Source: an uncultured Oscillospiraceae bacterium | GTDB taxonomy: Bacteria; Bacillota; Clostridia; Oscillospirales; Oscillospiraceae | Assembly: GCA_949494735.1 (NCBI GenBank) | Contig: CATABD010000017.1 | Coordinates: 1-38,454, forward strand | Direction of reading: 5' to 3' | DNA: 38,454 nucleotides | Part shown: positions 1 through 38,454 of the stretch, one piece after another | How positions within the stretch are numbered: position 1 is the first letter of the stretch | Layout: every line of letters starts with the position of its first letter | Notes under the pieces: generated by a model | Databases searched by the model: none | What the model was told of the DNA's origin: nothing | The model's input: only the letters and a program-made list of their open reading frames with translations | Translations under genes and position numbers: made by a program

Positions 1-1
1 C

Positions 2-79
2 GACGGCAAGCGGCCCCACGATCTGGTCACCCGCGAGGAGGCCGCGATTATGGCGATGAGGGCGCGGGCGGGGGGATAA
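2..79 (+). CDS. C-terminal fragment of an unidentified protein (5' end outside window)
   Basis: Only the last 25 codons are present. They read through to a TAA at 77-79 and include an L-V-T-R-E-E-A-A stretch, which resembles the ends of some SLH-like or phage-lysin-type proteins ('TREEAA' motif). That is too little to assign a family. The open frame continues to the window edge, and a strong terminator hairpin overlaps the stop codon, which supports a real gene end. Confidence 0.45.
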   Translation, partial: DGKRPHDLVTREEAAIMAMRARAGG

Positions 80-93
80 CCCCCGCCTTTTTT
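67..93 (+). terminator. Intrinsic terminator with the stop codon in its loop
   Basis: A G-rich arm (GGCGGGGG within 67-75) pairs with CCCCCGCC (80-87) around a 4-base loop and is followed by TTTTTT. The TAA stop of the preceding gene (77-79) lies in the loop. Confidence 0.8.
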
Positions 94-201
94 ATGTGTA
101 AACTCATGTGTAAAAGTACACAGATTTCAGGAAAAACTACGTGCATTACAATCGGAGAAACGCATATTACAAAATGCCCAAAACCGTTGCGGCTGTAAGA
201 A
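94..201. other. Short AT-richer intergenic spacer, no recognised feature
   Basis: About 110 bases between the terminator of the first gene and the terminator of tRNA-Ser. No convincing open frame, promoter or RNA motif was seen. Confidence 0.5.
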
Positions 202-202
202 A

Positions 203-239
203 AAACCGGGAAGCCTTGATTTTCAAGGCTTCCCGGTTT
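203..239 (-). terminator. Intrinsic terminator of tRNA-Ser
   Basis: Perfect 17-bp inverted repeat (203-219 with 223-239, loop 220-222). On the minus strand it is followed by a U-tract, seen as the A-run ending at 205 on the plus strand. It begins right at the tRNA 3' end and should end tRNA transcription. Confidence 0.85.
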
Positions 240-329
240 GGCGCAGCGGGAGGGATTCGAACCCTCGAGCGGTTTCAGCCGCTACACGATTTCCAATCGT
301 GCTCGTTATGACCTCTTCGATACCGCTGC
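239..329 (-). tRNA. tRNA-Ser (anticodon GGA)
   Basis: The reverse complement folds as a class II tRNA. The acceptor stem is GCAGCGG/CCGCTGC (323-329 with 243-249), the discriminator is G, and CCA is encoded (239-241). The T-loop GGTTCGAATCC is present, there is a long variable arm (AGCGG...CCGCT), and the anticodon stem-loop CACGA-TTGGAAA-TCGTG gives anticodon GGA. The long variable arm plus GGA anticodon identify serine. Confidence 0.96.
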
Positions 330-410
330 AAATCGGTGGCGAAGTCACAATGCCTCTGGCCGCTGTGGTGCGGCGCAACGTAGATTATTATACCAGCTTT
401 TCCCCCATTG

Positions 411-1814
411 TCAAGTGGATTCTTCCCAATTCCCCGTTTTCTTTTTTTGCCCCTCCAGCCAGGATCGCAGCAGGTACAGCGCCTCGGGGGACAGCAGCAG
501 CAGCGCGGGCAGGTTTACCGCCGCCAGCAGGCCGCTGAACACGTCCACCACCTGCCATACCGCCGTCACGTCCCCCACCGCCCCCAGCACGATGAAGGCG
601 GGAAACGCCAGCTGGTACAGCCCCTGGGCCCACCGGGCGGGCGTGAGGGTCTCCACCCCCCGCCGCCCGTAATATCCCGAGCCAATCAGGGAGGTAAAGG
701 CGAACAGGATCAAGCTCACCGACACGATCCATTCCCCCGCTTCGCCGAACAGGGTGGCAAAGCCCGCCACCGTCAGCGGCGCGCCCAGCAGCTCCCGGGG
801 CACCGCGCCCCCCTCCGCCAGGGGAAGCATCGCGGCCGGGTCGTACACCCCGGAGGTGAGTATGACCAGCGCCGTCACCGTGCAGATGACCATGGTGGCG
901 AAAAACACCTCGAAAATCCCCCACATCCCCTGCTGGGCCGGCTCATCCACGTCGGCGCAGGCGTGGGCGATGGCGGACATGCCCACCCCGGCCTCGTTGG
1001 TGAACACGCCCCGGGCTACCCCATAGCGCAGGGCCGTCCCCATGGCGTATCCCCCCGCCACCGCCCGGGGGGCGAAGGCGTACCCCACAATCTCCGCAAA
1101 CGCCTGCGGCACCGCCTGGTAGTTGGCGGCAATCACCGCCAGCCCGCCCCCCACAAACAGCAGGGCCATGGCGGGCACCAGCAGCTCGCAAATCCTGCCG
1201 ATGCGCTTGATGCCCCCCATCAGCACTATGGCGGTGACCGCCGCCAGCACAATCCCCACCGCCGCCGGACTGAGCCCCCCGGCGGCTGACAGCGCCCCGG
1301 CGATGGAGTTGGCCTGGGCCAGGTTACCTCCGGTCAGCGTCTCCGCGATGCAGAACAGGGCAAACAGCTTTGCCAGCCCCGGCAGGCGAAGCCCCTTTTC
1401 CATGTACTGCATAGGCCCGCCCTTCCAACGGCCGTCGGCCCCGCGTTCCCGGTGGCGCACCGCCAAAATCTTCTCCCCGCACCCCGTCATCATGCCCAGC
1501 AGGGCGGACATCCACATCCAGAACACCGCCCCCGGCCCGCCGTAGGCGATGGCGGTGGCCACCCCGGCAATGGATCCCGTGCCGATGGTGGCCGCCAGGG
1601 CGGTGGACAGGGCCTGGAGCTGGGTCACCCCCCGGCCCTCCTGCCGGCTCTTTTTCCGCCGGAACAGGGAGCCCACCGTCGCCCTCCACCACACGGGCAG
1701 CCCGAAGAGCTGGAAAAATCCCGAGCCGAAGGAGTACCACAGCCCCACCGCCAAAAACGCCGCCAGCAGCGGCCCGCCCCATAGAAAATCCCCCAGCCAC
1801 TGGAAAAAAGCCAT
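411..1814 (-). CDS. Sodium:alanine symporter family (AGCS) amino-acid carrier
   Basis: Polytopic membrane protein of about 467 aa, typical for the AGCS/AlsT family that couples uptake of alanine, glycine or glutamine to Na+ or H+. The N-terminus (WLGDFLWGGPLLAAFLAVGLWYSFGSGFFQL), a 'GTGSIAGVATAIAYGGPGAVFWMW' segment near residues 80-105 and a 'TNEAGVGMSAIAHACADVDEPAQQGMWGI' segment are family hallmarks. I chose ATG 1814 because AGGGGGG lies about 8 nt upstream; a longer version from 1850 (12 extra residues) has no usable ribosome site. The start codon lies in the 3' arm of a 16-bp perfect hairpin and the Shine-Dalgarno in its loop, so translation may be structure-controlled. It is 61 bp downstream of folT. 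Substrate is inferred from family only. Confidence 0.93.
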   Translation of the reverse strand: MAFFQWLGDFLWGGPLLAAFLAVGLWYSFGSGFFQLFGLPVWWRATVGSLFRRKKSRQEGRGVTQLQALSTALAATIGTGSIAGVATAIAYGGPGAVFWMWMSALLGMMTGCGEKILAVRHRERGADGRWKGGPMQYMEKGLRLPGLAKLFALFCIAETLTGGNLAQANSIAGALSAAGGLSPAAVGIVLAAVTAIVLMGGIKRIGRICELLVPAMALLFVGGGLAVIAANYQAVPQAFAEIVGYAFAPRAVAGGYAMGTALRYGVARGVFTNEAGVGMSAIAHACADVDEPAQQGMWGIFEVFFATMVICTVTALVILTSGVYDPAAMLPLAEGGAVPRELLGAPLTVAGFATLFGEAGEWIVSVSLILFAFTSLIGSGYYGRRGVETLTPARWAQGLYQLAFPAFIVLGAVGDVTAVWQVVDVFSGLLAAVNLPALLLLSPEALYLLRSWLEGQKKKTGNWEEST

Positions 1815-1856
1815 GTCCGCATCCCCCCTCATGGGAAGGTATGCGGACATGGCTTT
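1804..1856 (-). terminator. Hairpin between folT and the AGCS gene; terminator and/or start-codon sequestering structure
   Basis: Perfect 16-bp inverted repeat (1807-1822 with 1841-1856, 18-nt loop). On the minus strand it is followed by six T (complement of 1804-1809), so it reads as an intrinsic terminator for folT. The AGCS ATG (1814) lies in the downstream arm and its Shine-Dalgarno (complement of 1823-1829) in the loop. Which role dominates cannot be told from sequence. Confidence 0.7.
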
Positions 1857-1875
1857 GGTTATGCGGCCCGGGCGG

Positions 1876-2544
1876 TCACTTCTCCCAGGGCTCCTCCCTT
1901 GGGAGGGCCTCTCCTTTGTCCGGCATCTTTTCCCGTTCCGGCCGCTTCCACAGCTTCAGCCGGGCGGACTGGTCGGGCAGGAAGCCCATTCGGTGCAGGG
2001 TGGGCAGCAGCGCGGCAAACAGCGCCGCCAGCATGACAGTCTGGATGGGCAGCATAACGGCGTTTTTTACCGCCCGCTCCCCCACCAGAACCCAATAACC
2101 CTTTCCGGCGGAGTACCATAGGTATGTCCCCAGGGACTGCAAAAACACATTCTGGACATTGGTAAACAGCTTGGCCAGGAAAATCCGCGCCACCGTCACC
2201 TCCGAGCGGTAGAGGAACAGCGCGTAGGTGAACACCCCCAGCATGGTGGTGAGGATGTAAAAGGGATTATAGCCTCCGTCCGGATTTATGAAGTAGCCCA
2301 CCGTGTCCTCCACGAAGCCGAACAGCAGGGCGTTCACCGGCCCCCCCACCAGGGCGCACAGGGCCCGGGCCAGAAAACCCCAGGAAATTTTGGTTCCGGT
2401 GGCCACATAGATGGATGGAAGCCGGCCCAGCGCCACGCAGGCGGCCACCATCAGCGCGGAGAACACCAGCATCCGCAGCTTTTTCGCGTCCCGCGCGGCA
2501 CACCGCCAGTAGGCACGGGAGAAGGGCGTTTTGAAGATTTCCAT
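1876..2544 (-). CDS. folT: Folate ECF transporter S component (FolT family)
   Basis: About 222 aa with roughly six membrane segments. After a short basic N-terminus comes 'LRMLVFSALMVAACVALGRLPSIYVATGTKISWGFLARALCALVGGPVNALLFGFVEDTVGYFINPDGGYNPFYILTTMLG', the pattern of ECF S components for folate. These bind substrate and dock on a shared EcfAA'T module, which is not in this window. Start ATG 2544 is fixed by AAGGAGG 9 nt upstream; the frame stays open further upstream but runs through the riboswitch. The THF riboswitch in the leader independently supports folate as substrate. The C-terminal ~40 residues are hydrophilic and charged. Confidence 0.9.
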   Translation of the reverse strand: MEIFKTPFSRAYWRCAARDAKKLRMLVFSALMVAACVALGRLPSIYVATGTKISWGFLARALCALVGGPVNALLFGFVEDTVGYFINPDGGYNPFYILTTMLGVFTYALFLYRSEVTVARIFLAKLFTNVQNVFLQSLGTYLWYSAGKGYWVLVGERAVKNAVMLPIQTVMLAALFAALLPTLHRMGFLPDQSARLKLWKRPEREKMPDKGEALPREEPWEK

Positions 2545-2551
2545 GAAAAAA

Positions 2552-2606
2552 GACCTCCTTTTTGTCCGGCAGCACCCAAAACGGGTATGCCGCATAAAGG
2601 AGGCCC
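2552..2606 (-). promoter_or_regulatory. Expression platform: hairpin sequestering the folT Shine-Dalgarno / terminator
   Basis: On the minus strand CCTCCTTT (complement of 2596-2603) can pair with the folT ribosome-binding site AAAGGAGG (complement of 2554-2561). An inner GGCA..ACCC / GGGT..TGCC helix lies between, and TCTTTTTT follows directly. The structure could hide the ribosome site or terminate transcription, and it lies just downstream of the riboswitch aptamer. Confidence 0.6.
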
Positions 2607-2628
2607 AACGGGCGCGATTCCACCATGC

Positions 2629-2745
2629 GGCAGCGGGATGCGGAGGGCGCACTGCAAGCCATGGGCTTTTCGTCCGGCGGACAACTCCCCGTCCCGCCGG
2701 CACTGCGGAGGCAATGCCTCCTGACACGCGCGCTCCTACTCTGCC
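2629..2745 (-). ncRNA. THF (tetrahydrofolate) riboswitch, folT leader
   Basis: The minus-strand leader has a closing helix GGCAG/CTGCC (2741-2745 with 2629-2633). GAGTAG follows P1 directly, then a GGAG-GCGC type P2 pairing with GCGCCCTCC. A helix CCGGCGGGA/TCCGCCGG carries the internal loop CGGGGAGTTG, followed by ACGAAAAGC, and a 3' strand GCATCCCG precedes the closing helix. These conserved pieces, in this order and in front of a FolT gene, match the THF riboswitch class. It should lower folT expression when reduced folate is abundant. An extra small hairpin (GGAGGC..GCCTCC) sits in the P2 region. Confidence 0.82.
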
Positions 2746-2849
2746 TGTTTTCCCAGTGTAACCCATCCCGGCCCAAAATGCAAGTGAATATTTTGCCGAA
2801 TCCTCCCCGCGCGGCGGATGGGGAACCACCGTTTCTCCCGCGGCGGGTA

Positions 2850-2877
2850 TTGAATTTCCAACGGAATATGGTATACT
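2850..2877 (+). promoter_or_regulatory. Sigma-A-type promoter for the 2915 gene
   Basis: TTGAAT (2850-2855), a 16-bp spacer and TATACT (2872-2877), 37 bp before the GTG start at 2915. The leader is short, with AGAGAAAGG as ribosome site. Confidence 0.75.
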
Positions 2878-2914
2878 CTTCCTCAATAAGTCCGCATATA
2901 TAGAGAGAAAGGCT

Positions 2915-4222
2915 GTGACCCTATTGTACGATTTCTACGATCTGGCGCTGTACCTGCTGCTCTACTCCTTCCTGGGCTGGGCGGCGGAGGCGGGGTACTA
3001 CGCCGTCACCCGGCGTAAATTCTGCAACCGGGGCGTGGTGGCCCTGCCGCTGGTGCTGTCCTACGGCTTCACCTTTGTGCTGCTCCTCCTGCTTCTGCCC
3101 ACCCTGGCGGGGCGCCCTGTCCTGTCCTTCCTGGCCACTATGGTGATGTCCTCCGTGGTGGAGCGCATCGGCGACCACTTTTTCCAGCGGGTGGGCCCCA
3201 AGATTCGGTGGAACCAGGAGCGCAGCCGCCTGCTGTCCGGCACCGGCAAGGGCCTTTTGTCCTCCGCCCTGGTGGCGGGGATATACTACCTCGCCTACCT
3301 CATCATCCACCCGGTGCTGATGGCCGGGGTGCTGCTGGTGCCCGAGCCGCTCCGGCACATCGTAGTCATCGCCTGCTTCACCCTCACCGCCCTGGACTTT
3401 GCCGCCGTGTTTTACGCCGTGCGCACCGGGGACGCCTCCCGCTATGAGCAGCGCCTGGCGGAAAGCAGCCAGGGGAAGCTGGCCGGGCGCATCTACAACA
3501 GCGTGTGGAAGCGCCTGCGCAAGGCCTACCCCGGTTTGGAGGAAGGCCCCGGCAAGGAGAAGGAAACCTACACCTTTGCCAAGGGCCTGTGCTGGGACAA
3601 GCTGGTGTGGGTGTTCCTCCTCTCCGCCCTGCTGGGGGACATTATTGAGACCTTCTGGTGCGGCCTGGTGGACGGGGAATGGATGAACCGCTCCAGCGTG
3701 CTCTACGGCCCCTTCAGCTTTGTGTGGGGGCTGGGGGCGGTGGTGCTCACCGTAGCCCTCCAGGGGCTGGCGGAGAAAAACGACCGCTATGTGTTCGCCG
3801 CCGGCTTTGTGGTGGGGGGCGCCTACGAGTACCTGTGCAGCGTATTCACCGAGCTGGTGTTCGGCACGGTGTTCTGGGACTACAGCGACATGCCGCTGAA
3901 CATCGGCGGGCGCACCAACGTGCTGTTCTGCTTCTTCTGGGGCGTGCTGGCGGTGGTGTGGATCAAGATGATCTATCCCCCCATGTCCAAGGGCATCGAA
4001 TCCCTGCCCGCCCTGGCGGGCAAGGTCGCCACCTGGGCCGTGGTGTTTGTCATGGCCTGCAACGCCCTGCTCACCAGCGCCGCCATGCTGCGCTACTCCA
4101 CCCGGCCCATCCAGCCCGAGCCCGCCAACGCCTTTGAGGAATTCATCGACCGGCGGTATTCCGACCAGCGCATGGAGGAGCGCTGGCCCAACATGATTGT
4201 GGCCGGGCCCGCCCAGCCGTGA
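2915..4222 (+). CDS. Putative ABC-transporter-type permease, CmpB family (PF06541-like), two-domain
   Basis: 435-aa membrane protein that starts with GTG after AGAGAAAGG and a clear promoter. It holds two related halves. The N-terminal half (about residues 5-150) has 'LYSFLGWAAEAGYYAVTRRKFCNRGVVALP'. The C-terminal half (about 225-365) has 'LLGDIIETFWCGLVDGEWMNRSSVLYGPFSFVWGLGAVVL'. Both match the 'YSFLGW..E..Y.......NRG.L.GPF.P.YG.G' pattern of the CmpB family. The family is widespread in Bacillota and its role is unproven despite the ABC label. No ATPase is adjacent. It is convergent with the MATE gene. Confidence 0.85.
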   Translation: MTLLYDFYDLALYLLLYSFLGWAAEAGYYAVTRRKFCNRGVVALPLVLSYGFTFVLLLLLLPTLAGRPVLSFLATMVMSSVVERIGDHFFQRVGPKIRWNQERSRLLSGTGKGLLSSALVAGIYYLAYLIIHPVLMAGVLLVPEPLRHIVVIACFTLTALDFAAVFYAVRTGDASRYEQRLAESSQGKLAGRIYNSVWKRLRKAYPGLEEGPGKEKETYTFAKGLCWDKLVWVFLLSALLGDIIETFWCGLVDGEWMNRSSVLYGPFSFVWGLGAVVLTVALQGLAEKNDRYVFAAGFVVGGAYEYLCSVFTELVFGTVFWDYSDMPLNIGGRTNVLFCFFWGVLAVVWIKMIYPPMSKGIESLPALAGKVATWAVVFVMACNALLTSAAMLRYSTRPIQPEPANAFEEFIDRRYSDQRMEERWPNMIVAGPAQP

Positions 4223-4241
4223 CCATCCCGGACAAAATACA

Positions 4242-4267
4242 GGGCCGTCCCCCACCGGGGACGGCCC
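4242..4267. terminator. Bidirectional terminator hairpin between convergent genes
   Basis: GGGCCGTCCCC (4242-4252) and GGGGACGGCCC (4257-4267) form an 11-bp stem with a CACC loop. T-rich sequence on either side is modest (CTTCTTC on plus; TGTATTTTG on minus). It lies in the 64-bp gap between the convergent genes ending at 4222 and 4287. Confidence 0.8.
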
Positions 4268-4286
4268 CTTCTTCGCGTCTCAGGCG

Positions 4287-5642
4287 TCATTCCTCCTCAT
4301 TGCGCAGCCTGCGGCGGGCCACCGCGAAATAGCTGGCCGCCAGCACCACGTCCGCCCCCAGCCACGCGGCAGGCTCGGCGAAGAAGATGCCCGCCTCCCC
4401 CGCCAGCAGCGGCAGATAGAGGGCGGCGGCGGTGCGCATGAGGAATTCCACCACGCCGGACGCCATGGGCAGGGCGGTATTCCCCATCCCCTGGATGGCG
4501 GAACGCAGTACGTGGAGCACATACAGCACGGGCAGGCCCACGCTCATAACGGCCAGGTAGAAATAGGCCGTCCCCATGGCCTGCTCCACCTCCTGGGGCG
4601 TCCCGGAGATAAAGCCGCTCAAAATCACCCGCCCGAACGCCAGCATCACCGCCGCGATCACCAGCGAGGTGGCCGCCGCGATGGCCAGCGCCGCCCGGGT
4701 CCCCTGCCGGATGCGCCGGTGCCGCCCCGCGCCCAGGTTCTGGCCCACATAGGTAATCATGGCGTAGCCGTAGGAGGTGGCGGCAATCTCCAGCACGCCG
4801 TACAGCTTGTTGGTGGCGGTGAACCCCGCGATGAACACCACGCCGGAGCCGTTGACCACAAACTGCACGATCATGCCGCCCACGGCAATGATGCAGTTCT
4901 GGAAGGCCATGGGGAAGCCCAGCCCCAGCAAATTGGGGGCCACCCCCTTTTGGAGGCGCAGGTTGGCCCGGCCCAGCCGCAGCATCTCCAGCTTCCCCAC
5001 GTGGTACAGGCAGAACAGGCCGGACAGCGCCTGGGCGATCAACGTGGCCGCCGCCGCCCCGGCGATGCCCCACTGGAACACCATCACGAACAGCAAATCC
5101 AGCGCAATATTGGCCGCCGAGGCCACCGCCATGGCCTGGAGCGGCGTTTTCCCGTCCCCCAGGGAGCGCAGCACGCAGGCCAGCAGGTTATAGGCCATCA
5201 TCACCGGGACGCCCAGGTACATGACGCGCAGGTACAAAAGCGCGTCCCCCAGAATGTCCCCGGGGGTCTGCAAGAGCACCAGCACCGGCCGCGCCGCCAG
5301 CTGCCCCGCCCCCGCCAGCAGCAGGGAAAACAGGGCGGACAGCACCCCCGCGTTGCCGATCACGTCCCGCAGCCCGGCGTAGTCCCCCGCGCCGAACTCC
5401 CGGGACATGCGGATGGCGCAGCCCTGGGCGAAGCCCTGCACAATGCCCAGCATCATCCAGTTCATCCAGTCCGCGGCCCCCAGCGCGGCCAGCGCGCCCA
5501 CGCCCAGGTATTTTCCCACCACCATGGTGTCCACCACGGTATACAGCTGCTGGAACACATTGCCCACCATCAGGGGCAGCGCGAAGCTGAAGATCAGCTT
5601 CCCCGGTCTCCCCTCCGTCATGTTTTGGATGCGAGCCGCCAT
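4287..5642 (-). CDS. MATE family efflux transporter
   Basis: 451 aa, about twelve membrane helices, the usual MATE length. The N-terminus 'MTEGRPGKLIFSFALPLMVGNVFQQLYTVVDTMVVGKYLGVGALAALGAADWMNWM' is diagnostic of MATE exporters, which expel cationic drugs or metabolites in exchange for Na+ or H+. A second MatE half begins near residue 230. The start at 5642 follows GGAGAGGATGGG. A TTGCGC-18-TATGAT promoter lies upstream. It is monocistronic by context, and no regulator is adjacent. Substrate unknown. Confidence 0.93.
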   Translation of the reverse strand: MAARIQNMTEGRPGKLIFSFALPLMVGNVFQQLYTVVDTMVVGKYLGVGALAALGAADWMNWMMLGIVQGFAQGCAIRMSREFGAGDYAGLRDVIGNAGVLSALFSLLLAGAGQLAARPVLVLLQTPGDILGDALLYLRVMYLGVPVMMAYNLLACVLRSLGDGKTPLQAMAVASAANIALDLLFVMVFQWGIAGAAAATLIAQALSGLFCLYHVGKLEMLRLGRANLRLQKGVAPNLLGLGFPMAFQNCIIAVGGMIVQFVVNGSGVVFIAGFTATNKLYGVLEIAATSYGYAMITYVGQNLGAGRHRRIRQGTRAALAIAAATSLVIAAVMLAFGRVILSGFISGTPQEVEQAMGTAYFYLAVMSVGLPVLYVLHVLRSAIQGMGNTALPMASGVVEFLMRTAAALYLPLLAGEAGIFFAEPAAWLGADVVLAASYFAVARRRLRNEEE

Positions 5643-5692
5643 GCTTTTCCCATCCTCTCCTGTGCGGCGGGCACCCCGCCGTGTGTCCGCCT

Positions 5693-5722
5693 ATCATACC
5701 ACAACTCCAGCGCCCCGCGCAA
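5693..5722 (-). promoter_or_regulatory. Probable promoter of the MATE gene
   Basis: Minus strand: TTGCGC (complement of 5717-5722), 18-bp spacer, TATGAT (complement of 5693-5698). A small GC hairpin (GGCGGG..CCCGCC) lies between it and the start at 5642. Confidence 0.55.
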
Positions 5723-5765
5723 GACCGGCAGCCGCCAAAAATCCCCGCCGGGGAGCCGCCCTCCC

Positions 5766-5794
5766 TTCACAAATGGCCCAGGCTGTGGTAAACT
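5766..5794 (+). promoter_or_regulatory. Probable promoter of the AEC transporter gene
   Basis: TTCACA (5766-5771), 17-bp spacer, TAAACT (5789-5794), 56 bp before the ATG at 5851. Confidence 0.5.
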
Positions 5795-5850
5795 ATCCCT
5801 GTCCAAACGGCGCGGCCGTCGGACCACCCTTCGGAAAGGCGGACAAAGCC

Positions 5851-6795
5851 ATGCTGCTCAACAGTTTTCTGCTCTCGCTCAACGCCATTGCATCCATCTT
5901 TCTGATGATGGCCGTGGGCTACGGGGCCAAGCGGATGCTCCGCCTGGAAAAGGAGCACATCCGGCGCTTCAACTCCCTGGTATTCCACACCCTGCTGCCG
6001 CTGATGCTCTTTACCAACATCTACACGTCCGATATCAGGTCTGGGGTCAGCCTGGGCTGCCTGGGGCTGGCGCTTTCGGCGCTGCTGGCCCTGTTTGCCC
6101 TCACCTGGCTCTTTGTCAAGCGCATTGAGCCGGCCAACGACCAGCGGGGGGTGATGATCCAGGCCTCCTTCCGCAGCAACTTCCTGCTCCTGGGCCTCCC
6201 CCTGATCCGGGAGCTGTGCCCCGGCGCGGACCTGGCCACCGTCTCCGTCATGCTGGCCATCGTCGTCCCCTGCTACAACGTGCTGGCCGTGGTCACGCTG
6301 GAGACCTTCAGCCGCAGGGAAATCGACCCCCGCAAGATTCTGCTGGGCATCGTCAAAAACCCGCTGATCCTGGCCTCGGCGGCGGGGGTGCTGGCCAACC
6401 TGTCCGGCCTGCGCCTGCCGCAGTGCGTGGCAAATCCCATCGCCCAGCTGGGGGCGTCCGCCTCGCCGGTGGCCCTGCTCCTGCTGGGGGCGGAGTTCGA
6501 GTTCCGATCCGTGGGGCTCTACCGGCGCAACCTGGCGGTGTGCACGGCGCTGCGCCTGCTGGTCTACCCCGGCATAGCCCTGCCCCTGGCGGCGCTTTTC
6601 GGGCTGCGGGGGCCAGAGTTCGCCGTACTCATCTCCATGTTTGCCACCCCCGCCGCCGTCAGCTCCTTCAGCATGGCCGTCCAGATGGGCGGAAATCCCG
6701 AGCTGGCCGCCGGCGCGGTCACCCTCACCACCCTGCTGTCCGCCGGCACCATGTTCTTCTGGATTTTCCTCTTCAAGTCCCTGGGGATGTTTTAG
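5851..6795 (+). CDS. AEC family transporter (auxin efflux carrier / malate permease type)
   Basis: 314 aa, about ten membrane helices in two five-helix halves, the family-typical size. Recognisable features are the N-terminal 'NAIASIFLMMAVGYGAKRMLRLEKEHIRRFNSLVFHTLLPLMLFTNIY', the 'SFRSNFLLLGLPLI' segment, 'KNPLILASAAGVLANLSGLRLP' and the C-terminal 'ATPAAVSSFSMAVQMGGNPELAAGAVTLTTLLS'. Bacterial members often move malate or other dicarboxylates. Start ATG 5851 has GGAAAGG 10 nt upstream; upstream in-frame codons overlap the MATE promoter and are rejected. Divergent from the MATE gene. Substrate inferred from family. Confidence 0.9.
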   Translation: MLLNSFLLSLNAIASIFLMMAVGYGAKRMLRLEKEHIRRFNSLVFHTLLPLMLFTNIYTSDIRSGVSLGCLGLALSALLALFALTWLFVKRIEPANDQRGVMIQASFRSNFLLLGLPLIRELCPGADLATVSVMLAIVVPCYNVLAVVTLETFSRREIDPRKILLGIVKNPLILASAAGVLANLSGLRLPQCVANPIAQLGASASPVALLLLGAEFEFRSVGLYRRNLAVCTALRLLVYPGIALPLAALFGLRGPEFAVLISMFATPAAVSSFSMAVQMGGNPELAAGAVTLTTLLSAGTMFFWIFLFKSLGMF

Positions 6796-6801
6796 AACAT
6801 G

Positions 6802-6817
6802 CGTTTCACGTGAAACG
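6802..6817. promoter_or_regulatory. parS-like 16-bp palindrome
   Basis: A perfect 16-bp palindrome centred on CACGTG. Its inner 14 bases, GTTTCACGTGAAAC, match the core of the bacterial ParB/Spo0J centromere site (consensus TGTTNCACGTGAAACA); only the outermost T and A differ. It is intergenic, just after the AEC stop codon. Confidence 0.7.
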
Positions 6818-6821
6818 GTTT

Positions 6822-6851
6822 GCGGCGCCCTCCCACCCAGGAGGGCGCCGC
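6822..6851. terminator. Bidirectional terminator hairpin
   Basis: A 12-bp stem GCGGCGCCCTCC (6822-6833) / GGAGGGCGCCGC (6840-6851) lies between the convergent AEC and GH4 genes. T-tracts are weak on both sides. Confidence 0.65.
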
Positions 6852-6876
6852 TTCCTGTTCCCCTGTCGCGGAACGC

Positions 6877-8283
6877 TCAGACCCCCCAACCCTTCGGCAG
6901 ATATCTGGCCGTGGCCGCGATCATGTCGTCCGCCAGGCGGCGCAGCTCCCCCTCATCCCCGCACTTGGCGGCGGTGTTGGGGTCGTTGCGCAGGGCCCGG
7001 ACCACCAGCCCCCGGTCGCAATCCAGCGCCGCGCGCAGGGTGAGGGCGTGGTTTTCCACGTGGAGCGCGACGAGCCGCCGCACCCCCTCCGGCAGCGGCC
7101 CGGCCAGCACCGGCCGCACGCTGTCTTTGGAGAACACCGCGTTGGTCTCCACCACCGCCCCCAGGGGCAGGTTGGGGATCTGCCCGGCGTTGGGCAGGTT
7201 CACATTGCTCACCACCCGGCCCAGGCCGCACAGCGCCTTCATCAGCAGCACCCCCTCCTCCCCGGAGGGGGCCATGTCCACCTCCCGCTCCCCCGAGACC
7301 ATGGCCCGGCTCTTCTCCAGCCGGGCCTTCCGGTCTTCCTTCCGCCACCGCACCGGGGTCAGGCCGAACTTCCAGGCCCGCACCGTCTCCGGGTCCCGCA
7401 GGTATTCGTCCCCCGGCATGAACTCCGCCAGATGGCGGTCTCCGGCGGCAGCAATGAGGCCGAAGCGCCGGAACAGGTCGAACTTCACCCGGTGAGCGCA
7501 GGCAAAGGAGGCGTTGGCCCAATTCTGGTCCCGCTCGTGGAAGCCGTCCTTATAGTATTTGTCCACAAACTCCCGGTACGCCGGGAACAGGTCCAGCCCC
7601 TCATAGGAGGCCCGGTCAAACCAGGTGAAGTGGTTGATGCCAAGCACGTTCACGTGGATATCCCGCCGTGCGGGGGCGGGAATGCCCAGCGCCTCCCCCG
7701 CCGCCGCGGCCAGCACCTGCTGGGTGTTGAATACCTCGTGGCAGCAGCCGAACGCCTTGACCTCCGGGAACACGTGGTAGAGCGCCTGGACGCACAGGGA
7801 CATGGGGTTGGTATAGTTGACAACCCATGCTCCGGGGCAGCAGTCCCGGATGGCCTGGGCGATGGGGACGTACATGGGCAGGGCGCGCAGGGCGCGGACG
7901 ATGCCCCCCGGCCCCGCCGTGTCCCCCACCGGCTGCCAGATGTTCAGCCGCTCGGGCAGGTGGACGTCTGCCTCCATCTCGTCAAAGGTGCCCGGCAGAA
8001 TGGAGATGACCACGAAGTCCGCTCCCGTGAGGGCCTCCTCCAGACTCTCCGCCACCCGGTAGCGCCACCGCCCCCGGGTGGCGGGCAGGCTGTCTATTTT
8101 GTTCCCGATGACCTCGTTGGCCCGGACCGCTGCCTGGTCGATGTCGTACAGCGCCACCTCCCCGCCCATGGACGGCTCCATGGCCAAATCGGTCATGAGG
8201 CTCCACGCCCAGCCCCGGGAACCGCCCCCGATGTAGGCCAGCCGGATGCCGTCCACCCGGCGGGCGCCGCTCTCGTATCTCAT
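6877..8283 (-). CDS. Glycoside hydrolase family 4, probable alpha-galacturonidase (LplD-like)
   Basis: 468 aa. GH4 enzymes use NAD+ and a divalent metal to cleave glycosides by an oxidation-elimination route. Visible are the nucleotide loop YIGGGSRGW (17-25), 'VVNYTNPMSLC' (154-164), the metal-binding C181-H182-E183-V184 motif and 'GINHFTWF' with H218. The Cys/His pair matches the family metal ligands. Start ATG 8283 follows GAGGGGG and lies 11 nt after the preceding stop. It is the last gene of the kdu operon. B. subtilis LplD, a GH4 alpha-galacturonidase, also sits in a pectin-type locus, so a galacturonide substrate is inferred. I associate CHEV with alpha-glucosidase-type members, so specificity is open. 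Confidence 0.88.
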   Translation of the reverse strand: MRYESGARRVDGIRLAYIGGGSRGWAWSLMTDLAMEPSMGGEVALYDIDQAAVRANEVIGNKIDSLPATRGRWRYRVAESLEEALTGADFVVISILPGTFDEMEADVHLPERLNIWQPVGDTAGPGGIVRALRALPMYVPIAQAIRDCCPGAWVVNYTNPMSLCVQALYHVFPEVKAFGCCHEVFNTQQVLAAAAGEALGIPAPARRDIHVNVLGINHFTWFDRASYEGLDLFPAYREFVDKYYKDGFHERDQNWANASFACAHRVKFDLFRRFGLIAAAGDRHLAEFMPGDEYLRDPETVRAWKFGLTPVRWRKEDRKARLEKSRAMVSGEREVDMAPSGEEGVLLMKALCGLGRVVSNVNLPNAGQIPNLPLGAVVETNAVFSKDSVRPVLAGPLPEGVRRLVALHVENHALTLRAALDCDRGLVVRALRNDPNTAAKCGDEGELRRLADDMIAATARYLPKGWGV

Positions 8284-8294
8284 CTCGATCCCCC

Positions 8295-9149
8295 TCAAAG
8301 CCCGCCGTACAGCCCCTGGAGGAACTCCCGGGCCTGGACAGCGTTGTGGTTGGTTGTGTTCTCCAGGGTGGCCTGGATATAGGGCTTGCGCTCCTTCATA
8401 AACCGCAGGATCCCGGTATAGTCCATCTCCCCGATCCCGGCAGCCACAGCGTGCAGCTCGTCCCCCTCCCGGACAAAGTCCTTCAGGTGGATGACCGCAA
8501 TGTGGCCGGCCAGCTTGTCCATGGCCTCGCCCACCACCCGCTCCCTGTCGTCCGCGTTTCCGGCGTACAGCAGGTTCACCGGGTCAAGGATGACGCGCAG
8601 GTTGGGGCTTCGGATGGCGTTCAGCACCTCCAGCGCCCGGTCCGCGTCATAGACGATGTGCTTCCACACCGGCTCGATGGCCACTGCTACCCCCCAGCGC
8701 TCCGCCCGCTCCACCACCGGGGCCAGGTTGCGTACAAACGTCTCCAGCGCCTCCCTGGTGTGGGTGTTGGCGTCCATCTTGTATTCGGCGTTGGGTGCGC
8801 CCGTCTCGGTGCCCACCACCCCCGCCCCCATCAGGGCAGCCGCCCGCAGGTGGCCGAAGTATCGGCCCTGGATGTCCCGCAGCCTGTCCGGGTTCGGGTG
8901 GGCCAGATTCAAATAGCAGCCCAACACCGCGATGTCCAGCCCGTTTTGGGCGAACACCCGCTTTATGTGCATCGCCAGCCCCTCGGTGAGGGCGCAGTCA
9001 TCAAAGCTCACGTCCTTCATCACCTTGGACAAGGCCAGGTGGACGCAGGAAAAGCCCTCCTCCCTGGCCTTGGCCGCCCGGGCCTCCATGGTCTGCTCCG
9101 CCGGGGCAAGGCCGGCGTTTACATCGTGCAGTCTGATCCCGATCTGCAT
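8295..9149 (-). CDS. Sugar phosphate isomerase/epimerase family (TIM barrel, AP endonuclease 2-like)
   Basis: 284 aa, xylose-isomerase-like TIM barrel. Strand-end motifs include 'GIRLHDVN', 'CVHLALSKV', 'GAGVVGTETGAP', 'VAIEPVWKHI', 'VILDPVNLL' and 'IAVIHLKDF'. The E, D and H at these ends are the usual metal ligands of the family. Start ATG 9149 follows AGGAGGAG; an upstream in-frame extension runs through a hairpin and is rejected. It lies between an esterase and GH4 in the pectin operon, so it may isomerise or epimerise a uronate or keto-uronate. The exact reaction cannot be deduced. Confidence 0.82.
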   Translation of the reverse strand: MQIGIRLHDVNAGLAPAEQTMEARAAKAREEGFSCVHLALSKVMKDVSFDDCALTEGLAMHIKRVFAQNGLDIAVLGCYLNLAHPNPDRLRDIQGRYFGHLRAAALMGAGVVGTETGAPNAEYKMDANTHTREALETFVRNLAPVVERAERWGVAVAIEPVWKHIVYDADRALEVLNAIRSPNLRVILDPVNLLYAGNADDRERVVGEAMDKLAGHIAVIHLKDFVREGDELHAVAAGIGEMDYTGILRFMKERKPYIQATLENTTNHNAVQAREFLQGLYGGL

Positions 9150-9167
9150 TAAATCTCTCCTCCTGAC

Positions 9168-9198
9168 AAAAATGGGGCGCAGACCCTGCACCCCATTT
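9168..9198 (-). terminator. Intra-operon attenuator/terminator hairpin
   Basis: On the minus strand a 13-bp stem (complement of 9170-9182 with 9186-9198, one G-U pair, 3-nt loop) is followed by TTTTT and then the ribosome site of the isomerase gene. It probably lowers read-through from the esterase gene into the last two genes. Confidence 0.65.
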
Positions 9199-9207
9199 TC
9201 AGCATAT

Positions 9208-9990
9208 TTACGGCGTGTATTCAAACCGACGGTTGAGCCAGCCCTTGCACAGCGGCACCCACGCCCGGCATACCCCGTCCGGGGTCTCCACCTCCTGGGT
9301 ACAGGTGGAAATGCCGTGGGCCCCGCTGCCGAACAGATGGTACTCGAAGGGCACCCCGTGCTTTCTCAGCTCCACCGCCAGCAGCAGGCTGTTTTCCGGG
9401 GGGACGCTGGCGTCCTCCCCGCCGTGCCACAGGAAGGTGGGCGGGAAGTCCGCCGTCACCCGGTCCCAGAGGTGGAGCTTGTCCCGGACGGCCTCATCCC
9501 CGCCGGACACCCAGTCCGCCGACTCCCCGTGGGCAAACCCGCCCTTTGTGGCGATCACCGGGTAGCACAGCGCCAGCGCGTCCGGCCTTGACTCCGGCGG
9601 CAGGCCCAGGACCGGGTCGTTCCACAGCGCCCCCAGGCTGGCCGCCAGGTGCCCCCCGGCGGAAAAGCCCAGCACGGCGATTTTGGACCGGTCGATATGC
9701 CACCCCTCTTGGCGCGCGCGGAGCTGCCGCACCGTCTCCGCCAGCTCCCGCAGAGGGCGGTACTCCCCTGCCTCCCCAGTACAGGAATATTCCAGGATGA
9801 ACACCTGCCAGCCCATGGACAAAAACTCGAAGGCGGGCGGGTCCTTTTCCCGGGGGGAACGCCAGCGGTAGGCCCCGCCGGGGCAGATCACCAGTGCGGG
9901 GCGCACCTTGTGGGCGGCCAGGGTGTCGTAGTCGTCCTGGAGATAGCCCCGCACCTGGGCCCCCAGGGCCTGGAAGGAGATAATCTCCAT
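9208..9990 (-). CDS. Alpha/beta-hydrolase esterase, probable pectin/sugar acetylesterase
   Basis: 260 aa, no signal peptide, so cytoplasmic. It shows an oxyanion-hole-type CPGGAY (36-41), nucleophile elbow G-F-S110-A-G-G, a probable acid in 'WHGGEDASVPPENS' (D193) and catalytic H225 in 'GSGAH'. This order fits the acetyl-xylan-esterase/lipase-like (Aes, BD-FAE type) hydrolases. Its ATG shares one base with the TGA of the upstream dehydrogenase gene (position 9990), so the two are translationally coupled. In a galacturonide operon the likely task is removing acetyl groups from imported oligomers; this is inference. Confidence 0.85.
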   Translation of the reverse strand: MEIISFQALGAQVRGYLQDDYDTLAAHKVRPALVICPGGAYRWRSPREKDPPAFEFLSMGWQVFILEYSCTGEAGEYRPLRELAETVRQLRARQEGWHIDRSKIAVLGFSAGGHLAASLGALWNDPVLGLPPESRPDALALCYPVIATKGGFAHGESADWVSGGDEAVRDKLHLWDRVTADFPPTFLWHGGEDASVPPENSLLLAVELRKHGVPFEYHLFGSGAHGISTCTQEVETPDGVCRAWVPLCKGWLNRRFEYTP

Positions 9991-10781
9991 CAGGGCTGCT
10001 TGCCGATATAGGCCAAGATGCCGCCGTCCACATACAGGATGTGGCCGTTCACAAAGTCGGAGGCGGGGGAGGCCAGGAACACCGCCGGGCCTCCCAGGTC
10101 AGACGCCTCGCCCCAGCGGTTGGCCGGGGTCTTGGCCAGGATGAACTGGTCGAAGGGGTGCTTGGAGCCGTCGGGCTGCACCTCCCGCAGCGGCGCGGTC
10201 TGGGGGGTGGCGATATAGCCTGGGCCGATTCCGTTACACTGGATGTTATACTGGCCGTACTCGCTGGCGATGTTGCGGGTGAGCATCTTCAGCCCGCCCT
10301 TGGCCGCGGCGTAGGCGGACACGGTCTCCCGGCCCAGCTCGCTCATCATGGAGCAGATGTTGATGATCTTGCCGCCGCCCTTGCGGATCATGGCGGGGAT
10401 GACGGCCTTGGCCACGATGAACGGGGCGTTCAGATCCACATCGATGACCTGGCGGAAGTCCTTGGCGGACATCTCCACCATGGGTATGCGCTTGATGATA
10501 CCGGCGTTGTTCACCAGGATGTCGATCACGCCGACCTCCTGTTCAATTTTGGCCACCAGGGCATTCACCGCGTCCTCGTCGGTGACGTCGCACACGTAGC
10601 CGTGGGCCCTGATGCCCGCTTCCTCATAGGCGGCCAATCCCTTGTCCACCAGCTCCTGCTTGATGTCGTTGAACACAATGACAGCCCCGGCCCCGGCCAG
10701 GGCGGTGGCGATGGCAAAGCCGATGCCGTAGGACGCGCCGGTGACCAGCGCCACCTTGCCGTCCAGTCTAAATTGATCCAT
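9990..10781 (-). CDS. kduD: SDR dehydrogenase, KduD-like (2-dehydro-3-deoxy-D-gluconate 5-dehydrogenase / gluconate 5-dehydrogenase)
   Basis: 263 aa classical short-chain dehydrogenase: T14-G-A-S-Y-G-I-G nucleotide motif, NNAG (91-94), catalytic S144, Y157 and K161. It ends 'SPASDFVNGHILYVDGG', typical of KduD and gluconate 5-dehydrogenases. A segment around residues 205-225 (REVQPDGSKHPFDQFI then AKTPANRWG) is longer than in enterobacterial KduD and is seen in proteins usually labelled gluconate 5-dehydrogenase. Next to kduI the expected reaction is NAD(H)-linked reduction of 2,5-diketo-3-deoxygluconate to KDG. Start ATG 10781 has GAGAGGAG upstream. Confidence 0.85.
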   Translation of the reverse strand: MDQFRLDGKVALVTGASYGIGFAIATALAGAGAVIVFNDIKQELVDKGLAAYEEAGIRAHGYVCDVTDEDAVNALVAKIEQEVGVIDILVNNAGIIKRIPMVEMSAKDFRQVIDVDLNAPFIVAKAVIPAMIRKGGGKIINICSMMSELGRETVSAYAAAKGGLKMLTRNIASEYGQYNIQCNGIGPGYIATPQTAPLREVQPDGSKHPFDQFILAKTPANRWGEASDLGGPAVFLASPASDFVNGHILYVDGGILAYIGKQP

Positions 10782-10847
10782 ATTGGTCTGTTCTCCTCTC
10801 ATTATCAAAGTTGGATGCCTGCCCGCGCCGCCGGCACAGGCAACAAT

Positions 10848-11690
10848 TTACTTCAGGTCGGTGGGTTTCAGGTTGTCCATGTCGTCAAACGCCTGGTTCT
10901 CGCCGCCCATGGCCCAGATGAAGGTGTAGTTGGCGGTGCCGCAGCCGCTGTGGATGGACCAGGAGGGCGAGATCACCGCGTCGAAGTTCTTCATGACCAA
11001 ATGCCGGGTCTCCTCCGGCTGGCCCATCATATGGAACACCACCTGGTCCTCGGGAATCTCGAAGTAGGTGTAGACCTCCATGCGCCGCTCGTGGGTGTGG
11101 GCGGGCATGGTGTTCCACACGGAGCCGGGGGACAGCTGGGTCAGCCCCATGAGCAGCTGGCAGGTCTCCAGCACGTCGGGGTGGATGAACTGGTTGATAA
11201 CCCGCTGGTTGGACTGCGCCGCCTCGCCGCAGGGGCGGTGGTTGGCCTTTTCCATGGTGAGCAGGGTGGTTCTGCACGCCTTATGGGCGGGGGTGGAGGC
11301 CAGGTAGAACCTGGCGGGGTCGGCCCCGTCCACGCTGCCGAAGGACACCTTCTCCGCCCCCATGGCGATATACAGGCAGTCCTCATAGCCCAGATCGTAC
11401 CGGGTCCCGTCCACCTCGATAAACCCCTTGCCCCCCAGGTTGAATATGCCGGCCTCCCGGCGCTCCAGGAAATAGCGGGTGCCGAAGTTGGCCCACACGT
11501 CGATGCCCTTGTCGATGGGCACCGTCTCCTTCACCGGCATGACACCCATCACCACCATGCGGTCCACGTGGGAGTAGGTGGCCTGGACGGTATCCGGCAC
11601 ATAGAGGTTTTGGATCAAAAACTCGTCCCGGAGCTCCTGGGTGGTGTAGCGTTTGACGTCCCGGGGATTTGAGGAATAGCGAATATCCAT
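10848..11690 (-). CDS. kduI: 5-dehydro-4-deoxy-D-glucuronate isomerase KduI
   Basis: 280 aa, the standard KduI length, bicupin fold. H198, H200, E205 and H247 (AHTHERRME and SIHSG) align with the four zinc ligands of E. coli KduI with a constant offset of two. It converts the linear form of 4,5-unsaturated galacturonate to 2,5-diketo-3-deoxygluconate in the cytoplasm. Start ATG 11690 follows GAAAGGAG. It lies 17 nt after the ATPase gene and before kduD, a direct metabolic pair. Confidence 0.96.
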   Translation of the reverse strand: MDIRYSSNPRDVKRYTTQELRDEFLIQNLYVPDTVQATYSHVDRMVVMGVMPVKETVPIDKGIDVWANFGTRYFLERREAGIFNLGGKGFIEVDGTRYDLGYEDCLYIAMGAEKVSFGSVDGADPARFYLASTPAHKACRTTLLTMEKANHRPCGEAAQSNQRVINQFIHPDVLETCQLLMGLTQLSPGSVWNTMPAHTHERRMEVYTYFEIPEDQVVFHMMGQPEETRHLVMKNFDAVISPSWSIHSGCGTANYTFIWAMGGENQAFDDMDNLKPTDLK

Positions 11691-11707
11691 TGTGTTGCGC
11701 TCCTTTC

Positions 11708-12808
11708 TCAGCGGCTCTTTTCCAGAGCCTTTTCAATGACCTCCTCCGTCTCCCCATCAAAGAGGTACACATGCTCATAGGGAATGGAGAAACGGATGGC
11801 GGCGTCGATGTCCGGGGTATCGTGGGGGTCCACCTTCAGGATGGCCTTGTCCTCCCCGGCGGTGATATAGACGTTGGCGTTGTCCCCCAGCATCTCGGTG
11901 AGCTCCACCTGGGCGTCCACCTGATAGGCGTCCTCCCGGGCGCCCAGCTCGATGGACTCGGGCCGGAAGCCGAACACGATCTCCTTCCCCTCATACCGCG
12001 CCGCCTTGTCCCCCAGCCGGGAGGCCACATCCAGCGTATTGGGCCCGAAGGGGATTCTGCCGCCCTTTACCCGGGCGCGGATAAAGTTCATGGGCGGCTC
12101 GCCGATGAAGCCCGCCACAAACACGTTTACCGGGTTGTGGTACAGCTCATACGGGGTGCCGGTCTGCTGGACGTAGCCGTCCTTCATCACCACGATGCGG
12201 TCGGCCAGGGTCATGGCCTCGGTCTGGTCGTGGGTGACGTAGATGGTGGTGGCCCCGGTCTCCCGGTGGATCTGGGCGATCTCGGAGCGCATGGTCACGC
12301 GCTGCTTGGCGTCCAGGTTGCTGAGCGGCTCGTCCATCAAAAACACGCCCACCTTGCGGATGATGGCCCGCCCGATGGCCACCCGCTGGCGCTGGCCGCC
12401 GGACAGCGCCCGGGGCAGCCGGTCCAGGTAGTCGGTGAGGCCCAGGATGCGGGCGGTGTTCTTCACCTTCTCCTCGATGACCTCCTCGTCCACCCCCTGG
12501 AGGGTGAGTCCGAAGGCGATGTTGTCAAACACCGTCATCTGGGGGTAGAGGGCGTAGCTCTGGAACACCATGGCCACCTCCCGCTCCCGGGGGCCCAGCT
12601 CGTTGGCCCGCTTGCCGTTGATGAGGAACTCCCCGTTGGAGATGTCCTCCAGCCCGGCGATCATCCGCAGCGTGGTGGATTTCCCGCAGCCGGACGGCCC
12701 GACAAAAACGATGAACTCCCCCTTGTCGATCTCCAAGTTGAAGTTGTGCACCGCATGAAAGCCGTTGGGGTAGATCTTATTGATGTCTTTCAGGGTTAAA
12801 TACGACAT
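11708..12808 (-). CDS. UgpC/MsmK-type sugar ABC transporter ATP-binding protein (first of two)
   Basis: 366 aa ATPase with Walker A GPSGCGKST (37-45), signature LSGGQRQR (135-142), Walker B VFLMDEP (155-161) and a C-terminal TOBE/OB region ('IVFGFRPESIELG'), the layout of MsmX/UgpC ATPases that serve CUT1 sugar importers. ATG 12808 follows AAGGAGAC. It is the first gene of the kdu operon, which has no permease. It could serve the permeases encoded at 22123-24090, or distant ones. A second such ATPase is at 17761. Confidence 0.93.
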   Translation of the reverse strand: MSYLTLKDINKIYPNGFHAVHNFNLEIDKGEFIVFVGPSGCGKSTTLRMIAGLEDISNGEFLINGKRANELGPREREVAMVFQSYALYPQMTVFDNIAFGLTLQGVDEEVIEEKVKNTARILGLTDYLDRLPRALSGGQRQRVAIGRAIIRKVGVFLMDEPLSNLDAKQRVTMRSEIAQIHRETGATTIYVTHDQTEAMTLADRIVVMKDGYVQQTGTPYELYHNPVNVFVAGFIGEPPMNFIRARVKGGRIPFGPNTLDVASRLGDKAARYEGKEIVFGFRPESIELGAREDAYQVDAQVELTEMLGDNANVYITAGEDKAILKVDPHDTPDIDAAIRFSIPYEHVYLFDGETEEVIEKALEKSR

Positions 12809-12891
12809 ACTCTTTGTCTCCTTACACTTGGATTTATGGCCCGCGCCGGGCGGGGCGGGTATTCCGGCCCCCTCAGCCCACAGGATAGATA
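12809..12891. other. Divergent regulatory interval between the kdu operon and the AraC gene
   Basis: Part of the 152-bp intergenic region. The araC promoter is clear on the plus strand (see 12892). On the minus strand no confident -35/-10 pair was found for the kdu operon, which fits an activator-dependent promoter but does not prove it. Confidence 0.4.
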
Positions 12892-12920
12892 TGGACAAAA
12901 CCGTCGAAACACGGTATAAT
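12892..12920 (+). promoter_or_regulatory. Strong sigma-A-type promoter of the AraC regulator
   Basis: TGGACA (12892-12897), 17-bp spacer, TATAAT (12915-12920), 41 bp before the ATG at 12961. The spacer carries a small imperfect inverted repeat CCGT..ACGG, a possible operator. Confidence 0.8.
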
Positions 12921-12960
12921 GGAGGGGCAAAGCCCGAAGTTTTGAAAGGAGCGGACGGTT

Positions 12961-13734
12961 ATGAACAACATCCTCTATGTGGGCAAGCACGCCCTTACCT
13001 GGACGGTCTCCCGTCACATCCATCAGAGCTGGGAGCTGATTTTCTGCACCGGCGGCAGCGGCGAGATGATTTTTGACGGCAGGACGCTGGAATATGGCGT
13101 CAACGACGTGGCCGTCGTCCCCCCTATGGTCCCCCACTCCAACGCCAGCCGGGAGGGGTTCACCAACATCCACATGAACCTGACCGATCCCGCCCTCACC
13201 TATCCCGAGCCCCTTATCATCCGGGCCGATTCCAACGGCTTTCTCCGGGACGCGTTCACCGCCGCCTTCTATTACTGGTCGGACACCTCCGCGGAATATA
13301 CCCTCCTGCCCCTTTACGGGCAGCTGATTGTGGCCTATCTCACCAAGTACCGCTCTGTCCGCCGCCACAGCGAGACCGTCCAGCAGATTGAGGACAATAT
13401 CCTCCAGCACTATCCCGACTGCACCTACGACCTGAACGCCTACCTGGGCTCCCTCCCCTTCAACACCGAATACCTGAAAAAGATGTTCAAAAAGGAGACC
13501 GGCCTCACGCCCCTCCAGTACCTGACCGACCGGCGGCTGGAGAACGCCGCCAGCACCCTGTCCACCTTCTGGGGAAAGGGAAACATCTCGGAGACCGCCC
13601 GCATGTGCGGCTTTGCCGACCCGCTGTACTTCTCCCGGCTGTTCAAAAAGAAGTACGGCGTCTCCCCCCGCAGCTACACCCCGGAAGCCGCCCCGGCCCC
13701 TGCCGGGCCGGACGAGGTGAAAATCATGGTGTGA
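12961..13734 (+). CDS. AraC family transcriptional regulator, probable pectin-locus activator
   Basis: 257 aa. The N-terminal cupin sensor (about 15-85, 'IHQSWELIFCTGGSGEMIFDGRTLEYGVNDVAVVPPMVPH') is followed by two C-terminal AraC helix-turn-helix motifs (about 150-245). The second ends 'ISETARMCGFADPLYFSRLFKKKYGVSPRSY', the AraC signature. ATG 12961 follows GAAAGGAG. It lies between, and divergent from, the two pectin operons, so regulation of both by a galacturonide-derived inducer is the natural inference. The last 11 bases overlap the 3' end of the convergent GH105 gene. Confidence 0.92.
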   Translation: MNNILYVGKHALTWTVSRHIHQSWELIFCTGGSGEMIFDGRTLEYGVNDVAVVPPMVPHSNASREGFTNIHMNLTDPALTYPEPLIIRADSNGFLRDAFTAAFYYWSDTSAEYTLLPLYGQLIVAYLTKYRSVRRHSETVQQIEDNILQHYPDCTYDLNAYLGSLPFNTEYLKKMFKKETGLTPLQYLTDRRLENAASTLSTFWGKGNISETARMCGFADPLYFSRLFKKKYGVSPRSYTPEAAPAPAGPDEVKIMV

Positions 13735-14854
13735 GCCGCTTGACCTCCGTATAGGCCAGCACAAAGGGGGCCACCCCCTTGGCGTCGTTGGCCACCACCG
13801 GCTCGGAGATGTAGTATTCGTAAGAGCCGTCCCGCCGGCGGTTGTCCTCCGGGCCCAGGCCCGCCACCAGGCAGATGCCCCCCAGGTCCAGCCCGTCCTC
13901 GGTAAAGGTCAAATACTTCTCCACAATGCCGTCAAAGGTCCTCTGGCCCTTGGCGGCATATCCCTTGTCCAGCGCGCCCAGCCGCGCCCCCTTGAGCATG
14001 GCGTAGGCCATCATGGCGCTGCCGCTGGTCTCCAGGTAATTGCCCGCCCGGCCTCCCTGGTCGGGCACCTGCCAGTACAGGCCGGTGTCCGGGTCGGCGT
14101 AGCGGCTAGCCTGCCCCATCAGCTCGTCAAAGATGGCGGCCAGGCTGTCCCGGCCCTCCCCCTGGGGCAGGATGTCCAGCAGGTCGGCCAGGGCCACCGC
14201 GAACCAGCCCAGGGAGCGCAGCCAGAAGTTCTTGGAGCGCCCCGTCACGGGGTCCGCCCAAAAGGCGGTTCTGGACGCGTCGTAGCCGTGGAAGTACAGC
14301 CCCTTTTCCTCCGAGAACATTCGCGCCCGGACATTCTTGATCTGGCCCACAATATCGGAGTAATCCCCGGCGCCGAAGTGCTTTTCGTACAGGGCGTAAA
14401 AGGGCTGGGCCATGTAGATGCCGTCCAGCCACACCTGGTTGGGATAGATGGCCTTGTGCCAGAAATTCCCCTCCACGGTGCGGGGCTGCTCCTCCAGCCG
14501 CGCCCGGAGGAAATCCGCCGCCCGGCGGTATTTTTCTTCCCCGGTACGGCCGTACAGGGCAAAGAGCACCCGGCCCTCGTTGATGTCGTCCAGGTTGCGG
14601 GCCTCGGGCCTAAAGGTGCGGATGGAGCCGTCCTCCCCCACAAAATGGTCCACGCAGGCTTTCACAAACCGGAAGTACCGGGGGTCGCCGGTGAGGCTGT
14701 CCATCTCCATCAGGGCGGTGAGCATGCAGCCGTCGATATAGTTCCAGGAGGCGGGCTTGCCCTCCCGGATTTTCTCCAGGTTCCAGGCGGTGCGCTCCGG
14801 GGTGGAGCGCTCCACCAGCTGGAGTACAAAGTCGTCGATTTTTTTATAATCCAT
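13724..14854 (-). CDS. GH105 unsaturated rhamnogalacturonyl / galacturonyl hydrolase (YteR/YesR-like)
   Basis: 376 aa, cytoplasmic, the family-typical length with an (alpha/alpha)6 barrel. D144 in 'QVWLDGIYMAQPF' corresponds to the catalytic Asp143 of B. subtilis YteR, and D89/D90 in 'NLDDINEGR' to Asp88. It removes the 4,5-unsaturated uronic acid from the non-reducing end of oligomers made by pectin lyases, giving the substrate of KduI. The start shares one base with the GH28 stop (14854), so the pair is coupled. The C-terminus overlaps the araC gene by 11 bases. Confidence 0.94.
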   Translation of the reverse strand: MDYKKIDDFVLQLVERSTPERTAWNLEKIREGKPASWNYIDGCMLTALMEMDSLTGDPRYFRFVKACVDHFVGEDGSIRTFRPEARNLDDINEGRVLFALYGRTGEEKYRRAADFLRARLEEQPRTVEGNFWHKAIYPNQVWLDGIYMAQPFYALYEKHFGAGDYSDIVGQIKNVRARMFSEEKGLYFHGYDASRTAFWADPVTGRSKNFWLRSLGWFAVALADLLDILPQGEGRDSLAAIFDELMGQASRYADPDTGLYWQVPDQGGRAGNYLETSGSAMMAYAMLKGARLGALDKGYAAKGQRTFDGIVEKYLTFTEDGLDLGGICLVAGLGPEDNRRRDGSYEYYISEPVVANDAKGVAPFVLAYTEVKRLTP

Positions 14855-16425
14855 CAGGTTTCCTCAAAGTCCTGGGCGGACACGTCCGGGCAGTGCTCCG
14901 CCGTCAGCCCCCTGCCCTCCACGCCGGACAGCCTCACGTTTTTCACCCGAACCCGTTCCACATTGTCCAGGTACAGCCCCAGCCGGCACCGCGCCTCATT
15001 GTGGTTGCGCATGGAGGGCATACCGGGCTTGGCGTCCTGGGCAAAGGCCACGGAGATGTTCTCCAGCTCCACCCGGCCGATGGGGCTTTCCGGCAGGCCG
15101 TCGATGTAGCAGGCGGCCACCTCCGCCCCCGTGCACTCCATGTTGCGGAAGGCGAAGGAACCCATGCGGGGCGTCCTGTCGTCCACCGGCAGGGGGTCGC
15201 GGCGCCATACATACTCCGAGTAGCGGTCCGGGTCGCAGCAATTGTACCACATGTTGATGACGATGGGGGTGAGGACCTTGTCCATGCGGATGTTGTCGAA
15301 CAGCACGTTGTCGATCACGCTGTCCTTCCCCCTCCCCCGGCGGGTCTTGATGCGCAGGCCCCGGTCGGTAGCGTGGAAATAACAGCTTGTGACGCTCAGG
15401 TTGCGGATGCCCCCCGACAGCTCGCTGCCCAGGGTGACGGCCCCATGGCCGAATTCCATCAGGCAGTTGCGGATGGTGTGGCGGTCCGCCGGGGTCTTGT
15501 ACTTCCGGGCCATGTCGATCTTGCCGGATTTCACCGCCACGCAGTCGTCCCCCACGGAAAAGCGGCAGCCGATGATATCCACCCCGTCGCAGCTCTCCGG
15601 GTCGATGCCGTCGGTGTTGGGGCTGTCCTTGGGGGCGGTGACGAAGCAGTCCAGCATGGCAAAGTCCCGGGAATAGAAGGGGTGGACATGCCAGGACGGG
15701 CCGTTTTTCACCGTCACGCCGTGCATGGTCACGTCCTGGGTGTGGTTGAGAAACACCACCCTGGGCCGCTTGGCGGGGAAGCTGTCAAAATCCCCCCACC
15801 AGTCCCCGTTCCCGCCGTTTCCGTCGATGGCCCCCCGGCCCACGATGGCGATATCCTCCGCGTAGGACGCCTGGAGCAGCGACTGGTAGCAGTCCAGCTC
15901 CTGGCCCTCGAAGCCCGCCTGGAGGGTCTCCTCCCCGGTCACCGGGTCCGTGCTCACGCTGGGGATAACGGGGTAGCGCCCCCGGTCGGCGGAGCCCAGC
16001 AGAGCAGCCCCCTCGTCCAGATCCAGGGTGATGTGGCTTTTCAGGCACAGGGGCAGGGTGAGATAGGTCCCCGCCGGGAACCACAGCCGGCCCCCCTCGG
16101 GCAGAAAGCTGATGGCGGCCTGGATGGCGGCGGTGTCCTCGTGGACGCCGTCCCCCGCCGCGCCAAACTGCCGCACATCCACACAGCAGGCCTCTGTCCT
16201 GGTGGTAAACCGGACGTTTTCCTCCCCGCCGCCTTCGAAGCGGACGGCCACAGCGTATCCTGTCCCAGGCCGCAGCCCGAACAGGGAAAAGACGTTGGTA
16301 TTCTGCGCGGAGAGCCGCTCCTCCCCGTCCACCAGAACGCGGTAGCTTTCCTTGGCATAGTACGGCGCGCCCCCGTCCAGCTCAAAGCACACGGAGCTGC
16401 CGCCGCAATATAGAATTTTTATCAT
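14854..16425 (-). CDS. GH28 polygalacturonase, cytoplasmic exo-type
   Basis: 523 aa, no signal peptide. Residues 1-77 form a beta-rich, fibronectin-III-like domain, and the right-handed beta-helix starts at 'VDVRQFGAAGDGVHEDTAAIQAAI'. The family motifs are all present: NTDGID (270-275, D272), GDDC (292-295, D293/D294), GHG (326-328, H327) and RIK (358-360). It hydrolyses alpha-1,4 galacturonide bonds. The FN3-like N-domain is known in exo-polygalacturonases, and the lack of an export signal suggests action on imported oligomers. Start ATG 16425, 10 nt after the 16436 gene. Confidence 0.93.
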   Translation of the reverse strand: MIKILYCGGSSVCFELDGGAPYYAKESYRVLVDGEERLSAQNTNVFSLFGLRPGTGYAVAVRFEGGGEENVRFTTRTEACCVDVRQFGAAGDGVHEDTAAIQAAISFLPEGGRLWFPAGTYLTLPLCLKSHITLDLDEGAALLGSADRGRYPVIPSVSTDPVTGEETLQAGFEGQELDCYQSLLQASYAEDIAIVGRGAIDGNGGNGDWWGDFDSFPAKRPRVVFLNHTQDVTMHGVTVKNGPSWHVHPFYSRDFAMLDCFVTAPKDSPNTDGIDPESCDGVDIIGCRFSVGDDCVAVKSGKIDMARKYKTPADRHTIRNCLMEFGHGAVTLGSELSGGIRNLSVTSCYFHATDRGLRIKTRRGRGKDSVIDNVLFDNIRMDKVLTPIVINMWYNCCDPDRYSEYVWRRDPLPVDDRTPRMGSFAFRNMECTGAEVAACYIDGLPESPIGRVELENISVAFAQDAKPGMPSMRNHNEARCRLGLYLDNVERVRVKNVRLSGVEGRGLTAEHCPDVSAQDFEET

Positions 16426-16435
16426 GGTATAAACC

Positions 16436-17074
16436 TCACTGGGCCGGTTTTTGGGCCGCGTCGCGGACGATGCGGACGACAGCGTGCTTCATCTGGATGA
16501 GGAGCAGGTCGAACCCCAGGCAGAACAGCCCGAAGAACACCGGCTCCACCCCCAGGACCACCCGGTCCGCCACCCCGGTGATGCGGACGGCGGCCAGGTT
16601 GACGGCATTGTACAGGGTATAGACCAGGAACAAAACCACATAGCCGTACAGGATGTTGAGAAAAAGCCCGGAATAGGTCTTGCGGGTCACCATCATCCAG
16701 CGGGCGTTCTCCCCCTTCGTCTTTTCAAAAAAGCGCAGGACGGGGTTGGTCATCAGGTCGGTGACGACGCCCAGGGCCATGCCGGTGACCGCCAGCAGGT
16801 CCAGCTCATTGGTCAAAAACCCGCCCAGCCCCCAGATGAAGAAAAAACACACCGCCCCGGCGAACCAGAACTTGATGAACAGCATCTTCACCCAGTCCGC
16901 CACCTTCATCCTGGGCCCGGAGCGGTAGGCGCGCAGCTCCGCCTCCGATACCGGGGGCGAGTTCTCCTCGCTGGCGTTCACCAGGTCGTCCACCGCCTGG
17001 GTTTTCAGCCTGTAGTATTCAGACTGTCCCTCTATTTCCGATTTTTGCATTCGGTTTTTACGTTTTTTGCCCAT
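16436..17074 (-). CDS. Uncharacterised 4-TM membrane protein in the pectin transport operon
   Basis: 212 aa, family not recognised. The N-terminal ~55 residues are very basic then acidic (MGKKRKNRMQKSEIEGQ...). Four predicted membrane spans follow at about 63-85, 90-110, 128-155 and 170-195, with a polar middle loop 'RFFEKTKGENARWMMVTRK'. Start ATG 17074 follows GAGGAGAGG. It lies between the 17150 membrane gene and GH28. The context suggests a role in galacturonide uptake or its control; function unknown. Confidence 0.78.
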   Translation of the reverse strand: MGKKRKNRMQKSEIEGQSEYYRLKTQAVDDLVNASEENSPPVSEAELRAYRSGPRMKVADWVKMLFIKFWFAGAVCFFFIWGLGGFLTNELDLLAVTGMALGVVTDLMTNPVLRFFEKTKGENARWMMVTRKTYSGLFLNILYGYVVLFLVYTLYNAVNLAAVRITGVADRVVLGVEPVFFGLFCLGFDLLLIQMKHAVVRIVRDAAQKPAQ

Positions 17075-17094
17075 GGCCTCTCCTCTGTTCGGTA

Positions 17095-17127
17095 ATTTGG
17101 GAGGCCCAGCCGCCGGGCCTCCCAAAT
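17095..17127. repeat. Intra-operon stem-loop (13-bp perfect stem)
   Basis: ATTTGGGAGGCCC (17095-17107) pairs with GGGCCTCCCAAAT (17115-17127). There is no T-tract, so an RNA-processing or mRNA-stability element is likelier than a terminator. Confidence 0.6.
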
Positions 17128-17149
17128 CCTGTTTGTCCGGGGCGGGGCA

Positions 17150-17764
17150 TCACACCTCGCCGGAGATGTCAATGGCCTCCAGGTCGCCGTTGTCCCCCAC
17201 GTCGACGGACGTCTTGATTTTCCGCAGCCACTTGGAGTACACCGGCAGCAGCGCGGTCAGCACGATGGCGGCGGCAAGGATGCCAATGTGTATGCGCAGG
17301 TAATACTCGGCGTACGCGATATAAATGGTATTCTCCGTCACCACAATGGGGTTCTCCGGGCGGCTGATGGCAGCCCAGATGGTGCTGATATAATAGGCGT
17401 CGGCAAAGATGACAATGCCCAGCATGGCGAACATGAGAACCATCATGGGTATATTGGGCTTCTTACGGTAGGGGAAGGCGTTGAGAAAGCACATGAAGGA
17501 CAGCATGGAGAACAGCATGGTGGCAAAGCCAGCCAGCCCCATGCCCGGGCCCTGGATACGGGCGGTGGTGTCCGAAATGTGCATCAGGTTCAGGGAGTAG
17601 AACACAAACGCTGCCACCAGCACCGCCAGGGGGATCATCTGGGGGCGGCGCTTGATGGCCACCAGGAATTTGCGCCGGCGCTCTTTCAGCCAGCCCATAA
17701 CGGTGCGGCGGTGCTGGAGCTCCAGCTCTACCATGCCCTTGTTATTCCTGTTTTCCACTCTCAT
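17150..17764 (-). CDS. Uncharacterised 4-TM membrane protein, downstream partner of the sugar ATPase
   Basis: 204 aa, family not recognised. A basic N-terminal 42 residues (MGWLKERRRKFLVAIKRRPQ) are followed by spans at about 43-63, 76-97, 105-127 and 158-176, and a hydrophilic acidic tail. The outer loop after span 3 is long (about 30 residues). The start overlaps the ATPase stop by four bases (ATGA, 17761-17764) and GGGAGGTG precedes it, so expression is coupled to the ATPase. Topology and the 'F.FYSLNLMHISD' end of span 1 resemble the 18856 and 19344 proteins; distant relationship is inferred. Confidence 0.8.
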   Translation of the reverse strand: MRVENRNNKGMVELELQHRRTVMGWLKERRRKFLVAIKRRPQMIPLAVLVAAFVFYSLNLMHISDTTARIQGPGMGLAGFATMLFSMLSFMCFLNAFPYRKKPNIPMMVLMFAMLGIVIFADAYYISTIWAAISRPENPIVVTENTIYIAYAEYYLRIHIGILAAAIVLTALLPVYSKWLRKIKTSVDVGDNGDLEAIDISGEV

Positions 17765-18843
17765 TCACCTCCCCTGATGGCGTTGGTGGTCTCCTTGTCG
17801 AAGAAATGCTTGCGCTCAAAGGTAAAGGACGCGGTGTCCCCCACCTTGTAGTCCCGCCAGCCCTTGAGCTTGGCGGAAATCTTGGCCCCGGCGGTTTTCA
17901 CGCCGCCGATATGGCCGTGGACCAGGGTATTCATGCCCAGGTTCTCGTTGGAGGATACCGTGACGGGCACGTCCGCCCCCTCCACGATATTCTCCGGGCG
18001 GACACCCAGGGTGATCTCCTTGTTCTGGTAGGCCCGCAGGATGCGCTGCTCCTCCGGGGTGAGGGACACCTGGAATCCTGCGCCGGTGAGCTTACCGCCG
18101 CCCACCCGCACGTTGTAGAAGTTCATGGGGGGCAGGCCGATGAAGCTGGCCACAAACACGTTGGCCGGGCTGTCGTACAGCTCCAGGGGGGTGCCCACCT
18201 GCTGGACATGGCCCATGGACATACACACGATACGGTCCGCCAGGGTCAGCGCCTCGGTCTGGTCGTGGGTGACATAGAGCATGGTGGCCTTCAGCCGTTT
18301 GTGTAGCAGCAGGATTTCCCGCCGGGTGGCGCCGCGCAGCTTGGCGTCCAGGTTGGACAGCGGCTCGTCAAAGAGAAATACCTTGGGGTTGCGCACGATA
18401 GATCGGCCCATTGCCACCCGCTGGCGCTGACCGCCGGACAGCTGGGCGGGCTTCTTGTTGAGCTGGCTGGTCAGGCCCAGTATGTCCGCCGCCGCCATGA
18501 CCTTTTTGTGGATGACGTTGGGGTTCTCCTTGCGCAGGGTAAGGGAGAACGCCATATTCTCATAGATGGTCATATGGCCGTACAGGGCGTAGCTTTGGAA
18601 TACCATGGCCATATCCCGGTCCTTAGCAGGGGTGGCGGTGATGTCCTTTCCGTCCAGCAGCAGTTTGCCGGCGGAGATGTCCTCCAGCCCGGCCACCATG
18701 CGCAGGGTAGTGGACTTGCCACAGCCGGAGGGACCCACCAGCACAATGAGCTCGCCGTCCTTCACGTCCAGATTGAAGTCAAAGACCGCCTGCACATGAT
18801 TGTCGTATATCTTGTCGATATGCTGCAAATTCAGTGTCGCCAT
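17761..18843 (-). CDS. UgpC/MsmK-type sugar ABC transporter ATP-binding protein (second of two)
   Basis: 360 aa. Walker A GPSGCGKST (37-45), signature LSGGQRQR (135-142), Walker B VFLFDEP (155-161), H-loop in 'YVTHDQTEA' and a TOBE-type C-terminal domain ('ITLGVRPENIVEG'). It lies in the transport operon with the permeases (22123, 23026) and binding protein (20045), so it is their likely ATPase. Its stop overlaps the next start by four bases. It is 12 nt downstream of the 18856 gene. Confidence 0.94.
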   Translation of the reverse strand: MATLNLQHIDKIYDNHVQAVFDFNLDVKDGELIVLVGPSGCGKSTTLRMVAGLEDISAGKLLLDGKDITATPAKDRDMAMVFQSYALYGHMTIYENMAFSLTLRKENPNVIHKKVMAAADILGLTSQLNKKPAQLSGGQRQRVAMGRSIVRNPKVFLFDEPLSNLDAKLRGATRREILLLHKRLKATMLYVTHDQTEALTLADRIVCMSMGHVQQVGTPLELYDSPANVFVASFIGLPPMNFYNVRVGGGKLTGAGFQVSLTPEEQRILRAYQNKEITLGVRPENIVEGADVPVTVSSNENLGMNTLVHGHIGGVKTAGAKISAKLKGWRDYKVGDTASFTFERKHFFDKETTNAIRGGE

Positions 18844-18855
18844 GTCCCTGCCTCC

Positions 18856-19347
18856 TTATACACCCTGGGTCCTCAGAGACTTCAGATGTGCCTCCAGCTC
18901 GCCGCAGCGGATGAAATTCACCACCGCCGCCGCCAAAAGGCAGGCCGCGGAGGCAATGAGATAGACCAGTACCCGGATGAACTGTCCGTCCTGCATGACC
19001 ACCACGTTCTCGCCGTTCACCAGGGTAGCGGCGGCGTGGGCCCGCACGGGGATGATGAAGATGCGCACAATCTGGAGCGCCCCAATGGCGGCCAGCAGGT
19101 AGGAATAATTCCTTTTGTAATTCTTCACACCCTCCGAGGACAGGAATACCGCAAGCATGAACACCAGATTGTACACGATGGAGGCGCCGATGAGGATGTT
19201 GTAATAGTAGGTGTTCACATCCGATTTATAGATGCTGACAAAGTAAAACACATCGAACAAGATGCCCAAGATGGCCAGGTTGGACGAGAGCGAATTCTTG
19301 ATGAACCGCATCCGGTCACGTTGGATGGTACGTTCTTCAGCTGTCAT
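18856..19347 (-). CDS. Uncharacterised small 4-TM membrane protein in the pectin transport operon
   Basis: 163 aa, family not recognised. Spans at about 22-40, 47-70, 80-100 and 126-146, with an outer loop after span 3 that carries 'LVNGENVVVMQDGQ'. Start ATG 19347 is set by GAGGAGGAG just upstream and overlaps the stop of the 19344 gene by four bases; the longer in-frame extension lies inside that gene and is rejected. Span 1 ends 'DVFYFVSIYKSD', similar to the 17150 protein. It is directly followed by the ATPase gene. Confidence 0.8.
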   Translation of the reverse strand: MTAEERTIQRDRMRFIKNSLSSNLAILGILFDVFYFVSIYKSDVNTYYYNILIGASIVYNLVFMLAVFLSSEGVKNYKRNYSYLLAAIGALQIVRIFIIPVRAHAAATLVNGENVVVMQDGQFIRVLVYLIASAACLLAAAVVNFIRCGELEAHLKSLRTQGV

Positions 19348-19934
19348 CCGGCGCTCCTCCTCCCCTCTTCCACCAGCCCGGCCTCCTCTTTCATCAGCCG
19401 CACCTTCCATACCGTGTTGGCTGCCAGCAGCGCGCACACCGCCAGCAGCAGGCCGAACACAAAATAGTGCAGGTCGAACCAGAAGGTGGACTCGGTATAC
19501 AGTGTGCCCCACATCTCGGCGTGCTCTTTGAGGGCGGCAAAGTCCACCTGGAGGAACTGGGCCTTGAAAATTTCAATGTAGGTATGGGCAAACACGGCGT
19601 TATACACCCCCGCCGCCACAAACAGGCCGGTGGCCGCGTAATTGCCGATATAGTACCGGCGGCGGCTGTGGGTGTTGGTGACAAACAGCAGCACCCCCAG
19701 CAGGATCTGCCCGATGCTGTACATCAGGAACATGCGGTTGAATTCCTGCATGTTATAGTAGACGATGGAGCCGGACACATCGGTCTGGAAGGGATTGCTG
19801 GGATTGCGCATGGTGTCGTAGAGGCTGTCATACAAATCGGTCATAATGCCCAGCGCATAGAGGAAAAAGATCGCGCTTGTGATGACAGCCGCCAGACAGA
19901 GGATCTTCTGCGCGGTCATTTGCTTTTTATACAT
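19344..19934 (-). CDS. Uncharacterised 4-TM membrane protein after the binding protein
   Basis: 196 aa, family not recognised. Spans at about 10-31, 67-88, 97-117 and 155-175. The first outer loop (about 32-66) is polar and aromatic (DLYDSLYDTMRNPSNPFQTDVSG...), the last ends near residue 154, and the C-terminal tail is charged. ATG 19934 follows GGGAGGAGG. It is separated from the binding-protein gene by a GC-rich stem-loop and overlaps the next gene by four bases, so it belongs to the transport operon. Confidence 0.8.
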   Translation of the reverse strand: MYKKQMTAQKILCLAAVITSAIFFLYALGIMTDLYDSLYDTMRNPSNPFQTDVSGSIVYYNMQEFNRMFLMYSIGQILLGVLLFVTNTHSRRRYYIGNYAATGLFVAAGVYNAVFAHTYIEIFKAQFLQVDFAALKEHAEMWGTLYTESTFWFDLHYFVFGLLLAVCALLAANTVWKVRLMKEEAGLVEEGRRSAG

Positions 19935-19965
19935 GACGACCTCCTCCCAGGGAAATCGCTTCTCC

Positions 19966-19992
19966 CCGGCCGGGGGGCGCGCCCCCGGCCGG
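19966..19992. repeat. GC-rich stem-loop after the binding-protein gene
   Basis: CCGGCCGGGGG (19966-19976) and CCCCCGGCCGG (19982-19992) form an 11-bp stem with a 5-nt loop. There is no T-tract. Such structures after binding-protein genes often protect the upstream mRNA or reduce read-through, giving excess binding protein. Confidence 0.6.
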
Positions 19993-20044
19993 TGGAAAGC
20001 TCAGGATAGTTTGACTGGCCGCAGACTGTGTTGCGGGAGCCCGG

Positions 20045-22039
20045 TCACTTCAGGGTCTCGTAATAGGCGATGTCCTTCTCCCAGGCGCTCTGCTTGATGG
20101 CCAGATACTGCTTGCCGGACCAGCTGCCGGCCACGTTGTCGGCGGTGCCGACGGCGTCCTGCATGGCCGCGTTGGTATAGCCGTTGACGATGAGCTCCAG
20201 CAGCATATTGCCGCCGTCCTTCTGCTGGTTGAAGCGGTCGGTGAGCTCGGTGTAGCCGTTGATGGTGTCGTTCTCCACCTTGGTGGTGGGCAGGACGGTG
20301 GGAACGCTGGTGTACCAGGGATTGGAGGCCAGGGCCAGCTCGGGGTGCTTGATGGTGCCCAGGCCGATGGCAGTGGAGATGTAGCCCGCGCCCTCCTTGC
20401 CGACCTCGTGGGTGCACTGGTACTCAAAGGCCTGGCTCTTCAGGAAGGACAGGGTGGAACCCAGATACCACCTGGCATAGTTGGTGTAGTTACCACCGGC
20501 CAGATCCCACAGCTCCTTCTCGCAGGCCTCGGAGATCTTGGGCATTTCGTTGCCGTTAAACAGGAAGGTCTCGCTGGAGCGCCACGCCTCGGGGCCGTAG
20601 CTCATGAGGATCTGGCCCTCCTCGGAGTAGGCGAAGTCGATCAGGGCCAGGCAAGCGTTGAGCTTGTCGGCGCTGTCGCCCACGCCGGACTTGGAGATAC
20701 CCCAGCCGTCGGTCTTGACGGAACGCCAGGACTCGGTAAAGCGCATGAACTGCTCGCCGGTGCCGTCGTCCCAGCGGGCCACGGGAACCATGACGGCCAT
20801 GTACTTCTCGCCCTCATCGCCGTCCTTGTTCAGCTTGGTGGCGTTCATCAGGGTCTGGGTCTGGTTGTAGTCGTAGTGCATGAAGCCCAGGTCGTTCTCC
20901 AGATAGGTGCCGGAGCTCTCCTCAGAGCCGTCGATGAAGGCCTTGGAGAGCAGGCCCTCCGCCGCCATGGCGTGCATCCGCTCCAGGGCCTCGTAGGTCT
21001 CTTTCTCCTGGCGGGCGTCGTGGAGCTTGTTGTCATTGCCCACGTACAGGTAGTCCTGGCGGGACTCCAGGCCGCGCACGCCGAACAGGGTGCCGGCAAA
21101 GCGGAACATATCAACCCGGCGCTGGTTGTTGTTGTCCTCGCGGGAGAACAGGCCCTGGACGGCGTCGGCGCCGTTGAGGGTCTGGGGGTTGGCCACCACG
21201 CAGCGCAGCAGGGCCACCAGCTCGTCGGCGTCCCAGGCGGCGTTCTGGCCCACGAACAGGTCGGCGCGGTCGGTCCCGTAGTAGCCGTTATACGCCTCGT
21301 CGATGTAGGTGCGCAGCATGTTGACGGCGGCCACGCCGTCCATGGAGCCGGCGGCGTTCATCTTCTCAATGATGTTCCCGCCCGCGTCGTAGTCCTTGGT
21401 GACCTTCTCCACGCCGGAGCCGTCGGCCTTGACCACGTCGATCTCCACCTTGCCGGAAGTGGGCATATAGGGCTGGTAGGAGGGGGCGGCGGTCTTGTTG
21501 CTGGCGCCGGCGGCAAACTCGCCCTCGCCGTTGAGCAGCTTCTCCACCCAGTCGGTGCGCATCAGGGGCATACGCTCGATGTCGTCCACGCCGTCAAAGT
21601 AGGGGCTGAAGTAGATGGCGCCGGTGTCGGTGTTGCCGGTGATGGACATGCGCACGATGGGGTTGGTCTCCAGGTAGGCTTTGAAGTTGGGCATCAGGTC
21701 CAGGTACTCGGCGATGTTGACCATATTGCCGGCCTCGCCGTTCTCGGTGAGCTTGGTGGCGGTGCCGCTGACCATGTCCACCTCGTTGAGCCGCTCCTTC
21801 CAGAAGTCGAACTCCTTGGAGGCGCTGTTATAGCCGGTGGCCATGCGCAGCTTGGTGCCGGGGGCGTAGGTCAGGCCCTGGGGCTCGGGGGCCTGGCTGG
21901 GCTCGGTCCCGGCGGGGGCGCTGGACTGGGCGGGGGGATCGGACTGCTGGACCTGGACGCTGGGGCCGCAGCCGGACAGAAGGGCGGCGGTCATCACGAT
22001 GGCAAGGAGCACCGCGATCAGGGACTTATACTTTTTCAT
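20045..22039 (-). CDS. Lipoprotein extracellular solute-binding protein of a sugar ABC importer (LplA/YtcQ-like)
   Basis: 664 aa. A signal peptide MKKYKSLIAVLLAIVMTAALLSGC has a lipobox with lipid-modified C24, then an S/P/E/Q linker (25-50), then a large family-1-type binding fold rich in W, Y and D. It should capture oligogalacturonides outside the membrane. It is longer than usual for CUT1 binding proteins (about 420-550 aa), as seen in the LplA/YtcQ group for pectin oligomers. Start ATG 22039 follows AAGGAGG. It is 83 nt downstream of the second permease gene. Confidence 0.93.
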   Translation of the reverse strand: MKKYKSLIAVLLAIVMTAALLSGCGPSVQVQQSDPPAQSSAPAGTEPSQAPEPQGLTYAPGTKLRMATGYNSASKEFDFWKERLNEVDMVSGTATKLTENGEAGNMVNIAEYLDLMPNFKAYLETNPIVRMSITGNTDTGAIYFSPYFDGVDDIERMPLMRTDWVEKLLNGEGEFAAGASNKTAAPSYQPYMPTSGKVEIDVVKADGSGVEKVTKDYDAGGNIIEKMNAAGSMDGVAAVNMLRTYIDEAYNGYYGTDRADLFVGQNAAWDADELVALLRCVVANPQTLNGADAVQGLFSREDNNNQRRVDMFRFAGTLFGVRGLESRQDYLYVGNDNKLHDARQEKETYEALERMHAMAAEGLLSKAFIDGSEESSGTYLENDLGFMHYDYNQTQTLMNATKLNKDGDEGEKYMAVMVPVARWDDGTGEQFMRFTESWRSVKTDGWGISKSGVGDSADKLNACLALIDFAYSEEGQILMSYGPEAWRSSETFLFNGNEMPKISEACEKELWDLAGGNYTNYARWYLGSTLSFLKSQAFEYQCTHEVGKEGAGYISTAIGLGTIKHPELALASNPWYTSVPTVLPTTKVENDTINGYTELTDRFNQQKDGGNMLLELIVNGYTNAAMQDAVGTADNVAGSWSGKQYLAIKQSAWEKDIAYYETLK

Positions 22040-22122
22040 GATATCCTCCTTAATGTCTGTTTGATTTTCACTTTCCGGCACAGCCGGGGAAGCACACACG
22101 TAAATATCGTTCCCAGCGGGCG

Positions 22123-23013
22123 TTACTCCTTCACGCCGCCCACGTTGACGCCCTTTGCAAAATACTTCTGGATAAAGGGGTAGATGATGAGAATGGGGAC
22201 GATGGAGCACACGATGAGGGCGTAGATCACCGAATCGGCGGCAAAGGCCTCGTTCCAGCCCGCCATGGCCTCCGGGTCGGTATACTGCTCCAGCCGGAGG
22301 CGGATGAACACCTGGAGCGGGTGCTCGTTGGAGTTGGAGATCATCTGCCGGGCCCAGAAGTATCCGTTCCAGCGGGAGATGGCGAAGAACAGGGCCACGG
22401 TGGCGATGGTGGACTTGCTCATGGGGATGTACACCTTGCTGAGCACCTGGAACTCGGTGGCGCCGTCCACGACGGCGGCCTCCTCAATCTCGGAGGGGAC
22501 GCCCTCGAAGGCGTTGCGCAGCAGGATGATGTTCATGGCCGCCATACCCATGGCGATGACCACCAGCCACTTGTCGTCGGTGATGCCCGCGGCGGTGAAC
22601 ACCTTCTTGGTGGCCAGGTAGTTCAGGTACTGGGGGACGATGCCCGCGGAGAACCACATGGTGAACACCAGGAAGAAGTTGAAGAACTTGCGGAACAGCA
22701 GCCGCCGCTTGGACAAGGCGTAGGCCCCCAAAATGGCGGTGAGCATGGACCACAGCGTGCCGTAGAGGGTGAGGAACAGGGTGTTGGAATAGGCGTTCCA
22801 GAACATGTTGTCCCCGAACATCCTGGCAAAGGCGTCGAACTGGACGTCCTTGGGGAAGAGCACGACGGAGCCGTACTCTACGGCGGAGCGCCCGCTGATG
22901 GACGCGGACACCGCGTACACAAAGGGGTACAGGCAGCACAGGGCGAACACCGTGAGCAGCGTGTAGCTGATGATCTTGAAAATCAGCTCGGAGGTTTCAA
23001 GCTTTCGTTTCAT
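22123..23013 (-). CDS. Carbohydrate ABC transporter permease (LplC/YtcP-like)
   Basis: 296 aa, six membrane spans, the standard size. The cytoplasmic coupling loop 'EEAAVVDGATEFQVLSKVYIPMSKS' (about 177-201) is the EAA motif of sugar permeases, and the C-terminus 'QKYFAKGVNVGGVKE' is typical of the YtcP/LplC type. ATG 23013 follows GGGAGGG and is 12 nt after its partner. It forms the channel with the 23026 permease for the lipoprotein at 20045. Confidence 0.95.
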   Translation of the reverse strand: MKRKLETSELIFKIISYTLLTVFALCCLYPFVYAVSASISGRSAVEYGSVVLFPKDVQFDAFARMFGDNMFWNAYSNTLFLTLYGTLWSMLTAILGAYALSKRRLLFRKFFNFFLVFTMWFSAGIVPQYLNYLATKKVFTAAGITDDKWLVVIAMGMAAMNIILLRNAFEGVPSEIEEAAVVDGATEFQVLSKVYIPMSKSTIATVALFFAISRWNGYFWARQMISNSNEHPLQVFIRLRLEQYTDPEAMAGWNEAFAADSVIYALIVCSIVPILIIYPFIQKYFAKGVNVGGVKE

Positions 23014-23025
23014 AGCGCCCTCCCA

Positions 23026-24090
23026 TCAGTACAGCGACGTGTTGGATGCCTTGCGGGCGATGGTGTTCGCCCCGATCACCAGCAGCATACCAATGACGTT
23101 GTTCATCATCTCCGCCGCCGCGATTCCGGTGCCCGCGCTGGTCCCCGTGCCGGCCATGCCGCTGATCCGGTTGGCAAAGGTGGACACCACATCGGCGGTG
23201 ACATAGGTGTTGGTGTTGTAGAGCAGCAGCACCTTTTCATAGCCGATATTCAGCAGGGAGCCGATGCGGGTGATGAGCATGATGACAATGGTGGACAGGA
23301 TGCTGGGCAGCACCACATAGCGCATTTGGGCCATCTTGTCCGCCCCGTCAATCTGGGCGGCCTCATAGCTGGTGGGCGAGATGGCGATGATGGCGGCGAA
23401 GAATACGATGCTGTCATAGCCCGCGCTCTCCCAGATTCCGCTGATCTGATAGATGGAGCGGAAAAACGCCGGGTTGTTCAAAAGCCCCGCGTTGGCCACC
23501 TCCGGCGTGACGAACCCCAGCCCGGACAGCGCCTGGCTGACAATGCCCATGCCGGTGGTCAGCGAGCCCTGCTTCACCAGCATGGTCACCAGGGACGTCA
23601 TAACCACGGTGGACATGAACTTGGGCAGGTAGGTGAGCACCTGGTAGACGCTCCGGGCCGCGTTGGAGCGGATCTCATTGAAAAACAGCGCCAGGATGAT
23701 GGGGATGGGGAAGCCGAAGCACAGCCCGTAAAAGCTGAGGATAAAGGTGTTCCTCATCGCCCTCCAGAAGTCGGTGGAGAGCTGGTCCCCGCCTACCAGC
23801 AGCCGTCTGAAGTACGAAAAGCCGGAAAACAGCTGCTCGGAAACGGGCACAACGCTGTCCGACACCTTAAAGCATCCCAGCAGCTCGTACATGGGAAAAT
23901 AGCGCCAGAACAGGAACACCAGCAGCATGGGGACCAGCATCACATACAGCCGCCAGTCCTTTATGATGGCCGCGCCCACGTGCCGCCAATAGTGCTTTTC
24001 CACATCGTCCCGGACCGCCTGCTCCGGGCTGATCCGGTAGGCGCCGCTGGCATGGTCGAATTCAAGGAAATCCGCCGCCCTATCTTTCAT
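23026..24090 (-). CDS. ABC transporter permease (LplB/YteP-like)
   Basis: 354 aa. A cytoplasmic N-terminal extension of about 45 residues precedes six spans. The EAA motif 'SYEAAQIDGADKMAQMRYVVLP' (241-262) marks the ATPase contact. The family-typical beginning 'IIKDWRLYVMLVPMLLVFLFWRYFPMYE' is clear, although the N-terminal extension is longer than in YteP. ATG 24090 follows AAAGGAGGAGG. It pairs with the 22123 permease. Confidence 0.95.
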   Translation of the reverse strand: MKDRAADFLEFDHASGAYRISPEQAVRDDVEKHYWRHVGAAIIKDWRLYVMLVPMLLVFLFWRYFPMYELLGCFKVSDSVVPVSEQLFSGFSYFRRLLVGGDQLSTDFWRAMRNTFILSFYGLCFGFPIPIILALFFNEIRSNAARSVYQVLTYLPKFMSTVVMTSLVTMLVKQGSLTTGMGIVSQALSGLGFVTPEVANAGLLNNPAFFRSIYQISGIWESAGYDSIVFFAAIIAISPTSYEAAQIDGADKMAQMRYVVLPSILSTIVIMLITRIGSLLNIGYEKVLLLYNTNTYVTADVVSTFANRISGMAGTGTSAGTGIAAAEMMNNVIGMLLVIGANTIARKASNTSLY

Positions 24091-24108
24091 AGTTTACCTC
24101 CTCCTTTT

Positions 24109-24672
24109 TTATTCCTCCCGCGCGTGCAGGCGCAGGAGGTAGTGTTTTTGATCCTCATAGACACCGTCCAGCTTTCGCGCTATCCAGATGATCACAAAGG
24201 TAAATAAGAGGGAGAGGCTGTCCGTGGTGAAAAAGCCCACCACGCTCCCCGGCCCGGCCCCCAGCAAAAGGGCCATAGCCGCCCTCCCCGCCTGCATCAG
24301 CGCCTGCACCAGCAGGGGGAACACCAGGGACAGGTGCCCCGTGCGCACCCGCTCCTTGCCCAGCGCCTTGAGCAGCGCCACCGCGGCCACCGAGAGCAGG
24401 TTGCCCCCGCAATAGATCACGTACTGCTCCGGGGTTGCCCCGGAAAACAGGCAGAACACCAGCCCTGCCTCCGCCGCGTGGATGGCCCCCCACACCCCCC
24501 AGCGCATGTACACAATAGAGGTGATGGCCGCGGCCAGCGACACGGTGAAGGGCTGGCCGGGGAACCACCAGTTGGCGGCCCTGACGATGATGAACTCGAA
24601 CACGGCCAGCGCCAGCCCCAGCAGCGTCAGGTCGATGGCCCGGTATTCCTTCCACGTTCGCTGCCGTTTCAT
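24109..24672 (-). CDS. Integral membrane protein, ECF S-component-like, first gene of the transport operon
   Basis: 187 aa with about five to six spans. Short interspersed loops ('ITSIVYMRWGVWGAIHAAEAGLVFC', 'CGGNLLSVAAVALLKALG') and the C-terminal 'SLLFTFVIIWIARKLDGVYEDQKHYLLRLHAREE' resemble small ECF S-component-type proteins, but I could not place it in a named family. It is 18 nt upstream of the LplB-like gene and behind the AT-rich promoter region, so it is co-transcribed. Function unknown. Confidence 0.72.
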   Translation of the reverse strand: MKRQRTWKEYRAIDLTLLGLALAVFEFIIVRAANWWFPGQPFTVSLAAAITSIVYMRWGVWGAIHAAEAGLVFCLFSGATPEQYVIYCGGNLLSVAAVALLKALGKERVRTGHLSLVFPLLVQALMQAGRAAMALLLGAGPGSVVGFFTTDSLSLLFTFVIIWIARKLDGVYEDQKHYLLRLHAREE

Positions 24673-24959
24673 CTGCCCTCAACTCCGAAATCTGTACAAA
24701 TTGGACTAAATTCGCGCAAGGTGCGCTCTTCCCGCCGGCCAAAGCCGCTGTTTTGACGTCTACCTCGTCTTATGCGACAAAATACCGCCCCGTTTTTTGT
24801 GCAATTTTACTCTGTAGTTCCCTTTCCGTTCTACAGCAATTATATACATTGTCGAACTCCAAGTATATAGATAAAATAATTCATTTTATGTACAAAACAG
24901 ATGCCCTCCCCCTCCGCCTATGTTCTTGGCGCGAGAGGGAGGGTATAATGGAACCGCCT
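24673..24959. promoter_or_regulatory. AT-rich divergent control region of the transport operon and the pectinesterase gene
   Basis: The only strongly AT-rich stretch in the pectin locus (about 24830-24900). It holds a TATAAT on the minus strand (complement of 24839-24844) for the transport operon and a TATAAT on the plus strand (24944-24949) for the pectinesterase. Neither has a good -35 at normal spacing. A perfect 7-bp inverted repeat ATAAAAT-N5-ATTTTAT (24871-24889) and two TGTACAAA copies (24693, 24889) lie here as possible operators. No coding sequence was seen. Confidence 0.5.
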
Positions 24960-25122
24960 AGGCGTCGTTTGAAAATTGGCAATATGCCCAGCGGCGAGGA
25001 ATTTTTTCGCCGGGCAAGGCGGTTTGGCGCAGAAATACTTTGTGTATTTCAAAGCAAATCAACGCGGCTCGGCGGAAAAAGGCCCGCCGCTTGGGCGTGT
25101 TGACCATTTTCAAACAAGCCCT
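24960..25122 (+). repeat. MITE-like palindromic repeat, copy A
   Basis: 163 bp with terminal inverted repeats AGGCGTCGTTTGAAAAT (24960-24976) and ATTTTCAAACAAGCCCT (25106-25122), a TA at each edge, and an inner GC-rich core (GGCGAGGAATT...CGCCGGGCAAGGCGG...CGCAGAAAT). The same plan recurs at 36222-36379 (inverted) and 37020-37183. It lies between the pectinesterase promoter and its ribosome site, so it forms part of the 5' leader. It encodes no plausible protein. Confidence 0.75.
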
Positions 25123-25143
25123 AATCAAAAAGGAGGGATTTTC

Positions 25144-26001
25144 ATGCTCCACACCAATCCCGGCCAAAATCTTCAGCAGGTCCTGGACGGTGCCGCCCCC
25201 GGCTCAGAGCTCCGGCTTGCCCCGGGGGAGTACCGCATCAAATCCGCCATCTTCACCCCGGGCCTGACCATCTGCGGCGCAGGGGCCGGCCGCACCCGGA
25301 TCGTCTGGGACGACTACGCCAAAAAGCGGGACGGGCGGGGGGTGGAACTCAATACCTTCCGCACCTGGACCATGGCGGTGTGCGCGGATCACGTCACCAT
25401 GCGGGGGCTGTCCATCGTCAACGGCGCCCTGCGCCCGGAGGAGCGGGGGCAGGAGGTGGCGCTGAGCGTATGCGGCGACGATTTTTTCATGGAGGACTGC
25501 CGCCTCGCCTCCACCCAGGACACCCTGTTTTTAGGCCCACTCCCCCCCGACCTCATCCGGCGGTACGACGGCTTCCTCCCCAGCTTCCTCCGGCTGGACA
25601 AGCCCTGCCGCCAGCGCTTTTCCCACTGCCTTATCGAGGGTACGGTGGACTTCATCTTCGGCTGCGGGGACGCGGTATTTGAGGCATGTGAGATCCGCTC
25701 CCTCCGGGACGCCCGGAACGTGGGCTATACCGCCGCCCCCGCCCACAGCCGGTCACAGGCCCGGGGATTCCGCTTCCAGAACTGCCGCTTCACGGCGGAG
25801 GACGGGGTGGAGCCCGGCTCCGTCTATCTGGCCCGGCCCTGGCGGGACTATGGGCTGTGTACGTTCCAGAATTGTACCTATGGCCCCCACATCTCGCCGC
25901 TGGGCTTCGACAAGTGGAGCGGCACCGGGCGGGACCGCACCGCCCGGTTCTGCGAAACTCCCCCGGTTGAGGGACGGGCAGGCTGGGTCAAAACGGTCTG
26001 A
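25144..26001 (+). CDS. CE8 pectinesterase (pectin methylesterase), cytoplasmic
   Basis: 285 aa, no signal peptide. The beta-helix motifs of pectin methylesterases are present: GQEVAL (102-107), QDT with D126, EGTVDFIFG with D169 (165-173) and ARPW with R231 (230-233). These provide the acid, nucleophile and Arg that demethylate polygalacturonate. QDT and EGTVDFIFG are about 20 residues further apart than usual, so there is an insertion of roughly that size (131-160). ATG 25144 follows AAGGAGGG; earlier in-frame codons lie in the repeat and are rejected. It probably demethylates imported oligomers. Confidence 0.94.
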   Translation: MLHTNPGQNLQQVLDGAAPGSELRLAPGEYRIKSAIFTPGLTICGAGAGRTRIVWDDYAKKRDGRGVELNTFRTWTMAVCADHVTMRGLSIVNGALRPEERGQEVALSVCGDDFFMEDCRLASTQDTLFLGPLPPDLIRRYDGFLPSFLRLDKPCRQRFSHCLIEGTVDFIFGCGDAVFEACEIRSLRDARNVGYTAAPAHSRSQARGFRFQNCRFTAEDGVEPGSVYLARPWRDYGLCTFQNCTYGPHISPLGFDKWSGTGRDRTARFCETPPVEGRAGWVKTV

Positions 26002-26091
26002 CCTGGTTTGGGCGTTCGGAACGCGCCGCCGCGCAGGCGGCACAAATAAAGCAGCTGCAAGCCGGACAAGGCGGGCAGCTGAAAAGCAGCA

Positions 26092-26119
26092 GGGGGCGCC
26101 GGCTAGACCGGCGCTCCCC
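26092..26119. terminator. Hairpin terminator between the convergent pectinesterase and Cys-rich genes
   Basis: GGGGGCGCCGG (26092-26102) pairs with CCGGCGCTCCCC (26108-26119) with one interruption. It is followed by TATTTGTTTT on plus and preceded by AAAAG (a T-run on minus), so it can act in both directions. Confidence 0.65.
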
Positions 26120-26145
26120 TGGTATTTGTTTTCCCCGCCGCCGGC

Positions 26146-26598
26146 TCAAGCCTCGGCCCGGGGCGTCCTTCTCTTGTACAGCACGATCTGGGGGTTAATC
26201 CCGCCCCCGCCATATTCGCACACCACCAAGTAGTCGTCATCGGCGGACAGGCCGTAGCACCGCTCGCTGCCCGGCCTTTCCACCTGGCAGCCCAGGTAGA
26301 TGTCGCTGTCCCGCAGCAGCTTGATCCGCTGCCCATTGGGCAGGGTGTACTCCAAATTGATGTAGCCTCCGTTCAACGGAAACAGCTCGGTGATCTGGGG
26401 CATATCCGGGATGTTCAGGTCATTGAACTCCTGGATCAGCTGGTTTTTATACTCAAAGAACGATTTTTCGCCGCCGCCCTTATAGCACTTGTACACCACG
26501 CACTCGTCTCCAAACGGGTGCCCGTCCGTCTCGGCGCATCCCTTGCACCGCTCCTTCATCCCGCAGCTGCCGCAGTCCGCCCCGCACATAGACGCCAT
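26146..26598 (-). CDS. Small Cys-rich protein, DUF3795-like
   Basis: 150 aa. The N-terminus MASMCGADCGSCGMKERCKGC has Cys at 5, 9, 12, 18 and 21 in a C-x3-C-x2-C-x5-C-x2-C pattern. This resembles DUF3795-type proteins and suggests a metal or Fe-S site. The rest (about 60-150) is a mixed alpha/beta region without recognised motifs. Start ATG 26598 follows TAGGAGGGAG. It is downstream of the malic enzyme on the same strand, separated by the duplicated gene end and hairpin array. Function unknown. Confidence 0.75.
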   Translation of the reverse strand: MASMCGADCGSCGMKERCKGCAETDGHPFGDECVVYKCYKGGGEKSFFEYKNQLIQEFNDLNIPDMPQITELFPLNGGYINLEYTLPNGQRIKLLRDSDIYLGCQVERPGSERCYGLSADDDYLVVCEYGGGGINPQIVLYKRRTPRAEA

Positions 26599-26625
26599 TG
26601 ATCTCCCTCCTATCAAGTTCAGATT

Positions 26626-26684
26626 CGTGCCGCGCCGGTCGCCCTCGCCGCTTCCGCAACCGCCTTCGCCACCGCCGGGCACAC
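26626..26684 (-). repeat. 59-bp direct repeat, copy 1: displaced duplicate of the malic-enzyme gene end
   Basis: Identical over 59 bp to 26847-26905. On the minus strand it would encode the last residues of the malic enzyme (...VAKAVAEAARATGAAR) followed by ATC and TGA, so even the reading-frame end is kept with a different stop codon. It is not attached to any gene body. Confidence 0.9.
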
Positions 26685-26685
26685 T

Positions 26686-26821
26686 CCCCGCAAGGCTGCG
26701 CCTTGCGGGGACCCCGATTTTTCATCCTCGGGCGAACTGAATTCGCCCTGCGGCAAGATTTTGCTTCGCAAAATACTTGTACGCGCTGACGCGCGCCCCG
26801 CTTTCGCGGGGATCCCGCGGG
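26686..26821. repeat. Run of five consecutive stem-loops between the two 59-bp repeats
   Basis: Back-to-back hairpins: 26686-26710 (10-bp CCCCGCAAGG/CCTTGCGGGG), 26730-26748 (GGGCGAA/TTCGCCC), 26754-26779 (11 bp with one bulge), 26782-26795 (CGCGC/GCGCG) and 26796-26811 (CCCCGC-TTTC-GCGGGG). A competing CGCGGG-GAT-CCCGCG fold lies at 26805-26819. No coding signal was seen. It could be a structured RNA, a mobile-element remnant or a composite terminator. Confidence 0.65.
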
Positions 26822-26839
26822 TGTGCCCCGGCCCCGCCG

Positions 26840-28018
<1,179 letters not shown>

Positions 28019-28053
28019 GCTCAGCTCCCCTTTTCTTTGTTTTGATCGGAACG

Positions 28054-28059
28054 AGTATA
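28054..28059 (-). promoter_or_regulatory. Extended -10 promoter element of the malic-enzyme gene
   Basis: The minus strand reads TGATATACT, an extended -10 (TGnTATACT), about 36 bp before the GTG start. The -35 region (TTCCCT) is weak, as usual with extended -10 promoters. Confidence 0.55.
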
Positions 28060-28071
28060 TCACATCCCGGA

Positions 28072-28103
28072 CAAAAAGGGAACCCCCGGCTTTTCGCCGG
28101 GGG
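28072..28103 (-). terminator. Intrinsic terminator of the two-component operon
   Basis: On the minus strand CCCCCGGC-GAAAA-GCCGGGGG (complement of 28083-28103) is followed by TTCCCTTTTT. It ends the sensor-kinase gene 20 bp upstream. Confidence 0.8.
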
Positions 28104-28110
28104 CGTCCCC

Positions 28111-30462
28111 TTACGATAACATCAATTGGATGGGGTCTTCCGCCCGCTCCCCCGCCACAGGCAGGGTGACAATGGCCTTGAACAGGTCCCCGTCGATGCT
28201 GATCTCAAACCTGCCGTGCTGGAGCTCCGTCAGCGACTGGGCGATGGACAGCCCCAAGCCGCTGCCCGCCTGGTTGCGGGACTCGTCCCCCCGGACAAAC
28301 CGCTCCATCAGCCGCTCGGCGGGCATATCCAGGGCGTCCCGGGAGATGTTTTTCACCGACAGCACCGCCCAGTCCCCGCTGCGCCGCAAGTCCACATAGA
28401 CCCGCGTGCCCGGCAGGGCGTATTTGGCGCAGTTGGTGAGCAGGTTGTCCAGCACCCGCCACAGGTGCCGCCCGTCCGCCTCCACCCACATGGGCTCGCC
28501 GGGCAGGGAGCGCACCACCGTCAGGTTCTGGGCGTCCAGCCGCTCGCCGCACTCGGCCAGGGCCTGGTCGGTGAGCTGGGCCCAGTCCAGCCTCTCCCAG
28601 TTCACCGTCAGGTTGCCGGTGGACGCTTTGGATGCCTCCACAAGATCCTCGGTAAGCTTTTTCAGCCGCTGGCTTTTGCGGTCCAGCACCTCGATATACT
28701 CCGCCGCCTTGGGGTTGTCGATGTCCACCTTTTTCAGCAGGTCCACATAATTGATGATGGAGGTCAGCGGCGTTTTCAGGTCGTGGGATACGTTGGTGAT
28801 GAGCTCCGCCTTGAAGTGCTCGCTCTTCATCCGCTCGTCCACCGCCGTGGAGATAGCGTGGCCCAGGTTGTTCAGCTCATCGGCGTGGCCCTTGAGGTCG
28901 GGGAGCATCCGGCGGGTGTTGATGTGGTAATTGGGATTGCCGCCGATGATCTCCTGGGTACCGTGGCGGATGCGCTTCCACTGGTAGGCCCACAGGCACA
29001 GGTAGGCCGACACAATAAAGCTCACCAGCAGCCACAGCCCGGTGGCGTTTCCGTTATCTATCGTCACAATGGTAAACAGCGCGTAGCCCATACAGCCCAT
29101 CACCGCCTTCCAAATCAGGGGGATGGCCTGGACGGCCCGCCCCATCGCCCCGGCCAGCTCCCACAGCCAGCCCCAGAACAGCACAAACAGCTTCCAGCAC
29201 CAAGCGCACAGCTTCCAAGTCCAGGTGTTGCGCAGCAGGGTGTGGGCCTTGCACCGGGCGCACACCGTCACAACCGCCCCCAGGCCCAGGGCCGCCGCCA
29301 CGGCCACCGACTGCCCGATGCCAACCAGCTGCACAAACATGGGTACGTCCCCATAGGCATCGGCCACAACCATAACGCCGATCCCCACCACGCCCACGGC
29401 CCCCAGGAACAGAAGACACAGCAGCACATCCCCGGGAACCCGGTGGAACCAGTTGAGATAGACACCCTCCACCCCCCGCTTATGGCCCGCACCGCAGCAC
29501 AGGTATACCATCAGCAAAATGCCCGCCGTGCCCAGCACAATGGTCAGGGTAAGGTACTGCGTCCGTCCGGCGTGCCACTCCTCCAGCTTCACCGCCGCTT
29601 TGCGGTACTGGTCGTCCACCCGGAGATTATCGTCCACCCACAGGATCAGGCTGGCGGTTTTTGTATCCGCCTGCGCCTCGGAGGTCAGCACCCATTCCAG
29701 ACTGTCCGGGTCAAAGATATAACCGAACTGGTTGGCCTCCAGGCAGGCCCGGATGGTGGGAAAATAGACGTACCACCCATCGGAATTGCGCACCCACAGG
29801 TAATTGGTCAAGCCGTCGTCGTCCGCCAGCACCTGGTCCAGCGCCACCACAATGGTATCGCTGTCCGGGACCTCCAGGACCACGCCCATCTCCTGTGCGG
29901 CCTCCTGCGTCCGGGCGGCCTCCACCAGGCCGGGCAGCAGATACCGCCAGCTGTCGCTCATGCGCGCATCGGCGTAGTCTGCCGAGTTGAGGCCCTGGTT
30001 TTCTTCTATCTCCCAGTAGTCCCAGCCGGAGTTGAGCTCAATGATACCTGTTCTGTTGGGCGTGTACTCCACCAAGTAGTCCACATGGACCTGGGAGCTG
30101 TCCTCCGGGGTATTGCCATAGATAATCCGGCCATCCTGGTCCAGCAGCTGCCAGCGCAGGTTGGTTGCCCCGGCGTCATATTGGGCTTCCAGCTGCTCCA
30201 GGCCCCGCTTTTCCAGCAGGGACAGCTCCTGCCCCGCCGCCGCCCGGTCCTTGAGCGCCACCAGATTTTTCACCACAAAGTAATCCTGCCGCACCAGATA
30301 GTTCCGGGTATAGCCATGGCTCTCGTCATAGAGGTAGGCGTCGCCCCACAGCGCGTCAAAATTGGCCAGCTGATACCAACCCATGATTGCGGTGGCGGTG
30401 AATGCCGCCACCGCCGCTATGAAGGCCAGGGCCTTCATGCCTATATTTTCCCGCCATTTCAT
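28111..30462 (-). CDS. Sensor histidine kinase with large extracytoplasmic domain and multiple TM segments
   Basis: 783 aa. TM1 (about 10-30), an extracellular sensor region (31-300), then a membrane block of about five spans (303-322, 346-367, 380-400, around 455-470, 476-494). A HisKA domain with phospho-acceptor H560 ('NVSHDLKTPLTS') and an ATPase domain with N-box 'DNLLTNCAKYA' (672-682) and G-box GSGLGL (733-738) follow. No HAMP domain is obvious. ATG 30462 overlaps the regulator's stop by four bases. It faces the 31570 transporter operon, whose substrate it may sense; ligand unknown. Confidence 0.92.
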   Translation of the reverse strand: MKWRENIGMKALAFIAAVAAFTATAIMGWYQLANFDALWGDAYLYDESHGYTRNYLVRQDYFVVKNLVALKDRAAAGQELSLLEKRGLEQLEAQYDAGATNLRWQLLDQDGRIIYGNTPEDSSQVHVDYLVEYTPNRTGIIELNSGWDYWEIEENQGLNSADYADARMSDSWRYLLPGLVEAARTQEAAQEMGVVLEVPDSDTIVVALDQVLADDDGLTNYLWVRNSDGWYVYFPTIRACLEANQFGYIFDPDSLEWVLTSEAQADTKTASLILWVDDNLRVDDQYRKAAVKLEEWHAGRTQYLTLTIVLGTAGILLMVYLCCGAGHKRGVEGVYLNWFHRVPGDVLLCLLFLGAVGVVGIGVMVVADAYGDVPMFVQLVGIGQSVAVAAALGLGAVVTVCARCKAHTLLRNTWTWKLCAWCWKLFVLFWGWLWELAGAMGRAVQAIPLIWKAVMGCMGYALFTIVTIDNGNATGLWLLVSFIVSAYLCLWAYQWKRIRHGTQEIIGGNPNYHINTRRMLPDLKGHADELNNLGHAISTAVDERMKSEHFKAELITNVSHDLKTPLTSIINYVDLLKKVDIDNPKAAEYIEVLDRKSQRLKKLTEDLVEASKASTGNLTVNWERLDWAQLTDQALAECGERLDAQNLTVVRSLPGEPMWVEADGRHLWRVLDNLLTNCAKYALPGTRVYVDLRRSGDWAVLSVKNISRDALDMPAERLMERFVRGDESRNQAGSGLGLSIAQSLTELQHGRFEISIDGDLFKAIVTLPVAGERAEDPIQLMLS

Positions 30463-31163
30463 GTCATCTTCTCCATTTTGTACCCCAGCCCCCATACCAC
30501 CTTCAGATAGCGCGGGTTGGCGGGGTCGATTTCGATCTTCTCCCGCAGGTGCCGGATGTGCACGGCCACGGTGTTCTCGCTGCCCAGGGCGGGGTCGTTC
30601 CACACCTGCTCGTAAATCTGGGCGGTGGAGTACACCCGGCCCAGGTTCTTCATCAGCAGGCGCAGGATGTTATACTCAATGGGGGTGAGGCTCACTGCCT
30701 CCCCGTCCACCGTCACCGACTTGGCCTCGTCGTCCATGACGATGGAGCCGTTGCGCAGCGTCCCGTCCCCCTCCTGGGCGGCCGCCTTGCCGCCCAGGGT
30801 GGTGTACCGCCGCAGCTGGCTCTTCACCCGGGCCAGCACCTCGATGGGGTTGAAGGGCTTGGTGATATAGTCGTCCGCGCCGATGTTCAGCCCCAGTACC
30901 TTGTCCGAATCCTCGCTCTTGGCGGTGAGCAGGATAATGGGGATGTTGCCGCCGGACTCCCGCAGCCGGGCGGTGGCCCGGATGCCATCCAACTGGGGCA
31001 TCATGATATCCATTAAAATGAGGTCGATGTTGCCCCCGTTTACCGCCCGGATGGCCTCTTCCCCGTTGTAGGCGGACACCGTGCGGTAGCCCTCGCTGGT
31101 CAGGTATATCTCCAGCGCCGAAACGATGTCCCTGTCGTCATCGCAGATGAGCACCGTGTACAT
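30459..31163 (-). CDS. OmpR/PhoB-family response regulator
   Basis: 234 aa. The receiver domain (1-120) has acidic pocket D8-D9-D10, phospho-acceptor D52 ('LILMDIMMPQLDG') and the K of 'LLTAKSED'. The winged-helix C-terminal domain (about 130-232) ends 'NTVAVHIRHLREKIEIDPANPRYLKVVWGLGYKME', the OmpR-class DNA-binding signature. ATG 31163 follows GGAAGGAG. It is first in the operon with the sensor kinase and divergent from the ABC operon at 31570. Direct repeats 11 bp apart in its upstream region are candidate binding sites. Confidence 0.95.
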   Translation of the reverse strand: MYTVLICDDDRDIVSALEIYLTSEGYRTVSAYNGEEAIRAVNGGNIDLILMDIMMPQLDGIRATARLRESGGNIPIILLTAKSEDSDKVLGLNIGADDYITKPFNPIEVLARVKSQLRRYTTLGGKAAAQEGDGTLRNGSIVMDDEAKSVTVDGEAVSLTPIEYNILRLLMKNLGRVYSTAQIYEQVWNDPALGSENTVAVHIRHLREKIEIDPANPRYLKVVWGLGYKMEKMT

Positions 31164-31487
31164 GGCGCATCCACTCCTTCCCTCTTTCCCTGTTGTCGCG
31201 CTCCGCCTGTCCCCGGCGGCTTTACAATTCCCATGTTACCAGCAAGCGGATTAAGCCGCAAGGGGGAAAATCCTTAAATTCGGCTTAAGACGCCCCGGCA
31301 GGCATTCCATAATGGAGTTTCGGCAGCCACGCGCCCTTTTATCCCCATTTCCTCCGCATTGCCACTTTAGCGGAAATTTTTGGCTGTCAGGCGGGCTTTT
31401 TTACCCGTCCCGGTGCATATTTTGGCGTTATTGATGATTTAATCCAGCATTCCCACGCTGTTTTTTGTCGGATTGACTAGGTTTTTC
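31164..31487. other. Noncoding regulatory region between the two-component system and the ABC operon
   Basis: About 320 bases without a gene. On the minus strand a weak TTGCGG-17-TAACAT promoter may drive the regulator. CTTAA occurs at 31273 and 31284 (11-bp spacing), the spacing used by OmpR/PhoB regulators. The rest (31330-31480) is AT-richer with T-runs and no recognised motif. Confidence 0.45.
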
Positions 31488-31516
31488 TTGACAAATGCCA
31501 TTGGGTGGCGTACACT
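31488..31516 (+). promoter_or_regulatory. Strong promoter of the ABC importer operon
   Basis: TTGACA (31488-31493), 17-bp spacer, TACACT (31511-31516): a near-consensus sigma-A promoter 54 bp before the start at 31570. Confidence 0.85.
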
Positions 31517-31569
31517 ATGAAAAGCGGCGGTGGATGCCGCCGACACCTGCAAATGGAGGAATGAAACAC

Positions 31570-32682
31570 ATGAAAATGAAAAAGTGGATCGCCCTGCTGC
31601 TGGCCTGTGTGATGGCGCTGAGCCTCATGGCCTGCACCGGCGGACAAGAGCCCGACCCCACCAAGGAGCCCGACCAGCCCAGCGCCCCTGCGGAGAGCAC
31701 TCCCGCCGAGTCCCAGCCCGCCGGCGACACCGAGAAGAAGCCGGAGGACTACTCCGGCAAGCTGACCATCTACTCCCCCCACGACAGCGATCCCCTGAAC
31801 GCTGGCGTCAAAATGTTTGAGGACAAGTATCCCAACGTCCAGGTGGACGTGGTGGCCGACGGCACCGGCAACCTACTCAACCGCATCGCCGCCGAGTCCG
31901 CCTCCCCCATGGCCGACGTGCTCTGGGGCGGCGGCGCCGACTCCCTGGCCGCATACAAGGAGTATTTCCAGCCCTACAAGCCCTCCTGCATCGACCTGCT
32001 GGACTCCAGCCTGTATGATCCCGAGTACCTGTGGATCGGCGAGTCCCCCCTGCCCATGGTGTTCCTGATTAACACCGACCTGGTGGCCGAGGCCGACTTC
32101 CCCCAGACCTGGAAGGACCTGGCCGATCCCAAGTGGGAGGGCAAGATCGCCTTTGCCGACCCCGCCTCCTCCGGCTCCGCCTTCACCCAGCTGTGCACCA
32201 TCCTGATGGACTACGGCAAAACCGACGACGATTACGCCGGGGGCTGGGAGCTGGTGCAGAGCATGATTAAGAACTTGGTCATCCAGTCCGGCTCCTCCGG
32301 CGCCCACAAGAACGTGGACTCCGGCGAGTACCCCATCGGCATCACCCTGGAGAAGGCCGCCGTGCAGTATGACACCAGCGACGCCGGCCACCTGAAGATC
32401 GTCTACCCCACCGATGGTACCTCTGCAGTACCCGACGGCGTGGCCATCGTCAAGGACTGCCCCAACCAGGAGCTGGCTGAACTGTTCGTGGAGTTCGTTT
32501 TGTCCGCCGAGTGCCAGACCGCCCAGAACAAGGACTTCGGCCGCCGTCCCATCCGCAGCGATGTCACCCCCGAGGGCCTGCTGGCCCTGAGCGACTTCGC
32601 CATCATGACCTATAACTTCGACTACGCCGCCGCCAACAAGGCCGCCATCGTGGAGAAGTGGCAGGACACCCTGGTGGGCTGA
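31570..32682 (+). CDS. ABC transporter substrate-binding lipoprotein, Fe3+/organophosphate (AfuA-like) type
   Basis: 370 aa. Signal peptide with lipobox LSLMAC, then a Thr/Pro/Glu-rich linker, then a family binding fold ('GKLTIYSPHDSDPLNAGVKMFEDKYPNVQVDVVADGTGNLLNRIAAE', 'DVLWGGGADSL', 'DPASSGSAF', 'SGEYPIGITLEKA'). Iron-binding FbpA proteins carry a Tyr-Tyr dyad where this protein has 'GITLEKAAVQY', so ferric iron is unlikely; related AfuA and phosphonate-type proteins bind phosphorylated sugars or 2-aminoethylphosphonate. ATG 31570 is preferred to 31561 because GGAGGA ends 9 nt before it. Confidence 0.88.
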   Translation: MKMKKWIALLLACVMALSLMACTGGQEPDPTKEPDQPSAPAESTPAESQPAGDTEKKPEDYSGKLTIYSPHDSDPLNAGVKMFEDKYPNVQVDVVADGTGNLLNRIAAESASPMADVLWGGGADSLAAYKEYFQPYKPSCIDLLDSSLYDPEYLWIGESPLPMVFLINTDLVAEADFPQTWKDLADPKWEGKIAFADPASSGSAFTQLCTILMDYGKTDDDYAGGWELVQSMIKNLVIQSGSSGAHKNVDSGEYPIGITLEKAAVQYDTSDAGHLKIVYPTDGTSAVPDGVAIVKDCPNQELAELFVEFVLSAECQTAQNKDFGRRPIRSDVTPEGLLALSDFAIMTYNFDYAAANKAAIVEKWQDTLVG

Positions 32683-32716
32683 TCTCCCCTTCACAACACC
32701 CTTAACGTGCTTTTAC

Positions 32717-32748
32717 GAGGGCGCCCCGACTGACCTCGGGGCGCCCTC
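32717..32748 (+). terminator. Intra-operon hairpin between the binding protein and ATPase genes
   Basis: Perfect 13-bp stem GAGGGCGCCCCGA (32717-32729) / TCGGGGCGCCCTC (32736-32748) with a 6-nt loop and only a weak T-tract. It probably limits read-through so that the binding protein is made in excess. Confidence 0.65.
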
Positions 32749-32779
32749 CAGTTATTCAAAAGAGGAGGAGCTAACATCT

Positions 32780-33856
32780 ATGAGCCACGCTGTTATCATT
32801 AAAAATGCCGTGAAGAAGTACGGTGACTTCACCGCCGTCAACGGCATCAGCCTGAACATCGAGCAGGGGGAGTTTTTCACCCTGCTTGGTCCCTCCGGCT
32901 GCGGGAAAACCACCCTGCTGCGCATGATCGCCGGCTTCAACACGGTGGACGGGGGCGAGATCTGCTTTGACGAGCAGGTCATCAACACCCTGCCCGCCCA
33001 CAAGCGGGACATCGGCATGGTGTTCCAGAATTACGCCATCTTCCCCCACCTGAACGTGGCGGACAACGTGGCCTACGGCCTGAAGGCCCGGAAGGTGCCC
33101 AAGGAACAGATCATCCCCCGGGTGGATGAGGCGCTGAAAATGGTGCAGATAGACCAGCTCAAAGCCCGGCAGCCCAACGAGCTGTCGGGCGGCCAGCAGC
33201 AGCGTGTGGCCCTGGCCCGCGCCTTCGTCATCGAGCCGGGGGTGCTGCTGATGGACGAGCCCCTGTCCAATCTGGACGCCAAGCTCCGGGTACAGATGCG
33301 CACCACCATCAAGAAGCTCCAGCGCCGGCTGGGCATTACCACCGTCTACGTCACCCACGACCAGGAGGAGGCTCTGGCCATTTCCGACCGCATCGCGGTC
33401 ATGAACCAGGGGAATATCATGCAGATTGGCAAGCCGGAGGAGATCTACCGCAAGCCCGCCAATCCCTTTGTAGCCAATTTCATCGGCGTGTCCAATTTCA
33501 TCGACTGCGCCGTGGACGGACAGGATCCCGCAGCCGCCACCGTCAAGCTCCACGACGGACACAGCTTCCAGATGCCCCTGCGCAAGCCCTACAGCGGCGA
33601 GGTTATCCTGTCCGCCCGTCCCGAGCAGCTGTTTTTCAGTGAGCAGGGCATACCCGGCAAGATAAATATGTCCACTTTCCTGGGCGACTTCATCCAATAT
33701 GAGGTGGAGCTGACCACCGGCCAGGTGCTGGAGCTCAACGAGTACACCAAGGACGTGGACAGCGCGAAACCGGACGGCGAGGAGGTACATCTCAGCTTCA
33801 ATCCCAAGCAGGTCAGCCTCTATCGGAAGGACACCGAGGAGGTGCTCTCATGCTGA
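32780..33856 (+). CDS. ABC transporter ATP-binding protein (FbpC/PotA-like)
   Basis: 358 aa. Walker A GPSGCGKTT (37-45), signature LSGGQQQR (135-142), Walker B LLMDEP (156-161), 'YVTHDQEEAL' and a C-terminal TOBE region from about 235 ('VILSARPEQLFFSEQG'). It matches ATPases that serve Fe3+, putrescine, 2-aminoethylphosphonate or sugar-phosphate importers. ATG 32780 follows AGGAGGAG. It overlaps the fused permease gene by 7 nt. Confidence 0.94.
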   Translation: MSHAVIIKNAVKKYGDFTAVNGISLNIEQGEFFTLLGPSGCGKTTLLRMIAGFNTVDGGEICFDEQVINTLPAHKRDIGMVFQNYAIFPHLNVADNVAYGLKARKVPKEQIIPRVDEALKMVQIDQLKARQPNELSGGQQQRVALARAFVIEPGVLLMDEPLSNLDAKLRVQMRTTIKKLQRRLGITTVYVTHDQEEALAISDRIAVMNQGNIMQIGKPEEIYRKPANPFVANFIGVSNFIDCAVDGQDPAAATVKLHDGHSFQMPLRKPYSGEVILSARPEQLFFSEQGIPGKINMSTFLGDFIQYEVELTTGQVLELNEYTKDVDSAKPDGEEVHLSFNPKQVSLYRKDTEEVLSC

Positions 33857-35547
33857 AGGGCAAAAACGGCCAGCCCTTTTACAAGGACTTCTGGTTCTGG
33901 GTGAAGATTCTGATTTTTACTGTGTTTCTGCTGTTCCTGGTCTATCCCTTCTCCACCCTGGTCATCAACAGCTTTTTCTCCGGCAAGGAGGAGGGCTTCA
34001 CCTTTTACAATTTTAACCGCTTCTTCTCCAAAAAATATTACTACCAGGCCCTGGGCAACAGCCTAAAGGTCAGCCTGGTGCCCACCGTCACCAGCATCCT
34101 CATCGGCGTGCCTATGGCCTACCTGATGACCCGCTTTAACATCGCGGGCAAGACCTTCTGGCATGTCATCATCATCCTCTCCCTCATGTGCCCGCCCTTT
34201 CTGGGCGCGTACAGCTGGATCATCCTGTTCGGCAACGCCGGCGTGGTCACCCAGTGGCTGACTAACCTGCTGGGCTTCCAGATGCCCAGCATCTACGGCA
34301 TGGGGGGCATCTGCGCGGTGTTCACCCTGAAGCTGTTCCCCTATGTCTACCTCTACGTGTCCGGCGCCATGGGCTCCATCGACCGCTCAGTGGAAGAGTG
34401 CGCGGAGAACCTGGGCTCAGGCAAGCTGCGCCGCCTGCTCACCGTCACCATCCCCGTGGTCATGCCCTCTATCGCCGCAGGCGCGCTGATGGTGTTTATG
34501 ACCGCCCTGGCCGATTTCGGCACCCCGGGCATTCTGGCCGGCGGTGACTTCCGTACCCTGCCGGTGCTCATCTTCAACGAATACCTCAGCGAGACCGGCG
34601 GAAACGCCAACCTGGCCAGCGCCATCTCCATGATTATCGTGGTCATCTCCCTGGTGATCCTGTTCCTCCAGAAGTGGTGGGTGGCCAGGAAAAACTACAC
34701 CATGTCTGCCCTGCGTCCCCCGGAGATTGCCCAGTACCACGGCTGGAAACGGTTCCTCGTGACCCTGCCGGTGGCTGTGGTCAGCCTGGTATCCTTCCTG
34801 CCCCAGGTCATCGTCATCTTCTGCTCCTTTGTCAAGACCAACTACTCCAACTTTGTCTTTTCCGAGGGCTTCACCCTGGAGCACTACATGGAGTTGGGCC
34901 GCAGCCTGGCCACCAACATCCGCAACTCCTTCGTGTTCTCCACCGTGGCCATCCTCTTCATCCTGGCGCTGGGCATACTCATGTCCTATGTCATCGTCCG
35001 CCGCCGCGGCAGGACCGGCGGCGCGCTGGACATGCTGATGATGGCCCCCTATGTCATTCCCGGCTCGGTGCTGGGCCTTTGTTACATTGTGGCCTTCAAC
35101 AACCTGGGCAAAACCGCCGACGGCACCGTCATCAAGCTCACCGGCACCGCCTCCATCATCATCATCGCCATGATTATCCGCAAGCTGCCCTATACCGTCC
35201 GCTCTGGCAGCGCGTTCCTCATGCAGATGGACCCCAGCGTGGAGGAGGCGTCCATCAACTTGGGCGTATCCCCCATGAAAACCTTCGTAAAGGTCACCGC
35301 GCGGCTGATGCTGCCCGGCGTGCTGTCCGGCGCCATCATTAGCTGGGTCACCTGCATCAACGAGCTGTCCACCTCCATCATGCTGTACACCGGCAAGACA
35401 GCCACCATGACCATCGCCAGCTACACCAACATCGTGCGCAACTCGGTGGGCACGGCGGCGGCCCTGGCCTCCATCCTCACGGTCACCAGTGGCATCCTGC
35501 TCATCGTGGTATTCAAGGCCAGCAAGGGGAAGGTATCCATCGTATGA
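33850..35547 (+). CDS. Fused double-domain ABC permease (FbpB/AfuB-like)
   Basis: 565 aa, about twelve spans in two permease domains. Each has an EAA-type loop: 'EECAENLGSGKLRRLLTVTIPVVMPS' (about 182-207) and 'EEASINLGVSPMKTFVKVTARLMLPG' (about 469-494). The gene fuses the two halves, as usual for Fe3+-type importers. It overlaps the ATPase gene by 7 nt and the HAD gene by four bases, so all are translationally coupled. Confidence 0.95.
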   Translation: MLKGKNGQPFYKDFWFWVKILIFTVFLLFLVYPFSTLVINSFFSGKEEGFTFYNFNRFFSKKYYYQALGNSLKVSLVPTVTSILIGVPMAYLMTRFNIAGKTFWHVIIILSLMCPPFLGAYSWIILFGNAGVVTQWLTNLLGFQMPSIYGMGGICAVFTLKLFPYVYLYVSGAMGSIDRSVEECAENLGSGKLRRLLTVTIPVVMPSIAAGALMVFMTALADFGTPGILAGGDFRTLPVLIFNEYLSETGGNANLASAISMIIVVISLVILFLQKWWVARKNYTMSALRPPEIAQYHGWKRFLVTLPVAVVSLVSFLPQVIVIFCSFVKTNYSNFVFSEGFTLEHYMELGRSLATNIRNSFVFSTVAILFILALGILMSYVIVRRRGRTGGALDMLMMAPYVIPGSVLGLCYIVAFNNLGKTADGTVIKLTGTASIIIIAMIIRKLPYTVRSGSAFLMQMDPSVEEASINLGVSPMKTFVKVTARLMLPGVLSGAIISWVTCINELSTSIMLYTGKTATMTIASYTNIVRNSVGTAAALASILTVTSGILLIVVFKASKGKVSIV

Positions 35548-36161
35548 TCAAAAACATTGTATTTGACATGGGCGGCGTGCTCATCAACTTTGACGCCCAG
35601 CGCTATACCGCCCGCTTCGTCCCCGATCCGGCGGACTATGAGCTCATCCGCCGGGAGCTGTTCCGCTCGGTGGAGTGGATCAGCATGGACCGGGGCTCCA
35701 TCACCGACGGGGAAGCGGTGGCGTCTGTCTGCCGCCGCCTGCCCCAGCGGCTGCACCAGGCGGTGCGGGATATCCTGGACAACTGGCACCGGGACATCCC
35801 GCCGCTGGACGGGGTGTACGCCCTGGTGGAGGAGCTCAAGGGCAAGGGGTATGGCATCTATCTGCTGTCCAACACCTGCTCCCGGTTCCACAGCTTCCGG
35901 GAAAACATCCCAGCCCTGCGCTTTTTCGACGGGGAGTTCATCTCCGCCGACTGCCACCTGGTCAAGCCGGAGCCGGGGATCTACCTTCGGTTCCTGGAGC
36001 AGTTCCGCCTGCGGCCCGAGGAGTGCGTCTTTATCGACGACGTGCCCCTCAACATCGAGGCCGCCATCCGCTGCGGCTTTTCCGGCATCGTCTATCACAA
36101 CGACCCCGCCCGGCTGCGGCGGGAGCTGCGGGAGCTGGGCGTGGAGGCGGACAATCTGTAA
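35544..36161 (+). CDS. HAD-IA family phosphatase, YihX-like
   Basis: 205 aa, cytoplasmic. HAD motifs: I with D8 in 'VFDMGGVL', II with S109 ('LLSNTC'), III with K141 ('VKPEPGIY') and IV 'FIDD' (D165, D166). In motif I the second Asp is Gly (DMG), as in the YihX alpha-D-glucose-1-phosphate phosphatase group, which remains active. Its start overlaps the permease stop by four bases (ATGA), so it belongs to the operon. It may dephosphorylate the imported compound. Confidence 0.9.
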   Translation: MIKNIVFDMGGVLINFDAQRYTARFVPDPADYELIRRELFRSVEWISMDRGSITDGEAVASVCRRLPQRLHQAVRDILDNWHRDIPPLDGVYALVEELKGKGYGIYLLSNTCSRFHSFRENIPALRFFDGEFISADCHLVKPEPGIYLRFLEQFRLRPEECVFIDDVPLNIEAAIRCGFSGIVYHNDPARLRRELRELGVEADNL

Positions 36162-36173
36162 ACCCGCGCCGCT

Positions 36174-36204
36174 GGGAGGGCCGCGAAAGCGGCCCTCCCC
36201 TTTT
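36174..36204 (+). terminator. Intrinsic terminator of the ABC/HAD operon
   Basis: GGGAGGGCCGC-GAAA-GCGGCCCTCCC (36174-36199), an 11-bp stem with a GNRA-type loop, followed by CTTTT. Confidence 0.9.
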
Positions 36205-36221
36205 CCCTGCGGGGATATCCA

Positions 36222-36379
36222 AGGCTTGTTTGAATCCTGCGGCTATCCCCAACCGGCGGCCCTCTCCCCTCCATGCGGATTTGGCCCGGCGGGAAAGGCG
36301 CAAGGTATCTCCGCATCAAACCGGCTTGTCCGGCGAAAAGGCTGCCGCTGGACCCATCGTCCATTTTCAAACGGCGCCT
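36222..36379 (-). repeat. MITE-like palindromic repeat, copy B (inverted)
   Basis: 158 bp. Its reverse complement runs colinear with copy A (24960-25122), starting AGGCGCCGTTTGAAAAT and ending TTCAAACAAGCCT with a shared core (CCAGCGGC..TTTTCGCCGGACAAGCCGGTTT). It lies between the HAD operon terminator and the promoter of the next gene. Confidence 0.75.
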
Positions 36380-36432
36380 AAACTTTTAACGAAACCTTCC
36401 AAAAAACTTAATCCTTCCCGGGCAAAAACGCC

Positions 36433-36461
36433 TTGCAAAACATGGGTACGCATGGTATCAT
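36433..36461 (+). promoter_or_regulatory. Promoter of the DUF2752 gene
   Basis: TTGCAA (36433-36438), 17-bp spacer, TATCAT (36456-36461), 51 bp before the ATG at 36513. Confidence 0.65.
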
Positions 36462-36512
36462 CAAAACCATCACGGGACCGTCCGCAGCGGCCGGAGCCTT
36501 GGGAGGGCGCTT

Positions 36513-36911
36513 ATGAACCGAAGAGACGTCTCCGCCCTGGCCGGGATTGCCCTGCTCTATCTCCTGATAGAGTCCCTGGGGGTCACCTGCCCCATCCGCT
36601 TCCTCACGGGAATCTCCTGCGCGGGCTGCGGCATGAGCCGGGCCTGGCTATCCCTGCTTCGGCTGGATTTTGCGGGCGCGCTCCGCTTCCACCCCCTGTT
36701 CTGGCTGCCCATCCCGGCCGCAGCCCTGCTGCTGTTGCGCCCCAGGCTGCCGAAGCGGGTCTTTACGGTCGGGCTCGCCCTGTGTGGGGCGCTGTTCCTC
36801 CTTGTTTATCTCATCCGCCTGGGCCTGCCCGGGGAAATCGTAGTCTTTGCCCCCCAAGAGGGGTTGATCTGGCGGCTGCTCCCCGGCCCCATAGGGAAGC
36901 TGCATCCATAA
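36513..36911 (+). CDS. DUF2752 domain membrane protein
   Basis: 132 aa with about three membrane spans. The 'CPIRFLTGISCAGCGMSRAWLSLL' segment (about 26-49) is the DUF2752 signature, with paired cysteines next to an Arg. Function unknown. ATG 36513 follows GGGAGGG. It is transcribed from the promoter at 36433 and is followed by copy C of the repeat. Confidence 0.88.
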   Translation: MNRRDVSALAGIALLYLLIESLGVTCPIRFLTGISCAGCGMSRAWLSLLRLDFAGALRFHPLFWLPIPAAALLLLRPRLPKRVFTVGLALCGALFLLVYLIRLGLPGEIVVFAPQEGLIWRLLPGPIGKLHP

Positions 36912-37019
36912 GCGCTGCCTACCTGAAGTGCAAAGCGGGCCGCAAACGCGGCTTTCTACGGCGGGATCCGCCGCAGGTTTTAAAGGACGCAACACTTCCT
37001 TTGAGACGCTTTCACTATA

Positions 37020-37183
37020 AGAGGGCTGTTTTATATCTCGAAGAATGCCAGTTGGCGAGGGATTCTCCCGCTAGGCGAGGCGGGATTTCGCAGGAATCAT
37101 TGTGCTTATTTTAAGAAACCCCAACGAAACATGGCGGGAAATGACCCGCCAGATGGCGTTTTGAGAGCATTTAAACAGGCTCT
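37020..37183 (+). repeat. MITE-like palindromic repeat, copy C
   Basis: 164 bp with terminal inverted repeats AGAGGGCTGTTTTATAT (37020-37036) and AGCATTTAAACAGGCTCT (ending 37183). The core aligns with copy A (GCCAGTTGGCGAGGGATT..CGC..GGCGAGGCGGGATTTCGCAGGAAT..TTGTG..TTATTTTAAG). It fills most of the 321-bp gap between the DUF2752 and DUF4234 genes; nothing else was seen in that gap. Confidence 0.72.
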
Positions 37184-37232
37184 AAGAGGCTGTAAGCTTC
37201 TAAAATCTATCCAGAGAGAAGGGAACTACTCT

Positions 37233-38417
37233 ATGAAGTGTTGGAAATGTGGAAACGAAACCGTCCCGGGCGCGCGGTTCTGCAATGTGTGCGGTGCGGA
37301 CCTGTCCCAGGCGCCCCAGGGGCAGCCAGGCGCTCCCACCCCGCCGCCCCCGCCTTCCGGCCCCCAGGAACCATGGAACACCAACCCCAGCGGGAATGAG
37401 ATGATCCTGAAGGTCTTTGCCGCCGTGTGCGCCGTGCTCTACGGGGTGTTTGCCGTCCGGCACGTATTCAGCGTCCTGGGCGGCGTGCTGAACCTCTTTC
37501 GGTTCCATTTCAGCATCCTCTCGCCAATCTATTTGGTCCTCAACGGGCTCACCGCCGCCCTGTGCGCGTGGATGGTCATTGTATCCATCATGTTCGTCAT
37601 GCGCCGCACCCCCCAGAATACCGACGGGCTGCTCCTGCTCCTGGCCGGCGGCGGGGTGGGCGTCATCGCGGTGCGCCTGCTCAGCACGCTGCTCACCGCC
37701 CTGTTCAACTCCTACGCTTTCCTGGGTGCGCTGAAGAGCTTCTTCCTGTGGATTCTGGGCGCCGCGGCGGCGGTGGCCGGCGTGTATGCCATCCTCCGCC
37801 TCCTGCTGGGGGAGAACCCCCTGGCAGGCAAGGATAGGGATGTCCTGGCCCAGGAGGTGCGCGACACCGTAAACAGCCTCACCCAGACCGCCGGCGAGGC
37901 CGCCCAGGGCGCCAAGGCCAGCTGGGACGCCCAGCAGCAGGCCAAGCGGGAGCAGCAAAACGCCCAATACCAGGCCGCCCCCGGCCAGCCCGCGCCCCCG
38001 CCCATGGGTTACGCCCCCTACCGCCTCAAGGCGGACCGCAGCCTGATTGCCTACATCCTGCTCAACCTCATCACCTGCGGCATCTACGGCTGGTATTTCC
38101 TCTACGCCCTGGCCCGCGACGTGAACGTTGTGTGCGCCGGGGACGGCAAGAGCACCCCCGGCCTGCTCAAGCTGCTCCTGCTCAGCTTCATTACCTGCGG
38201 CATTTACAGCTTCTTCTGGTACTACAGCCTGGGCAACCGTCTGGCGGCCAACGCCCCCCGGTACGGCCTGAATTTCCAGGAGAACGGCACCACCGTCCTG
38301 CTGTGGCTGGTGCTGGGCTCCATGCTGTGCGGCATCGGCCCCTTCATCGCCATGCACATCATCATCAGGAACACCAACGACCTGTGCGGCGCATACAACT
38401 ACCAGCACGGCATTTGA
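37233..38417 (+). CDS. Zinc-ribbon / DUF4234 membrane protein
   Basis: 394 aa. An N-terminal zinc ribbon C-x2-C-x11-C-x2-C ('MKCWKCGNETVPGARFCNVCGADL', 1-24) and a Pro/Gln/Gly linker precede a first membrane block (about 57-210). A charged, Gln-rich stretch (about 220-265) leads to a C-terminal DUF4234 domain (about 270-390) with 'LNLITCGIYGWYFLYALARDVN' and 'LLSFITCGIYSFFWYYSLGNRL'. Function unknown; the zinc ribbon suggests protein or nucleic-acid contacts. ATG 37233 follows AGAGAAGGG; copy C of the repeat lies just upstream. Confidence 0.88.
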   Translation: MKCWKCGNETVPGARFCNVCGADLSQAPQGQPGAPTPPPPPSGPQEPWNTNPSGNEMILKVFAAVCAVLYGVFAVRHVFSVLGGVLNLFRFHFSILSPIYLVLNGLTAALCAWMVIVSIMFVMRRTPQNTDGLLLLLAGGGVGVIAVRLLSTLLTALFNSYAFLGALKSFFLWILGAAAAVAGVYAILRLLLGENPLAGKDRDVLAQEVRDTVNSLTQTAGEAAQGAKASWDAQQQAKREQQNAQYQAAPGQPAPPPMGYAPYRLKADRSLIAYILLNLITCGIYGWYFLYALARDVNVVCAGDGKSTPGLLKLLLLSFITCGIYSFFWYYSLGNRLAANAPRYGLNFQENGTTVLLWLVLGSMLCGIGPFIAMHIIIRNTNDLCGAYNYQHGI

Positions 38418-38434
38418 TCCCAACGGCATAGGGC

Positions 38435-38454
38435 CGGGCCCCTCTCGGGGCCCG
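38435..38454 (+). terminator. Terminator hairpin at the window edge
   Basis: CGGGCCCC-TCTC-GGGGCCCG forms an 8-bp stem 18 bp after the DUF4234 stop. The window ends at the last stem base, so a T-tract cannot be seen. Confidence 0.6.

Follow-up and report, generated by a model that had tools for sequence, protein, structure and literature searches.

By the usual view, a CUT1 sugar importer requires two permeases, an ATPase and a binding protein. ECF importers combine two different ATPases with small membrane subunits, and the DUF624/YesL proteins are membrane proteins of Bacillus sugar loci. The available excerpts on the closest characterised pectin importer, YtcQP-YteP of Bacillus subtilis, which takes part in the uptake of polygalacturonan and rhamnogalacturonan (PMC5730181), describe only a solute-binding protein, two permeases and the ATPase MsmX (PMC5730181, PMC11466899), and the importer is modelled as MsmX2-YtcQP-YteP with no further subunits (PMC11466899). 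The Sphingomonas alginate importer (AlgQ2/AlgM1-AlgM2/AlgS-AlgS) and the Streptobacillus Smon0123 system have two identical ATPases and, in the excerpts available, no small membrane subunits (PMC5717064). In the portions of the articles retrieved by a literature search, we found no account of such extra importer subunits.

We analysed a window of 38,454 nt from an uncultured Oscillospiraceae bacterium (contig CATABD010000017.1 of GCA_949494735.1, positions 1 to 38,454). Its locus likewise encodes two permeases and a solute-binding protein, together with five small membrane proteins, A to E, and two ATPases (Table 1). The B. subtilis system differs in that MsmX is common to several importers. 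The initial annotation had placed A-D around the sugar ATPase gene, and these coordinates and this order held, with all genes on the minus strand; the extent of the unit was too narrow, as E and ATP2 had been missed. Linkage by four-base overlaps or 12-nt gaps applies to A/B (ATGA, 19344-19347), ATP1/C (ATGA, 17761-17764) and B and ATP1 (12 nt), but not to C and D, which are separated by 75 nt when ATG 17074 (GAGAGG upstream) is taken as the start of D. The gap between D and the GH28 gene is 10 nt.

Table 1. Genes of the importer block and neighbouring genes in the window.
Feature	Coordinates	Strand	Description
E	24109..24672	-	Membrane protein of 187 aa with about six spans; the block starts with this gene
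PermB	23026..24090	-	AlgM1/LplB-type permease; about 40 extra residues at the N-terminus are conserved
PermC	22123..23013	-	AlgM2/LplC-type permease
SBP	20045..22039	-	664-aa lipoprotein, AlgQ1-like binding protein
A	19344..19934	-	196-aa four-span protein
B	18856..19347	-	163-aa four-span protein; start ATG 19347
ATP1	17761..18843	-	MalK-type ATPase; intact ABC motifs and OB domain
C	17150..17764	-	204-aa four-span protein; cytoplasmic N- and C-terminal segments conserved
D	16436..17074	-	212-aa four-span protein; its N-terminal segment in the cytoplasm is about 68 residues long and conserved in parts
GH28 polygalacturonase-type enzyme	14854..16425	-	Pfam Glyco_hydro_28, E 1.6e-35
Unsaturated uronyl hydrolase type (GH88/GH105)	13724..14854	-	Pfam Glyco_hydro_88, E 5.3e-82
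AraC-type regulator	12961..13734	+ (opposite strand)	Pfam HTH_18, AraC_binding
ATP2	11708..12898 (ORF limits)	-	Second MalK/MsmX-type ATPase; start near 12808 suggested by relatives
KduI-type isomerase	10848..11690	-	Pfam KduI, E 1.7e-26
Pectinesterase	24976..26001	+	Pfam Pectinesterase, E 4.1e-29; divergent from the operon

The core of the block belongs to the AlgM1M2-type CUT1 importers. The two permeases are related to AlgM1 and AlgM2 in the PDB (PermB, E 2.1e-57, residues 42-353; PermC, E 2.4e-78). The N-terminal extension of PermB, conserved in relatives, lies outside the AlgM1 match and distinguishes it from the Sphingomonas system. The binding protein is a lipoprotein of the AlgQ/LplA type; it matched AlgQ1 in the PDB with partial cover (E 2.1e-7) and no SBP family in Pfam. 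The window copy lacks about 52 residues that are present in 26 of 26 aligned relatives, with the junction near 21830. ATP1 matched ABC_tran in Pfam, and its OB/TOBE region matched OB_MalK above the cut-off and TOBE_2 below it. The gene set exceeds a binding protein, two permeases and one ATPase: the conserved unit also contains A-D and E, and in many loci ATP2 lies near the block.

Hydropathy bore out the four spans proposed for each of A-D, and the positive-inside rule placed their N-termini in the cytoplasm. Also as annotated, two of the proteins have a long outer loop after span 3: counted between 19-residue cores, it comprises 39 residues in A and 36 in C, versus 24 in B and 20 in D. A common pattern in span 1 was loosely present in A, B and C, but with different spacing in each. 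The kinship that such a pattern had implied found no support. Profile-profile comparison gave no significant relation among A-D (best, B/C, probability 5.9%, E 0.006, 69 columns in register), whereas PermB/PermC, the positive control, scored 93.6%. A single paralogous four-span family of A, B and C is therefore unproven, B/C being the one weak similarity, and a mutual relationship of A-D is not demonstrable at the sequence level. The weak profile match between C and PermB (E 0.0086, 29 columns) was not counted as a relation. The deep alignments contained 46 of 60 A (A13), 33 of 65 C (A14) and 24 of 63 D sequences (A12). One D sequence with an internal stop (L016) was left out, as were, by a start/length rule, six ATP1 rows (L011, L060, L062-L065) and one ATP2 row (L051).

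By sequence comparison, none of A-E was convincingly matched in Pfam, NCBIfam or the PDB, and the description of A-D as unrecognised stands, with no known unrelated family emerging from these databases. None of the five window proteins reached a Pfam or NCBIfam cut-off; NCBIfam BasA matched A at E 0.086, far below its cut-off. The best Pfam matches listed for single relatives were DUF4199 for A (2.7e-4, one of 46), DUF7937 for B (8.9e-5, two of 41), AA_permease_2 for C (3.7e-4, one of 33), MreD for D (7.8e-4, one of 41) and DUF2231 for E (0.0023, one of 34). Among the matches listed, no family was hit by more than seven relatives, and the matches were spread over many unrelated membrane families; we took them as an effect of composition. 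Profile searches of the PDB gave best E-values of 1.2 (A), 0.88 (B), 0.54 (D) and 0.098 (E), and the best match of C (0.0035) was a designed helical protein. DUF624 was absent both from the Pfam matches of the window proteins at E up to 5 and from those listed for the sequences in the A-E alignments (the first 25 of 39 and 25 of 45 in two listings). The roughly six spans of E, for which an AlphaFold2 model was obtained (mean pLDDT 86.3, pTM 0.84), are a likeness to ECF importers, as are two different ATPases accompanied by small membrane subunits. Unlike these, the locus has CUT1-type permeases and a binding protein, and by sequence comparison E matched no ECF family in Pfam and no PDB entry.

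The block is strictly conserved as a unit. We compared 64 loci found through A, C or D. PermB-PermC-SBP-A-B-ATP1-C-D was complete and in order in 54; the remaining 10 were cut by contig ends. The largest gap between neighbours was 436 nt. E preceded PermB in 53 loci (for L076, E sits in L078), and in the other 11 the sequence did not cover that position. Enzyme genes shift position around the block, which itself is unbroken. The dN/dS of A-E against three relatives was 0.08-0.30, and identity fell to 23-31% in another family of the same class. Given the retained order, the short gaps and the low dN/dS, the linkage is more than chance. Gene-distance correlations were 0.78-0.98, as is also expected from plain shared inheritance.

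Carriers are some bacteria, many of them from animal guts. Among Bacillota genomes, A, D and E were each detected in the source genome only (one of 398, 199 and 149, respectively). SBP was found in three of 299 genomes, namely the source and two with weak matches near 1e-5. Within the family, A was present in 19 of 300 genomes. D was detected in four of 291 genomes of the class (the source, G873, G946 and G773). The G773 match, inside a permease-like ORF, was discarded as chance, and that in G946 lies on a 3-kb contig (L073) with an ATPase end, C and D, outside the 64 loci. In a further set, D matched in 16 of 121 genomes, G1012 only at E 0.002. This narrow distribution is what one might expect if A-E were unrelated hitchhiking membrane proteins. 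We nevertheless regard hitchhiking as highly improbable, considering the low dN/dS, the absence of interruption in any of the 64 loci and the recurrence of the block beside another locus described below.

The gene order is thus not unique to the source genome, a possibility that the initial annotation had left for checking: it was met again in several families and, in one case, next to a lyase locus of another kind. The block is also separable from pectin enzymes. Two loci (L099 and L101) carry ATP2-E-PermB-PermC-SBP-A-B-ATP1-C-D intact, with no GH28, GH105, KduI or pectinesterase match within 33-34 kb. One genome (G473) has a diverged paralogue (L155) that retains PermB-PermC-SBP-A-B-ATPase-(C position)-D and adjoins Hepar_II_III_C/Alginate_lyase and DUF4962 genes of the heparinase/alginate-lyase type; its protein at the C position had no significant match. 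We rejected a pectin-only system because L099 and L101 show no pectin-enzyme match in that span and L155 lies beside other lyases. A-D are not a general companion of LplB-type importers either: they matched in none of ten LplB/AlgM1-type control loci. One control (L182) was cut right after PermC; in all nine assessable controls A-D were absent, and no small ORF with at least three spans was found within 7 kb after PermC.

The paralogue also bears on a rival model in which A-D assemble with ATP1 into an ABC-type complex of their own, be it a second transporter or a machine with a mechanical or sensory task, and the MsmX-type ATP2 powers PermB-PermC-SBP. Pectin loci do have two ATPases; ATP1, the one enclosed by A-D, falls into a clade of its own. 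In the paralogue, however, the sole ATPase match in 25 kb on both strands (L155, L157) occupies the place of ATP1 next to the permeases. Moreover, ATP1 carries the OB domain of CUT1 ATPases, A-D of the window have no permease-type domain in Pfam, and PermB-PermC were present, or the locus was cut, in 64 of 64 loci, all found via A, C or D. We therefore consider a separate complex unlikely.

Conservation was assessed by location using every row of the profile-profile alignments. Summed over A-E, the top 15% of conserved sites comprised 70 of 340 cytoplasmic, 59 of 418 membrane and 13 of 204 outer positions, and the outer loops had the lowest mean conservation in all five proteins. A was an exception in its most conserved sites, with more in outer (8 of 76) than in membrane positions (5 of 76). 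This pattern favours accessory subunits touching the permeases and ATPases over outer sensors. A membrane sensor of transporter state or outer sugar, signalling to a regulator or enzymes, is accordingly a doubtful reading, even though an AraC-type regulator is encoded nearby, conserved cytoplasmic segments could serve as output surfaces, and C relatives gave weak matches to sensor-type Pfam families (7TMR-DISM_7TM in four of 33 members, best E 6.4e-4, among the matches listed). The window proteins had no signalling domain at the Pfam or NCBIfam cut-offs, and L099 and L101 have no pectin enzyme in view. A-E might instead help to assemble or localise the importer, gathering it and the lyases at the membrane while staying outside the finished transporter. 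Small membrane proteins encoded beside the core by overlapping or closely spaced genes would suit such a role, and nothing specific speaks against it, but the fact that no complete locus has lost any of the set agrees with subunits no less well; we think this rather improbable.

On balance, A-D, with E in the pectin version, probably serve as small membrane subunits specific to a uronate-oligosaccharide importer of the alginate type (AlgM1-AlgM2, CUT1). Accessory subunits, as first proposed, thus remain the best reading, shorn of the kinship among them and with sensing at the outer face disfavoured. The conserved N-terminal extension of PermB fits this reading. Against it weigh the rarity of the unit, the single genome behind the paralogue, the description of the nearest characterised pectin importer with no such proteins, and the lack of sequence resemblance of A-D to one another or to a known accessory subunit. 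In the mechanism we infer, the SBP lipoprotein would take up oligogalacturonides and pass them to the PermB-PermC pore, and transport would be powered by the MalK-type ATP1, perhaps paired with ATP2. A-D and E would pack around the pore, with their conserved cytoplasmic tails and loops touching the permeases and the ATPase; these contacts may hold the dedicated ATPase bound or gate its activity.

The small unclassified proteins in every complete copy examined suggest that this importer has a larger set of subunits than those described so far. A bolder and only tentative proposal is a new class of ABC importer, with an AlgM-type pore, non-identical ATP1 and ATP2 and five small subunits, about ten proteins in all; the one-ATPase, four-subunit form beside alginate/heparin-type lyases would be its simpler version. 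If the subunit reading is true, some acidic-oligosaccharide importers carry dedicated accessory subunits, and five nameless protein families gain a testable role. The A-E genes, until now scattered hypotheticals, would then mark one type of importer.

The unit PermB-PermC-SBP-A-B-ATP1-C-D (two permeases, a lipoprotein binding protein, two small membrane proteins, a MalK-type ATPase and two further small membrane proteins) was whole and in this order in 54 of 64 loci, which include the window and are not all independent, some being two copies of one genome or near-identical strains. The remaining 10 end at a contig edge. Adjacent genes of the unit were at most 436 nt apart. A fifth small membrane protein, E, was found in 53 of the 64 loci, and the other 11 had no DNA at its expected place. 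All loci were ascertained via A, C or D, mostly in metagenome assemblies: 30 from a scan of genome contigs with C, 16 from a search with A of 300 family genomes, and 17 from 15 genomes that belong to a different family within the class. A matched in 19 of the 300 genomes; apart from those with the 16 new loci, these were the window's genome and two with contigs equal in length to those of L004 and L016. In L016, a stop lies inside the presumed D frame (10696-11334), and this row was left out of the alignment.

Features of the importer locus in the window
Feature	Position	Strand	Remarks
Pectinesterase	24976-26001	plus	adjoins E, divergent
E	24109-24672	minus	about six hydrophobic spans (hydropathy)
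PermB	23026-24090	minus	AlgM1 relative
PermC	22123-23013	minus	AlgM2 relative
SBP	20045-22039	minus	664-aa lipoprotein, AlgQ1 relative
A	19344-19934	minus	four spans, N-in
B	18856-19347	minus	four spans, N-in
ATP1	17761-18843	minus	ATPase
C	17150-17764	minus	four spans, N-in
D	16436-17074	minus	four spans, N-in; ATG at 17074
ATP2	11708-12898 (ORF)	minus	second ATPase

The initial annotation described A-D as joined to the ATPase gene by four-base overlaps or 12-nt gaps. This holds for A/B and ATP1/C (overlaps) and for B/ATP1 (12 nt); C and D, 75 nt apart with D's ATG taken at 17074, are more loosely linked than claimed. The tight spacings are the usual arrangement, with median gaps, counted to the first possible start, of -4 (A-B), 12 (B-ATP1) and -1 (ATP1-C). 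D is followed on the minus strand by GH28, GH88/105, ATP2, KduI and a KduD-type gene. The pectinesterase was present in 20 of the 30 loci found with C; in L004 it lies on the same strand as the operon, unlike the divergent window copy.

PermB and PermC were matched in the PDB by AlgM1 (E-value 2.1e-57) and AlgM2 (2.4e-78), and SBP by AlgQ1 (2.1e-7). About 52 residues present in 26 of 26 aligned relatives are absent, in frame, from the window SBP (junction near 21830), and in L002 this stretch is flanked by a short direct repeat; the gap is either a true deletion or an assembly collapse. The window's A-E attained no cut-off in Pfam or NCBIfam. Single members of the five alignments gave weak scattered matches only (best 8.9e-5, DUF7937, for two of 41 B members), and PDB profile searches with each of A-E gave none below 0.001, the lowest being C against a designed helical protein (0.0035). 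Hydropathy, the sole basis for the topology of A-E, bore out the four spans predicted for each of A-D, and the positive-inside rule placed them N-in. E gave a good AlphaFold2 model (pLDDT 86.3, pTM 0.84). The pattern common to some first spans is loose and is no proof of kinship, and profile-profile comparison among A-D gave no significant similarity. B and C aligned over 69 columns in register (E-value 0.006, probability 5.9%); for scale, the probability for PermB and PermC was 93.6%.

Identity to the window drops to 23-31% for A-E, with ATP1 at 65% or more and the permeases at 53% or more in the same comparison. The dN/dS of A-E was 0.08-0.30 against three relatives. Gene-distance correlations were 0.78-0.98, which cannot tell co-evolution from shared ancestry. 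Loci found with C came from records named Oscillospiraceae, Lachnospiraceae, Erysipelotrichaceae, Solobacterium and others. Across the first three names C was 57-85% identical (L002-L031), yet A was absent from the five other same-genus genomes listed in the 300-genome search; this patchy occurrence perhaps reflects horizontal transfer. One contig carries two whole copies of the block about 20 kb apart with equal profile scores (L111 and L112).

Among ten LplB/AlgM1-type control loci, with PermB 34-42% identical to that of L155 (a paralogous block), none matched A-D. Control L182 ends after PermC; in the nine assessable controls no small ORF with at least three spans lay within 7 kb after PermC, and L155, L076 and L061 each had four in that region. 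The window PermB matched seven of 150 family genomes at an E-value of 1e-60 or better. Six also have A; in the seventh (G486, 65% complete), the contig ends about 1.6 kb past PermC, before A's expected place.

The unit can exist apart from pectin enzymes. GH28 was present in 50 of 63 loci, and in L061 and L063-L065 the enzyme genes are shuffled around an intact block. L099 and L101 have the order ATP2-E-PermB-PermC-SBP-A-B-ATP1-C-D among unrelated neighbours (proline-synthesis types, an aldolase and a nicotinate phosphoribosyltransferase among them). In their surroundings (33-34 kb each), single-sequence profiles of GH28, GH105, KduI and pectinesterase found no match, and KduD was weakly matched by one short-chain dehydrogenase (31.9 bits). 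The L099 block has two SBP genes, one before A (7157-9565) and one after D (13145-15553); the same genome also carries another block, L098, which does have pectin enzymes.

ATP2 thus accompanies the unit in L099 and L101. In 15 genomes of the family of genome G873 it lay on the block's contig in 11 (within about 8 kb of E), on another contig in three, and was not found in one. ATP1 and ATP2 form separate clades, four mislabelled rows excepted, and both have intact motifs. ATP1 and ATP2 could work as a mixed pair, though this is unproven; ATP2 could also be an MsmX-like, shared ATPase.

Whether the gene order recurs with other sugar loci, a check proposed in the initial annotation, was answered by one genome, G473, which carries a pectin block on one contig and L155 on another. 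L155 reads PermB (49% identical), PermC, SBP (E-value 1.5e-82), A (2e-8), B (3.5e-7), one ATPase, closer to ATP2 than to ATP1, a small multi-span protein without significant match at the C position, and D (3e-17); next in line are a DUF4962 protein and a protein with both Hepar_II_III_C and Alginate_lyase domains. The order 4TM-4TM-ATPase-4TM-4TM therefore recurs beside another uronate-type lyase locus. Neither E nor a second ATPase matched within 25 kb. The paralogue comes from this single genome; among 39 others compared with L155 PermB, the nearest relatives were 49% identical and belonged to pectin-block carriers.

Of the top 15% of conserved sites, summed over A-E, 70 fell in cytoplasmic parts (340 positions), 59 in the membrane (418) and 13 in outer parts (204), and the outer loops had the lowest mean conservation in all five proteins. 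A departs from this in part, with 8 outer positions among its 29 top sites, and its outer-loop motif is nearly fixed in close relatives and gone in the distant family. Deeper alignments of A left Q9, Q63 (just beyond span 2 by prediction), the span 2-3 loop residues R91, R92, Y94, Y95 and N98, and the tail residues K177 and E184 invariant; in C, E28, R31, V35 and K38 (cytoplasmic N-terminal segment), I44, F80, L84, L88 and P174 (spans) and T185 (tail) were. This distribution, with the loss of the A motif, points to partners in the membrane and cytoplasm, such as the ATPases and permeases, rather than to outer sugar sensing. The first ~40 residues of PermB, kept in relatives (in L098 only in part) and lying outside the AlgM1 match, are a further candidate contact. 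The small membrane proteins are therefore taken, with moderate confidence, to be accessory subunits of the importer, which might, as a guess, hold or gate a dedicated ATPase.
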